DNA of 47,664 nt, taken from a virus. This document shows positions 1 to 47,664 of this stretch, in pieces; position 1 is the first letter of the stretch; each line of letters begins with the position of its first letter. The stretch spans positions 1-47,664 of the IMG/VR virus record IMGVR_UViG_3300032323_002845, one strand, 5' to 3'. The notes beneath the pieces were generated by a model. The model was given only the letters and a program-made list of their open reading frames with translations, searched no databases and was not told the DNA's origin. The translations under genes and the position numbers were made by a program.

Positions 1-123
1 GGCCGGTTATCCTCCGGACATCAACGACGACGGCCGGCTGGATTTGCAAAGGCCCGAGCTCCCCATGTCGGCCGCGAGCCATGTCGTTCCCGCCGCTTTC
101 CACGGCGATCAGTGCTGCTAGTA
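1..123. repeat. Terminal direct repeat, left copy
   Basis: These 123 bases are identical to 47542-47664. The repeat lies inside one continuous gene (lytic transglycosylase, minus strand) once the ends are joined. It is therefore best read as the overlap left when a circular or circularly permuted genome was assembled, not as a phage-encoded long terminal repeat. A true short terminal repeat cannot be excluded without read data. Confidence 0.9.
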
Positions 124-136
124 GTTGGGCTTTCAT
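1..136 (-). CDS. Lytic transglycosylase, 5' part (gene runs across the window ends)
   Basis: The reading frame starts at ATG 136-134 and runs off the left edge. It continues in the right-hand copy (47664 down to 47288), giving a 129-residue protein when the ends are joined. The N-terminal motif LIAVESGGND carries the catalytic glutamate of SLT/goose-lysozyme-like folds, which cleave the MurNAc-GlcNAc bond of peptidoglycan. No signal peptide is evident. It may act as the phage endolysin or as a virion-entry hydrolase. It lies outside the rightward holin cassette, on the opposite strand. There is no strong ribosome site before the ATG. The family call is by motif only. Confidence 0.7.
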   Translation of the reverse strand, partial: MKAQLLAALIAVESGGNDMARGRHGELGPLQIQPAVVVDVRRITG

Positions 137-182
137 GATTCCAAGCCAGACCCGCCGCCTGTCACGCAGAGGGTCGCGCTTA

Positions 183-223
183 AAACTCTGAGGTCTTGAA
201 ACTCTGAGGTCTTGAAACCCTGA
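183..223. repeat. 16-bp tandem repeat, two and a half copies
   Basis: AAACTCTGAGGTCTTG occurs at 183-198 and again at 199-214, followed by a partial, slightly diverged copy at 215-223. It sits between the stop of the 88-residue gene (227) and the transglycosylase start (136), within a leftward transcription unit. A protein-binding or mRNA-processing role is possible but unproven. Confidence 0.8.
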
Positions 224-226
224 CAA

Positions 227-493
227 TCAATTCAATTCCGCAGAGCGTTTTGCGTAGTAGTCAATACAGAGTTTGACCAGATCCTCGGCCGCATCGCGAC
301 TCAGGATTTCGGCGCGGACCCGGATGCAGCCGGCCAGAAACGTCTCGACCTCCGGACTCATTCCGATCCCGAGGCGGTCGCAGGTTCGGGCGATCATCAG
401 GCAGTCCACGACGATATCCATCGCCGGCCGGCCCGATCCCCGCGACGCCTGAGCGGCAAGGACAACCGCAAGGGTGCATTTCGCGAGGGTCAC
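227..493 (-). CDS. Hypothetical protein, 88 aa
   Basis: The start is GTG 493-491, whose GTGA overlaps the TGA of the upstream gene (490-492); this coupling supports the start. The sequence has an alanine-rich N-terminus, then a probable all-helical body with four cysteines spread along it. No known domain is recognised. It is one of several short leftward genes between the AAA ATPase pair and the transglycosylase. Confidence 0.65.
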   Translation of the reverse strand: MTLAKCTLAVVLAAQASRGSGRPAMDIVVDCLMIARTCDRLGIGMSPEVETFLAGCIRVRAEILSRDAAEDLVKLCIDYYAKRSAELN

Positions 494-834
494 TTGCCAC
501 CTCCCCGGGCCTGCTTCAACGCCGCCTCAGCCCGATCGAACAGGTCCACAGGCATATCGTCCCCGCCGTCCGATTCCATCCACCACTGGATGATTCCGTC
601 CAGCGCCGCCAGCAACTCAGGCGCAGCCGCAATCAGGTGGGCGTCTCGCGGGTCGCCATCCCGCATCTGGCAAACGATCGACCCCTGAGTCAGCCGCCAG
701 TCATCCGGCACGTAGTCCGACATTTCCACGTTGGCATCGGCCGTCATAATCCAGCGCGCATCATGGCACGGATGTTTCCCGGCGTGGATGGGGCAGGGCA
801 CGACCTTCCAAGGGCCGGCAGCATGAGCGCTCAC
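490..834 (-). CDS. Hypothetical phage protein with DAHLIAAAPELL motif, 114 aa
   Basis: The start GTG 834 gives a GTGA overlap with the preceding gene's stop, which argues against the longer in-frame extension to 999. The middle of the protein contains RDAHLIAAAPELLAAL, a short helix-forming motif common in small phage proteins of unknown function. An acidic segment with two tryptophans follows (IIQWWMESDGGDD). A His/Cys-containing N-terminal stretch (PCPIHAGKHPCH) could bind metal. No function can be assigned. The adjacent 55-residue gene carries a related SPDLLEALESAL motif, so the two may be relatives. Confidence 0.65.
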   Translation of the reverse strand: MSAHAAGPWKVVPCPIHAGKHPCHDARWIMTADANVEMSDYVPDDWRLTQGSIVCQMRDGDPRDAHLIAAAPELLAALDGIIQWWMESDGGDDMPVDLFDRAEAALKQARGGGK

Positions 835-1106
835 TTCGCCACCCCCATCCCTGCCATCACGGTCCGCACTCCCTGCGATACCGTCACCCCGGCTCCCGGC
901 CAGTCGCTGTCCTTCAACCGCTCCGCGATCCGATCCAGCAACGGCTCGTAACCGCCCTCTGGAATCAGGTCCTCGGCTTCGAGTTCCGCGATCGCGCACC
1001 CAGCCAGCGCGGCCCGGGTGATTGTGTTCAGCTTACAGTCAGGCATCCGGTGCCCGATCATCGCAGCTGCGAATGCCGCGTCGTAACAGTTCGGTTCTGA
1101 TTTCAT
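831..1106 (-). CDS. Hypothetical protein, 91 aa
   Basis: ATG 1106-1104 overlaps the upstream stop as ATGA. The protein is mostly helical and acidic in the middle (AELEAEDLIPEGG) and ends in a valine/glycine-rich tail. No recognisable domain is seen. It is coupled at both ends by 4-base overlaps, so it is translated as part of the leftward chain. Confidence 0.65.
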   Translation of the reverse strand: MKSEPNCYDAAFAAAMIGHRMPDCKLNTITRAALAGCAIAELEAEDLIPEGGYEPLLDRIAERLKDSDWPGAGVTVSQGVRTVMAGMGVAK

Positions 1107-1270
1107 CGGGCACCTCCTTTTACCACCGTTAGCAACCCGCGCACCTGCGCCAGCATTTCCTCGGCTCCTTCGTGTTCGTTGTAATATTCGATGGCCGGCA
1201 ACGCTGATTCTAAGGCTTCCAGCAGGTCAGGCGAATAGGCAAACAACCGACCCAGCCCGGCCTCTGCCAT
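1103..1270 (-). CDS. Hypothetical small protein, 55 aa
   Basis: I place the start at ATG 1270 because a strong GAGGAGGG ribosome site lies just upstream; the frame stays open to a TTG at 1300. The protein carries SPDLLEALESALPAIEYYNEHEG, which resembles the PELLAALDGIIQ motif of the 114-residue neighbour. It ends in an ATGA overlap with the next gene. Function unknown. Confidence 0.6.
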   Translation of the reverse strand: MAEAGLGRLFAYSPDLLEALESALPAIEYYNEHEGAEEMLAQVRGLLTVVKGGAR

Positions 1271-1461
1271 CGGCCTGCCCTCCTCTGAGAATGTCGCCAA
1301 TCGCCGGCCGTAGCCGTCGTTTATTCCGTGCCTGTCGTCCGGGGGTCATTCTGTTCTGTCGTCATAGTTTTTCCTGTCGTGTTTCCTGCCGGGATCGGCC
1401 CGGCACCGTCGGCCCGTTCTGGGCAGAGAAGGCCGGCCCCGCAGGGCCCGCCGTGCTCTGC
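1271..1461. other. 191-bp spacer in the leftward operon
   Basis: The spacer separates the 273-residue gene (ends 1462) from the 55-residue gene (starts 1270). On the minus strand there is a 14-codon reading frame beginning at ATG near 1366 after an AGGAAA ribosome-like site. Another minus-strand frame of about 40 codons starts a little further on and overlaps the downstream gene. Neither resembles a known protein. GC-rich inverted segments could form hairpins. I assign no gene. Confidence 0.4.
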
Positions 1462-2283
1462 TCAGGCACTCAGCCCCAACCCTTTCAGCCAAGCGGCCTC
1501 GGTGCCCCGCAACAGGTGCCCAACCTGCACGGCGTCCAGTCGGACCTCGCCGGGCTCTGCCGGCAGTTCTGTCGTCTGGCTCCGCCCATAACCGTGCGAC
1601 TCTTTCAGGCACGCCCGGGATTCCCGCCAGCGCCACCCGATGCGACGGAACCCGGCCGGGTGCATCCCGGCGGCCATCCTCGGGAGGTCCAGCGGATCCT
1701 CGGCCGCTTTCAGCAGGTGCCACGTCTCCGCCAGTTCAGGCCCGAACTTCGCCGCGTAGTAAACCCAGACCTCCGCCCGGCGTCCAACCGCTTCGGCGCG
1801 ATCCACGGCCGCCGCGATCAGGACGGCCGCCCGCGTGAACACTTCGCCGGCAACCATTGCCGAACCGCCGCCTTTCACGGCGAACCTGACCACGGTCCCG
1901 GCCGGGCCTTCGGCGGGCACCGGCACGCTGGCCGCCATGCACTCGGGATCCCCAGACAGAAACCGGGCCACGTCTGGCTCTTCGCCGGCCACGTCCCACT
2001 CGGTCCGGAACGCGTCCTGTCGGGCGGCCGCCGCTAGCACGCCGTCCAGCTTCTCCGCCATCTCCCGGGCCTTCGCCGCGCCATCGGGCCATCCAGCCCG
2101 GATCAGTTCCTCCCCGTGCAGGTAGGTCGCCGATCCGCGCCACTGGGGATCGTCCGTCGCCTCCGATTCCCGGCACTCCGAGAGCCGGGCGGGCGGGTTC
2201 AGGAACTCCGCCGCCGTCGCGCACCGGGCGACCCAGTGAGCGTGACCGTCCGCCGTCGTCCCCACTCGCGTCCACTGGCTCAT
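1462..2283 (-). CDS. MoxR-partner protein, possibly DUF7192-like, 273 aa
   Basis: The start ATG 2283 forms an ATGA overlap with the stop of the AAA ATPase gene, so the two are translationally coupled. The central part is a likely alpha/beta fold: ARFLSGDPECM, then a beta strand (TVVRFAVKGGGSA), then a helix and AEVWVYYAAK. This strand-helix-strand order recalls the von Willebrand A-like or DUF7192 partners that accompany MoxR/CobS-type ATPases in phages and bacteria. A classical DxSxS MIDAS motif is not obvious, so the VWA assignment stays tentative. It probably works with the ATPase to remodel or insert cofactors into a target protein. Confidence 0.55.
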   Translation of the reverse strand: MSQWTRVGTTADGHAHWVARCATAAEFLNPPARLSECRESEATDDPQWRGSATYLHGEELIRAGWPDGAAKAREMAEKLDGVLAAAARQDAFRTEWDVAGEEPDVARFLSGDPECMAASVPVPAEGPAGTVVRFAVKGGGSAMVAGEVFTRAAVLIAAAVDRAEAVGRRAEVWVYYAAKFGPELAETWHLLKAAEDPLDLPRMAAGMHPAGFRRIGWRWRESRACLKESHGYGRSQTTELPAEPGEVRLDAVQVGHLLRGTEAAWLKGLGLSA

Positions 2284-3347
2284 CGGGCACCCCCTTCCAC
2301 GCGGGCCCGGGCATCGGCCGCCATGCCGCGCCAGAGGATCGCTTCCTCCACCCACTGCCGGCCCCACCCGGCGGCGAACAGCGCCACGCCGGCCTTCGCG
2401 GCCCGGGGGCTGATCACCGCCCGCACCTGCTGCTTCTCAACGCTAGCCCGCACGGCCCGCACCCGGGCGAGCCACGCGGCCGCATCCATCGTCCCGCCGG
2501 CCCCGAGGTCAAACGCCGTCTCGGGTTCAGGCACGCCCACCATCGCCGCTTCGAGACTCTCATCCAGCGGCCACGCGACAGCGCCGAACCGGTCCAGCGT
2601 CGCGGCGTCCAGCGGGTTCCGCCCCACGTATTCCCGGGAGGCCCCAGAGCCCCACGTGTTCGCCGATGCCACGCACCGGAACCCGGCGTGCTTCGGGATC
2701 ATGCCGGCCGGCGTGCTCAACCAGTCGCCCGCCAGTGCGGCGTTCAGCGTCGTGAGAACTCCCGGGTGCCCGGCGTCCATCTCATCGATCAGGAACAGCC
2801 CGCCGTCGCGGTACGCCCGGACCAACGGAGTGTCGTGATACCGGCCGCCAGCATCCACGAACCCCAGCAGGTCCGCCTTGCTGGTCTGCGGTCCAACGCT
2901 GACAGCTTCAAACGGAATCCCAAGGGCCTTCGCCGTCGCGGCAGCTGCCGAAGTCTTCCCGGTCCCGGCCGGGCCAACCAGCAACAGGTGGACGCCAGCG
3001 GCAACCCCCGAGAGCAGCAGGGGGGAACGGCAGTGCTGGCGGCCGATCGTCACGGCCGGGGCACCGTCAATCCGCACCGTGATTTCACGCGGAGCCGGAA
3101 CCTCCTCGCGAACGATGGCGCGCACTCGTTCCTCATCCAGCCCCTGCTTCGGCATCATCAGGGCCAGCGCCTGAGCCAGCGCCTGAGCGGCATCTGGGGA
3201 AGGCCCCGTCGTCTGGGGCCAGCGGCCGGTTTGCAGAGCCTCAACCAGCGCCGCCTTCGAAGCGCCGGCGATCAGGGTGCCGCTGCCGATGTTGCGCTCC
3301 CGGCAAGCGGTGCGGAGGTCTTGAACGGTCATAGTGTCGTAATTCAT
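2280..3347 (-). CDS. MoxR/CobS-like AAA ATPase with SAP-like N-terminus, 355 aa
   Basis: Residues about 6-40 (TVQDLRTACRERN...) look like a SAP/HeH-type nucleic-acid-binding motif. The ATPase core follows, with Walker A GPAGTGKT at 125-132 and Walker B LFLIDEMD at 184-191. A DATLDRFGA segment follows, as in dynein-related/MoxR ATPases. MoxR proteins act as chaperone-like remodelers paired with a VWA-type partner, and here the next gene downstream overlaps by 4 bases. The start could also be ATG 3332; I keep 3347 as the longest, with no clear ribosome site at either. The target in the phage cycle is unknown. Confidence 0.8.
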   Translation of the reverse strand: MNYDTMTVQDLRTACRERNIGSGTLIAGASKAALVEALQTGRWPQTTGPSPDAAQALAQALALMMPKQGLDEERVRAIVREEVPAPREITVRIDGAPAVTIGRQHCRSPLLLSGVAAGVHLLLVGPAGTGKTSAAAATAKALGIPFEAVSVGPQTSKADLLGFVDAGGRYHDTPLVRAYRDGGLFLIDEMDAGHPGVLTTLNAALAGDWLSTPAGMIPKHAGFRCVASANTWGSGASREYVGRNPLDAATLDRFGAVAWPLDESLEAAMVGVPEPETAFDLGAGGTMDAAAWLARVRAVRASVEKQQVRAVISPRAAKAGVALFAAGWGRQWVEEAILWRGMAADARARVEGGAR

Positions 3348-3350
3348 AAA

Positions 3351-3467
3351 TCAATGGTTGGGCAGGAAGCCGGCGGCCTGTTCAAGCGCTCCGAGAAGCG
3401 CCGCCGTGGTAAGGATCGCGGCCACAATCAGGGCCGCTTTCAGTCGTTCGTTGCGTTCGTTTTTCAT
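3351..3467 (-). CDS. Small single-span membrane protein, 38 aa
   Basis: The start ATG 3467 gives a protein with a basic head (KNERNERLK), one hydrophobic helix (AALIVAAILTTAALLGAL) and a short tail, an arrangement typical of small phage inner-membrane proteins. It is the first gene of the leftward operon, ending 3 bases before the AAA ATPase start. The frame stays open further upstream, so a longer form (MSDANSKPEN...) is possible, but it would cover the promoter-like TTGACACGT site at 3501-3509. Function unknown. Confidence 0.5.
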   Translation of the reverse strand: MKNERNERLKAALIVAAILTTAALLGALEQAAGFLPNH

Positions 3468-3487
3468 ACTGTGGAGCCGTAGGTTTG

Positions 3488-3502
3488 CATAGAACGTTTT
3501 AC
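3488..3502. repeat. 15-bp element CATAGAACGYTTTAC, copy 1
   Basis: This copy matches 4190-4204 at 14 of 15 positions. It lies immediately downstream (minus sense) of the TTGACA at 3509-3504, upstream of the leftward operon. It could be an operator or a promoter component. Confidence 0.5.
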
Positions 3503-3509
3503 GTGTCAA
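3501..3509 (-). promoter_or_regulatory. Candidate leftward promoter/operator element TTGACACGT
   Basis: Read on the minus strand, TTGACA (3509-3504) is a perfect sigma-70 -35 box, 42 nt before the ATG at 3467. The same 9-mer ACGTGTCAA occurs at 10101-10109, 39 nt before the other leftward operon start. No convincing -10 box is seen at 17 nt spacing, so a regulator-assisted or non-canonical promoter is likely. Confidence 0.45.
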
Positions 3510-3575
3510 TACCTGCCGCACAGATTTTGCGGAATCCCCAATGTTTTCGGGCTTGGAATTGGCGTCGGACATTGT

Positions 3576-3926
3576 ATGTCTGAGGGCATGCCAGAACTTG
3601 AATCGGTGGCTCCTAATGCAAGTCCCCAGAGTCTGCAAAGGAGAGCAAAGCGGAATGAGAGTGTGCTGGCGGCTTGTCGCCTCACCTTGCCCGGCCGCAT
3701 GGTGCTGAGTGCCCGGCGCGAGCTGGAGGTTGTCCATCAGGAAGCCAGCGCCCCCGGTTTGGACCCCGCCCATCGTGCCGCCCTGATCGGTGCCGCCTGC
3801 AAACTCCGTGACCAGCTGGCGGATATGCTCGCCATGCCCCGCCGCCCCGCCGCAGCTGGAAAAGGCAAACCCTCCGCCCCGATCCTCGACGTGAGTCCCG
3901 CCGGTCCCCCTCCGGATCTCGGTTGA
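3576..3926 (+). CDS. Hypothetical protein, 116 aa
   Basis: This is a lone rightward gene divergent from the leftward operon. ATG 3576 and ATG 3588 are both possible; neither has a well-spaced ribosome site. The sequence is basic and helical (SLQRRAKRNESVLAACRLTLP), then LDPAHRAALIGAACKLRDQLADML, then a low-complexity Pro/Ala/Lys tail. The helical arrangement could suit a small DNA-binding protein such as a terminase small subunit, which is otherwise missing from this genome, but I see no diagnostic motif. Function unknown. Confidence 0.55.
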   Translation: MSEGMPELESVAPNASPQSLQRRAKRNESVLAACRLTLPGRMVLSARRELEVVHQEASAPGLDPAHRAALIGAACKLRDQLADMLAMPRRPAAAGKGKPSAPILDVSPAGPPPDLG

Positions 3927-4189
3927 CCTCGGGATGCCAGCACCGGACCCCGTCGCCCTGGTGCTGACCCAGACCCTGACCCCCGCCGCTATTTCATCTG
4001 CTAGCACCGACCAGCACCAATGGCCGACGTGCTAGCACGGTGCCTTGAAGGCGGGCGCGGGCGCGGGCACGTTTAAGGGATTCCTTTGGCGCGGGACCGT
4101 CCCCACGGGGTGCCGGGGATGGGGGCCCGGGCCGGTGACCGGTTTGCATGGGACCCCCTCCCCAATACCTAGGCCATTTTTCAAACCGA

Positions 4190-4204
4190 CATAGAACGCT
4201 TTAC
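4190..4204. repeat. 15-bp element CATAGAACGYTTTAC, copy 2
   Basis: Second copy of the element at 3488-3502, with one mismatch (C for T). It lies inside the non-coding region, close to the GGGGAGTC inverted repeat. Confidence 0.5.
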
Positions 4205-4360
4205 CACAAGGGGAGTCACAGGGGTCATGTAAAGGGTTTCCTCAGACTCCCCCCCTCCGTTTAACCGTTCATTCTCAATGTTTTTTGGAAGAAAAGTAGG
4301 AAGGGTGTATTAGGGTGTTAGGCTAAAAGTAACCCTAAGGATTCTATCTGCACTGTAGCA

Positions 4361-4387
4361 GAAGAAAAACCGCTCCGTAAAGCGGTT
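4361..4387 (-). terminator. Rho-independent terminator of the leftward replication operon
   Basis: Read on the minus strand, AACCGCT, a 6-nt loop and AGCGGTT form a perfect 7-bp stem followed by TTTTTC. It lies about 200 bases past the stop of the last gene (4584). Confidence 0.7.
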
Positions 4388-4458
4388 GTCGTTTCTGATT
4401 CCATCTAAAATTTCCCCCGGCCCGGGTCCATCAACTGGGGGGTACCCTCGCCCTCTCA

Positions 4459-4477
4459 CACAGGGTTCCTACTTTGC
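4459..4477. repeat. 19-bp direct repeat, copy 1
   Basis: CACAGGGTTCCTACTTTGC matches 4546-4564 with one mismatch. Both copies lie in the non-coding region just before the 131-residue gene's stop. Their role is unknown. Confidence 0.7.
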
Positions 4478-4545
4478 AGCAGAAAAGCCCTAAGGATGAG
4501 GGTGCAAACGGAGTAGAGGGGTTTTGGGTTTTCAAAACCTGCTTT

Positions 4546-4564
4546 CACAAGGTTCCTACTTTGC
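4546..4564. repeat. 19-bp direct repeat, copy 2
   Basis: CACAAGGTTCCTACTTTGC matches 4459-4477 with one mismatch. It sits 20 bases from the stop of the neighbouring leftward gene. Confidence 0.7.
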
Positions 4565-4583
4565 TTCCAAAACCCCCTCATTA

Positions 4584-4979
4584 TCAGCGCGGAAACGACG
4601 GTGGGGGGGCAATAATCCACTTCGTGTATCCGTTGGATTTCGCCTTGTAGACCAGGTGAGGATTGAATCGAGCGTACATTCCGAAGGATGACGCGAAGGA
4701 TGCGAATGTCGGGCGCGGTTCAGTCTGCATTTGCCAGATGTCGTTAAGCGTGTATCGACCCGGGGGAGGAACGACGATATCGCGAACTCGGTTCGAGACG
4801 ACGAGCTTCACCTCGGGCAGCTTCTGATTCCGTTCGATGAAGTCGGAATGGACAGCGAGGTGCGGCATGGTTTTCGCGAGCGCGACGATCTCGTCCCAGA
4901 CTTCCGGGGTGTTCGCGTTGCGATAGATGATCTTCCCCGGACCAAGCCGGCGGAGTTGAGTGGTGAGATATTTGGTCAC
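4584..4979 (-). CDS. Hypothetical protein, 131 aa
   Basis: The start is GTG 4979 with AGGATGG about 12 bases upstream. The protein is a mixed alpha/beta sequence, basic at the N-terminus (MTKYLTTQLRRLGPGK), with a repeat-free body and a Pro-rich end (APPPSFPR). It is the last gene of the leftward replication operon, 31 bases after the primase-helicase. I recognise no domain. The position suggests a role in DNA metabolism, but that is only context. Confidence 0.65.
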   Translation of the reverse strand: MTKYLTTQLRRLGPGKIIYRNANTPEVWDEIVALAKTMPHLAVHSDFIERNQKLPEVKLVVSNRVRDIVVPPPGRYTLNDIWQMQTEPRPTFASFASSFGMYARFNPHLVYKAKSNGYTKWIIAPPPSFPR

Positions 4980-5010
4980 GGCGAGACCATCCTACTCTAT
5001 GGTTTCGTTG

Positions 5011-7224
5011 TCAATCCAAGGCGCCTGAATTTAACGGCGGCGAGATAGCCCACTTCACCTTGCCGGAGGCTTTGGTTTTCTTGAAGCGATGAGGATCCTG
5101 CTCATGCAATCGCGCCAGATAGACTCCGCAGGCGGTATTGAAGCGGAAGAGGCGGTCGGCCTCGCGGGAATACTTGGAGTCGCGGAGGATGGTTTCGAGG
5201 TCGGCGGCAGTGCCTCGCCAGGTGAGGAACTCGTTTTCGAAGATCACGGTGTCGATGAGGCCGATGAGTTGGTGCTCGGGCGACAGCTGCATGAGTTCCT
5301 CGAGGATGGCGGGGTGCTGGTAGGCTTTCAGGCCGCAGCGGGGTTCGACGAGGTGTTCGGGGACCGTGAGGCCGTCGAGGTAGTGAGCGAAGGCTGGGAG
5401 TTCGGTGTCGATGATCTCGCGGAGGACTTCGATTTCGGGGCCTGGCCAGGGGAGGGTGTGGCGGACGCAGCGCAGGATGATGAGCTTGTCGAGGAGGGAC
5501 GGGTCGAGCGGAGGGAGGACCTGGAGGTTCTCGGGCTCGTCGTTGAGGGAGAGCGACATGGCCCAGATGGGGCGCAGGGTGACGGCCTGGCGGTTCTTGG
5601 GGTGACAGGACTGGTCGATGTCGAAGAGCATCGATTTGATGTGGGAGCCGAGTGAGCGCCGTGAGTGGATATCGCGGCCGGGTGCCTCGTCGGAGATGCA
5701 GAGATGTTCGGAGGCGAAGAGGTCGCCGTTGAACTCGGTGGCGCCGGACATGTAGCGGTAGGGCTTGGCGATGCGGCCGCCGAGGAGCCGGGTGATGACG
5801 GCAGCCTGCACGAAGGACTTGCCGCACGCGGCGGGGCCGACGAGGGCGAGGGCTTGCGAAGCTCTCCAGGTGTTGGTGAGTACGGCGCGGCGGCGGAGCG
5901 CGAGCCAGAAGATGAGGCGCCAGTACTGGTCGTCGTTCTGGTCGAGGAGGTTGTGGAGGTAGGTCTGGATGCGGGCGCAGTCGCCGGGGGCAGCGGGGAG
6001 GGGAGCGACGGATTCGGTGACCAGGATGTTGCCGTAGAGACCGGCGCGGTGACCAGCGACGGAGCCGGCATAGCGGATCCGGGTGTCCCGGGTGCGGCGC
6101 AGGAGTTCGCGGTCCACGTCGGAGGCGCCGGTCTGGTCCTTGGTGGGGGAGACGCCGGACTCGGTGAAGAGGGTGCGGACACGCTCACCGTTGATCTGGG
6201 CGTAATCGCCCCAGGCGTTGCGGGTCCACCACTGGCCGGAGTTCGGATCGTAATGGAGGTCGTCGAGCGGGTTTTGAGATGCGGGTGCTGGTTGAGCGGG
6301 AACCGGGCGTGGGAGATCGCCAGCAGCGTCGAGGAGGCCCTGGATGGAGACGTCAGCAGGGATGGAGTCGGCGAGGTCCCAGCCGTCGGGGAGGGAGGAC
6401 GGGAGGGTGACGACGCGGGCGGCTGGCAGGCGGGCTTTCAGGTAGACCATGGCGTCGCGGCCTGGTTTGTCGTGGTCGGGCCATAGGATGATCGGGGTGG
6501 CGCGTGTCAGCAGGGGATCGAGGACCGCACGGCCGACCCGCTTGGAGCCGCCCTGCCAGGTGATGACGACGTGGGACGGGAAGAGCTTGGAAGCGGCGAC
6601 AGCGGTTTTCTCGCCCTCTACGATGAGGACGGGGTCGTTCGGGCGGCGGGTCAGGACGTGGAGGTTGAAGAGAGGGACCGGGTCGGGGTTGGGCCAGCCC
6701 TTCCAGCGCCAGTGGCGGGGGTTGAGCGGGTCGGGGAGTTGGTTGTCGGGCGGCAGGAGGCGCAGGGGCCGCACGTCCTTGGAGCCGTCGGGTAGGTCGA
6801 ACCGGACGACGTAGGCATGGATAGTTCCGTCCGGGTTGTGGTAGGGCCAGGCGGCGGTGCCGTAGCGGTACGGCTGAGAGGCGTCGGTGCGGTGACCGTG
6901 CTTGAGGGGATCGAACGAGCGCTGGGTGGGCTGGTAATCGTCGCGGATGCCGAGGAATTGGCGAGCCCAGGCGGCTGCCCGGCCGATGGGGAGTGTCTGG
7001 TTCTGGGCGACGAGGGCCAGGAGATCGCCACCCTCGCCAGCGGCGTGGTCGTACCAGAGGCCCTGCTTGGGGCCTTGGAGTTCGACGTACAGGGAGTCGC
7101 CGGAGTCGCCGAAGACGTTGCCGACGATCCACTGGGTGCCGATGCGGCGGCCAGCGGGGAGGAGTTGCGTGCAGAGTTCTTCAACGCGGACAGCGAGTGC
7201 GTCCGCGAGTTCGTGGAGTTCCAT
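5011..7224 (-). CDS. Toprim primase-helicase (D5/SF3-like), 737 aa
   Basis: The N-terminus has the LWYDHAAGEGGDLLAL segment typical of phage primase/helicase proteins. A toprim domain follows, with EGEKTAV at about 203-209 and the DHDKPGRD acidic motif at about 250-257, which coordinates the metals for primer synthesis. A C-terminal ATPase carries Walker A GPAACGKS (463-470), Walker B-like LCISDE (508-513) and a sensor-like WAMSLSLND, as in D5/SF3 helicases. No N-terminal zinc finger is visible. With no phage DNA polymerase in the genome, this enzyme probably starts replication forks that recruit the host polymerase. It is transcribed with the SF2 helicase and nuclease upstream. Confidence 0.85.
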   Translation of the reverse strand: MELHELADALAVRVEELCTQLLPAGRRIGTQWIVGNVFGDSGDSLYVELQGPKQGLWYDHAAGEGGDLLALVAQNQTLPIGRAAAWARQFLGIRDDYQPTQRSFDPLKHGHRTDASQPYRYGTAAWPYHNPDGTIHAYVVRFDLPDGSKDVRPLRLLPPDNQLPDPLNPRHWRWKGWPNPDPVPLFNLHVLTRRPNDPVLIVEGEKTAVAASKLFPSHVVITWQGGSKRVGRAVLDPLLTRATPIILWPDHDKPGRDAMVYLKARLPAARVVTLPSSLPDGWDLADSIPADVSIQGLLDAAGDLPRPVPAQPAPASQNPLDDLHYDPNSGQWWTRNAWGDYAQINGERVRTLFTESGVSPTKDQTGASDVDRELLRRTRDTRIRYAGSVAGHRAGLYGNILVTESVAPLPAAPGDCARIQTYLHNLLDQNDDQYWRLIFWLALRRRAVLTNTWRASQALALVGPAACGKSFVQAAVITRLLGGRIAKPYRYMSGATEFNGDLFASEHLCISDEAPGRDIHSRRSLGSHIKSMLFDIDQSCHPKNRQAVTLRPIWAMSLSLNDEPENLQVLPPLDPSLLDKLIILRCVRHTLPWPGPEIEVLREIIDTELPAFAHYLDGLTVPEHLVEPRCGLKAYQHPAILEELMQLSPEHQLIGLIDTVIFENEFLTWRGTAADLETILRDSKYSREADRLFRFNTACGVYLARLHEQDPHRFKKTKASGKVKWAISPPLNSGALD

Positions 7225-7252
7225 GGGTGCTTGTAGGGGTTGTGAGGAGGTG

Positions 7253-7453
7253 TCAGTCCTCGGAGTTCAGGTCGTATTCGTTGGCCTCAAGGAGGGCCGT
7301 CTGGAGTTGTTCAGGTGTGGGCGGGTTGCTGCCGCAGATCATGCCGAGACGCTCGTAGAAGCGGTAGGTAGCCTCGGGAGAGAGGTGTTTAGGGGCGGTC
7401 TGGGTGGCCATCTGGGTGAGGATTGCTGGTGATGGTAATGGGGTATCGTTCAC
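7253..7453 (-). CDS. Hypothetical protein, 66 aa
   Basis: The start GTG 7453 overlaps the nuclease stop as GTGA; an alternative internal ATG is at 7411. The second half (LSPEATYRFYERLGMICG...PEQLQTALLEANEYDLN) is helical and acidic. No domain is recognised. It sits between the nuclease and the primase-helicase, so an accessory replication role is possible from context only. Confidence 0.6.
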   Translation of the reverse strand: MNDTPLPSPAILTQMATQTAPKHLSPEATYRFYERLGMICGSNPPTPEQLQTALLEANEYDLNSED

Positions 7454-7821
7454 AGGTTGTCGGTGTCGGAGATTGAGCGGGCGATGATGGCGAGGCCGCC
7501 GGCGGCGTTGATCTGGTCGAGCCAGTTGATCTGGTCGGGCCGGACCTTGCCGGTGGGGGTCTTGACTTCGATGGAGAGGAACTGGGCGATCGGTTTGCCG
7601 ACCATGTCGGGTGTAACGGTCAGGGTGCGCCAGCCGATGAGGTCGCCGGACCCGGGAAACAGGCCCATACGGACATGACGGGCGTCCATCAGGAAGACGC
7701 CTTCGGGATCGCGCAGGGCCTTGCCGACGTAGCCCTCGCCGACCTGGTTGCGGAACACGCGGACGTGGGATTTGGAACCAGCGGCGCGGAGGATGAGAGC
7801 TTGGAGTTCGGATTCGGTCAC
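7450..7821 (-). CDS. VRR-NUC family nuclease, 123 aa
   Basis: GTG 7821 overlaps the helicase stop as GTGA, which fixes the start and rejects the longer frame to 7938. The order of motifs fits VRR-NUC (PD-(D/E)XK fold): N-terminal ESELQALIL, RVFRNQVGEGYVGK, GLFPGSGDLIGWR with the catalytic aspartate, FLSIEVKTPTGKVRPDQ with the ExK pair, then helix INWLDQINAAGG. At about 120 residues it is a stand-alone nuclease like those beside helicases in many phages. These act on flaps or junctions during replication and recombination. Confidence 0.85.
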   Translation of the reverse strand: MTESELQALILRAAGSKSHVRVFRNQVGEGYVGKALRDPEGVFLMDARHVRMGLFPGSGDLIGWRTLTVTPDMVGKPIAQFLSIEVKTPTGKVRPDQINWLDQINAAGGLAIIARSISDTDNL

Positions 7822-10070
7822 AGGATGGAGGTAAGTAGACTGGTCTTGCGGGAGCGAGCTTTCCAGCGGAAGAAAGCCCATCCCGGTTTGTAGCCACGCC
7901 GTGCGGCAAGGGCACGGAAATCTTCCAGAGTCCGACACATTCCTTCCTCGCGGCGTTCGTCGCGCTTCTTGGCGATGTCCTCGATGGACAGGCGCTGAAG
8001 CTCGCCATCGACTTCGTCGATCTCACGAGGATCGATCTCGCGTTCGGATCCGCACTGCGGGCAGGCGGTGCCGGCAAAGATTGCGAAGCACTTCGAACAC
8101 TGCTTGGTTTCGACCGGCTTGGATTTGGCCTTGCGCTTCTCGCGCCCTTCAAGGTCCCAGTCGCGGTCCTGCTCGGCCAAGCCGTGACGCAGGCAGTTTC
8201 CTACGTGGTCGAGGATGACAGCGTGAGTCTTGCCGGGGTAGGGTCTGAGAGCACGACCCAGCTGCTGCAAGTGCATGGACAACGAATGAGTGGGCCGAAG
8301 AAGAATAGCCGCGTTGACCGTGGGAAGATCGAACCCCTCGGAGATCAACTCGCAGCTGGTCAGAACCAGGATCCGGCCGGCCGTCAGGTCTTCCACGCGC
8401 TTCTTGCGGGTTTCCTGATCCAGCTGGCCGTCGATCGACGCTGCCGGGACGCCAGCGGCTTCAAACTGTGCCGCAACGTGCTGCGAGTGAGCGACGGAGA
8501 TGCAGAAGGCCACCGCCCGCTGGTTTGGGCAAAAGCGCCGGTAGTGCGTTACCGCGTCGCCGGTTATTTTTGGGGTGTCGATTACCTCGGCCGCCTCACC
8601 GAGATTGTAATCGCCGGCGAGCTTCGAGACGCCTGAGAGATCCACAGCCTCCCGGGGAGCGTAGTAGACCGGCCGTGCGAGGAATCCGTTGTCGATGAGC
8701 CAGCCGACGGTGGGTCCCATGACCATGCGATCGAACACGGCGCCGAGGCCCTTGCCATCCAGTCGCTCCGGGGTCGCGGTGACGCCGATGAATTTGGCGT
8801 TCGGCCAGGTGGCGAACATCTCGATGTAGGACTTCGAGACGGCGTGGTGGCAGTTGTGCACCACTATTCCGTTGGCCGTGTAGGTGTGGGTTCCGGTGGT
8901 CTCGAAATTGTAGACAAGACCGTCTGGACACACCTCGTCAAATCTACCCTGACCTCCGAGTTCGTGAATCTCAACACTCTCCACCCACGTGACTCCAGAA
9001 ATGCTGCTTTCTTGATGTCTTGAGCCCTTCGTTTGAGCGCGTTGTGAGAAAATCCGTCCACCTCGATCGCGATTTTCAACTCCGTGTTTCCTACGTCGAT
9101 CTTGTAGGCCGTTGGATAACCTGAGCCGCGTGGCATCTGAGTCGAGATTGGAACTTCTATTTTCCAGCCAAGCGCGCACGCGATCAACTGCTGAGCTAAT
9201 GTGGGCGCGGATCCGTTTCCACCACGAACCTGAGGCTTCCATTTCATTGCCCTGAGCTTCGCCGACACCTTTTCGCGAACTTCCGGCCGGCTCATTCCGT
9301 TGGATTTCCTGAATTGAGTGATCTCGCCTCCATGTTTTTTGAAGCTGTTTCGGATCGTCATGCGACTGAGTTCGGATTTGCACTTCGGATTCCCACAGAG
9401 TTTTCGAACTTTTTCGCTTGGAAACACCACGCCGCATATCACACAGGTACTCATTGTGCGGAATGGTGACAACCACCATACCTTTCGTCAACTCCGACGC
9501 TCTGATCCATCGGCCATCGGGCGCCGCGAATGGATGATTCAACGTGCAGGTGACCACGCGACCGCATGAAAATCGAATGGTGACCAACTTGCTCGCGCGA
9601 TTGCGGAACAACCTGACCACCGTTTCTTCTGTGAATCGGCATCCATCCCATCCGACAACACGCATTCCAGGGCGAATGTTTTCGATCGGTGTATCTCCGA
9701 TGAGCGTTCCTCGAACGAAGCATTCGTCGATGATGACCAGATCGGGTTCCGGGACCTTGTCGAACCTACGTGCCAGCGTCTGGATTGAGGCGACCATGGC
9801 AGATTGTTGAGCCATGAATTTGCCGGACTGGATGAATCCATGGGGCACGTTGACGCGTTTCAGAGTGGCGCTGATCTGCTCGAGGATTTCCTTCCGGTGC
9901 GCGACGATGATCACCTTGGAGCCGCGTTGCAGGACCTGCGAGGTGATGTAACTGAAGAGGACTGTCTTGCCGGATCCAGTGGGGCTCACCGCCAGCGGCC
10001 GTTTGGCGCCGGACCCGAACGCAGAGCGGATATCCTGAGCAAGCTGGTTTTGGTAGGGGCGCAGTTCCAT
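7818..10070 (-). CDS. SF2 DExH helicase containing an in-frame intein, 750 aa (460 aa after splicing)
   Basis: The start is ATG 10070 (MELRPYQNQLAQD). The N-extein has the Q-motif-like RPYQ and Walker A SPTGSGKT at 29-36. Motif II is split: residue 116 is the E of DE, and the C-HHA half resumes after 290 intein residues, so splicing would restore DECHH. The C-extein has GVTATPERLDGKG (motif III), then EGFDLP and QQLGRALRP (motif VI), then a zinc ribbon (CSKCFAIFAGTACPQC). It probably unwinds branched or replicating DNA together with the coupled VRR-NUC nuclease. The unspliced precursor should lack ATPase activity because the intein separates the catalytic box. No clear ribosome site is seen. 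Confidence 0.9.
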   Translation of the reverse strand: MELRPYQNQLAQDIRSAFGSGAKRPLAVSPTGSGKTVLFSYITSQVLQRGSKVIIVAHRKEILEQISATLKRVNVPHGFIQSGKFMAQQSAMVASIQTLARRFDKVPEPDLVIIDECFVRGTLIGDTPIENIRPGMRVVGWDGCRFTEETVVRLFRNRASKLVTIRFSCGRVVTCTLNHPFAAPDGRWIRASELTKGMVVVTIPHNEYLCDMRRGVSKRKSSKTLWESEVQIRTQSHDDPKQLQKTWRRDHSIQEIQRNEPAGSSRKGVGEAQGNEMEASGSWWKRIRAHISSAVDRVRAWLENRSSNLDSDATRLRLSNGLQDRRRKHGVENRDRGGRIFSQRAQTKGSRHQESSISGVTWVESVEIHELGGQGRFDEVCPDGLVYNFETTGTHTYTANGIVVHNCHHAVSKSYIEMFATWPNAKFIGVTATPERLDGKGLGAVFDRMVMGPTVGWLIDNGFLARPVYYAPREAVDLSGVSKLAGDYNLGEAAEVIDTPKITGDAVTHYRRFCPNQRAVAFCISVAHSQHVAAQFEAAGVPAASIDGQLDQETRKKRVEDLTAGRILVLTSCELISEGFDLPTVNAAILLRPTHSLSMHLQQLGRALRPYPGKTHAVILDHVGNCLRHGLAEQDRDWDLEGREKRKAKSKPVETKQCSKCFAIFAGTACPQCGSEREIDPREIDEVDGELQRLSIEDIAKKRDERREEGMCRTLEDFRALAARRGYKPGWAFFRWKARSRKTSLLTSIL
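8853..9722 (-). mobile_element. Intein in the DExH box of the helicase, 290 aa
   Basis: The insert starts with Cys (CFVRGTLIGDTPIENI...) at residue 117 and ends with VVHN before a Cys +1 extein residue, which is the canonical splicing set. Block A is CFVRGTLI; block B-like is the CTLNHPF segment with its histidine. Blocks F and G are LVYNFETTGTHTYTANGIVVHN-like (8853-8920). About 150 residues between the N- and C-terminal splicing parts look like non-folding sequence, because that DNA also encodes an endonuclease in the +1 frame (8864-9454). The site, inside the ATPase motif II, is a typical conserved position for inteins. Confidence 0.9.
8864..9454 (-). CDS. EDxHD/Vsr-like homing endonuclease nested in the intein in the +1 frame, 196 aa
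   Basis: This is a different frame from the helicase/intein on the same strand. Cys4, Cys7, Cys20 and Cys25 form a probable zinc finger. A NUMOD-like DNA-binding stretch follows (GMSRPEVREKVSAKLRA), then VRGGNG. The catalytic domain has YKID (D120) and IEVDGFSHN (E131, D133, H137), then D146 and GWRVLRFTNSEV, the pattern of Vsr-like/DUF559 nucleases. It would cut intein-less helicase alleles and drive intein homing. ATG 9454 is preferred; a TTG at 9472 is also in frame. The ribosome site is weak. Its stop (TAG 8866-8864) lies 11 bases before the intein end, so it overlaps the whole C-terminal splicing block. Confidence 0.85.
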   Translation of the reverse strand: MSTCVICGVVFPSEKVRKLCGNPKCKSELSRMTIRNSFKKHGGEITQFRKSNGMSRPEVREKVSAKLRAMKWKPQVRGGNGSAPTLAQQLIACALGWKIEVPISTQMPRGSGYPTAYKIDVGNTELKIAIEVDGFSHNALKRRAQDIKKAAFLESRGWRVLRFTNSEVRVDLTRCVQTVLSTISRPPEPTPTRPTE

Positions 10071-10132
10071 CGTGAGCCGCAGGCTGCGTTCTGCGGCTTG
10101 ACGTGTCAAGCACAAGCTGCACACTCGCCGGC
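10071..10132. promoter_or_regulatory. Divergent control region with hairpin and TTGAC palindrome
   Basis: This 62-bp region separates the leftward helicase operon from the rightward regulator gene. It has GCCGCAG/CTGCGGC (10076-10082, 10091-10097) and then CTTGAC-GT-GTCAAG (10097-10110). TTGACA on the minus strand (10109-10104) and TTGACG on the plus strand (10098-10103) could both serve as -35 boxes, 39 and 35 nt from their start codons. The -10 boxes are weak. The palindrome is a plausible operator for the adjacent ribbon-helix-helix protein. Confidence 0.55.
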
Positions 10133-10327
10133 ATGAGTAACACGATTCGAGTGAGCTACCGGTTGCCTATTGAGGTGGCCCAGATGCTGGAAGATGAGGC
10201 GATTCGAGCCCGCCGGACGAAAACTGCGGTGCTGATCATTGCGATCGAGGACCATGTCCTGCGGTGCGAGCATGATCGTGCGATCGAGTCCTCCAAGAAA
10301 CGCGTTGACACTCGGAAGAGTCGCTAG
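10133..10327 (+). CDS. Ribbon-helix-helix (CopG-like) DNA-binding protein, 64 aa
   Basis: The start ATG 10133 (MSNTIRVSYRLPIEVAQML) gives an N-terminal beta strand (TIRVSYRLP) followed by two helices (EVAQMLEDEAIRA and TKTAVLIIAIEDHV), the classic RHH fold. The tail is basic (SSKKRVDTRKSR). RHH dimers bind short inverted repeats, often at their own promoter. The CTTGAC-GT-GTCAAG site 23 bases upstream is a natural candidate. It may switch between the leftward replication operon and the rightward capsid block. A similar short RHH-like gene lies at 41376. Confidence 0.75.
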   Translation: MSNTIRVSYRLPIEVAQMLEDEAIRARRTKTAVLIIAIEDHVLRCEHDRAIESSKKRVDTRKSR

Positions 10328-10537
10328 CACGCTTCCCGCACGACGCATAGCCTGGTTTCGTCAACCGGGCGCGAACTGGGCGCGTTATTCCAGTTGGCCA
10401 AGAGCGCCGAAGGGCGTTCGCCGGTTCCACGGCTCGGACTCGCCACCGAGGTTGGATTGATGGTCTTAACAGACCTGCAATCTGCCTCGTTGTCTCGGAG
10501 GGGTAGGTGAAGTAAACCCCGAGGCAGGAGAGCCAAT
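10328..10537. other. 210-bp leader before the capsid gene
   Basis: No gene is supported. The last 60 bases contain an 8-bp perfect inverted repeat (10482-10489 and 10520-10527) and the capsid ribosome site. A promoter is expected here, but I see only weak matches (TTGGAT at 10453 with no good -10 box). Confidence 0.4.
10482..10527 (+). promoter_or_regulatory. Inverted repeat overlapping the capsid ribosome-binding region
   Basis: CTGCCTCG (10482-10489) is exactly complementary to CGAGGCAG (10520-10527). An inner GGGGT/ACCCC pair can extend the structure. The 3' arm abuts the AGGAG ribosome site (about 10526-10530) of the major capsid gene. The structure could tune capsid translation or stabilise the transcript 5' end. 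Confidence 0.45.
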
Positions 10538-12148
10538 ATGGCTAGTGGAAATGTAATCAGCTGTAAGCAGTTTGCTTCCTTCCTCGTCTCGCAGGAACCT
10601 GTGTACGACAAGGAAGTCCTCAAGGATATCCGCCCGTTTGACGGGATGATCGGATACTACAACACCGGATCGTTCGACGCGTATTCCGGCACGACCCACA
10701 CGTTCGATCGCTTCAACAGCGTGTTCCCGAACGTGACCGGTTCGTGGGAAAACCCCACCGGCGCCAGCTGCTCTGGCCAGCCGTGTGACCCGACCGAGAA
10801 CAAGATCGGATGGGGCTGGACCCGCAACACCTACTCGCTGGAGAAGCAGAGTTGGGGTTCGGACATCCTGTGCTTCGACCAGATCATGACGAAGACGAAG
10901 GCCAAAGAGCACTTCCGTCAGATCATCGACGACGTTCTTCGTCCCGCGACGAACTGGATCACCACGTACTACCTCCAGCGCAAGGCGATGGAGCTTTCCG
11001 GTTCGTTGGCTGGCGGTAACGCCTTCGCCTGCGCCGCTGGTCTGCCTCCGATCAACTTCTCTTGGGTTGGCGCTGGCTACACCACGCTGCGTGTGACCGA
11101 CAACGCCGCCGCCGCGATCACCGCTGCCTCGCTGGGCAAGCTCACCCCTGAGATCCTCCAGTCACGCGTGACTCGGCAGTATTTCTTGGGCGCCATCCAG
11201 GCCGGCAAGGACGGATACGATTCCCTCCAGCTGCACACCGACAAGGATACCTTCCGGTACCTGTCGAAGACCAACGCCACCCTGTATGATGCCTGGCGCT
11301 TCGGCGTTTTCGCCCCGGCCGCCAAGGAGTTCTACAAGTACGGCTTCATGGGCTACGTCGGTGACTTCATGGTGAAGGTGCTCCAGTTCCCGCTGCGCTT
11401 CAATGCGACGGCGACTGCGGGCAACTACACCCTGGTCCTGCCGTACAAGAACGTGGCTGCCACCGAGGGCATCAAGTCCGTCTTCAACGAGGACTACGAT
11501 CGCGCTCAGTACCAGATCAGCTACATCAACAACCCGCGTGCGCTGCGCGTGTTGCCGTTCCGCCCCGAGGCCGTGAACCCGAATATGCCGTTCATGGTTC
11601 GGGACTACGGTGGGCGGTGGAAGTTCGCGACCAACGACCTGGGCGCGGACTGCTCCGGAAAGCCGATCGACAACAGTCGCGGCAACAAGGGCAAGTTCAT
11701 CGCCGACTTCCAGTTGGCCGTGAAGCCTGAGCATCCGGAATGGCTTGAAGCCATCTTCCACAAGGTGGATCGTGGCTGCGTGGAAATCATCCCCGTCTGC
11801 GAGGCCGACCCTGGCAACCCGGCGCAGAACTACAACTCGGCGGACCCTGTCTGTGGCCCTGTGGTTCAGTTCACGGCTGTCCCGAACGACGCGGGCAACT
11901 ACGTCATCGGCAGCACCGGCATCCTGTGCGACGACAACATCGTTACCAATGCTGGTATCAGCGAGGCCACTCCGGCCGCGTTGGTCGCCGCGTTGCAGGT
12001 CGTCTGGGACGCCGAGTTCGGCGCCACCTCCGGCACCTGGAGCGTTGTGTCCGGCAACCTCATCCAGCTGGCTACGGTGTACTCGCCGTTCCCGACGGCC
12101 ACCGAGGTTGTGCCCTGCACGAACGTCACGCTCGAGTTCGCGATCTGA
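10538..12148 (+). CDS. Major capsid protein, 536 aa
   Basis: ATG 10538 follows AGGAGAGCCAAT, a good ribosome site. The large soluble protein has no signal peptide, an N-terminal helix-rich part (KAKEHFRQIIDDVLRPATNW) and a beta-rich second half ending in VTLEFAI. Context supports capsid: a strong isolated ribosome site, its own terminator, a small acidic gene next, and portal, scaffold-like and terminase genes elsewhere with no other candidate. It is unusually cysteine-bearing (CSGQPCDP, GADCSGKP, CVEIIPVCEAD, VCGPV, ILCDD, VPCTN). The capsid gene is rightward whereas portal and scaffold-like protein are leftward. I rely on context and general character rather than a diagnostic motif. Confidence 0.75.
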   Translation: MASGNVISCKQFASFLVSQEPVYDKEVLKDIRPFDGMIGYYNTGSFDAYSGTTHTFDRFNSVFPNVTGSWENPTGASCSGQPCDPTENKIGWGWTRNTYSLEKQSWGSDILCFDQIMTKTKAKEHFRQIIDDVLRPATNWITTYYLQRKAMELSGSLAGGNAFACAAGLPPINFSWVGAGYTTLRVTDNAAAAITAASLGKLTPEILQSRVTRQYFLGAIQAGKDGYDSLQLHTDKDTFRYLSKTNATLYDAWRFGVFAPAAKEFYKYGFMGYVGDFMVKVLQFPLRFNATATAGNYTLVLPYKNVAATEGIKSVFNEDYDRAQYQISYINNPRALRVLPFRPEAVNPNMPFMVRDYGGRWKFATNDLGADCSGKPIDNSRGNKGKFIADFQLAVKPEHPEWLEAIFHKVDRGCVEIIPVCEADPGNPAQNYNSADPVCGPVVQFTAVPNDAGNYVIGSTGILCDDNIVTNAGISEATPAALVAALQVVWDAEFGATSGTWSVVSGNLIQLATVYSPFPTATEVVPCTNVTLEFAI

Positions 12149-12160
12149 TCGGTCAAACTG

Positions 12161-12190
12161 GGGGCTCTCCTTCGGGAGGGCCCCTTCTCG
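12161..12190 (+). terminator. Terminator hairpin with UUCG loop after the capsid gene
   Basis: GGGGCTCTCC-TTCG-GGAGGGCCCC forms a 10-bp stem (one G-U pair) closed by a C(UUCG)G tetraloop, followed by TTCTC. The U-tract is weak, so it may attenuate transcription rather than stop it, or protect the 3' end of the capsid mRNA. Either would favour high capsid output over the downstream genes. Confidence 0.65.
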
Positions 12191-12256
12191 AGGGGCTGGT
12201 AGCCGCCCGGCGCGTCCGGGATGCTGGCAGCCTCTCAACAAGGAAAGGATTTTACG

Positions 12257-12520
12257 ATGTACGGACAAATGATGGGCAAACGCAAGATGGACGGCATGGG
12301 CCGCATGGGTCCCGAGGTGGAGACTGTCGAGTTCACCCCTCCGAAAGAACTGAAGCTCGAAGGCGAGTCCGGCACCGCCATGGTTGACTGGCGCACCACG
12401 CCGCGTGGCACCATTGAAATCATCGGATTCGATGGCATCACCCTCGGTGAGTCCGGCAAGCAGGACATGGAGGAAGATGCCGTAGAGAACGAGATGGACG
12501 ACATGGAGGAGGAAGCCTGA
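12257..12520 (+). CDS. Hypothetical protein with acidic tail, 87 aa
   Basis: ATG 12257 follows AGGAAAGGA at good spacing. The N-terminus is Met/Gly-rich (MYGQMMGKRKMDGMGRMG), the middle is beta-prone (GTIEIIGFDGITLGE), and the end is strongly acidic (DMEEDAVENEMDDMEEEA). It is placed right after the capsid gene and before a likely decoration protein. A head-associated or assembly role is possible. No domain is recognised. Confidence 0.7.
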   Translation: MYGQMMGKRKMDGMGRMGPEVETVEFTPPKELKLEGESGTAMVDWRTTPRGTIEIIGFDGITLGESGKQDMEEDAVENEMDDMEEEA

Positions 12521-12521
12521 T

Positions 12522-12926
12522 ATGCCCGCCCTGACGCCATCTCAGATCGCCGCCTTGAGTGGCTGTTTCGACTGCCTGTCGCCTGGCATCAAGGAGACCT
12601 ACATGGTCACCTTGCTCCAGCAGATCCAGGGGTCGCTTCCTGGCGCTTCGTTGACGACCAGCAGCACGGGCGGTCTGTTGACCGTCACGGCCACGTCCGC
12701 AGCCAACCTGGCGCGGAAGAAATTCACGCTCCAGAACCAGAAGAATGAGGTGCTGTATCTGAAGTTCGGCACCGGTGCCAGCACGACGGATTACCACATC
12801 CAGTTGCAGGAGCATAACGCTGGTTCCAAGCATTCTCAGCCTTTCATCCTGGACGGCTACGTCGGCGCCATCAGCGTCGCGCCGGCCACCGGGAACCCGT
12901 CCTACACCTTCGCCGAATTTGTCTGA
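12522..12926 (+). CDS. Putative capsid-associated protein, 134 aa
   Basis: The start is one base after the previous stop, with GGAGGAGG in the end of that gene as ribosome site. The N-terminal part is helical (LTPSQIAALSGCFDCLSP, with a CFDC pair). A beta-rich domain follows (KKFTLQNQKNEVLYLKFG...YHIQLQEHN...FILDGYVGAISVAPAT). This looks like a small virion protein, perhaps a head decoration or fibre-attachment protein, given its place between capsid and fibre genes. The assignment is from context. Confidence 0.65.
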   Translation: MPALTPSQIAALSGCFDCLSPGIKETYMVTLLQQIQGSLPGASLTTSSTGGLLTVTATSAANLARKKFTLQNQKNEVLYLKFGTGASTTDYHIQLQEHNAGSKHSQPFILDGYVGAISVAPATGNPSYTFAEFV

Positions 12927-12929
12927 CCT

Positions 12930-14819
12930 ATGCCTACCCCTTCCATCCAAACGCTCGTCACCGACGCGCAGCAGATCCTGAATCTCGATTCGATCTCTGC
13001 CGTTCGGTCCGTCGTCGCCGTTGCCCTGGCCAACGCCAACACCGGCACGCCGCTCAACCCGAACCTTACCACGCAACAGCTATGGAACGAGTTCTACCAG
13101 GTCGTCAACAAGCCGAAGAGCGACATCGAGTCGATCATCGCGAACCAGTTGATGAAGCTGCTGTTTGCTCCGCCCGCTCCTGGCGGCGCTGGCGCGAACA
13201 AGCAGGTGATTTTCAACGACGGTGGCACGTTGGCTGGGGATGCGGGTCTGATCTACGACAAGGCGACTGACAAGCTGACAGTTGGCACCAACGTCGATAT
13301 CTGGCGTGGGTTGCTGAATGACAACGCCAGCACGGCGGTTGGCAACACCGCGCTGGCGGCGACGTTGGCGGGTGCGGTCAACAACACCGCACTCGGTTAC
13401 CGGGCGATGTATCGGGCGTCCACGGGTGCGAACAACGTGGCGGTTGGAGCAAACAGCTTGTCCGGTCTGGCAATGACCGGCGGAAGCAATGTAGCCGTCG
13501 GAAGCAGTGCGATGCAGAACAACACCAGCGGCATATCAAACGTCGCCGTTGGAAGCAGCGCATTGTTTACAAACTCCACTCAGGGGTACAATACCGCTGT
13601 TGGAGACAGTTCTCTTTCTGTTTGCACGGGGTCAGGAAACACCGCACTCGGAGGTGTTTCCGGTAAAAACATCACAACTGGTATTTCCAATGTCGCAATT
13701 GGAACATCCACACTTGGTGGCGCATCTGCTGCGATAACTCACACTGGAAGCTACAACATCGCTATTGGCGAAGCTGCAATGTACAGCAGCAGCAGCATTT
13801 CTGGATCCGACAATATCGGCATTGGTCGGAATACGCTGTCATCATTGGCTACTGGATTAGGAAACGTAGCTGTTGGTCTTGTGTCAGGTCTTGGAATCAC
13901 CACAGGAGGTTACAATACCTGCGTTGGACAAGCGGCTGGTCGAAAGATCAGCACCGCAAACAACAACATCGCAATCGGTCGAGACGCCATGAACTCTGCC
14001 GGTAATGTTACCGGAGGAGACAATGTGGCCGTTGGTGTCAATTCTTTTGTTAACCTGACTGGCGGTGTGCGAAACATCGCCATTGGAACGAACACGCTCC
14101 AGTACGTCTCGACTCAGGCCGACAACGTCGCGATTGGATATGCTGCTTTGCTGAACAATCAGCAGAATGCAAACGTCGCAATCGGAACCAGTGCGTTGCG
14201 AGCGAACACTACTGGTGGAGAGAATGTTGCGATTGGTCATGAGGCGTTGACTTCAAATGTTACATCGGCTTTTAACACTGCTGTCGGACACCAAGCTGCA
14301 AGTCTTACAACCGCAGGAAACACAACTGCGATTGGGCGCAGGGCTTTGTATGTAAATACAACTGGCACAGACAATACTGCCGTTGGTGCAGCCTCTTTGG
14401 TTGCCAACACAACTGGTATTCAAAATACAGCAATCGGAACTGCTGCTTTGGCAAGCCAAACTGGAGCAAATTACAATTCTGCGGTTGGAGCTTACGCTCT
14501 TACACTTGCCACTGGAGGTTTCAACACAGGAATTGGAGCTTACGCTCTTAGTGCAGTTGTATCAGGCGGAAACAATACCGCTCTTGGAATATCGGCAGGA
14601 TTTAGTACCACAAGCGGATCTTCAAACATTTTTCTGGGAAGAGACTCTGCGGCAATTTCTGCAACCGACAGTAATCAAATTGTTGTTGGTTCCCCTGCTT
14701 TTTGGGTTGGCACCAACGGAGCCGCCAACACCTACTACGCCACCGCTGGCGCCTCCCAAGGCTACTGGCGCGTAATCATCAACGGCACCGCTCGCAAGAT
14801 CCAAGTCTTCGCTGACTAA
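12930..14819 (+). CDS. Fibre/adhesin-like protein with YadA-head-type beta-roll repeats, 629 aa
   Basis: Residues 1-110 form a non-repeated head, helical, then GGAGANKQVIFNDGG. From about residue 120 to 600 there are some 25-30 degenerate repeats of the type NTAVGxxAL / NVAIGxxAL about 14-20 residues long. This is the left-handed parallel beta-roll motif of YadA/Hia adhesin heads and some phage fibres. The end (YWRVIINGTARKIQVFAD) is a short capping domain; no chaperone domain is visible. It probably trimerises and decorates the virion or binds the host. Codon usage and GC content drop clearly within the repeats (about 13440-14700) compared with both neighbours. No ribosome site is evident. 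Confidence 0.8.
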   Translation: MPTPSIQTLVTDAQQILNLDSISAVRSVVAVALANANTGTPLNPNLTTQQLWNEFYQVVNKPKSDIESIIANQLMKLLFAPPAPGGAGANKQVIFNDGGTLAGDAGLIYDKATDKLTVGTNVDIWRGLLNDNASTAVGNTALAATLAGAVNNTALGYRAMYRASTGANNVAVGANSLSGLAMTGGSNVAVGSSAMQNNTSGISNVAVGSSALFTNSTQGYNTAVGDSSLSVCTGSGNTALGGVSGKNITTGISNVAIGTSTLGGASAAITHTGSYNIAIGEAAMYSSSSISGSDNIGIGRNTLSSLATGLGNVAVGLVSGLGITTGGYNTCVGQAAGRKISTANNNIAIGRDAMNSAGNVTGGDNVAVGVNSFVNLTGGVRNIAIGTNTLQYVSTQADNVAIGYAALLNNQQNANVAIGTSALRANTTGGENVAIGHEALTSNVTSAFNTAVGHQAASLTTAGNTTAIGRRALYVNTTGTDNTAVGAASLVANTTGIQNTAIGTAALASQTGANYNSAVGAYALTLATGGFNTGIGAYALSAVVSGGNNTALGISAGFSTTSGSSNIFLGRDSAAISATDSNQIVVGSPAFWVGTNGAANTYYATAGASQGYWRVIINGTARKIQVFAD

Positions 14820-14837
14820 TCTCTACCCACTCACACC

Positions 14838-15173
14838 ATGACCTACACCTGGACCCCTACCGCCTTGATCGGCTACCCTCAGTACGAGGGTCAGACCGAT
14901 GTCATCACCACCGCCTTCTACACCGTCCTCGCGGACGACGGCGCTGGCCACACCGCTTCGATTCAGGGCATTCAGCCCACGCCGCTGGATCCCGCTGCGC
15001 CGTTCATCCCGTATCCTTTGCTCACGCCTGAAATCGTCGTGGGTTGGATTCAGTCCAACCTCGGGCCTAACGGCGTTGCCAGCATCGAGATAAACCTCGC
15101 TGCCCAGATTGAAGCGCAGATCAACCCGCCGGTTTCGCCGATGGCGTTTCCGTTGCCGTGGGTAACCGCTTAA
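14838..15173 (+). CDS. Conserved phage structural-type protein (DUF7936-like), 111 aa
   Basis: The start is ATG 14838 in an ACC-ATG context without a ribosome site. The layout is WTPTALIGYPQYEGQTDVI, a beta-rich middle, LTPEIVVGWIQSNLG, then AAQIEAQINPPV and a final FPLPWV. This pattern (YP..EG.tDvV ... W...lg ... QI..q..P ... PW) resembles small proteins found next to fibre genes in many phages. I recall it as DUF7936, which needs checking. Function unknown, probably virion or fibre associated. Confidence 0.65.
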   Translation: MTYTWTPTALIGYPQYEGQTDVITTAFYTVLADDGAGHTASIQGIQPTPLDPAAPFIPYPLLTPEIVVGWIQSNLGPNGVASIEINLAAQIEAQINPPVSPMAFPLPWVTA

Positions 15174-15213
15174 TGGTTGTCAAAAGCCATACAGCGCCAT
15201 ACGCTGAACGCCC

Positions 15214-15396
15214 ATGACTCAAATCTCGTTCACCACTGAGGAACTCACCGCCATCGTTCAATGCGCCGACCTGGCGATCAAAGCTGGAGGGTTGCAGAAC
15301 GCCCGCGTTCTGGTGCCCATCTGCGACAAGATCGCTCTGGCCACGGCGCCCAAATTGGAAGCCATCGAAAATGCTGGAGAACCCAAACAACCTTGA
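15214..15396 (+). CDS. Hypothetical protein, 60 aa
   Basis: A short helical protein (FTTEELTAIVQCADLAIKAGG...CDKIALATAPKLEAIE) with two cysteines. Its last 26 bases overlap the next gene. It lies at the head of the lysis cassette, which suggests co-expression, but no function can be given. Confidence 0.6.
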   Translation: MTQISFTTEELTAIVQCADLAIKAGGLQNARVLVPICDKIALATAPKLEAIENAGEPKQP

Positions 15397-15574
15397 GGTA
15401 CGCATCGTGAGACTCGAGACCATCATCGGTGACAAGGACGCTGGTATGGTATCCGACATCCACGGCATCAAATCCACGCTCGAGGGCCTGAAGCAGTTTC
15501 AGTGGAAGCTGTTTGGTGGCCTTGGGGTTTTGGTTGTGCTGGCACAACTCATTGGTAGGATCGGACTGAAATGA
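15371..15574 (+). CDS. Small membrane protein with N-terminal coiled coil (holin-cassette, XhlA-like), 67 aa
   Basis: The first about 40 residues are charged and helical (VRIVRLETIIGDKDAGM...GIKSTLEGLKQFQWK). One membrane span follows (LFGGLGVLVVLAQLIGRIGL) and a short basic end. Coiled coil plus C-terminal span is the layout of XhlA/hemolysin-type accessory lysis proteins. It overlaps the downstream holin by 4 bases (ATGA), which supports a joint role in lysis. Confidence 0.65.
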   Translation: MLENPNNLEVRIVRLETIIGDKDAGMVSDIHGIKSTLEGLKQFQWKLFGGLGVLVVLAQLIGRIGLK

Positions 15575-15753
15575 ACGACTCCATCAAATCCATCGTCCGC
15601 CACGGCCTTTCGTTCGGAGGCGGGTTCCTTGTCGCTAAGGGCCTCGTCACCGTTGACCAGGCGAACGAATTGGCAGGTGCCGTGATCACCCTTCTCGGCG
15701 TCGGCTGGTCCGTGTGGAACAACCGGAAGTCCAAGACTCCGCCGGCTCCTTGA
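15571..15753 (+). CDS. Holin, Pam3_gp28-like, 60 aa
   Basis: The protein has a short amphipathic N-terminus (MNDSIKSIVRHG) and a hydrophobic hairpin-like region (GLSFGGGFLVAKGLV...AGAVITLLGVGWSVW) with a VTVDQANE turn. It ends in a charged tail (NNRKSKTPPAP). Size and pattern fit the small two-span holins often annotated Pam3_gp28 type. It would form inner-membrane lesions at the end of infection. It is coupled by ATGA upstream and by a TTGA overlap downstream. Confidence 0.75.
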   Translation: MNDSIKSIVRHGLSFGGGFLVAKGLVTVDQANELAGAVITLLGVGWSVWNNRKSKTPPAP

Positions 15754-15923
15754 ACTGGATCTACCAGTTGGTGAGGGCGCTTCTCGATTTCATTCGGGAG
15801 GCGCCCCAACCGAAAATCACTGACGGAAATGCTCCGAAGCCTCTCAAAGACGATCTCCACGATCGCATTGCTGACCTGCCTGGGCTGCCAGCAGACCAAG
15901 GTGATCCTCGTTCCCCACGGTGA
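15750..15923 (+). CDS. Small lysis-cassette protein starting at TTG, 57 aa
   Basis: TTG 15750 overlaps the holin TGA as TTGA, continuing the coupled chain, and removes a spurious N-terminus in the longer frame. The N-terminus (NWIYQLVRALLDFI) is hydrophobic/amphipathic and could touch the membrane. The body is charged (KPLKDDLHDRIADLPG). It overlaps the next, lipoprotein-like gene by 95 bases in another frame, reminiscent of nested Rz/Rz1 spanin genes, though a clear transmembrane span is missing. Function uncertain. Confidence 0.55.
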   Translation: MNWIYQLVRALLDFIREAPQPKITDGNAPKPLKDDLHDRIADLPGLPADQGDPRSPR

Positions 15924-16053
15924 TCCCGTGCTACTCGCGGAGCCGGTGAAGGCCAAGGTTTACGCGTTCGACGCGCAGGGGAACATGACCGGATACCCCA
16001 CGAAGGTCACGATTCCAGCCGGCTGGTACGCTCTCCCGAAACGCCGCCCATGA
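15829..16053 (+). CDS. Putative lipoprotein (Rz1-like position), 74 aa
   Basis: A basic start (MLRSLSK), a hydrophobic stretch (TISTIALLTCLGC) and cysteines at a lipobox-like LGC suggest a signal-peptidase II lipoprotein. The mature part is beta-prone (VILVPHGDPVLLAEPVKAKV ... VTIPAGWYALP). It begins inside the preceding gene in the +1 frame and ends in an ATGA overlap with the next. By place it could be the outer-membrane spanin subunit. The C-terminal sequence is not the usual proline-rich Rz1 type, so the role stays open. Confidence 0.6.
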   Translation: MLRSLSKTISTIALLTCLGCQQTKVILVPHGDPVLLAEPVKAKVYAFDAQGNMTGYPTKVTIPAGWYALPKRRP

Positions 16054-16295
16054 TCACCTACCGAGGCCAGAAGTTCGCCGGCTACAACAAGCCCAAGGCT
16101 ACCCCCGGCGGCCCGAAGAAATCGGCCGTGCTGGCCAAGGAAGACGGCAAGGTGCGTCTGGTTCGCTTCGGCGATCCCAAGATGCCGATCAAGAAGCACA
16201 TCCCGGCCAACCGAAAAAGTTTCCGGGCCCGCCACGGTTGCAGCGAGCCCGGCACGAAGCTGAGTGCTAAGTATTGGTCCTGTCGGGCCTGGTAG
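16050..16295 (+). CDS. Conserved small basic phage protein (ARHGC...YWSC type), 81 aa
   Basis: A lysine/arginine-rich protein (ITYRGQKFAGYNKPKATPGG) with VRLVRFGDPKMPIKKHIPA and an end motif SFRARHGCSEPG...AKYWSCRAW. The SFRARH...YWSC ending is shared by many small phage proteins of unknown function and is related in style to DUF6321. The two conserved cysteines and a histidine may bind metal. It ends one base from the stop of the convergent leftward scaffold-like gene. Confidence 0.7.
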   Translation: MITYRGQKFAGYNKPKATPGGPKKSAVLAKEDGKVRLVRFGDPKMPIKKHIPANRKSFRARHGCSEPGTKLSAKYWSCRAW

Positions 16296-16296
16296 G

Positions 16297-17562
16297 TCAG
16301 TACGCTGAGGGCAGTTCGTCGATCGCGTCCTCCGCGTTCTTTGGCGACACCCGGGTAGCGGTCGAGGTGCCTTCGCCCTGGCCGGGTTCAGACGACCGGA
16401 CCTTGCCGACCTTCTTTTCAAGTTCGGCCACCTTTTGCTGGAGGCGGATCACCCGCAGGCGCTCGCGCCCGTAGGCCCGCGCCCGCAGAGCAACCTGGGC
16501 CTGAGCCTTCGTGATGAGGTCAACCTTGTCGTCGTAGCCCATGTCGGCGTCGATGCCCTCGCCCTTGAGTGCGATACGCACCAGGCGGTCGCTCTCGTCC
16601 AGGAGCTTGTTGCCTTCTTCGTCGCTGTCGTCACGGCCGAACAGCTGAGCGTGGGTCTTTTCGTAGTCGGCAAACTGCGACTCAAACAGGTCACGCGAGC
16701 GCGTCTGGCGACTCTCCAGCTGCTTCTTTGATTCGACCTCGCGCTGGGCGCCCTTCTCTTTCCACTCGGCGATGGACTTGTCCCGCGCCTGGGTCAACTC
16801 GATGAGCCGGCGGCGGTGCGCCATGATCTCGGGCGCGGCCGGCCCGAAGGTCTCCTGAGCGATGATAGCAGCCTTGGCCACCGGCACGTTCAGAAGCGCC
16901 ATAATGTCCTGATGATTAGCGTCACGCTCTGTGCCGTCCTCATCTGTGACGCGGATGCCCTCGATGTCGCCCAGGGCGGTCTGCCAGGCATCGCGCAAGG
17001 GCGTCTCGTACTTCTGCTTGTACTCGCCGGAGCGAGTGTAGTTCAGGTAGCGGACCTCGGTGTCGAGTTCCTCGGCATTCTTGCGGATCGCATCCATCTC
17101 CGCCTTGAGAGACTTTGTGGCTTCCTCAACCTCCTTACGGGTGCCGTCAGCCTTGGCGCGCTCAAGCTCCTGGATCTTGGAGGCCAGATCGTCGCGCTCC
17201 TTCTTGGTCATCTCGTACTGCTCGCGAAACTGCTTCAACGAGGCAGGCTCTGACTTGGCAGGCGCTTCCTGCTTGGCCGGGGCCGGGGCCGGCTCGTCCT
17301 TCTTGGCGGTGAACTTGTCCAGGTTGAACAGGTCATCGACCGCCGGTTTCGTGGGTTCAGGCGCGGCAGCGGCAGCGGTGGGTGCAGCCGGGGTAGGAGC
17401 CGTGGCAGCAACGGGTGCTGGCGCCGGTTCAGGAGCGGCAGGCGCCGGCGACCCCATCGGGTTTTCAAGCGCATTGCCTTCGAGCGCGTCGATGCCGGCG
17501 AAGGCTTCAGTGTAATCTGCGCCCCGTTCAGTTGGCGCGTCAGGTGATAGCAGCAAGTTCAT
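16297..17562 (-). CDS. Scaffold-like assembly protein, 421 aa
   Basis: The N-terminal third is disordered and rich in Pro/Ala (about residues 37-75). A long coiled coil follows (LKQFREQYEMTKKERDDLASKIQELERAKA ... LKAEMDAIRKNAEELD, about 108-170), then a helical region, a second coiled coil near the end (RVIRLQQKVAELEKKVGKV) and a polar tail. High charge, no cysteine and coiled coils beside the portal gene fit a scaffolding protein, which shapes the procapsid and is then lost. It overlaps the upstream gene by ATGA. Confidence 0.7.
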   Translation of the reverse strand: MNLLLSPDAPTERGADYTEAFAGIDALEGNALENPMGSPAPAAPEPAPAPVAATAPTPAAPTAAAAAPEPTKPAVDDLFNLDKFTAKKDEPAPAPAKQEAPAKSEPASLKQFREQYEMTKKERDDLASKIQELERAKADGTRKEVEEATKSLKAEMDAIRKNAEELDTEVRYLNYTRSGEYKQKYETPLRDAWQTALGDIEGIRVTDEDGTERDANHQDIMALLNVPVAKAAIIAQETFGPAAPEIMAHRRRLIELTQARDKSIAEWKEKGAQREVESKKQLESRQTRSRDLFESQFADYEKTHAQLFGRDDSDEEGNKLLDESDRLVRIALKGEGIDADMGYDDKVDLITKAQAQVALRARAYGRERLRVIRLQQKVAELEKKVGKVRSSEPGQGEGTSTATRVSPKNAEDAIDELPSAY

Positions 17563-17822
17563 TCAAGGTTCTGTTTTACGGTCGGTTTTTCTCTCTGCGT
17601 GGTCACCAGCCCGTGAAGCTCCTCGATCAGCGCCTTGGCGCCCTGCCGGCGGCAGTTAGCGTTCCAGCCGTGTTGAGGGTTTTCGGATGCTGGCAGGTTC
17701 CAGCAGAGATTGTTGAAGGCAGCCAACAGCGCGGCTTGGAAGTTGGCGTTGTCCAGTAGGCGCTCAAGCTCCATCACGCGATCCTTGTCGCGCTGAAACT
17801 CTTGCTTGGGGGTTTGAATCAT
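17559..17822 (-). CDS. Hypothetical protein between portal and scaffold, 87 aa
   Basis: Coupled at both ends by ATGA overlaps (portal upstream, scaffold-like downstream). The N-terminal helix is charged (QEFQRDKDRVMELERLLDN) and is followed by ALLAAFNNLCWNLPAS and a basic middle (NCRRQGAKALIEELHG). No domain is recognised. The tight spacing implies a stoichiometric virion-assembly role, possibly head-related. Confidence 0.65.
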   Translation of the reverse strand: MIQTPKQEFQRDKDRVMELERLLDNANFQAALLAAFNNLCWNLPASENPQHGWNANCRRQGAKALIEELHGLVTTQREKPTVKQNLE

Positions 17823-20089
17823 TGGTTGAGGATGTTTGCCTGAGTCTTGAGATCCATGGCTGCGATGTCCGCCCGAGTCATGGCGCCCTTACGTTGGGCC
17901 TCGGCGATCGTGCTAGCGTTCTTGCGCTGCTGGTCCTGATCGAAGGCGACCTGCTTCTGAATGCGCTTTTGCTCGGCGTTCGCAGCGGCGATCTCGGACT
18001 TCGACTGCGCGGTGATGAGCATCGCTTGGACCTTGGCCGCCGTCTGGGCGTCCATACCGTTGCCAGCTGCGCCGGCTTCGGCCTGAGCCTGAGCCTGCTC
18101 CTGGAGACGCTGCACGTAGCCCTTGATGTAGTTTGATGCCTGGCTGATGCCGTCGTTGTAGAGCTTCATGTTCTGCTCCTGGCCGGGGTCTTGGGAAATC
18201 AGCTGCATCTGCTCCTGGATATGCTGAATCACGTTCGCCAAGCCCATCACACGTTCCATGGTCGGCATACCACCAGCCTGCTCGATCTTGCCGATCGACG
18301 CGCCGAGCATTTGCAGGAGCGTCTGGATGTACTCGGGCCGATTGATCGCGCTGGCGATAACCACCGGCTGACCGTCGATGAGTGTGCCCCAAGCCAGCGT
18401 AGCGCGCTCGACGGCCGGGGAGACCGGCTTGTTGTCCACCGGTGCCAGCCGGTTCGCCAGGAGGGGATCGTCGGTGTTGGCCTCGACGTACATGTGAACC
18501 ACCTCGGCCTGGGAATCCGGTGCCAGCAGCGGCCGGATGGCCATGAGGCGATCGGCCTGCGCGATCTCCAGCATCTTGTTGCCGGAGCCCATAACGCGCT
18601 CAGGCATGATGTCCCAGCTGTCCAGGTTGTTCCAGACGGATGGGTCAACGCCTTCGACCTCGCACTTCCGGCGAAACTGAACGCAGTCGGGATGATCAAT
18701 CGTGCAGAACCGGCGAGCGATCTCGCGGTACTGGAAGGTCTGCTGGGTGTAGGCGCGGGTCAGCATCGAGCCCATCAGCGCGTTGGCGTTATTCACGCGG
18801 GCCATCACCTCGGTCGCTGTCAGCTCCTTCGAGGAACCGTCGTTGACGTCCTGCGTGTAGGCCGCGCTGGATTCGGCCATGATCTGCCGGTGCATAGTCA
18901 TGGCACCCGACAGCATCGTGTAATCCACGACGTGGCGCTCAGACTGCGGAACCCATGATAGCCCCTCGGGAATCACGCCCATGTTGAACAGGTCGATCTT
19001 CTCCATCCGCTCAGCGTCACCCTCGGCGACGTTGCGGAAGAGCCAAAGCATCTGCTCGAACACAGAGTCCGTGAATTTGCAGCGTAGCCGGTTCTGGAGG
19101 TGACAGACCGCGTAAAGCAGGTAGCCCAGTGAACGCACCGAGTGCCAGCGGAACGGCGGCACGACAGCGCCGTCGGCAAACTGGACGTGCATCAACTCAA
19201 AGATATCCCGGCCGTAGCACCGGTCGCCGGCATCGAAGAGCCACTGGCCGGCGGTCTGCATATTGCCGATGCCGCTGTTGTACTGGTCCACGATGATCCG
19301 GCGGCGCCAGGAGGGGTCGTCGCTGGTCGTGTCCAGGAAGTAGAAATCGTAGCAGCGCAGCACCGGCGTCGCGTCGGAACCCCAGTAGCCAGAGTTCTCC
19401 TTGAAATCTTCCTCAACCTTTTCGGGGAAGTATTGGCCGGACCAATCGTTCACCTGGAGACTGGTCGCCTCGTTCTGGATCATGTTGGCCAGCAACTGGT
19501 TCACGAGCTTCAGATTCCAGCCGGGGTCCACGTTCTCGCCCCGGGTCATTCGGATGAGGTCCGCTGCCGTGAAGGACGTGTAGATCGCGAAGTGCGACAG
19601 GTTCTCCATCGTGGTCAGCGTGTTTGTCGGAACCAGAATGTCCTCGGTGCCGCGAGCCGATGGGCACCAGTCGCGATCACGAAGCCAGGTGACGGGGCCG
19701 ATACCGTGAAGCACGGTGGCCGCAAACTGAGACTCCAAGACCGTGGAGTATTTCGGAGACCGCTTCATTATGCGGTTCAACTGCTTCGTGATGATGTTGC
19801 CCCACTGGGTGCGCTTGTCGCGGGGGCCGATATCGAGACCAACCGAGAAGTAATTCTGCGGTTTCAGGAACGCGTTGGTAAACTGCTGGCGGGAGGCATG
19901 AATGATCCGGGTGCCTTCCAGGAAGTTCACGTTGGTCTGGATGCGGTTGTCCCGGGCCTCCTCATCGCTGTACGGAGGATTGCCGTTGAACGTCGCGTTG
20001 ATGCGGGCGCGGTTGCGAGATCGAGGCTGTTCTGCCTCAAGCATGGCGCTCACCACATTCCAGACTTTACTCGGTTCTTTGAAACTCAT
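17819..20089 (-). CDS. Portal protein, 756 aa
   Basis: The size and the order (terminase, SSB, two small genes, portal, scaffold-like) fit a podovirus portal (head-tail connector). The N-terminus has RINATFNGNPPYSDEEARDNRIQTNVNF-like sequence typical of portals. A large mixed wing/stem region follows. The last about 150 residues are helical and Gln/Ala-rich (QRLQEQAQAQAEAGAAG ... AAANAEQKRIQKQVAF), matching the crown/barrel helices of portals that project into the head. It would form the dodecameric DNA channel. A GAGGTC ribosome-like site lies upstream of ATG 20089. Confidence 0.85.
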   Translation of the reverse strand: MSFKEPSKVWNVVSAMLEAEQPRSRNRARINATFNGNPPYSDEEARDNRIQTNVNFLEGTRIIHASRQQFTNAFLKPQNYFSVGLDIGPRDKRTQWGNIITKQLNRIMKRSPKYSTVLESQFAATVLHGIGPVTWLRDRDWCPSARGTEDILVPTNTLTTMENLSHFAIYTSFTAADLIRMTRGENVDPGWNLKLVNQLLANMIQNEATSLQVNDWSGQYFPEKVEEDFKENSGYWGSDATPVLRCYDFYFLDTTSDDPSWRRRIIVDQYNSGIGNMQTAGQWLFDAGDRCYGRDIFELMHVQFADGAVVPPFRWHSVRSLGYLLYAVCHLQNRLRCKFTDSVFEQMLWLFRNVAEGDAERMEKIDLFNMGVIPEGLSWVPQSERHVVDYTMLSGAMTMHRQIMAESSAAYTQDVNDGSSKELTATEVMARVNNANALMGSMLTRAYTQQTFQYREIARRFCTIDHPDCVQFRRKCEVEGVDPSVWNNLDSWDIMPERVMGSGNKMLEIAQADRLMAIRPLLAPDSQAEVVHMYVEANTDDPLLANRLAPVDNKPVSPAVERATLAWGTLIDGQPVVIASAINRPEYIQTLLQMLGASIGKIEQAGGMPTMERVMGLANVIQHIQEQMQLISQDPGQEQNMKLYNDGISQASNYIKGYVQRLQEQAQAQAEAGAAGNGMDAQTAAKVQAMLITAQSKSEIAAANAEQKRIQKQVAFDQDQQRKNASTIAEAQRKGAMTRADIAAMDLKTQANILNQ

Positions 20090-20096
20090 ATTGACC

Positions 20097-20489
20097 TCAG
20101 ATTGCTTTCCGTTCGTGCGAAATCCAGCATTTATCAGGCATTTCCGTGTCTCCGAGGTAGTTGAGCGGCACCCATACTTTGAGCTTCAGGTAGCAGCCAC
20201 AGACGTCACAGGTGCCCGCAAGGCCCTCGCCGTGTAGAAACATGGCCATATCGTTGCGAGCTTGCTCCTGCTCCAGAATGACCTCGGCAACGGTCTTGGT
20301 AATCGACCGCGCATCCGTGGGTTTGTTGTGCAGGCAGCGGTTGCAGGTATCAATGCGGTCCTGCGCCTTCTGGCGATCGACAGGCGTGCCACCCTCACCT
20401 AGCCATTCTGCCAGGATCCGCGCTCCCTGAGCCGTCTGGCGCAATTTAGCGGCCGCACGAGCGACAGCCTGAAGTCCTTGGTTGTACAT
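20097..20489 (-). CDS. Cysteine-motif protein, probable zinc binder, 130 aa
   Basis: ATG 20489 (MYNQGLQAVARAAAK) is preferred; it lies within the end of the upstream gene (44-base overlap). Two cysteine pairs, CNRCLHN near residue 52 and CDVCGCYLKLKVWVPLN near residue 94, followed by a lone CW near the end, suggest one or two zinc sites. Similar small Cys4 proteins lie just upstream of portal genes in other phages. Function unknown; it may help packaging or head maturation. Confidence 0.65.
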   Translation of the reverse strand: MYNQGLQAVARAAAKLRQTAQGARILAEWLGEGGTPVDRQKAQDRIDTCNRCLHNKPTDARSITKTVAEVILEQEQARNDMAMFLHGEGLAGTCDVCGCYLKLKVWVPLNYLGDTEMPDKCWISHERKAI

Positions 20490-20718
20490 TCGTCGTGTGG
20501 GATGGAGTGGCCGCCATTTGGGGGAACCGCGCCCGAGTGTAAGCCTCCAGGTCAGAGATTGCCTGGTCGATTGTGGACGGAATGCTGTTCGCAACCCGAT
20601 GCTGGTGAATCAGGTTGGCCATTTCGTAGAAACCGTAGTTTATGACATCCTTCGGGCTCCAGTTGGTCTTGGGCTCGTAGAATTGCCACCCGCCCGGAGG
20701 AAACGTCAGTCGGTTCAT
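20446..20718 (-). CDS. Conserved phage protein (FPPGGWQFYEP...), 90 aa
   Basis: The N-terminal pattern LTFPPGGWQFYEPKTNW, then DVINYGFYEMANLIHQHRVAN and AISDLEAYTRARF, is a recurrent layout in small phage proteins of unknown role. The end carries CRSCGR. It lies between SSB and the Cys-motif gene, whose start it overlaps. With no other clear candidate in the packaging block, a terminase small-subunit or packaging-accessory role is conceivable but unsupported by motif. Confidence 0.65.
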   Translation of the reverse strand: MNRLTFPPGGWQFYEPKTNWSPKDVINYGFYEMANLIHQHRVANSIPSTIDQAISDLEAYTRARFPQMAATPSHTTNVQPRTSGCRSCGR

Positions 20719-20727
20719 GGGTGAGGT

Positions 20728-21153
20728 TTAGAACGGAACATCATCTTCGTCGAGATCAGGCTTCGGGGCAGCAGCAGCCGGTGCAGTCTCACGTCGCGGG
20801 GCTGGCGCGGCACCTTCATCGCGTCCCTTCAGGAACTGGAAGGTCTCGATCATAATTCGAGTGGTAGAGCGCTTCTCGCCGGTCTTCTTGTCGTCCCACT
20901 CTTCACGGGTCAGGCGCCCCTCAACCATCAGCGGGTGACCCTTCTTGACGTACTGCGCGATCGTTTCAGCCTGCTTCCCGAACGCCTTGCACTCAGCAAA
21001 GTAAACATCCTCTTTCTCCTCACCGGCTTCAGTCTTCCAGCGGCGATTCACCGCCAAGCTCAGGTTGCAGACCGCCGTCCCCTTCGGGAGGTACTTGAGT
21101 TCGATGTCTCGGGTGAGGTTGCCGATCAGGATGACTTTGTTGAATGAGGCCAT
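20728..21153 (-). CDS. ssb: Single-stranded DNA-binding protein, 141 aa
   Basis: This is a classic bacterial-type SSB. The OB-fold starts FNKVILIGNLTRDIELKYLP and includes LAVNRRWKT, ECKAFGKQAETIAQYVKKG and VEGRLTREEWDDK. A linker rich in Ala/Pro/Arg leads to the acidic tip DEDDVPF, which recruits partner proteins. It would coat single strands during replication and RecT-type annealing. It is encoded between terminase and portal rather than with the replication genes, so it may be expressed with the virion genes. Confidence 0.95.
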   Translation of the reverse strand: MASFNKVILIGNLTRDIELKYLPKGTAVCNLSLAVNRRWKTEAGEEKEDVYFAECKAFGKQAETIAQYVKKGHPLMVEGRLTREEWDDKKTGEKRSTTRIMIETFQFLKGRDEGAAPAPRRETAPAAAAPKPDLDEDDVPF

Positions 21154-21157
21154 AAGG

Positions 21158-22930
21158 TTATGAATAGGTTAGCGAATGTTCAGACGCCATCGTGCGCCGC
21201 TTGTCTGACAGACGTGTCAGCCACTTTGGTGTCTGTCGCTTGACAATACCAACCCCCTGACCGCCTGCAATCTCAAAACCGTTTCGGCGCGCCATTTCGA
21301 GTGCGACCACGAACGAATCCCAGAGGTCAGGCGACCGGCCCATGCGCTCCTTGGTCTTGTTCTTGGGCTCAACGTCGATCAACCCGGTGCGGGCGATACC
21401 CCACTCGCGCATCGCGCCTTCCTCGGCCACTTCGCGGGGCAGTTTCCGCAGCTGCTTGGATTCGATCAACAGGCGCGACGAATACCACAACGCGGTGACC
21501 ATCTTGCCGTAGGCCTCTCGTTCAGTCTTGGGATCTCCCTTTCGCACCGGGCGCTCGCTTGGCCGGCCACCGAACTCGATCGGAACAACCTCAGGCGACC
21601 ACAACCGAGCAAACGCAGACATGAGCGTGCCGCGCCCCGTGGAGTCAAACCCAACACGCTCCGGTGAGATATTGCGCTGCTTGCAGTACAGCAAGACGTA
21701 CTCGGCAATCTGCTCTTCGGCCTGCTGCGCCTTGACTGCGGTAACCGGGATAACAATCGGTGCCTCACTGAATGCTAGCACGATGCGCCCCGATGAATCC
21801 GGCCCGAACGTAAGGTCCGTCATTACGCAGCGATCGCCGCCGACGCCCGAGTACGCAGCGTCAATGCCGACGATTCTTGTCAGCTTGTCGGCACGTTCCC
21901 AGATTGGTTCGTCGAACGCCTGGTTCTGCTCGCACAAGGACATCGTGACCACGCGCCTGGTGCCGCCGTCCCGGGGCAGCACGCCAAGGTTCATCATCGA
22001 GAACTGCAACGAGTCGCGGCCGTAGTAATCGAGATCCGCCTGAATCTGCTCCGGCGTGATGATGCCTTTGTACGGGTTGGTGCCCTTGGGAAACTTCGCA
22101 TTCGGCGTGTCGTACCCACACAGCTGGACGGCCACACCGCCGGGCGCCCGCGTTCTCCAGGTGCGAGTCTTTTCGAGGTACTCAAGCCCCTCCCAGCCGC
22201 CGATTGAGGGATGCGGCTCGCAGACCACACCCAACGCGTCGTTTCGGTCCTTGGGGTTGCCCATCGCGATCAGCTTGAACACCGGGTTCTTGCGGAGGTT
22301 GGCGACTGAATCCAGAAAGCCGCGCCCCATCAGTGACGCTTCATCCGCGATCAGAATGACCCGGTCGTTCTTCAAGCCGACGTAGTTCGACAGGCCGACA
22401 AACGTGCCGCCGACCTTGCACGCCACGCCGATGATTCCGTCACGGAAATCCCTCGCCTCGGCATCTTCATCCGAACTGGTCAGCATAAACCGGCTTTCGA
22501 TCACGTGCCCCGGGAGCCACTCCCGCCTCGCCTTAGCCTTGTTGTGTAACTCCTTGATTGCGCCCCAGATTCGCAGCTGGAGACCCTCGCGGGTTGTCGA
22601 TGACATGATGATCGAGGTCCCGGTGGGATAGATGTAGAACGTGCAGAGCCCGAACCCAGCGGAGTCATAGGTCTTCCCTGAGGATCCCGGCCCCATGACG
22701 CCCACCTCCTGGTTTTCGACGAACTCCCGAATCAGGAGATCAGACCAGTCGTGCCAGTCGAAGTGCGGCCAGAGCGCAGTCATGGCTTGGCGGAAGTGGT
22801 AGTATTTGCCGCGCCCGTACTTCACGCCGGCGTGCATGATGTACCCATCCTTGCGCACCATCTCAGCCTCGATCAGGAAACGGTCTTTTGTACGCCACGG
22901 TATAGACAAGTAATCGGGGCTTTCATTCAT
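21158..22930 (-). CDS. terL: Terminase large subunit, 590 aa
   Basis: ATPase: Walker A GPGSSGKT at 80-87 and Walker B VILIADEA at 191-198. Nuclease (RNase H fold): GIDAAYSGVGGD near 355-366 with the first aspartate, VGFDSTGRGT near 427, and SPDLWDSF near 533-540 with the last acidic residue. It cuts concatemers and pumps DNA through the portal. I choose ATG 22930 (MNESPDYLSIPWRTKD). The frame is open further up to 23014, but that would overlap the divergent tail gene; ATG 22975 is the other option. No small subunit is recognised nearby. Confidence 0.9.
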   Translation of the reverse strand: MNESPDYLSIPWRTKDRFLIEAEMVRKDGYIMHAGVKYGRGKYYHFRQAMTALWPHFDWHDWSDLLIREFVENQEVGVMGPGSSGKTYDSAGFGLCTFYIYPTGTSIIMSSTTREGLQLRIWGAIKELHNKAKARREWLPGHVIESRFMLTSSDEDAEARDFRDGIIGVACKVGGTFVGLSNYVGLKNDRVILIADEASLMGRGFLDSVANLRKNPVFKLIAMGNPKDRNDALGVVCEPHPSIGGWEGLEYLEKTRTWRTRAPGGVAVQLCGYDTPNAKFPKGTNPYKGIITPEQIQADLDYYGRDSLQFSMMNLGVLPRDGGTRRVVTMSLCEQNQAFDEPIWERADKLTRIVGIDAAYSGVGGDRCVMTDLTFGPDSSGRIVLAFSEAPIVIPVTAVKAQQAEEQIAEYVLLYCKQRNISPERVGFDSTGRGTLMSAFARLWSPEVVPIEFGGRPSERPVRKGDPKTEREAYGKMVTALWYSSRLLIESKQLRKLPREVAEEGAMREWGIARTGLIDVEPKNKTKERMGRSPDLWDSFVVALEMARRNGFEIAGGQGVGIVKRQTPKWLTRLSDKRRTMASEHSLTYS

Positions 22931-22973
22931 CTTGCGGTTATCATGGGTTGGCCTTTCAATGGCTTCAAGCGTC

Positions 22974-25013
22974 ATGGTCGCCGAAAAAAATCGCATCGTT
23001 GATGGCCTCCTCACCGCTGAAGGCGGGGTGGATAGCGGTTTTTCGCCGTCACTGATTCAGCCCAACCAGCTGGCCTGGGCGGTCAACACGACTGTGCGCG
23101 GCGGGTTCCCCAAGGCGCGGCCGGGAATCTGGGTGAAGGGCCTGACGTTCGATGACCCGGATGTGGTCTACCAAGGCGGTTACTACAACCGCGCCGTCCG
23201 TGATTCTTTCCTGAACGGATTCTTCCAGGGCTGCGGCACCTACGTTTCCGATTCTGGCGCTCCGTACCTGTTCGCGTCGATCAGCGGCAAGGTCTACCAG
23301 ATTGACATCCAGAACGGTTTTAAGGTGACCGACCTGACTCCGATCGGGTTTCAGTTCACCGTTCTTACTCGTGGCCGTGCCAGCAACGTCGCCACCTACG
23401 TATGCAGCGCTCCGCACGGCCTGTCGCCCGGCATGGTCGTGCGACTCCCAGAGCCCGTTGGTGCGTTTTTCCCGACCGGATTCTTCGGCGACTTCGTTGT
23501 GGATTCGGTGCCGTCACCGACCACTTTCACGACGTACTCACCCGGCATCGACGCAGGTCCGCTGCTGGGTCCACTGTTCGTTGGCTACCAGATGCTGGCG
23601 AACAGCCCGCAGGCGCCGCACGTCTACTTCCAGCAGGCCGAGAACTGGTTGATCGTGCAGGACACGATCAATGTTCCCTACCTCTACAACGGTGCGACGA
23701 TTCGCAGGGCCACTGGCGAGGAAGTCCCGACCGGCGGCCCAATGGCCTACGGCAAGGGGCGCCTCTGGGTCGCGAACGGCTCAGAATACTACGGCGGTGA
23801 CTTGGTCTACGGCGATCCAGGCTACGGGCGCGACAGCGTCATTCGATTCACCGAGAACACGTTCCTCAATGAAGGCGGCGCTTTTGCAGTCTCCAACGGC
23901 CCGATCACCGGACTGGCGTTTGCTGCCAACCTGGACACGTCGCTGGGAGACGGCGACCTGCTGGTTTTCACGCCTACCGCGACCTACGCATTCAACGCCC
24001 CAGTCGATCGGGATGTTTGGAAGGATCTCGATTATCCAATCCAGCGGTTCGCGTTGCTGAACTTTGGGTCGTTCAACCATGAGTCCATCGTGGCGGTGAA
24101 CGGCGACCTGTTTTTCCGCGCTCAAGATGGCATCCGGTCGTTGATCTACGCTCGCCGAGATTTTACTGAGTTTGGCAACACGCCGATCAGCCGTCAGGTC
24201 GTTAGGGCGCTGGCATACGACACTGAGTTCTACCTGACAGCCGCCAGTGCGGTGAACTTCGACAACCGGATGCTGATGACCATCCAGCCGCAGAAGGTCA
24301 ACGGCCGTGGTGTCGTGCATCGTGGAATGGTTGTGATGGATTTCGATCTTGTCTCTGGCATGGGACGGAAGCTGCCACCGGCGTGGGAAGGCGTCTGGAC
24401 TGGGGTTGATATCCTCCAGATGCTGACGGTGCGAATCCAAAAGCAGGAGCGATGCTTCATGTTTGGATTGAACCAGGACTACATCGGTCTGTACGAGGTC
24501 ACCAAGAACGGCCAGTTCGACTTCGATGGGTTCGATGATGCACCGATCGACTGGACCATTGAGACGCGCTCGCTGACTTTCGCAGAGCCTACCAACAAGA
24601 AGCGCCTGGTGAGCGCCGAACAGTGGTATGACCAGGTGATGGGTTCGATCGAATCCAAGGTCTACTTCAAGGCCAATGAAGGCGAGTGCTGGCAGCCATG
24701 GGCAGAGTTCAAGGACTGCGCCAAGTACCGCAACTGCGAGCCCGGTGAGATTTCCTGCCCTCCGGCGGTGATCAACTGCCAGGAGGTCAAATACTACCAG
24801 CCGCCTACGCGATCGCGCATTGCCCTACCGCAACCCCCGGACAAGTGCGACGTGCAGACCGGCGGGTTTACCAGAGATGGTTATGAGTTCCAACTTCGCT
24901 ACGTCAACACGGGCCGGTTCCGCCTCAAGCGTGTGGCAATGGTTGCTCAACGCCTTCAGGAGGATATTTACGGCGACCTCAGTCGCGTCGCCTGTCCACT
25001 CCTCTCCGCCTAA
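22974..25013 (+). CDS. Tail nozzle/stabilisation-like protein, 679 aa
   Basis: The N-terminus (IVDGLLTAEGGVDSGFSPSLI, then LAWAVNTTVRGGFPKARPG) matches the start of many phage beta-propeller tail proteins that begin by binding near the adaptor. The body is beta-rich (PTATYAFNAP, GDLFFRAQDGIRSL). One copy of the HG...G repeat domain (about 130-198: APHGLSPGMVVRLP ... FGDFVVDSVPSPTTF) is shared with the tailspike next door. Near residue 560-620 there is a cysteine cluster (ECWQPWAEFKDCAKYRNC, ISCPP, INCQE). I read it as the tail nozzle (gp12-like). ATG 22974 lies 43 bases from the divergent terminase start. Confidence 0.65.
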   Translation: MVAEKNRIVDGLLTAEGGVDSGFSPSLIQPNQLAWAVNTTVRGGFPKARPGIWVKGLTFDDPDVVYQGGYYNRAVRDSFLNGFFQGCGTYVSDSGAPYLFASISGKVYQIDIQNGFKVTDLTPIGFQFTVLTRGRASNVATYVCSAPHGLSPGMVVRLPEPVGAFFPTGFFGDFVVDSVPSPTTFTTYSPGIDAGPLLGPLFVGYQMLANSPQAPHVYFQQAENWLIVQDTINVPYLYNGATIRRATGEEVPTGGPMAYGKGRLWVANGSEYYGGDLVYGDPGYGRDSVIRFTENTFLNEGGAFAVSNGPITGLAFAANLDTSLGDGDLLVFTPTATYAFNAPVDRDVWKDLDYPIQRFALLNFGSFNHESIVAVNGDLFFRAQDGIRSLIYARRDFTEFGNTPISRQVVRALAYDTEFYLTAASAVNFDNRMLMTIQPQKVNGRGVVHRGMVVMDFDLVSGMGRKLPPAWEGVWTGVDILQMLTVRIQKQERCFMFGLNQDYIGLYEVTKNGQFDFDGFDDAPIDWTIETRSLTFAEPTNKKRLVSAEQWYDQVMGSIESKVYFKANEGECWQPWAEFKDCAKYRNCEPGEISCPPAVINCQEVKYYQPPTRSRIALPQPPDKCDVQTGGFTRDGYEFQLRYVNTGRFRLKRVAMVAQRLQEDIYGDLSRVACPLLSA

Positions 25014-25014
25014 A

Positions 25015-28000
25015 ATGCCTTCCTCAAACCCAGTCGATTACGGTGCCGATCCTTGCGGGCTGCGAAACAGTGCGTGGGCGATCAACCTCTGCCTGATGTA
25101 CTCGGGCCGGTGCGACTTTCCAGAAGGCACGTTCCTGATTGGGTCGGCCCCGGGAGCCAAGATCACCAGCCGCTTTCGTTTTGGCGGCGTTGCGGGGTTT
25201 ACTACAGCGACCCCACACGGTCTCGTCGTTGGAGAACTGATCACTTTGGATGGGTTCACGGATCCCACGTTCAATGGAATCGGTGCGGCCCAACTTGGTT
25301 TTCGCGTCGATGCTGTTGTCAGTCCTACTCAATTTACCGCAACAGTTCCGGGAGGAAACAGCGCCCTTGTTACTGAAGATGGATGGATCAACCTGATCGG
25401 AGGCGGTTACACCTCTTCGATACCGCTGGGTTACGGTGGAAGCATTGTTGATCCGAGAAATGGCCAGACGGTTACATTCACTTTGCGCGACAACATCGCT
25501 TTTACCGGCAAGGGCGCTGGTAAGACGCGGGTGAAGTTTGCCAACCACACATCGACCACCCGTGGTGATTCGTTTGGATTCAACATCCAGCCATTAAAGT
25601 GCCTAGGGAATTACACTGGCACCGGCGGCCTGGTCTCGAATCCTGCGAATTACCCGTCGATGCCAGTGGGTGCGACGAACTGCAAGAATCTCACCATCGA
25701 AGGCATCACGTTCGACGGCAACTATGTCAACAACGGGCCGAAAGACATCACCATCGTTTCGGTGGAGCGGACTGCTGGTATCAACACGTACACCACGGCG
25801 TTTCCCGCTAAGTTTCAGATCAGCGCGCCGCCTGCCTATTCCCCACCCGTGCTGCCAGCACCGAGCAATCAGAGCACCTACTCGCATTACATCGACGGCG
25901 TTGTGACATCCGGGTCGTCAAATGACGGCACGTTTAATGGCTTCGGTCCGGTGATCAACGTCACGTCGCTGACGTTCCAGCGGGACATGAGGTGCCCGTT
26001 AATCGGAGTCACCAGGAACGCGTTCAATTTCGCGATCTACACCAAGCATCCGGATTTCAACTTTGGGTACACGGTTGGCGACTCGATCACCGTCACGGGA
26101 TTCTCGAATCCTGCATTCAACGGAAGTTTCGTGGTGGCCGGTTTTCTGTCGGCTCAAGAGGTCTACTGCATCAATGTCGGCGCCGCGACATCGGTAATCG
26201 GATACGAGCGCCTCACTGGAGTTGGATACTACGACACTGCTGGCACCCATGGATTTACGGGCGGCGAAACAGTGATTATCACTGGCCTGGCAGATCCCAC
26301 CATGAACGGCACGTTCATCGTGACCGGAGCGCCGTTTCCTAATCAGTTCACCGCAATCAATGCCGGGCCTGACACGGGCATTTTTGCGGACAACGGCACG
26401 TACCAGCTGCGATCCAACATTGCCAAGTCTTGGACGGCTCCAGACGTAGCCCTGACTCCTCAAACGAAAGCCGGTGTCAACTCGTTGTTTACCGTCGCAG
26501 GGCTGAACCTGGTTGGGGAAAACACCATCGTTCAAGACTGCGAGTTCTACGACTTTGGAGTCGGCATCGCAGACGCCGAGACGTTCGTCCTGAAATCGTT
26601 TTTACCGTCCACCGTCGTTGACCGGTCACACGGCACGATCGTCCGCCGCAATCGGTTCGGATACCAGGGGCGCAACTCGGTTCAGGCTACGATTCACCCC
26701 GGGACATCAGAAGCGAACACTCAGTGTGCGATCGGCGGTTATTCATCCATGCTGGTGACGGTTATCGCGGCGTCGCGAGTCAATGCTACCAGTCGAGCCA
26801 CCTACACGACAACCGAACGACACGGATTGCGCGTTGGTGATTCTGTCGTGTTTCTGGGAGTCAGCGATCCGACTTTCAACGGCACCTACACGGTCGCAAC
26901 GATCATCAGCGATACGAAGTTCTCGGTCATTCAAGCGGGTGTCGATTATCCTGACACCTACATGGCCGTCGGAAGCGTCCTGCTTCCTCGCCCGCTGCGG
27001 ATCCTCGCGGCCGACTGCGTGTTCGAGTACAACCGAATCGAGGGTGGCCCTAACCCGCTCACTCAGCAGTGCCCTGTTCACGGCATCACGCCACGTGACA
27101 CGTTCGGTGCCGAGGTGCGCTACAACAATTTCGACGGATTCACAGGTACCTGCTTCTACGTCGATACGTTCCAGCACATCGGAACGCACGTTCACCACAA
27201 CTCGGCGCTGAACATATCGGCGTTTATGGCGCTCACCGTGCAGGATTGGTACGCGACAGCGGTTCAGTTCGGCTTCACGAATCCGCCGTCATACGCTGCC
27301 TGGATCGCGGCTCACAGGGACCTCCTGATCGAGTACAACGACGTGCTGCTGACCGGTCCCGACAGCTGGTATTACCAGCCGGCGCTCGCGCCTCTCGATG
27401 CAGTGTTCGTGATCAACAACCACGACGTTAACCGCAGCGCCTACTACTACCCGACGGATTACCAGATCCCGATTTCTTCAGCCGTGAGGTCAAGCGGCGT
27501 CTCAACGATCACGACGGTATCGGCGCATGAGATTCAGCCTGGCATGGAGGTTTCCATTGTTGGCGTTGCAGATGGGACATTCAACGGGGTTTTCACGGTC
27601 ACTTCGTCACCAAGCTCGACCTCGTTCACTGTCGATAATCCAGGTGTCAACACGACCTCTCCGGCGTCCACCGACGACTTTGTAGGCATCAACAAGCCGG
27701 TCAACTTCCCGTGGGAGATCCGAATGTCAGCCCGGTCCCGCGCCGGCGGTGTAGCCACCTACACCACGACCAAGGCCCACAATATGCAGCTGGGCTATCA
27801 CGTGACGCTCGAAGGATTCTCGGATCCAACGTTCAACGGTCAGTTCATCGTGACCGGAATGCCGACCACGACGACCTTCCAGGTTGCCAACGCTGGCACC
27901 GATGTCGCCACGGTGACCGAGAGCGGCAACTTTTTCCGGTATGTCGAAAACGTACAGATCCGGTGCAACACGGTGCGCCGTCTTTCGGGCAACGAACTGT

Positions 28001-28167
28001 TCATCAACAACGGTGGCAAATTCGGCTCCAGTTTTCTGCCAGGGCGACCTAGTCGTTGTGTTGCGCCTCTTCAGCAAACCTTCTATTTGGATTGCCCAGA
28101 GGGGTGTCTCGACATTCAATGCGACCCCGGCCCGTGCAAGCCTAACGATTACCTTTACCGCATCTGA
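25015..28167 (+). CDS. Tailspike with beta-helix and repeated HG-type domains, 1050 aa
   Basis: ATG 25015 overlaps nothing and follows the nozzle stop directly. The start (NPVDYGADPCGLRNSAWAIN ... FPEGTFLIG) is the usual opening of pectate-lyase-like phage tailspikes. Beta-helix rungs are seen at about 220-250 and 500-560 (CEFYDFGVGIADAE, GTIVRRNRFGY) and 670-800 (CVFEYNRIEGG, VRYNNFDGF). About six copies of a 60-70-residue repeat (HGL.VGD.V...G..DPTFNGT..V) interrupt it near 52-122, 335-395, 400-465, 585-655, 822-890 and 905-970. The C-terminus is cysteine-rich (DCPEGCLDIQCDPGPC). It likely binds or degrades a surface polysaccharide; no catalytic residues can be fixed by eye. Confidence 0.75.
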   Translation: MPSSNPVDYGADPCGLRNSAWAINLCLMYSGRCDFPEGTFLIGSAPGAKITSRFRFGGVAGFTTATPHGLVVGELITLDGFTDPTFNGIGAAQLGFRVDAVVSPTQFTATVPGGNSALVTEDGWINLIGGGYTSSIPLGYGGSIVDPRNGQTVTFTLRDNIAFTGKGAGKTRVKFANHTSTTRGDSFGFNIQPLKCLGNYTGTGGLVSNPANYPSMPVGATNCKNLTIEGITFDGNYVNNGPKDITIVSVERTAGINTYTTAFPAKFQISAPPAYSPPVLPAPSNQSTYSHYIDGVVTSGSSNDGTFNGFGPVINVTSLTFQRDMRCPLIGVTRNAFNFAIYTKHPDFNFGYTVGDSITVTGFSNPAFNGSFVVAGFLSAQEVYCINVGAATSVIGYERLTGVGYYDTAGTHGFTGGETVIITGLADPTMNGTFIVTGAPFPNQFTAINAGPDTGIFADNGTYQLRSNIAKSWTAPDVALTPQTKAGVNSLFTVAGLNLVGENTIVQDCEFYDFGVGIADAETFVLKSFLPSTVVDRSHGTIVRRNRFGYQGRNSVQATIHPGTSEANTQCAIGGYSSMLVTVIAASRVNATSRATYTTTERHGLRVGDSVVFLGVSDPTFNGTYTVATIISDTKFSVIQAGVDYPDTYMAVGSVLLPRPLRILAADCVFEYNRIEGGPNPLTQQCPVHGITPRDTFGAEVRYNNFDGFTGTCFYVDTFQHIGTHVHHNSALNISAFMALTVQDWYATAVQFGFTNPPSYAAWIAAHRDLLIEYNDVLLTGPDSWYYQPALAPLDAVFVINNHDVNRSAYYYPTDYQIPISSAVRSSGVSTITTVSAHEIQPGMEVSIVGVADGTFNGVFTVTSSPSSTSFTVDNPGVNTTSPASTDDFVGINKPVNFPWEIRMSARSRAGGVATYTTTKAHNMQLGYHVTLEGFSDPTFNGQFIVTGMPTTTTFQVANAGTDVATVTESGNFFRYVENVQIRCNTVRRLSGNELFINNGGKFGSSFLPGRPSRCVAPLQQTFYLDCPEGCLDIQCDPGPCKPNDYLYRI

Positions 28168-28169
28168 CC

Positions 28170-29129
28170 ATGGCAAACGTTGACATCTCAGCCGGGCTTC
28201 TTCCGCCTCCGCAGTGCTACGCCAGCGAGCAGGACCGCCTTGACGCCTATGCTCAGGCGTTGATTGGTCAGATCATCACGTCACCAGAATGGTCGGCCAA
28301 CACCGTTGCCCCTGCTTCGCTTGGCTTGTACTGGCTGCGGTTGGACGCCAACCAGAATCCGGTCGAAGTGCTGAAGTACAACAGCACAGCACCGGCAGGG
28401 TGGGCTCGCGTTTCGACTCAGTTCACGTATGGCGTTGGTGGTGGCGCCGCTAACGCCTACACGCTGACGCTGACCCCGGCCTCTCCTGGCGTCAATCAGG
28501 CGTACCGACCCGGCGTGTGCTACGCGTTCATCGCGAACGCTGCCAACACGGGAGCCACGACGCTGGCGGTCGATGGCTTGGCGGCCAAGGCGATCACGAA
28601 GTTCGGAACCACTGCACTGGTCGCGAACGACATCGTCGCGAACAAGATGTGCGTCGTGGTCTACGACGGCACCCAATTCCAGCTGCTGAATCCGGGTCTC
28701 AACGTGAGTGCGGCCGGGTTCACCCCTGGCACCGATCGCCAGTTCCTTCGCACTAACTCGACTCCGGCGACTGTCTGGGAAAGTGGCTACATTACGCCGG
28801 TGGCCAACTATCAGGCGTTTCCAGCGGCCGGCGGATCCGTGACGTTCACTCACGGCTTCAGCGTGGACCCTCTCAGTTGGGACATTGGAATCATCTGCGA
28901 CGATGCTGGCGGCGATGCTGGGTACGCCCAGAACGACTGCATTTCTGCACGATCGCTTTCGTGGACCACCAACTACGGTATCGCCGTGACGTGTTTTTCA
29001 AACGCGACATCGATCGGAATGGTGCGCGCTGCTGGCACGGCAAACATCTGGGTGAATCACAAAACCACCGGTGTTCCGACTGCGATCACCGAAGCCAAAT
29101 GGAAGGTGATGGCCCGAGCCATTCGATAA
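28170..29129 (+). CDS. Tail fibre-type protein, 319 aa
   Basis: ATG in a GACC-ATG context, two bases after the tailspike stop, with no ribosome site. The N-terminal part contains GLYWLRLDANQNPVEV and a WARVSTQF segment. A beta-rich, Ala/Thr-rich middle follows (YTLTLTPASPGVNQAYRPG...ANTGATTLAVDGLAAKAIT), a motif frequent in phage fibre shafts. The C-terminal domain (VTFTHGFSVDPLSWDIGIICDDAGGDAGY ...) looks like a lectin-like tip. It probably joins the tailspike or nozzle and takes part in host recognition. Confidence 0.65.
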   Translation: MANVDISAGLLPPPQCYASEQDRLDAYAQALIGQIITSPEWSANTVAPASLGLYWLRLDANQNPVEVLKYNSTAPAGWARVSTQFTYGVGGGAANAYTLTLTPASPGVNQAYRPGVCYAFIANAANTGATTLAVDGLAAKAITKFGTTALVANDIVANKMCVVVYDGTQFQLLNPGLNVSAAGFTPGTDRQFLRTNSTPATVWESGYITPVANYQAFPAAGGSVTFTHGFSVDPLSWDIGIICDDAGGDAGYAQNDCISARSLSWTTNYGIAVTCFSNATSIGMVRAAGTANIWVNHKTTGVPTAITEAKWKVMARAIR

Positions 29130-29130
29130 C

Positions 29131-30222
29131 ATGAGAAAGACCCTCGCCCAGGCCAAGAACTCCACGATCCCGCAGGCTGTCGGACTGGCCACCTGCGACG
29201 ATCGCTTTGTCCAGCTGCTGAACGAGGCTCAGGCGCGCCTGGCCGACATGGGCAAGTGGTGGGGCACCTACAAAAAGCTCCGCATCTGCGTCACCGCCGG
29301 CTGCATTACCTGGCCTCGCGAGGTCAAGACGATCGAGGCGATGAACGTCTGCGGGTACAACATCCCGATCCAGAACCAGTGGTACGAGTTTCAGACCGAC
29401 GAGCGCGCCCCGCGCACCGGCTGCGGCCGTGAGGGATGCGAGCAGGACCAGCTGCTGGATCGCGGCATGGTGACCCAGTTCCGGGACTCGGTGGGGAACT
29501 GCAAGTTCCGGGTGTACCCGTCTCTGACAGCCGATGCTGGCAAGCGGATCCTGCTTCAGGGCATCGACCCCGCGACCAACGAGCCGATCCGCACGCTGGA
29601 CCCGGTGAGCGGTGAGTACGTCTGGGGCGAGTACGTCACGCTGCCGAATCCTGCTATCACGCCGTTCGTTGAGACCACGAATCTCTTCAAGCAGCCGGGC
29701 CTGAACGGCGCCCAGAAGCCGCTCACTCAGGGCCGCATCACGATCGTGGCCTACAACCCGACCACGACGCTTTCCACTCAGGTGGCCGTCTGGGGGCCGA
29801 GCGAGGAAAACCCCGAGTATCGCCGCACCTACCTGATCAATATGCCCGAGGTCTGCGGTGGCACGAATGGGTGCAATTCGAGTCAGGACAACTGCTGCAT
29901 CGACCACGGCGACGGCTGCGTACCGCCCGAAGAGAACTGCACCAACACGGTCATCGAAGCCATCGTGCGTCTGGAGTTCATTCCAGCCGTCGTGGATTCG
30001 GACTGGCTGTTCATCGGCAACCTTCAGGCCATCAAGCACATGATGAAGGCCATCCAAAAAGAGGACCGGAACCAGTACACGGAGGCCGAGCGCGAGATCC
30101 AGCTGGCTCTCCGGTCGCTCCGTAATGAGCTTGAGGCGTACAGCCCGAATGAGCGCAGCGTGATCAACGTGCAGCCGTTCGGGTCTGCAAAGATTCAGTA
30201 TCGGTTCGGAGGATTCATCTGA
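29131..30222 (+). CDS. Tail adaptor-like protein (tail tubular A-like), 363 aa
   Basis: The N-terminal part is helical (FVQLLNEAQARLADMGKWWGTYKKL) and followed by WPREVKTIEAMNVCG and a YEFQ strand. This is the usual layout of podovirus head-tail adaptor (gp11/TTA-like) proteins, which link portal and nozzle. The C-terminal region has long helices (IGNLQAIKHMMKAIQKEDRN ... AEREIQLALRSLRNELEAYSP) and ends VQPFGSAKIQYRFGGFI. A remarkable cysteine cluster (CGGTNGCNSSQDNCC ... GDGC ... ENC) sits near residues 245-275. The call is by layout and context. Confidence 0.65.
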   Translation: MRKTLAQAKNSTIPQAVGLATCDDRFVQLLNEAQARLADMGKWWGTYKKLRICVTAGCITWPREVKTIEAMNVCGYNIPIQNQWYEFQTDERAPRTGCGREGCEQDQLLDRGMVTQFRDSVGNCKFRVYPSLTADAGKRILLQGIDPATNEPIRTLDPVSGEYVWGEYVTLPNPAITPFVETTNLFKQPGLNGAQKPLTQGRITIVAYNPTTTLSTQVAVWGPSEENPEYRRTYLINMPEVCGGTNGCNSSQDNCCIDHGDGCVPPEENCTNTVIEAIVRLEFIPAVVDSDWLFIGNLQAIKHMMKAIQKEDRNQYTEAEREIQLALRSLRNELEAYSPNERSVINVQPFGSAKIQYRFGGFI

Positions 30223-30671
30223 TGGAGGTCGAGAAGCCCATCACGTGGTTGGAGTTTCTGACCGACAACGACATCTCGCTCGATGAGCGGATCGATCGGT
30301 GGGAGGCGTTCGTCGCCGACAAGCCGCAGCAGGAATGCCCGCTGAAGCACACGTTCCCGGAAGGGATGTACGTGCGTGAAATCTTCATGCCTGCTGGCTC
30401 GATCGTCACCAGCCGCATCCACAAGTTCGACAACCCGTTCTTCATCACCAAGGGTCGCGTCACGGTCGTGAGCGAGAATGAGGGCCTGGTGACCTACACG
30501 GCGCCGTACTCGGGCATCACGTTGCCGCAGACCCGCCGGGTACTTCTGATCCATGAGGACACGATCTGGGTGACGGTTCACCTGAACCCCGAGAACAAGA
30601 CGAACCACGAAGAGCTTTATAACGACCTCACATACGTGAGGGACAACAAATACTTACCATGTCATTCGTAG
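30222..30671 (+). CDS. Cupin-fold protein, 149 aa
   Basis: TGATG junction with the adaptor gene and GGAGG nine bases upstream. The core KHTFPEGMYVREIFMPAGSI ... SRIHKFDNPFFITKGRVTV ... ENEGLVTYTAPYSGI ... PQTRRVLLIHEDTIWVTVH has the two histidine-bearing strands and G-rich turns of a cupin barrel. This family of phage cupin-like proteins is often found within tail gene clusters. No enzymatic role is known; it may be structural. The conserved histidines (IHKF, IHED, TVHL) could hold a metal. Confidence 0.75.
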   Translation: MEVEKPITWLEFLTDNDISLDERIDRWEAFVADKPQQECPLKHTFPEGMYVREIFMPAGSIVTSRIHKFDNPFFITKGRVTVVSENEGLVTYTAPYSGITLPQTRRVLLIHEDTIWVTVHLNPENKTNHEELYNDLTYVRDNKYLPCHS

Positions 30672-31396
30672 CCACAGCAATCGGTGCCGGCGTCGTCACT
30701 GCCGGCGTTGGAATGGGTCTTCAGGCATCGTCTGCAAGCTCCGCACGAAAGCAGGCTCGCCAAGCCGCCGAAACGCCAGGACTGGACATTCCTTCTGTCG
30801 TTGGCGAAGCCGAGCAGCTGGCTCCGCGCACACGCGAGTTGGAATCACAGCGCACTGCGGTGACCCGCCAGCAGCTTCTCGAAAACCTCGGGCTTTCAAT
30901 TCCTGGGTATGAGCAGGCTCAGGCTGCCAGGGCTCAGAATGCTTTGGCTCTGCTTCGCGGCGAGCTTCCTCCGGACGTTCTCAGTCAGATCCAACGCAAG
31001 AGCGCGGCCAAGGCGCTCGAGGGTGGGTTTGCTGGCAGCAAGGCGGCCCAGGGACTCACCGCTCGCGACATCGGTAGGACCACGCTGCAAGCGCAGCAGG
31101 AAGGCGCTCGCCTGTTCTCGGACATTCTCGGGACCACCCCGATGGCGCCGCTGGCGAACTACGAGTTCACGCCGCAGCAGTTGGCTCAGTTGCGCGAGCA
31201 GGAACGCATCTCCCGCATGAACGCGCTGGCCGGCGTGGCCAGTATGCCGTCTGCCGGGGGTGTTGTTGGGCAGGGTCTTGGGTCTCTTGGATCCGGCCTG
31301 ACCAATCTTGGTTTCGCCCAGTTGGGGGCACGCGGAACCGGCGGCGGAACGTCTCCAGAACTGGCGATGCAGCAACAGATCATGCCGAAGGTTTAA
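30659..31396 (+). CDS. Putative internal virion protein A, 245 aa
   Basis: ACC-ATG start overlapping the cupin gene by 13 bases. The N-terminus (SFVATAIGAGVVTAGVGMGLQASSASSARKQA-type) is a Gly/Ala/Val-rich amphipathic or membrane-active stretch, as in ejected internal proteins. The remainder is helical and Gln/Ala-rich, ending in a Gly-rich tail (AGGVVGQGLGSLGSGL). By size and place before two larger proteins it parallels the smallest member of the T7-type ejection set. The call is inference from layout. Confidence 0.6.
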   Translation: MSFVATAIGAGVVTAGVGMGLQASSASSARKQARQAAETPGLDIPSVVGEAEQLAPRTRELESQRTAVTRQQLLENLGLSIPGYEQAQAARAQNALALLRGELPPDVLSQIQRKSAAKALEGGFAGSKAAQGLTARDIGRTTLQAQQEGARLFSDILGTTPMAPLANYEFTPQQLAQLREQERISRMNALAGVASMPSAGGVVGQGLGSLGSGLTNLGFAQLGARGTGGGTSPELAMQQQIMPKV

Positions 31397-31408
31397 CCGA
31401 AAACGACC

Positions 31409-32452
31409 ATGGCCAATCCATTCTCAGGACTCGAAAACATCGGAGCTTCGTACATGGCGGGTGCCCGCCTTGCCCAGGAGCGTCAACGTCGCGCCGACGA
31501 GATCTTAGCGCGGCAGGAAGAGGCGCGTGTCCGACAGCAGTATTATCAGGACGTGATCGCCGAGCGTGAGGCGGCGCGTGCCGACGCGCGGAAAGCGCGG
31601 TTCGAGCGTGCTGCTGGTCAGTTCGGTCAGGATGTGGTTCTCGGTCCGGACGGCGAGATCGATTATGCTGCGTCTGCCAAGGCCGCTCAGGGCCGTCAGC
31701 AGACCGGTCGATTCGCCGAAGCTGCTGGTATGCTGGCAGGCGAAGGTGAGGCGCCCGGGCCGCTGTCGCCCGATATTCTGGCTTCCCCGGAATTTCTCCG
31801 AGGTCGTGCTACCACACTCGGCAAACGCATGGCCGAGCGGCGTGCTACCCAGCGGGCATTGATGTCTGCTGGCTACGTCCCCACCGGTGAAGAAACTCCG
31901 CCTGCGTTCGGTCTCGCTCCGGATCTTCTCACACAACCTCGAGACACGTCCCAGGATGTGATGGTCGATGGTCAGCGGTTCCAGCCGGGGCCCTTGGCGC
32001 GGATGCGGGCCATGCCAAAACCCGCCAAACCGGAGAACCTCGGAACGGAAACCGTCGAGGTTGATGGAGCGAAACTCAGGATTCCGATCACACCGGAAAG
32101 GGCGGCTGAAATTGCGAAGAAACGATCGGCTGCTGAACCGAAAGAACCCGGCATCTTCGACGACATTGATGCCGCTGAGAAGCAGTTGCTGACTCTTCAG
32201 GACAAAAACGTCGAAGACTTCAACCTTGTCCGAAACAAAGATGGCAATCTTGAGGTCGTTGAGGACACGGCTTTCGCGATCGGTAGAACTCCTGAAGAAA
32301 TCAGGAAGGACCTTGAATTGGAGCGCAAACGCCGTGCTGAACGCCGTGGTATTCGGACGGGTGCTGCGGCTCCTTCAGCAATTCCTCAAGGCACCAACCG
32401 CGTGATCGACTTCCGATCAATTCCAGGTTTGCCTCCGTTGGGCGGCCGATAA
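31409..32452 (+). CDS. Putative internal virion protein B, 347 aa
   Basis: ACC-ATG start without a ribosome site. The N-terminal 80 residues are a long, strongly charged helix (RLAQERQRRADEILARQEEA ... EREAARADARKARFERAAG). Pro/Gly-rich linkers and a second charged helical part (EEIRKDLELERKRRAERRG) follow. It contains no cysteine. Its position between the small membrane-active protein and the 1965-residue protein suggests a component of the ejected internal set. No known domain is recognised. Confidence 0.6.
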   Translation: MANPFSGLENIGASYMAGARLAQERQRRADEILARQEEARVRQQYYQDVIAEREAARADARKARFERAAGQFGQDVVLGPDGEIDYAASAKAAQGRQQTGRFAEAAGMLAGEGEAPGPLSPDILASPEFLRGRATTLGKRMAERRATQRALMSAGYVPTGEETPPAFGLAPDLLTQPRDTSQDVMVDGQRFQPGPLARMRAMPKPAKPENLGTETVEVDGAKLRIPITPERAAEIAKKRSAAEPKEPGIFDDIDAAEKQLLTLQDKNVEDFNLVRNKDGNLEVVEDTAFAIGRTPEEIRKDLELERKRRAERRGIRTGAAAPSAIPQGTNRVIDFRSIPGLPPLGGR

Positions 32453-32463
32453 CACTCAAGACC

Positions 32464-35400
32464 ATGGCGATCGAGATCGATTTTGGACGCGAGCTTGGCC
32501 GGCTCGCGTTCCCTGATGACATTACGGACGAGCAGGCCAAGTCCTACGTCCGTGAGAATTACCAGGCGATTCGTCAGGGTTTGCTCGATCGCCGCCGGCA
32601 GGAGTTGGAAGCGGAAACCCAGTCTGAAGAGGCTGCGAAGTTTCGGGCTGGTGAAGTCGGAACGCTGGAGACTGTCGGGGCTCAGGCGGCGCAACTGCCA
32701 AAAGCGGCTCTTCAAGGTCTTGGTCAAGCAGCCAAGGGGTTTGCTCGCATCTTTGAGTCTGGCGCCCCGGATATCGAGGTAACTCCCGAAGAGCGCCAGC
32801 AGATGATTGCTCGCAGCCCGATCACACAGGCTGGTCAGGGCATGATTGCAGCTGGAGAGGCCATGCCCACGCTTCCTGGCGTTGAGCAAACCATTCCGGC
32901 TCAGATTGCAGGCGGAGTCGGCAGCACGCTCTCGGTGCTTCCAGGCGCGTTGGTCGGTGGCCCCCTCGGCGCCGGCGCGCTGTACGGCCTCCAGGCTGGT
33001 GAAGCCGGGGCCGAAGACGCCGACCGCGTGATCAACCAACGGATCGCCGAGGCATTGGCAGCTGGTGATTACGACACCGCCTCCGATCTTCGCAGCCGCG
33101 CCGAAACGCTAAAGAACCGTGCGTTCCTTGCCACGGCCCCGATCGGTGCTGTCACCGAGGGCGCGCTGGGTGTTGCTGGCAAAATCCCGGGTATGCGCTC
33201 CGGAGCCGCTGGTCGCAGCACGCTGGGCAAGTACAGCGCCAATCTCGTCGAGCGCCTGATTCCTCAGACCGCGTCGAAGCGCGTTCAGGAGATGGCTCGC
33301 GGCGGCATCGAGGGTGCGGTAAGCGAAGGTCTCCAGGACCCGCTCGAGCAGACGCTGGGCAACATGGCTGCCAAGTCGATCTACGATCCCGAGCGCGGAA
33401 TCATGGATGGCGTTGCCGAGGCCGGGTTTATTGGTGCTGCTTCTGGTGGCCTGGTCGGTGGCGTGGTCGGATCCAGGCGCGACATCAACTTGGCGAACGC
33501 GGTCGTTGCTGCCAACGGCGCCGATCCGAAAAACCCGCTGCCGCTGTCGAATGCGACCGTCACTGGCATCGAAGACACGACTCCGACCGAAGGCTACTCG
33601 CTCGAGCCTGATATCACGGAGGAGGATGTCCTTCGTCGCCAGGCCGAACTCGGCATTCCGTTGCCGGAGGGTGTTCCGCTGCCAGCACCTGCCGCGCCTA
33701 CCGCGCCGGCACCGACTCCCGCGCCGGCATCTACCCCCGCTCCTGCTCCTGCGCCGACTCCCACTGCCGCCCCCGAAGCCGTCTCCCCTGAGACCGGCTT
33801 GACCGCCAGCGAGCAGGACGAACTCGACCAGCTGATTGCTGTCGAGGACAGCGGGATGCTGTCGGATGATCAGGCCGAGACTCTCGAATCTTACCGGCGC
33901 CGCCTTGCAATCAAGGCGATGCTGGCAGCCGAAACCACAACCACCCCAGAAAATGCCGTTCAAGAACAAGGCTCAGATGAAGGCGTGCTTCGCCGCGAAG
34001 GACCCCAAGTGGGACTGCAAGAAGTGGATCGAGGAGGGCGGCCTCCCGAAGGCCAAGGGTCCCAAGCCCAAGGCCAAGCGGAAGTCCTGACCACTGAAGG
34101 CCCCGAGATGTCTCGGCTGGAGCCTGCTTTGACCACTGAGGAGTTTGCCGATTACGACGTTTTGCTCGAAAAAGAAGCATCTGGTCGATTCAGCAGCGGC
34201 GAGCGCCGTGACCTAGAGAGGTATCGCGCCAAGATCGCAGCGGCCAAAGCGGCTCCGGATACGGCGGCTCCGGCTCCAACTCCCGTCACCCCCGCACCTG
34301 CCCAACCCAAGGCCCCGCGCAAGCCCCGTCAGGAATCCCAGCAGCGTCTCGATGCCCGTGAGTTCAACCGCATCGCGATTGATCTGGCGCCCGACCTCAA
34401 CCTGATCGATGACCCTGCGGTTCTCAGCCCCGTGTTTCAAGGTGGCCTGAAGGACAAGGGCATGATCCAGGCCGACATTGCCCGGCGCCAAGGCATCTCG
34501 CTGGTCGTTCGCCGGCTGGTGCAGATGCTTGGTGGTGACCCTCAGAAAACCTCGGAGTCCGACCGTGCTGCGCTCCTGCCGAAGCTGCGCGAATTGGCAG
34601 CCCGCACCGAGACCAACCGCAAGCTCCAGGCCTTCGACGCCGCCATCGAGGCCGGAGGCCCTGTCCAGCTAAACAGCGACAGTCTTGCTGTGGGTGACAC
34701 GATCGTTGTCGGTGGTTCGCCGCTGACCATCACCGCTGTCGATCCCGACACCATGGCTGCGACGGCCGACGGCGGTGCGCGATACGGAGAGATCAACATC
34801 CCTGCTGGCATCGACCTGGCCGTGGATCAATACACGCCAATGGCCGAGGAGACACCTGCCCCGGCCCCGGCCCCAGTTCGTACACCGCGTCTTGGCGCTG
34901 GTCAGAATCAGGGTGACCTGATTGCCAGCACGCAGCGCGAGGATCTGCGCCTGGTCGGTGAGGAAGGGATCGACATCGAAGCCCGCCAGGCCCGCGCCCG
35001 GGAAGCCGCACGCCAGGCCGCCGAGGCTCGCGCAGCCCAGCGCAAGGCTCAGACGACCATGCAGCTGGAAGCCGCCCCGCTTCCGACCGTCTCTCAGGGC
35101 ACGCCCGCTCAACAAGCTGCTGGCACCGTTGCTGCCGCTGAAGCCCAGGGTCGCGAGCTTGGCCCCGAACCCACCGGCAAGCCTCAGACGCTCGAAGAAG
35201 CCACGGCCGAGGTTCGAGACGCGATCGGTCAACTGATCGAATCCATCACGCCCAAGGCAGGTTTCACGGGCGGCCCGAGCGCCAGCGATTCGTTGAAGCG
35301 CCTGCTGCGCGAGATCCCGCCTGCCGTTCTCCAGAGCGCCGCGCTGATTGCCCAGCGCGTGTACCGCGAGACCCGCGACTGGGCCAAGGCCACTCAAGCC

Positions 35401-38361
35401 GGCATCGAAGAGATTTTCAGCCGAGTCAAGGTCGCCGATCTCGAAGACACCCGCGCTGGCTTCTCGGAGTTCATCCAGGGCGTGAACGTCCCGGGCAGCG
35501 TTCCGGCCAACCCGCCGCAACCCGCCGCCGGCCAGGAGCGCGTTGATTCCCGTGGCTACTTCACTGGCCAGATCAATCCGGAGACCGTAGACAACTGGCA
35601 GGCCGAATCGAAGCGCGTGATTGATTCGTTTGGCACCGACATGGAAGCGGCGTTCCGATGGGCCGCGACGACCGACATGGGCGCCGATGCCCGGGAGTTC
35701 GTCTTCAAACAGATCATGGAGCGGGTCTTCACCCAGATCGCTCGCGCCAACAACCCGATCGAACTGGCCCGCGCCGAAGACCTGCTTCGCCGGGTTCAAT
35801 CGACTTGGAAGAGTTCCGGCACCCAGCTGGGTCAGGCATTCGCCGCCCGTGCCGCCGCCATCGACAGCATCTGGTATCTGCATCCGCTGCTAGCATTCCG
35901 CGACCTCGTTCGTGAGCGCCAGGCGCAGTTGCCGTTCCCGCAATTTACCTCTGACCAGGTGCGTCAGTGGCTTCAGGCATCCGGACGCCAGGCCATCGAA
36001 GAGCTTCGCATCCAGATGCAGAACGCTAACAACGCGTTCGGCCGCGAGTTCCGTCGCATCACCAAAGACGTGTTGCGCCGCGAGGATATCAACTGGGCGG
36101 ACATCCTGACCGCCAGCGACCAACGCCAAGGCTCCATGCAGTATCGACTGCTGGAAGAGATTCTCTCGCAACCCGGCCTCCGCAATCTGCCGCCTCGGGG
36201 CATCTCGGAGATCGTGAAGCTGTTTTCCGAGGCATGGGGTCGAGAACAGGAACGGATCTTCCGCAACGAGTTCCGCAAGCAGGTGCCGTTGCCGACGGTG
36301 AAGAAGGACGACCGCGAGAAAATCTTCCGGTCGATCCCGCGCATCCTCCGCTACTCCAACATCGCCATGATGAAGGATGGCGCCGAGACTCGGTTGCTGT
36401 GGGATCAGGCGTTCCGCAACGCTGTCGCTCCCCAGTTTGGTGTGGCCGCGATTGACGGCACGACCGCACGCAAGCTCACCGCGTTGGCTCAGAAAGCTCA
36501 ATCCGCTGCTGGCATCAATCGCGACGAGATCGTCCAGCAAATGTTCCGCTTGATGCAGAAGGAGGGTGGCATCAACTGGAAGGACATCCTCCGGGATTAC
36601 TGGTACGCGGCCGTACTGTCTGGAACGAGAACCCAGGTGGACAACGCGCTGAACATCGCGAACGGCGCCCTAAACACCGCCATGTTTGCCGGCATGGCTG
36701 GCACTCAAGGCGGAAAGGTTCTGAAGGCGGCTGGCAAAGGTCTCTCCGAGGCGATCAAAGACTTCTGGCCGATCCTCTGGAAGGGTGAGCTTTACCGCAG
36801 CGTGAGCTTCAATCCGGATGTCCCTGGAAATTCCCTCGAAGGATTGCAGGAGTCTCGCAACCTATTCCTGCGCGGTATCTCTCAGCTGAAGTACGTCAGC
36901 CGCTTGATGCAGGCGCTGGATCACATGACGGCGTTGATGTCGGATGCGGCTTCCAAGGCATACACGCTGGCCAAGACGGATCCGAAACTGCTGGAGGCTT
37001 ATATGCTTCCATCGGCTACAACGGTCGCCAATGCTCGCGCTCGCGCCATCGCCGAAGGCACACGGCCCGAACTGGTCAATCGCCGGACCCGGGAGATCAT
37101 CGAAGAGGCGCTGCCCGTCGAAGTGCTACTGACAGCACGCGACATTCGGCAGATGTCCACGTTCACCGAGACGCCTCAGGGGTTGGCTGGCGCGATCTAT
37201 CAGGGCGTGAATGCCGCTGAACGTCAGCTGCCGGGGTTAAAGTTCCTGAGCGGCACCAGCTTCGTGCGGTTTGCATCGAACTACGCGAACGAACTACTGA
37301 ACTACTTCGCGCCGGTGGCCTTGTGGCGCTGGTATCAATCGGCGCCCGGCCGCCAGGACACCGCACTCGGCCTGAAGTACAGCGAGGCTCGCCGTGATCT
37401 GCTGCTTTCAAAGCTGGCACTCGGCACTGCGCTGACTGGATTCGCAGCTGCTTTGTTCCTCGGCGATGATGATGATGAGAAGAAGCGTGCCATTGATATC
37501 ACCGGGTCATTCAAGAGCCTGAGCCCGGAGAAGCGCAACCAGCTGCTGGCAGAAGGTCGGCAGCCGTACTCGATCCGCGTTGGCGACACCTACATTTCCT
37601 ATCGGCAGCTGGGATTCGGCGGAGTTCTTGGCGCCATCGGCGAGTTGCGCGACCAGCAACTTTACAGCCCCGAGAAGTACAACAAGCAGAGCTTTCCCGA
37701 AAAGCTCATGGACGGGTTTGTCTCCGGTGCGCTGATCGTAAAGGACTCTTCTGCCATCGCGGCCCTGACCGAGTTCCTAGGATTCGCCAACGCCTACAAG
37801 TACGACGTGAGCCAGACCATTGAGAAGGCCACGCCGAAATACTTGGCGCGCCTGGCCGGCTCCGTGATCCCGAACATTATGAAGGAGGCCGACGCCTGGA
37901 TTGATTCGTCGATCTACCGCGCTGAGCCCGGCAATCTCGGCATGGAATACTTCCTTCAGCAGGTGCCGTTCGCCCGACAGAGCATTGGGCCCGGCCCCAT
38001 CCTGAACGTCCTGGGCGAGCCTGTGCAGGTCGAGCGTTACCCATACAGCCGCTGGTTGAAGTTCCGCAAGGAGGACAAGGCCTGGAACACGCTGGGCCAG
38101 CTTGCCAGCAAGGGCGTCTTCATGCCGACGCCGAACATCACGGTGACCGTGAAGGAGAACGGCGAGCGCCGGCGCATGAATCGCGACGAAGCCTACACCT
38201 ACCAGAAGGATGTCGGCCAACGATACCGCACCTGGATCGAACGCAACGGGGACCGCTTGCTCAAGATGAAGCCCGATGATGCCGCTGAGGTTATCGACAA
38301 AGCCGCTGATCGGATGCGCGCAGACGCCCGAGAAAAAATTCAGCAAAAGATTCGCCGGTAG
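32464..38361 (+). CDS. Giant internal virion / large polyvalent-type protein, 1965 aa
   Basis: ACC-ATG start. Parts in order: an N-terminal helical domain (DITDEQAKSYVRENYQAIRQ), then Gly/Ala-rich membrane-like stretches (about 150-190, GGVGSTLSVLPGALVGGPLG, and about 320). A Pro/Ala linker follows (about 395-440) and two related short helical repeats (TASEQDELDQLIAVEDSGML and TTEEFADYDVLLEKEASGRF). After a further Pro/Ala linker and coiled coils comes a long C-terminal region with a hydrophobic span near 1650 (LALGTALTGFAAALFLGDDDD). Such giant last proteins of podovirus tail operons are ejected into the cell envelope. A 45-codon gene is nested in the +1 frame (33953-34090). Confidence 0.7.
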   Translation: MAIEIDFGRELGRLAFPDDITDEQAKSYVRENYQAIRQGLLDRRRQELEAETQSEEAAKFRAGEVGTLETVGAQAAQLPKAALQGLGQAAKGFARIFESGAPDIEVTPEERQQMIARSPITQAGQGMIAAGEAMPTLPGVEQTIPAQIAGGVGSTLSVLPGALVGGPLGAGALYGLQAGEAGAEDADRVINQRIAEALAAGDYDTASDLRSRAETLKNRAFLATAPIGAVTEGALGVAGKIPGMRSGAAGRSTLGKYSANLVERLIPQTASKRVQEMARGGIEGAVSEGLQDPLEQTLGNMAAKSIYDPERGIMDGVAEAGFIGAASGGLVGGVVGSRRDINLANAVVAANGADPKNPLPLSNATVTGIEDTTPTEGYSLEPDITEEDVLRRQAELGIPLPEGVPLPAPAAPTAPAPTPAPASTPAPAPAPTPTAAPEAVSPETGLTASEQDELDQLIAVEDSGMLSDDQAETLESYRRRLAIKAMLAAETTTTPENAVQEQGSDEGVLRREGPQVGLQEVDRGGRPPEGQGSQAQGQAEVLTTEGPEMSRLEPALTTEEFADYDVLLEKEASGRFSSGERRDLERYRAKIAAAKAAPDTAAPAPTPVTPAPAQPKAPRKPRQESQQRLDAREFNRIAIDLAPDLNLIDDPAVLSPVFQGGLKDKGMIQADIARRQGISLVVRRLVQMLGGDPQKTSESDRAALLPKLRELAARTETNRKLQAFDAAIEAGGPVQLNSDSLAVGDTIVVGGSPLTITAVDPDTMAATADGGARYGEINIPAGIDLAVDQYTPMAEETPAPAPAPVRTPRLGAGQNQGDLIASTQREDLRLVGEEGIDIEARQARAREAARQAAEARAAQRKAQTTMQLEAAPLPTVSQGTPAQQAAGTVAAAEAQGRELGPEPTGKPQTLEEATAEVRDAIGQLIESITPKAGFTGGPSASDSLKRLLREIPPAVLQSAALIAQRVYRETRDWAKATQAGIEEIFSRVKVADLEDTRAGFSEFIQGVNVPGSVPANPPQPAAGQERVDSRGYFTGQINPETVDNWQAESKRVIDSFGTDMEAAFRWAATTDMGADAREFVFKQIMERVFTQIARANNPIELARAEDLLRRVQSTWKSSGTQLGQAFAARAAAIDSIWYLHPLLAFRDLVRERQAQLPFPQFTSDQVRQWLQASGRQAIEELRIQMQNANNAFGREFRRITKDVLRREDINWADILTASDQRQGSMQYRLLEEILSQPGLRNLPPRGISEIVKLFSEAWGREQERIFRNEFRKQVPLPTVKKDDREKIFRSIPRILRYSNIAMMKDGAETRLLWDQAFRNAVAPQFGVAAIDGTTARKLTALAQKAQSAAGINRDEIVQQMFRLMQKEGGINWKDILRDYWYAAVLSGTRTQVDNALNIANGALNTAMFAGMAGTQGGKVLKAAGKGLSEAIKDFWPILWKGELYRSVSFNPDVPGNSLEGLQESRNLFLRGISQLKYVSRLMQALDHMTALMSDAASKAYTLAKTDPKLLEAYMLPSATTVANARARAIAEGTRPELVNRRTREIIEEALPVEVLLTARDIRQMSTFTETPQGLAGAIYQGVNAAERQLPGLKFLSGTSFVRFASNYANELLNYFAPVALWRWYQSAPGRQDTALGLKYSEARRDLLLSKLALGTALTGFAAALFLGDDDDEKKRAIDITGSFKSLSPEKRNQLLAEGRQPYSIRVGDTYISYRQLGFGGVLGAIGELRDQQLYSPEKYNKQSFPEKLMDGFVSGALIVKDSSAIAALTEFLGFANAYKYDVSQTIEKATPKYLARLAGSVIPNIMKEADAWIDSSIYRAEPGNLGMEYFLQQVPFARQSIGPGPILNVLGEPVQVERYPYSRWLKFRKEDKAWNTLGQLASKGVFMPTPNITVTVKENGERRRMNRDEAYTYQKDVGQRYRTWIERNGDRLLKMKPDDAAEVIDKAADRMRADAREKIQQKIRR
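33953..34090 (+). CDS. Nested small basic protein (MPFKNKAQ type), 45 aa
   Basis: This gene is fully inside the giant gene, in its +1 frame. The product opens MPFKNKAQMKACFAAKD and continues PKWDCKKWIEEGG, ending in a Lys/Pro tail. The MPFK(S/N)KAQ..ACFA...WDC..W pattern is a recognisable family of very small phage proteins, usually encoded as separate genes near virion genes, with two conserved cysteines. That resemblance is the evidence; there is no strong ribosome site before ATG 33953. In the main frame the same DNA encodes a low-complexity Gln/Gly/Glu stretch, which would tolerate such an overlap. Confidence 0.6.
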   Translation: MPFKNKAQMKACFAAKDPKWDCKKWIEEGGLPKAKGPKPKAKRKS

Positions 38362-38364
38362 TGC

Positions 38365-38393
38365 TTGACGTTGTGCGTCAGTTGCAATACGGT
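38365..38393 (+). promoter_or_regulatory. Candidate promoter/operator of the early recombination operon
   Basis: TTGACG (38365-38370), a 17-nt spacer and TACGGT (38388-38393) make a plausible sigma-70 promoter. A perfect dyad TGACG-ttgtg-CGTCA (38366-38380) overlaps the -35 box. The ATG is at 38403, so the transcript would be nearly leaderless. The spacing of TTGAC to ATG (38 nt) matches three other operon starts in this genome. Confidence 0.5.
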
Positions 38394-38402
38394 GACTGAC
38401 GT

Positions 38403-39404
38403 ATGAGCAACCTTGCACTACAGCAAACCACTCCCACGCAATCCCAAGCACTGAGCGCGTTCTCTTCGGAGAGCGCGTTCGTTTCTGTGCAACGCATGGC
38501 CAAGGCCCTGGCGTCCAGCACGCTCGTTCCCGACGCGTATCGGGGCGAGGCCAACCTCGGAAACTGCATCATCGCGCTCGAACTATCGCAGCGCATCGGC
38601 GCCTCGGTCATGGCCGTGATGCAGTCGATGGTTCCCATTCACGGCAAGCCCACGTGGTCTGCCGCCTTCCTGATTGCGACGGTCAACAGCTGCGGCCGGT
38701 TCTCCCCGATGCGGTTCCGCTGGGTTGGTAAGGAAGGTGCCGACGAGTGGGGATGCCGCGCCTACGCCGTCGAGCGCGAGGGTAACCTCGAACTGGTCGG
38801 CGCCCTGGTGACGATCGCCATGGCCAAGGCCGAAGGCTGGTACACCAAGAACGGCAGCAAATGGAAAACCATGCCCGAGCAGATGCTTCAGTACCGCGCC
38901 GCTGCGTTCTGGACCCGCGCCTATGCGCCCGAGATCGCTCTCGGTATGCACACCGCCGAGGAGATCCACGACACGCCAGAGGCCAACCAGGTCGTGAAGC
39001 CAGTCGTCATGGACGTGACTCCGACGCCGCCCGAGCCGAAGCCGCGCAAGGTTAAGAAGGAGCCTGAGGCTGTCGTCGTGCAGGAGCCGGCGCCGGTACA
39101 GGTCGAACCAGAACCGGAGCCTATCCCGACCGCGCCTGAGCCGGTGCCAGCACCTGAGCCTGCGCCCACTCCCGTTCCCGCACCTGTGGCACCGCCGGCA
39201 TCGAACGTCGAAACCGTCGAGGGCACGCTGCTGTCCATCGGCCTGACCTACGAGCAGCTGGTCGCCATGGCCACCGAACTCAGCTGGTGGCCGAACCCCG
39301 AGGCGTACCCGACCGCCGCCGACCTGCCCGAGGAACTCGCCAACTGGGTGATCCGCAACCGCCGGGGCATCGCTCGTCAGGCAGCGAAGGGGGGTGCGAA
39401 GTGA
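38403..39404 (+). CDS. recT: RecT-family recombinase, 333 aa
   Basis: The N-terminal about 200 residues show the RecT pattern: LAKALASSTLVPDAYRG-like, NCIIALELSQRIGASVMAVMQ, VPIHGKPTWSAAFLIATVN, and KWKTMPEQMLQYRAAAFWTRA followed by MHTAEEIHD. The protein anneals single strands. A long Pro/Glu/Ala linker (about 205-275) and an extra C-terminal helical domain (LTYEQLVAMATELSWWPN ... LANWVIRNRRGIARQ) follow, which standard RecT lacks. It is coupled by a GTGA overlap to the nuclease gene, as expected for an exonuclease/annealase pair. It probably works with SSB. Confidence 0.85.
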   Translation: MSNLALQQTTPTQSQALSAFSSESAFVSVQRMAKALASSTLVPDAYRGEANLGNCIIALELSQRIGASVMAVMQSMVPIHGKPTWSAAFLIATVNSCGRFSPMRFRWVGKEGADEWGCRAYAVEREGNLELVGALVTIAMAKAEGWYTKNGSKWKTMPEQMLQYRAAAFWTRAYAPEIALGMHTAEEIHDTPEANQVVKPVVMDVTPTPPEPKPRKVKKEPEAVVVQEPAPVQVEPEPEPIPTAPEPVPAPEPAPTPVPAPVAPPASNVETVEGTLLSIGLTYEQLVAMATELSWWPNPEAYPTAADLPEELANWVIRNRRGIARQAAKGGAK

Positions 39405-40195
39405 AACTCATCCACCCCATCGACGTACATCAGTACCGCAGTCACCCCGCAATCAACGTCTCTGCGCTCAAGGCGTTCGCCCGCTCGCCGCTCCACGCTG
39501 AGGTCGGCTTCGAGGAAGAACGCGGGCCTACCGAGGCCATGAACATCGGAAGCCTGCTGGACCACAAGGTCCTAGGCACGCCGTACCTCTACACCACGTC
39601 CCCCTACGAGGACTTCCGCACCAAGGAAGCGTGTGCGTGGCGCGACGAGACCAAGGAGCGCGGCGTGACCGTGTTCAAGCAGGAGGAGATCCAAACCGTC
39701 GAGCGCATGGTCGAGGCAGTTCGCGAACACCCGGTAGCCGGCCGGCTGTTTGCCGAGCCAGGGAAGGCCCAGGTCGGTATGTTTGGCGAGTTCGAGTCCT
39801 GCGAGCGCAAGGGCCTGATCGACTGGTTGCCCAACACGACCCCGGTGATCGTGGACCTCAAGAAATGCCGCGATGCTAGCAAGGCCGGGTTCCGGCGGCA
39901 GATTGGCCAGCTGCGTTACGACGTGCAGGCTGCGTACTACCGGGACTTATACCGCGACATTACCGGTGAGACCCGCGCCTGGCAGTGGGTCTGCGTCGAA
40001 GACCAAGCGCCGTTTGCGGTCGCTGTGTACCAGCTGGACACCGAATCCTGTGAAGTCGGGTCACGCACCTGGCAGTCGTGGCTCAGGCAGTGGATCGTCT
40101 GCGAAGACACGGATTCATGGCCGGGATACAACGGCGATTCCACTCAGATCATCCAGTCGCCCACTTGGATCCTCAAAGATGAAACTCTCCCGTGA
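39401..40195 (+). CDS. RecE-like PD-(D/E)XK exonuclease, 264 aa
   Basis: The start is GTG 39401 in the GTGA overlap with recT; the longer frame from 39287 is a shadow. Opening PIDVHQYRSHPAINVSALKAFARSPLH is typical of the RecE C-terminal nuclease family. Then come AMNIGSLLDHKVLG, the metal site GLIDWLPN ... VIVDLKKCRDAS (D and DxK) and QIGQLRYDVQAAYYRDLY, the conserved Q..Y helix. It resects dsDNA ends 5' to 3' and hands the strand to RecT. Confidence 0.85.
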   Translation: MKLIHPIDVHQYRSHPAINVSALKAFARSPLHAEVGFEEERGPTEAMNIGSLLDHKVLGTPYLYTTSPYEDFRTKEACAWRDETKERGVTVFKQEEIQTVERMVEAVREHPVAGRLFAEPGKAQVGMFGEFESCERKGLIDWLPNTTPVIVDLKKCRDASKAGFRRQIGQLRYDVQAAYYRDLYRDITGETRAWQWVCVEDQAPFAVAVYQLDTESCEVGSRTWQSWLRQWIVCEDTDSWPGYNGDSTQIIQSPTWILKDETLP

Positions 40196-40406
40196 AGCCA
40201 TCGAGCGCGTGCTCGGTAAGCAGCCGCCGGTTCCGATCATCGAAGAGCAACCGAGGGGAACCTGGAGGCAGATGACCGATGCTGAGTGTAAGGCGATCAT
40301 CGAGGCCAAGCGCCAGAATCCAACATTCACCTATCGCGAGTTGGCGAAGAAATTCAAACGATCGAACAGCGTAATCTGGAACTTAATCAATGGAGGTAAA
40401 CCGTGA
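40179..40406 (+). CDS. Small helix-turn-helix protein, 75 aa
   Basis: ATG 40179 lies 17 bases inside the end of the nuclease gene. The C-terminal half (AIIEAKRQNPTFTYRELAKKF, then KRSNSVIWNLING) has the spacing of a resolvase/sigma-like helix-turn-helix. It could regulate the early operon. It ends in a GTGA overlap with the next gene. Confidence 0.65.
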   Translation: MKLSREAIERVLGKQPPVPIIEEQPRGTWRQMTDAECKAIIEAKRQNPTFTYRELAKKFKRSNSVIWNLINGGKP

Positions 40407-41170
40407 ATGCACTAGCACTAAGAAATGTCGGTTCAGTGGAGATAGCAATCGACCCCAAAGCGGTCGAGACCCGCGACGAAGCAATCGAAAACGCCGCGTT
40501 GATTGTCGTAGTCAGCAACCAGCAGCAGGCAACTATTGGGGCTGATGCGCTGCGCGGTCTGCGTGCGGTTTCCAAGGCGGTCGAGACATCACGCATCGCA
40601 GCAAAGGCACCCGTGCTGGAACTTGGTAAGCGCATCGACGCTGCTGCCAAGACGTTCACGCTTAGCGTTGATCACGAGGTTGCTCGCATCACCGCGCTAT
40701 TGACAGCCTACGAGGTGGAACAACGCCGCATCGCGGCCGAGGCTCAACTCAAACGGTTTGAGGAAGAGCGACGCCGGTTAGCCGAGGAGACCGCCCGCAT
40801 GGCTGAGATCGCACGCCAAGTGCAGGCAGCAGAACGCGCTGAGCGCCAGGCACTGAATGAGCGCGACCGCGAAGCAGCAGAGACCCGCCGGATGGTAGCC
40901 GAGGAGGCCGCAGCTGCCGAACGCGCAGCAGCTGCCGAACGACAGGCCAATCTGCCAGTGGTTGCCGAGCGGCCCAAGGTTGCCGGGACAGTGGTCCGCG
41001 AGGACTGGACCTTTGAGGTGACTGACCTCCGGGCGTTCGCACAGGCGCACCCCGACCTGGTCGAGATCACAGTGAAGCGCGCAGCTGTGCTACAGAAAAT
41101 CCGAGGCGGAGTCAGGCAGCTGGCGCACGCTCGCATCTACGAAGAAACCAAAGTGGGGGTTCGTGTGTGA
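40403..41170 (+). CDS. Coiled-coil protein of the recombination operon, 255 aa
   Basis: GTG 40403 has GGAGG 9 bases upstream. The N-terminal helical domain (EAIENAALIVVVSNQQQATIGA ...) leads to a very long coiled coil (about 100-190, RIAAEAQLKRFEEERRRLAEE and repeats). A small C-terminal domain follows (WTFEVTDLRAFAQAHPDLVE ... LQKIRGGVRQLAHARIYEE). This layout resembles DUF1351-type proteins found between recombination genes in phages. It is probably an accessory factor of RecT/RecE or replication. Function not established. Confidence 0.7.
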   Translation: MNALALRNVGSVEIAIDPKAVETRDEAIENAALIVVVSNQQQATIGADALRGLRAVSKAVETSRIAAKAPVLELGKRIDAAAKTFTLSVDHEVARITALLTAYEVEQRRIAAEAQLKRFEEERRRLAEETARMAEIARQVQAAERAERQALNERDREAAETRRMVAEEAAAAERAAAAERQANLPVVAERPKVAGTVVREDWTFEVTDLRAFAQAHPDLVEITVKRAAVLQKIRGGVRQLAHARIYEETKVGVRV

Positions 41171-41379
41171 ACTCAGTTATCTCAACCGCCGTCTCTCGCG
41201 GCTGGATCAGGTTCCCTGAACCAGTTGCACAACAGAAGCGGGTCGAGGCACCGCCAATCAACATCAAGCTAGCACAAAAATTATGGAACGAGGGACAGAG
41301 TCTCGACTACGTGTCGAAAGCAATCGGAGTCCGGAGAAGCGTCGCGAGGGTGATCGTAAACGACCCACGGCGAAGGTGA
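41167..41379 (+). CDS. Small putative DNA-binding protein, 70 aa
   Basis: GTG 41167 forms GTGA with the previous stop. The second half (NIKLAQKLWNEGQSLDYVSKA, then IGVRRSVARVIVND) has helix-turn-helix spacing. Regulatory role is possible; nothing further is recognisable. Confidence 0.6.
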   Translation: MNSVISTAVSRGWIRFPEPVAQQKRVEAPPINIKLAQKLWNEGQSLDYVSKAIGVRRSVARVIVNDPRRR

Positions 41380-41501
41380 TTGTCGTCTCGGACGACACGC
41401 ATCGGCGGCTCAAGGAATACGCCACCAGGAAGGGGTACAAGTTTCAGTATGTCGCCGATGAGGCGGTGGCGCAGTACCTCGAAGGGGAGGAAGGGAAATG
41501 A
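41376..41501 (+). CDS. Very small ribbon-helix-helix-like protein, 41 aa
   Basis: I use GTG 41376, again a GTGA overlap, rather than the longer frame from 41283. The sequence begins with a strand (IVVSDDTHRRL), followed by KEYATRKGYKFQYVADEAVAQYL, which matches the minimal RHH fold. It may be a second regulator besides the 10133 gene. Confidence 0.6.
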   Translation: MIVVSDDTHRRLKEYATRKGYKFQYVADEAVAQYLEGEEGK

Positions 41502-41827
41502 GCAACCAACCAAACCCAAACGTGTTTTTCCGAAGCGAGGACATGGGAATCGGAAACTTTCCAATCAAAGGAGGAACAATCAACGACGGAGGACCGGCGT
41601 TTCCAACTGCTGCAACCGCGACAACGCATGGATTCTACCAAGACGGTCAACCTTGCATGACCCATTACGGTTCGAGATCTGGCATCACTGTCAGAGACTA
41701 CTTCGCGGCGGCTGCGTTGCAGGGGAACATAGCTCATCCTGAAGTAACTGGAAATCGTGATGATATCGCAAGGGATGCGTACAAGTACGCCGACGCGATG
41801 CTCAAAGCGAGGGGGGAGGCGAAATGA
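41498..41827 (+). CDS. Conserved phage protein (INDGGPAFPT ... GITVRDYFAAAAL), 109 aa
   Basis: ATGA overlap at the start. The motif order NDGGPAFPTAA, then HYGSRSGITVRDYFAAAALQG, then ARDAYKYADAMLKAR, is a widespread small-protein family in phage and prophage early regions, with unknown function. The C-terminal A.DAML.AR helix is the most conserved part. It ends by overlapping the membrane protein gene. Confidence 0.75.
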   Translation: MSNQPNPNVFFRSEDMGIGNFPIKGGTINDGGPAFPTAATATTHGFYQDGQPCMTHYGSRSGITVRDYFAAAALQGNIAHPEVTGNRDDIARDAYKYADAMLKARGEAK

Positions 41828-42006
41828 AAGACACAGATTCATTTGTGCTATTCTGGCTTATTCTGCTTGGTTTATTCATAGCTTTCTTCACTGGGGTTCA
41901 TCTAGGTGAAACTCGTATGCAGAAGGATGCTATTCTAAATAACCATGCCGAGTGGGTGGCTGACGCAAGCGGCAAACCGCAGTTCAAATGGAAGGAGTGT
42001 AAATGA
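41824..42006 (+). CDS. Small membrane protein, 60 aa
   Basis: ATGA start with GGGGGAGG upstream. One N-terminal membrane span (FVLFWLILLGLFIAFFTGVH) is followed by a soluble polar tail with ETRMQKDAILNNHAEWV. It is an early-expressed inner-membrane protein of unknown role; superinfection exclusion or anti-defence are possibilities only by analogy. Confidence 0.65.
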   Translation: MKDTDSFVLFWLILLGLFIAFFTGVHLGETRMQKDAILNNHAEWVADASGKPQFKWKECK

Positions 42007-42224
42007 GCGATACCCCAATATCAGACTCGACTCCTCACAACGCAGCCGAACTGGGTATGCTGTGCAGGAAGATCGAACGCGAACTCACCGCAGCCAATGC
42101 AATCATCCGGCAGCAGCAATTGCTGGATGAAGAAAACCTGCGGCTTCAAGACCACATCAAACGGTTGGAGAGCAAGTTGGTACAAATTGATAAATGGTAC
42201 AAAGCCAAGGAGGACAATCTGTGA
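42003..42224 (+). CDS. Coiled-coil mini-protein 1, 73 aa
   Basis: ATGA start. TPISDSTPHNAAELGMLCRK, then IERELTAANAIIRQQQLLDE and HIKRLESKLVQIDKWYKAKE. This is the first of a run of related genes. They combine an N-terminal marker (P.TD/SDS), a coiled coil with (R/H)IKRLE, and an aromatic/lysine tail (W.KAKE). It ends inside an AAGGAGG ribosome site that serves the next gene. Confidence 0.7.
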   Translation: MSDTPISDSTPHNAAELGMLCRKIERELTAANAIIRQQQLLDEENLRLQDHIKRLESKLVQIDKWYKAKEDNL

Positions 42225-42610
42225 GTGAATACGAACACAATGAGCATTTGCTCGACGAGATTCAGAGACTCCGTGAATCCAACTTCCACCTTCGCAAAGA
42301 CTGCGAGGAGCAGAAACAGCGCATCAAGCGGCTGGAGGAATGGAAGGAGTCGGCATTGGAGGTTGAACGCGAATGGGACGCCAACGCCATCGCAACACTG
42401 CTCGGAGCAAAACTCGGAGAGTCTCAGCGCAAAGTGATTCAGCGGGAAGTCCCCAAGCTACTGATCCGCATCAAGCGGTTGGAGGAGGCTGTTGAGTCCA
42501 TTCGAGAATACTGGAACCGATACAACAACGAGCGAGCGATGGAAGACGCTTGCTGGAACGCAATCCACACAGCGTCGAAAGCACGCAAAGCCAAGGAGGC
42601 CAAGCTGTGA
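42221..42610 (+). CDS. Coiled-coil mini-protein 2, 129 aa
   Basis: GTG 42221 with AAGGAGG upstream. It has two copies of the array motif, RIKRLEEWKESAL at about 30 and RIKRLEEAVESIR at about 85. This suggests an internal duplication or fusion of two array members. The end is KARKAKEAKL, whose codons contain the ribosome site of the next gene. Function unknown; probably oligomeric. Confidence 0.7.
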   Translation: MSEYEHNEHLLDEIQRLRESNFHLRKDCEEQKQRIKRLEEWKESALEVEREWDANAIATLLGAKLGESQRKVIQREVPKLLIRIKRLEEAVESIREYWNRYNNERAMEDACWNAIHTASKARKAKEAKL

Positions 42611-43011
42611 AAACCGCACCAGACAAATGCCCGTTCTGCGAGTCTCCGATCATGGTTCACGGCGGAAACCTGCTGAGGTCGGAGGATGGTGGTTTTGCAA
42701 CCTACGAGTGCAAAAGCTCAAGAGATGTGCAGTGGTCAGATCCTCAATGGAGTCGATCAGGACAAACTGAGGTTTGCAGGATTCGTGAGATAATGTTGCT
42801 GGGAAGGCAACTCAGCGCGGCCAATGAGCGCATCAAGCGGCTGGATGACTGCATCGAAACCGCATGGGGAATCATTGCCAATGTAAGCGGCGGTGATTGG
42901 ACCCGACAGAAACCTCATTGGCAGGAGGCTGTTGTTCGATGGAGGGACAACGACTTCCATCCGATCATGAAAGAGCTGTCAGAACAAAAAGCCAAGGAGG
43001 CCAAGCTGTGA
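42607..43011 (+). CDS. Zinc-finger plus coiled-coil array protein, 134 aa
   Basis: GTG 42607 in GTGA. The N-terminus differs from the other array members: CPFCESPIMVHGG ... GGFATYECKS is a restriction-alleviation/Lar-like Cys4 zinc-ribbon pattern. The array motif then follows (LSAANERIKRLDDCIETAW) and the shared end EQKAKEAKL. The modular layout suggests that the array exchanges N-terminal domains onto a common coiled-coil stem. Confidence 0.7.
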   Translation: MKTAPDKCPFCESPIMVHGGNLLRSEDGGFATYECKSSRDVQWSDPQWSRSGQTEVCRIREIMLLGRQLSAANERIKRLDDCIETAWGIIANVSGGDWTRQKPHWQEAVVRWRDNDFHPIMKELSEQKAKEAKL

Positions 43012-43084
43012 GTGTTGAGGAACGAATCCTTTTCCTAGCGGAGTCTCCCGATTGCAACCATCCACGCGAACTCCGCGCAATCGC
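42988..43084. repeat. 97-bp direct repeat, copy 1
   Basis: Identical over 97 bases to 44033-44129. It covers the end of one gene (KAKEAKL), the ribosome site, the GTGA junction and the first about 26 codons of the next gene. Homology fades abruptly after position 43084, although the two proteins remain similar. Confidence 0.9.
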
Positions 43085-43190
43085 CTTTCAGGTGCGAAAA
43101 CTGGAGGATCGGATCAAGCAACTCGAATCCGAGAACGATGCACTCCGCGCTGATCTGTTGCTGTGGGAGGAGAAGGAGGCCAAGCCGTGA
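43008..43190 (+). CDS. Coiled-coil mini-protein 3a (paralogue of the 44053 gene), 60 aa
   Basis: GTG in GTGA with AAGGAGG upstream. SVEERILFLAESPDCNHPRE, then RAIAFQVRKLEDRIKQLESE and NDALRADLLLWEEKEAKP. It shares its first about 26 codons exactly, in DNA, with the gene at 44053. The tail NDALRADLLLWE also recurs at the end of the 43650 gene. Function unknown. Confidence 0.75.
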   Translation: MSVEERILFLAESPDCNHPRELRAIAFQVRKLEDRIKQLESENDALRADLLLWEEKEAKP

Positions 43191-43471
43191 GCAAATACCC
43201 TAGGACTGACGCAGCCCGTCTAAAAGATGTCTGCCGTCACATGGCAATGGCGGAAGAATGCACTCGGATGGAGTACGAGTTGAACGAAGCAAAGGCCCGC
43301 ATCAAGCGGATGGAGGAGGCGGGGGATGCGCTGATGGAAATCGTCGAAGGCGCTCGCAGCGAGCGATGGAACGTGAATGGATTCAGGCTGAAAGATACGC
43401 CTGAATGGGTTCAGTTCTACGTTTCTTTTCGCAAAGCCAAAAGGTCCAAATGGAAGGAGGCCAAGCCGTGA
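43187..43471 (+). CDS. Coiled-coil mini-protein 4, 94 aa
   Basis: GTG in GTGA with AAGGAGG 8 bases upstream. The N-terminal PRTDAARLKDVCRHMAMAEE, then YELNEAKARIKRMEEAGDAL. A divergent middle follows (EIVEGARSERWNVNGF) and the end KAKRSKWKEAKP. It follows the array consensus of (P)RTDA head, RIKRxEEAGD coiled coil and a tryptophan/lysine tail. Confidence 0.7.
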   Translation: MSKYPRTDAARLKDVCRHMAMAEECTRMEYELNEAKARIKRMEEAGDALMEIVEGARSERWNVNGFRLKDTPEWVQFYVSFRKAKRSKWKEAKP

Positions 43472-43653
43472 GTATCATCGACCAAATTGCTTTCGACCAA
43501 ATTGCTGACGAGAGGGACAAGGCTCAGCAAGAAAACAAACTCCTAAAAGACCGCATCAAGCGGCTGGAGGAGGCGGGAGACTGGATGGCGGAATCATTAG
43601 GTCATGGTCTGGATGTAGAGTCGTGGAAGTTAGCAAAGGAGGCAAAGCCGTGA
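43468..43653 (+). CDS. Coiled-coil mini-protein 5, 61 aa
   Basis: GTG in GTGA with GGAGG upstream. IADERDKAQQENKLLKDRIK runs into RLEEAGDWMAESLGHGLD, then SWKLAKEAKP. The RIKRLEEAGD motif is the same as in neighbours at the DNA level (cgcatcaagcggctggagg), which suggests repeated recombination among these genes. Confidence 0.7.
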   Translation: MSIIDQIAFDQIADERDKAQQENKLLKDRIKRLEEAGDWMAESLGHGLDVESWKLAKEAKP

Positions 43654-43853
43654 GAACCTCAACTGAAACACTGATCGCAGCCATGCACATATTGGCAACA
43701 GAAATCCAATCCGACGATGGCGTGGCCAACTCAGCAATCGCTGAAGCAGGGGAGCGACTAGCGGAGCAGCATATGCGCATCACCCAATTAGAGCGTGAGA
43801 ACGACGCTCTCCGCGCCGATCTGCTGCTGTGGGAACAAAAGGAAATCAAATGA
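43650..43853 (+). CDS. Coiled-coil mini-protein 6, 67 aa
   Basis: GTG in GTGA. RTSTETLIAAMHILATEIQS, then AEAGERLAEQHMRITQLERE and NDALRADLLLWEQKEIK. The C-terminal half is close to the 43008 and 44053 products while the N-terminus is unrelated, so it is a mosaic. Confidence 0.7.
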   Translation: MRTSTETLIAAMHILATEIQSDDGVANSAIAEAGERLAEQHMRITQLERENDALRADLLLWEQKEIK

Positions 43854-44056
43854 GCGAACCGACACAACACATCACCGAACTCGAAAACCGTCTCCGCGCT
43901 TTGTGGGACAAATACGATGGAGACTGCAAGCACTACATGGAGCGCATCCAGAGGCTGGAGGAGGCGGGGGATAAAATGTTTTGGACATTAGACGCCGAGG
44001 AAACTGGATCTGTCGGAAAAGAAATGTGGCGCAAAGCCAAGGAGGCCAAGCTGTGA
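43850..44056 (+). CDS. Coiled-coil mini-protein 7, 68 aa
   Basis: ATG in ATGA. ITELENRLRALWDKYDGDCK, YMERIQRLEEAGDKMFWTLD, then GKEMWRKAKEAKL. It has the array consensus tail and carries the upstream arm of the second 97-bp repeat. Confidence 0.7.
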   Translation: MSEPTQHITELENRLRALWDKYDGDCKHYMERIQRLEEAGDKMFWTLDAEETGSVGKEMWRKAKEAKL

Positions 44057-44129
44057 GTGTTGAGGAACGAATCCTTTTCCTAGCGGAGTCTCCCGATTGC
44101 AACCATCCACGCGAACTCCGCGCAATCGC
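44033..44129. repeat. 97-bp direct repeat, copy 2
   Basis: Exact copy of 42988-43084, 1045 bases downstream. It spans the same gene-end, ribosome site, junction and gene-start. Confidence 0.9.
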
Positions 44130-44232
44130 TCTCGAAGTCCGCAAGCTGGAGGATCGGGTGAAACAACTGGAGCAGGAGAACGACGCCATGCGAGCCGATC
44201 TGCTGTTGTGGAATGAGAAGGAGTGCAAATGA
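44053..44232 (+). CDS. Coiled-coil mini-protein 3b (paralogue of the 43008 gene), 59 aa
   Basis: GTG in GTGA. The first about 26 codons are identical to the 43008 gene. After that the protein stays alike (LEVRKLEDRVKQLEQENDAM, RADLLLWNEKECK) with many base changes, mostly silent or conservative. Either gene conversion refreshed the 5' part, or an old duplicate is under purifying selection. Confidence 0.75.
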   Translation: MSVEERILFLAESPDCNHPRELRAIALEVRKLEDRVKQLEQENDAMRADLLLWNEKECK

Positions 44233-44717
44233 GCGATCATATTCCTGACCTCACGAAAATGATCGGAGAGACAGCGTGCAATGCAACACCACGAGAAGAG
44301 CTTCGCCATCAGATCATGTCTTCGATCATTCCAAAAAATGAACGAGAGTGGTGGGCCAATAGAACCATTGAACAACTCGAACGCGAACTCAACGCAGCCA
44401 ACAAAACAAACAGACTCCAATACGAACTGATAACGACCGCAGAAAAGCGTGGAGTAGATAAAGGTAAAGAGGAACTCAACGCAGCAAATGACCGCATCAA
44501 ACTGATGGCGCATGAGCTTGAAAAAGTGGGTGTTGAATGCGGAATTGCTGTTACCAACGAAGCGATCGCAACAAACAAGAACCACAAACTGCAACAATAC
44601 ATCTCCCGACTGGAACAACTCGGAGACGCGCTCGCAGATGCGATAGACGAAAGCTGTGATCCAACACACGCCAACGATGTCACCCGCTGGAGGCGTAACA
44701 AGGAATCCAAACCATGA
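44229..44717 (+). CDS. Coiled-coil mini-protein 8 (long form), 162 aa
   Basis: ATG in ATGA. It has an extended coiled coil with two ELNAAN units (TIEQLERELNAANKTNRLQY and KGKEELNAANDRIKLMAHEL), then RLEQLGDALADAIDESCD and a WRRNKESKP end. It has the array's consensus layout but is longer. It is probably an oligomer; function unknown. Confidence 0.7.
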   Translation: MSDHIPDLTKMIGETACNATPREELRHQIMSSIIPKNEREWWANRTIEQLERELNAANKTNRLQYELITTAEKRGVDKGKEELNAANDRIKLMAHELEKVGVECGIAVTNEAIATNKNHKLQQYISRLEQLGDALADAIDESCDPTHANDVTRWRRNKESKP

Positions 44718-44887
44718 CCATCGAAGAAATGAGAACCATTGACGGAGTGAAGACCTACAAGGAGCTGGAGGAGGCCCGTGCCAGGATCGCGCACCTGGAG
44801 GCAGCACTTCGCCGGATCGCCAACCAAGACTATCGCGGCAACCGCTCAACCGAATCTCAGATCGCTGTTGAGGCGCTGAAACCATGA
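44714..44887 (+). CDS. Coiled-coil mini-protein 9, 57 aa
   Basis: ATGA overlaps at both ends. TIEEMRTIDGVKTYKELEEA, then RARIAHLEAALRRIANQDYR and IAVEALKP. It is a short single coiled coil whose last base overlap couples it to the next gene. This gene is only 58 codons long and is easily missed. Confidence 0.65.
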   Translation: MTIEEMRTIDGVKTYKELEEARARIAHLEAALRRIANQDYRGNRSTESQIAVEALKP

Positions 44888-45063
44888 CCACCCACTACAA
44901 CCACCTATCCAAACGCGCTGCCTGCGGACGTGCTAGCGCCCGAACCACCACCGACAAATCCAAGGTCACCTGCATCGCGTGCCGACGGACCCACCTATTC
45001 CACCAACCCGACTCAACACCCTCTCAGAACTCTACCAAGCCGCCCAAGCGAAGAAAGCCGTGA
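44884..45063 (+). CDS. Small cysteine-motif protein, 59 aa
   Basis: ATGA start in an AACC-ATG context. THYNHLSKRAACGRASARTT, then TDKSKVTCIACRRTH. The C-G ... TTDKSKVTC..C pattern is a known style of tiny phage Cys3-4 proteins, probably zinc-binding. Its last 85 bases overlap the next gene's frame, where its own sequence becomes Pro/Lys/Ser-rich. Confidence 0.6.
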   Translation: MTTHYNHLSKRAACGRASARTTTDKSKVTCIACRRTHLFHQPDSTPSQNSTKPPKRRKP

Positions 45064-45389
45064 CCGTTGGCACGATCCACCGCAAGCCGACGCCAGCGGC
45101 CTGGGTTCTCAGCTACCAAGGCAGTCTGATTCACCGGCTTCTGGAAACAGACATCTACCTCTACACCAAACCCAACCATGACCTTCTCCCAATCTGGCCA
45201 GCTGCCACACCACCAATACTGCTTCGTCGATGCCCGTTTCATCTCCAGCCGCACCGGGTTTATCCCCTGCGTCTGGTTCGGGCTGGTCTCGATACCGGGC
45301 CGAATGTGGGGATGCACCATCATGCTGGAATGTGGGGCTGTCTATCGGGCGGTGCCACCTCACGCGCTAGCATTCCATCCACAACCTGA
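44979..45389 (+). CDS. Conserved phage protein (LSELYQAA ... KPTPAAWVL), 136 aa with suspicious tail
   Basis: GTG 44979 keeps the convincing N-terminus RLNTLSELYQAAQAKKAVT; GTG 45060 would instead give a GTGA overlap but lose it. Residues about 10-66 (HRKPTPAAWVLSYQGSLIHR ... DIYLYTKPN) follow a recurring small phage protein family of unknown function, which usually stops there. The remaining 70 residues run antiparallel in frame to the next real gene (212-base overlap) and look non-coding. A lost stop or 1-base indel near 45175 may explain this. Confidence 0.5.
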   Translation: MPTDPPIPPTRLNTLSELYQAAQAKKAVTVGTIHRKPTPAAWVLSYQGSLIHRLLETDIYLYTKPNHDLLPIWPAATPPILLRRCPFHLQPHRVYPLRLVRAGLDTGPNVGMHHHAGMWGCLSGGATSRASIPSTT

Positions 45390-45720
45390 ATCCAACTGGC
45401 TCCAAGACCACGCTCAACGCTGGGACTGCTACGGCCGGGAGTTCAGCACGATCGAATACACGTTCCTCCGAGGTATGGAAGCCGTCGTGAAATGCTCTGA
45501 CACATTCCAATCCGGCCAATATCTTTTCACCGCCGCACCCATCGACGATGGATTCTCCCGCTATCCCGAACAGGCCAAGGAGTTCTGCTTCATGCAGCTG
45601 GACAACGGCCGCCTGACCATCCAACCCACCGACAAGGTCCTGTTCTGCGACCGCTCGTTCGTCACGCCTGAGTGGCCGACGGATCTCAAAACCACCACCG
45701 AAATCTACAGCTGCGAATGA
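45178..45720 (+). CDS. Hypothetical protein, 180 aa
   Basis: AACC-ATG start at 45178. The sequence is mixed alpha/beta with many aromatics (YCFVDARFISSRTGFIPCVW, WGCTIMLECGAVYRAVPPHA, WDCYGREFSTIEYTFLRGME). It has a good protein-like composition throughout, whereas the overlapping upstream frame does not. I recognise no enzyme motif. It is an early gene near the end of the operon. Confidence 0.65.
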   Translation: MTFSQSGQLPHHQYCFVDARFISSRTGFIPCVWFGLVSIPGRMWGCTIMLECGAVYRAVPPHALAFHPQPESNWLQDHAQRWDCYGREFSTIEYTFLRGMEAVVKCSDTFQSGQYLFTAAPIDDGFSRYPEQAKEFCFMQLDNGRLTIQPTDKVLFCDRSFVTPEWPTDLKTTTEIYSCE

Positions 45721-45950
45721 AGACCAACGCACCATCCACCAGCATCCAACGGATCACCCTATCCGGCGCGTGGCCTGAGCGTATTGAGGGAGGGCGAAGC
45801 AACCGGTTCGTTGTGATCGAGACCAAAAATCTCAGCGACCGCGGCGCCTCGGATGTTATCGGCGTCTGCGTCTGCAACTCTCAAGATCCAGACACGCTCC
45901 TGGCGAACCTCAAGAAGATCCCAGGCGTGCTATCAGCCCATTTCGGGTAA
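45717..45950 (+). CDS. Hypothetical protein, 77 aa
   Basis: ATGA start inside the previous stop; the longer frame from 45672 is not needed. IQRITLSGAWPERIEGGRSN, then VVIETKNLSDRGASDVIGVC and DTLLANLKKIPGVLSAHFG suggest a small alpha/beta fold. It is the last gene of the rightward early operon, directly before a terminator-like hairpin. Confidence 0.65.
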   Translation: MKTNAPSTSIQRITLSGAWPERIEGGRSNRFVVIETKNLSDRGASDVIGVCVCNSQDPDTLLANLKKIPGVLSAHFG

Positions 45951-45979
45951 CCGACGTGGCCGGGGTGGTTTACGTTTTT
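45947..45979 (+). terminator. Probable terminator of the rightward early operon
   Basis: GTAACC (with the TAA stop) can pair with GGTTTAC (one bulged base) around a 14-nt GC-rich loop, followed by GTTTTTC. The stem is short, so the strength is uncertain. Confidence 0.45.
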
Positions 45980-46045
45980 CCCATCCATCGGTCTGGTATC
46001 GGCTCATCTCTCTCCTGGTCTGGACGCCGGGAGGGAGAGCCCGCC

Positions 46046-46082
46046 CCAAAACAAAACCCCTGAGACCTCGCGATCCCAGGGG
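46046..46082 (-). terminator. Rho-independent terminator of the leftward operon
   Basis: Read on the minus strand, CCCCTG ... CAGGGG (46082-46057) forms a 6-bp stem around a 14-nt loop, followed by TTTTGTTTT. It lies about 35 bases beyond the HU-like gene's stop and faces the rightward terminator. Confidence 0.75.
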
Positions 46083-46116
46083 CTGTGACAACCTAACAAC
46101 TACAAGCGGTGGTACC

Positions 46117-46419
46117 CTACTTCTTCTTGCCCACAACCGCAAGGGTTTTGATCACCCGATCAGCCAGTTCCTTCGACGGTCGGAAATACACCTTCGGTCT
46201 CGGCGGAATCGGGATCTCGACATCCGGGATCAGCGGGTTACGGCCGATCATCGGCTTCGTCCAACGCACCTGGAACTGACCGAAATCCGGCAGGTTCAGT
46301 TCACCCTTCAGGATCTCCTCGGCCATCAGTTCCATCACGCAGTCCACCACCTGCTTCGCGTGCGGAACCAGCAGGCCGCACTCCTCGGACACCCGGCGTG
46401 CGATCTCAATTCGTTTCAC
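46117..46419 (-). CDS. HU/IHF-family DNA-binding protein, 100 aa
   Basis: The start GTG 46419 has GGGGGTGAAGA upstream and overlaps the preceding gene by 14 bases. The N-terminal helices (IEIARRVSEECGLLVPHAKQ, VVDCVMELMAEEILKGE) are followed by LNLPDFGQFQVRW, where HU proteins have GFGTF. The arm carries IGRNPLIPDVEIPIPPRPKV, in place of the usual GRNP..G..i.IPa, and then YFRPSKELADRV. Conserved GRNP and F.PSK mark the family. It could bend DNA for replication, packaging or regulation of late genes. Confidence 0.85.
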   Translation of the reverse strand: MKRIEIARRVSEECGLLVPHAKQVVDCVMELMAEEILKGELNLPDFGQFQVRWTKPMIGRNPLIPDVEIPIPPRPKVYFRPSKELADRVIKTLAVVGKKK

Positions 46420-46600
46420 TCTTCACCCCCATCTGCTGCTGGACCAGCTGTTCGATCGCTCGCCGTGCGACCATGCCGGCGATCAGCGCGGCAGACGGCT
46501 CAGGCACGGTTCCATCCTCGGGGATGGGAGGCTGCACGTCGATCGACAGGTGAAACCCACCATCGGCGTCCGTGATCTCAATGGTCACCTTCCGGGTCAT
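46406..46600 (-). CDS. Hypothetical protein, 64 aa
   Basis: ATGA overlap with the upstream gene. The strand-rich start (KVTIEITDADGGFHLSIDV) gives way to a Pro/Glu linker and a helix (AALIAGMVARRAIEQLVQQQ). No domain is recognised. It is coupled to the HU-like gene by a 14-base overlap. Confidence 0.6.
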   Translation of the reverse strand: MTRKVTIEITDADGGFHLSIDVQPPIPEDGTVPEPSAALIAGMVARRAIEQLVQQQMGVKSETN

Positions 46601-46953
46601 TCGACCCTCCTTCCCTGCACTCGGGCCACACGCTCACCCTGCCACGGCGGCGGGGTCTGCGAGGCGCGGTTGATCGAATCCACGATCGCCGGGTTGGTCA
46701 CCGGCTGGATCAGCGGGGTCTTCACCGTTTGTGGGATCGTCGTGTTGCCACGCGGCCCATTCACCACGACGCCCTGAATCCGGACCACGCGCTTGGCGTT
46801 GATCTCCTTCATCTGGTCACTGCGCCGCTGGCGATCCTCATCGGTGATGGTCTTCGCTCGACCGCGACCGCGACGACCCAAGGCCGATGCGGCCTGACTG
46901 ACTGCGGGAGGCACCAGTGGGGCCTCCTCGTTCGGTTGGTTCTCTGTTTCCAT
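46597..46953 (-). CDS. Hypothetical basic protein, 118 aa
   Basis: The N-terminus is acidic/Pro-rich and followed by a basic stretch (ALGRRGRGRAKTITDEDRQR), RSDQMKEINAKRVVRIQGVV, then NGPRGNTTIPQ and a Pro/Arg-rich end. It is largely disordered in appearance and may bind nucleic acid. It follows the Tad2-like gene by one base. Confidence 0.6.
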   Translation of the reverse strand: METENQPNEEAPLVPPAVSQAASALGRRGRGRAKTITDEDRQRRSDQMKEINAKRVVRIQGVVVNGPRGNTTIPQTVKTPLIQPVTNPAIVDSINRASQTPPPWQGERVARVQGRRVE

Positions 46954-46954
46954 G

Positions 46955-47263
46955 TTAGATGATCCTCCAATCGTTCGACAGCATATCAGTCTGAGACGCC
47001 AGCCACCCAGTCAACACAGCGCGACGGCCGGCAGCGTTCGTAGTGTACATCCGGATGGATCCAAGGCACTCGATTTCTCCACCGTTCTCTTCAGCCAGCG
47101 CCTTCAAGTGTGGCTCCTTGCACCACGCAGCTGGGACCGAAAAGGCAGGAAGAAGCCAAAGGTACATCCCTTTGCCGTTCCAGCCGTTGCGTTGAATTTT
47201 CTTTCCCTGCTTGAGGGCCTCAAGCGCCTGCCCGAAGGTCAGGTTTTCCGTTTCGTATTCCAT
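46955..47263 (-). CDS. Tad2-like (DUF2829) candidate Thoeris anti-defence protein, 102 aa
   Basis: Opening LTFGQALEALKQGKKIQRNG, then GWNGKGMYLWL, a middle insert with CKEPHLKALAEENGGE, LGSIRMYTTNAAGRRAV and the closing LTGWLASQTDMLSNDWRI. The (E)ALKxGKK..R.GWNGKGM and GWLASQTDML motifs define DUF2829, the family of Tad2. Tad2 proteins form tetramers that sequester the cyclic-ADP-ribose-type signal of Thoeris defence, and some members bind cyclic dinucleotides. Function here is inferred from family only. The gene sits in the leftward block beside the HU-like gene. Confidence 0.8.
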   Translation of the reverse strand: MEYETENLTFGQALEALKQGKKIQRNGWNGKGMYLWLLPAFSVPAAWCKEPHLKALAEENGGEIECLGSIRMYTTNAAGRRAVLTGWLASQTDMLSNDWRII

Positions 47264-47287
47264 GTTTGTCTTCTTTCCGTTCCCGCG

Positions 47288-47664
47288 TTACTGGCGCGGG
47301 GAAATCTTCACTGCAACGACTCGTTGCTCATCCATCCGCCGCATCGCCGCGACGACTCGTTTCCAGTACGCCGCCGTGCGCCTGCGCCGCCAGCCGTCCG
47401 GGCCCCCGTTCCAGATCCGGGCACGGTCCTGGTCGGTCACGGGCCGCCCGATCCTGGCCTCCGTGGCGTAGTGCCCGAGGTAGGCCTGGGCGACCTCGGA
47501 TGCTAGCACCCGATTGGTCATCGAGCCCCAGGCGTACCGTCGGCCGGTTATCCTCCGGACATCAACGACGACGGCCGGCTGGATTTGCAAAGGCCCGAGC
47601 TCCCCATGTCGGCCGCGAGCCATGTCGTTCCCGCCGCTTTCCACGGCGATCAGTGCTGCTAGTA
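47288..47664 (-). CDS. Lytic transglycosylase, main part (5' end lies at 1-136)
   Basis: The frame enters at the right edge and ends at 47288. Joined with 1-136, it is complete (129 aa). After the catalytic ESGGN come GELGPLQIQPAVVVDVRRI, WGSMTNRVLASEVAQAYLGH and ARIWNGGPDGWRR; these are the GxxQI, helix and WNGG elements of SLT-like phage lysozymes. A GTG at 47644 would be a false start produced only by the window edge. Confidence 0.75.
   Translation of the reverse strand, partial: LAALIAVESGGNDMARGRHGELGPLQIQPAVVVDVRRITGRRYAWGSMTNRVLASEVAQAYLGHYATEARIGRPVTDQDRARIWNGGPDGWRRRRTAAYWKRVVAAMRRMDEQRVVAVKISPRQ
47542..47664. repeat. Terminal direct repeat, right copy
   Basis: Identical to 1-123. 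See the left copy; together they show that the genome is circularly complete. Confidence 0.9.

Follow-up and report, generated by a model that had tools for sequence, protein, structure and literature searches.

Modules of a tail fibre and its chaperone are classical in phages, as exemplified by gp37/gp38, S/U and stf/tfa. In the Alteromonas phages A5 and V22, modules of a tail fibre and its cognate chaperone are common to distantly related phages, and the authors suggest that the chaperones act as transient fibre caps (PMC10579305). The head fibres gp21 and gp29 of crAss001 possess a short capsid-docking N-terminus and a distal domain that is found in unrelated phages; part of the C-terminus of gp21 is 40% identical to gp8.5, the head fibre of phi29, and gp22, numbered next after the head fibre gp21, is a tail fibre (PMC10172136). 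Head fibres may aid attachment (PMC7602432). For pelagiphages, the table of island genes includes tail fibre assembly and XkdW-like proteins (PMC3909814). As far as the available parts of these reports tell, tip swapping in tail fibres, fibre-chaperone modules and modular head fibres are all already known.

The window analysed here has 47,664 bases and makes up a single virus record. We assign a probability of roughly 0.7 to the reading that its fibre is a modular virion fibre, composed of a lineage anchor and a repeatedly exchanged adhesin distal part and served by a dedicated DUF7936 partner. The N-terminal anchor (residues 1-79, with a hinge to about 118) is specific for the phage lineage and would hold the fibre on the particle. 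The distal part, a putative beta-roll of 17-residue repeats with a short tip, would bind something outside, presumably combining adhesion with oligomeric assembly. Recombination would repeatedly swap it for other adhesin modules, and the DUF7936 protein would be a dedicated partner fitting one class of distal modules. The features are as follows.

10538-12148, plus strand: 536 aa clade-conserved protein, candidate major capsid protein; best segments 64-95% identical in 38 IMG/VR relatives
12221-12520, plus strand: conserved 99 aa gene between the candidate capsid gene and the fibre gene; match in 38/38 relatives
12522-12926, plus strand: conserved 134 aa gene directly before the fibre gene; match in 38/38 relatives, in L033 at just 27%
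12930-14819, plus strand: fibre gene, an open reading frame of 629 aa
12930-13166, plus strand: fibre anchor, residues 1-79, the minimal conserved part by identity among relatives; four helices in a low-confidence model
13167-13283, plus strand: hinge or linker, residues 80-118, where homology to relatives with other modules stops
13284-14684, plus strand: beta-roll-like adhesin body of 17-residue repeats, recognised by repeat motifs; GC-poor from 13548
14685-14816, plus strand: C-terminal tip ending KIQVFAD, common to the unrelated phage L136
14838-15173, plus strand: DUF7936 gene, 111 aa, class-matched fibre partner; Pfam PF25590 at 61.3 bits, cut-off 27
15371-15574, plus strand: first conserved gene right of the exchanged block, 67 aa; open reading frame at the points where homology resumes
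38403-39404, plus strand: RecT-like annealing protein; phrog_561 at E 3e-69, Pfam RecT at 24.2 bits, cut-off 24

A conserved anchor with an exchanged distal part

The fibre protein consists of an anchor of about 118 residues, the repeats and a short tip with the end RVIINGTARKIQVFAD. A loose motif detects 27 repeats past residue 118. With a stricter motif there are 24, and 15 of the 23 spacings between them are of 17 residues; this period also dominates in nine relatives. The first repeats start near residue 130, still in GC-rich DNA. Matches in PHROGs comprise two 'head and packaging' families ('virion structural'), one 'tail spike' family and one unknown family. At E up to 1, Pfam contains no family for the window protein, and by the same database the Peptidase_S74 C-terminal chaperone domain is absent from it. 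The earlier note had described the repeats as YadA-head-like. The repeats themselves are confirmed, but membership in the YadA family was rejected, since the period is 17 and not about 14 and Pfam searches with nine members revealed no YadA family at E <= 1 (the HMMER filters drop most matches above 0.1).

The AlphaFold model of the fibre has a pLDDT of 59, and a Foldseek search with it gave nothing at E <= 0.001. VIA-align with this poor model returned mostly tailspikes and polysaccharide enzymes, the best row having a Z of 16.9 over 268 residues at an rmsd of 4.1. A profile search of the fibre alignment found a chain named CA3 (E 0.003), which we take to be a left-handed beta-helix protein and which indicates general resemblance alone; no head-fibre chain was among the PDB matches of the alignment. 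The model of the 134 aa protein combines a helix with beta strands at low confidence (mean pLDDT 69.1). Neither model is good enough for a fold to be named.

When viral sequences were scanned with the neighbouring 536 aa protein (10538-12148), 38 related IMG/VR contigs emerged of uncultured viruses, here called the clade. The fibre anchor was found in all of them, in 37 at 63-92% identity and in L033 at 37%. Past the anchor, the clade fibres diverge into at least five different distal modules. Including the window, 10 fibres are of the repeat type, 7 are S74-like, 7 have a YRGS tip, 10 have a DYEEGT tip and 5 belong to none of these, where all labels except the repeat type denote short motifs and Pfam confirmed S74 in L021 (58.7 bits) and not in L001. 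A pectate-lyase-like module follows directly after residue 79 in L015, and all ten repeat-type fibres share a related C-terminal tip. Uniform old divergence across the gene, named in the earlier note as the pattern that would speak against its reading, was not seen: window and L034 are 92% identical in residues 1-118 and just 42% in residues 208-593. In L033 the anchor homologue lies on a short protein (12706-13209, about 167 residues) that lacks a long fibre portion, and the anchor may thus also occur as a small protein of its own.

The breakpoints are sharp. DNA homology to the 28 relatives that carry other modules (not counting L033, which has none) breaks off at 13155-13284 and resumes in 25 of them, mostly at 15367-15376 or 15750 and singly at 15176, 15569 or 15748. 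It does not resume in L009 and L010, with less than 1 kb of sequence beyond, and in L018, with 6 kb of downstream sequence. Mapped onto a maximum-likelihood tree built from the conserved neighbour protein (partial in L038), the repeat type requires 9 changes for 10 rows, compared with 8.9 for shuffled labels, and thus shows no clustering. For all classes together, 21 changes stand against 23.5 in shuffles, a value as low being reached in 20 of 200 shuffles. The DYEEGT class is clustered (4 changes, as low in 0 of 500 shuffles), and therefore not every class moves freely.

Pairwise DNA comparison, in which pairs with L038 were omitted, illustrates the exchange. L022 and L023 are 98% identical in the adjacent gene, 94% in the anchor and 93% in DUF7936, and 63% identical both in the 105 codons before the tip and in the tip. 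As the flanks are kept and the middle has diverged, the adhesin was replaced between them. L029 and L035 behave alike (adjacent gene 93%, anchor 97%, 105 codons 61%, tip 74%, DUF7936 92%). The left-hand crossovers would probably fall in the hinge DNA and the right-hand ones in or past DUF7936, and the RecT-like protein is a possible helper in cassette exchange.

An invertible cassette was considered and rejected: 12900-15800 contains two inverted pairs (18 nt and 15 nt), neither of which brackets the exchanged block. The 18-nt pair is an imperfect inverted repeat around the hinge (13160-13177 and 13440-13457, 89% complementary, 262 nt apart) that may be due to chance. No RNA families were found in 10000-16500, a promoter scan gave no more than chance level, and terminator-like sites numbered 7 with 3.7 expected.

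Base composition and origin of the repeat core

The earlier note had also seen a shift to AT-rich codons within 13440-14700, with both ends of the gene in the local style, and this observation holds. In blocks of 30 codons, GC3 of the fibre gene ranges over 0.73-0.87 as far as 13469, drops to 0.67 in the block that follows and lies at 0.23-0.63 over 13560-14639. The two best change points fall at codons 207 and 593 (nt 13548 and 14708; log-likelihood gain 48.4) and separate GC3 values of 0.78, 0.39 and 0.81. For 13440-14699, GC3 is 0.417, compared with 0.820 +/- 0.019 expected from the codons of neighbour genes (2000 synonymous draws, the lowest 0.752) and 0.752 +/- 0.021 expected from the wider codon usage of structural genes. 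The core thus lies far outside local codon usage, and since the observed value is far under the synonymous expectation, the amino-acid content does not explain it. Tip and DUF7936 gene are GC-rich in the window. Further stretches of low GC3 occur elsewhere, with lowest 900-nt values of 0.53 in the helicase gene 7818-10124, 0.58 in 31409-32452 and 0.62 in both 24820-28167 and 32464-38361. The DNA helicase encoded at 7818-10124 (minus strand) carries an insertion that is intein-like, with a score of 29.8 bits for Pfam Intein_splicing against a cut-off of 35.8 and a weak match to PT-HINT.

According to the earlier note, a bacterial YadA-like core had been fused between a phage anchor and a phage tip, and both the sharp change points within the gene and a motif reminiscent of YadA would fit such an event. 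However, a pattern scan of bacteria and archaea (one genome each for 84,980 species, reaching close relatives only) detected a single relative of the core, at 33% identity, whereas the same patterns gave 34 relatives in viral contigs. Core relatives were also present in 4 plasmid records and 84 phage records, all at less than 60% identity. A bacterial origin of the core was rejected on this comparison, which covers close bacterial relatives, the one weak match being all that appeared. What stands of the proposed chimera is a resident anchor with an exchanged distal part; the bacterial import is not supported, the relatives found for the core being almost all viral.

The low GC content is not special to the beta-roll-like body either. 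Anchor GC3 exceeds distal GC3 in 35/35 distinct fibres and in every class (means 0.71 and 0.47), with 35 of 39 fibres kept because identical fibres were counted once and L033 was left out; there GC3 runs the opposite way (0.54, then 0.74), the start of the reading frame is probably misplaced and the figures are not comparable. Since the distal modules, whatever their class, have a lower GC content than the phage that carries them, low GC is no mark of a single bacterial import but a property of exchanged modules as a class, and an internal GC step in the fibre gene of a phage does not have to signal import from bacteria. GC3 of the distal part rises with that of the phage itself (rho 0.63), so the modules are not simply fresh imports; the correlation favours either a long stay in the phage or exchange between phages whose composition is alike.

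The GC-rich 3' end of the gene, previously taken for a resident phage tip, proved to be mobile. L136 matches tip and DUF7936 (14673-15166) at 82% identity over 500 bp, and the first part of the repeats at 79% over 153 bp. Its hinge resembles that of the window, whereas it has another anchor and a diverged middle. The 8.3 kb of L136 examined contain no match to the clade anchor or to the 10538-12148 protein. As L136 shares tip and DUF7936 without the clade anchor, the tip travels too. With period 17, no YadA family in Pfam, GC-poor distal modules throughout and a mobile tip all against it, the bacterial import appears highly improbable. By eye, the small genes right of the cassette (window 15371-16295) have look-alikes behind the L136 cassette (4753-5881); they are membrane-like and lipoprotein-like, perhaps lysis genes.

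Alternatively, low GC3 could be selected in repeat or fibre genes, by translation pacing or repeat stability, and hold no trace of origin. The order of anchor and distal GC3 in all 35 fibres and the tracking of phage composition are consistent with selection. Against it, GC3 in the window is high in the first repeats as well as in tip and DUF7936, and in S-CBP3 the entire fibre has a GC3 of 0.26-0.53 without a drop; we regard selection as rather unlikely. The Synechococcus phage S-LBS1 has a similar GC3 step (0.75, 0.66, then 0.29-0.56; capsid gene 0.74).

DUF7936 as class-matched partner gene

Within the clade, the type of the downstream gene agrees with the distal class in 34/34 classed fibres. 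Subtype Y of DUF7936 accompanies the repeat type (10/10, with agreement in 8/8 independent pairs), and subtype W accompanies S74-type and YRGS-type fibres (14/14) and also L010 of the unclassed group. DYEEGT-type fibres are followed by a different small gene (10/10), and the remaining four unclassed fibres have neither. Three added contigs (one S74, one YRGS, one DYEEGT, none of the repeat type) obey the W and DYEEGT rules. Among the subtype-W rows, the tree shows 6 changes of tip class; DUF7936 similarity tracks the phage (rho 0.64), whereas tip similarity does not (0.17).

A class match of this kind might arise if DUF7936 hitchhikes through the need of recombination for similar flanking DNA, without a role in fibre assembly. 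Right-hand crossovers need similar DNA and the subtypes Y and W differ strongly, so linkage can also yield the match: crossovers within a class would be possible inside DUF7936 and those between classes only beyond it, which alone would preserve the match in the clade. Because linkage can mimic it, we examined DUF7936 loci outside the clade, using the best 80 of at least 541 confirmed loci, ranked by likeness to the window protein, of which 73 are outside. A repeat fibre with at least 8 repeats lies directly upstream of DUF7936 in 54 of these 73 best outside loci (40 of 56 clusters); in a control with another reading frame, such repeats were found in none of the 73. The pair occurs without the clade anchor in unrelated phages of very different composition, with upstream GC3 down to 0.11, which speaks against hitchhiking; we consider it an unlikely account. 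Among 12 chosen fibres, one of them that of the window, all 66 pairs match in their last 200 residues and 15 of 66 in their first 80.

In 19 of the 73 outside loci there is no repeat fibre upstream of DUF7936, 5 of which have less than 600 nt of sequence there, and in cyanophages DUF7936 is located behind S74-like (S-RIP1) and DYEEGT-type (S-CBP3) fibres. Partner specificity is therefore not universal.

The role proposed for DUF7936 is most likely that of an assembly chaperone or a (transient) cap, and the analysis thereby offers this family a testable role. The exchange of the distal part, often together with the small partner gene, probably gives the viruses new binding tips. No description of the pairing of repeat fibre and DUF7936 was recognised in the literature, mostly represented by abstracts, and one full-text search for DUF7936 gave no hit.

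Head or tail, and comparison with known systems

The fibre gene had been placed beside the capsid gene by the earlier note. Its close linkage to the 10538-12148 gene is confirmed across the clade, but the capsid identity has no database support: Pfam, PHROGs and PDB sequences gave no significant match to this protein, nor did the phage collection. About 1.2 kb of extra DNA, absent from the window, separates the 99 aa gene from the 134 aa gene in L003 (8632-9816), L007 (7713-8978) and L031 (7884-9068).

Outside the clade, the genes upstream of DUF7936-linked repeat fibres encode a major head protein in L148, a crassvirus-type capsid protein in L163 (homologue L199), a head-protease-containing protein in L139 and L146, and two portal families (L165/L182; L180 and kin). 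In L145, a 22% homologue of the 10538-12148 protein stands upstream of another DUF7936-linked fibre. A PHROG scan of 49 upstream neighbours from 25 loci (30 chosen of the 73, of which 25 gave neighbours) gave up to 15 of them the name of a portal, a head protease or a head or major head protein and a single one that of a tail spike, counting the first 25 of 35 families and including 7 portals from related phages. By contrast, neighbours of repeat fibres fetched regardless of DUF7936 gave 12 tail-named and 2 head-named family matches, among the first 25 of 68 families with possibly overlapping members. This comparison covers 50 of the 83 neighbours of the L057-L090 fibres, a choice that dropped mainly minus-strand and duplicate neighbours; it used both sides, whereas the scan of 49 used upstream genes alone, and its set includes L064 with a DUF7936-like gene. 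Both scans are bounded by the chosen representatives and by related lineages. DUF7936-linked neighbourhoods, from few independent lineages, lean to the head, and on gene neighbourhoods a head fibre is plausible.

Instead, the protein could be an ordinary tail fibre merely near capsid-side genes, and the swapping the usual host-range evolution of receptor binding. This is suggested by the one 'tail spike' family among the PHROGs matches of the fibre and by pelagiphage tail fibres with a hypervariable YadA-domain C-terminus behind a conserved N-terminus, as described in the available parts of PMC3909814. In addition, a linker resembling the window hinge is present in the Synechococcus phages S-LBS1 and S-CBP3, where at least one record calls the protein a tail fibre and DUF7936 lies downstream with other genes between; in cyanophages, DUF7936 follows genes whose products are tail fibres by annotation or presumption. 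On the other hand, the window contains other tail-fibre-like genes at 24.8-30.7 kb, and the head-side neighbours in the DUF7936-linked scan outnumber the single tail spike. The tail fibre has, in our estimate, somewhat less than an even chance. Neighbourhood alone does not decide between head and tail, as the consecutive numbers of head fibre and tail fibre in crAss001 demonstrate in the available part of that report, and the odds that the fibre sits on the head and not on the tail are about even.

At 24820-28167 (plus strand) a spike-like protein of 1115 aa is encoded, which was matched in 27 of the 28 relatives searched (of 38). In many relatives the matches form separate pieces around a weak End_beta_barrel part, which suggests inserted or lost modules.

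The modular virion fibre can be extended, tentatively and somewhat short of even odds, to a mobile head-fibre cassette. A 17-residue-repeat adhesin with KI-type tip and dedicated DUF7936 would circulate among unrelated tailed phages and plug via the hinge into lineage-specific anchors at capsid or portal loci. If true, head surfaces, besides tails, would be rapidly re-equipped adhesion organs.

Several known systems resemble this locus in part, as far as the available sections of the respective reports describe them. Like the modules of A5 and V22, the window has a fibre gene with a small partner gene, and the pair occurs in distantly related phages; unlike there, the partner is DUF7936, a putative chaperone, and the fibre lies beside capsid-side genes. 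The distal domains of the crAss001 head fibres are short (gp21 residues 42-97, gp29 residues 58-118), unlike the long repeat body of the window. Pelagiphage tail fibres (PMC3909814) share the conserved N-terminus, the variable C-terminus and, in one case, a YadA domain, but they have a T7-like tail-fibre anchor, and those sections describe no DUF7936-like partner. The left-handed beta-roll heads of YadA and BpaC share with the window short repeats with an N..(A/V)xG core. Their repeats comprise about 14 residues (PMC9543794, as far as available) and those of the window 17. Many viral fibres with 17-residue repeats end, by eye, in S74-like tails, whereas the window fibre ends in a KIxVF tip that is followed by DUF7936. 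If such exchange also takes place at head-side loci, together with a defined partner family, capsid surfaces would evolve by cassettes, too.
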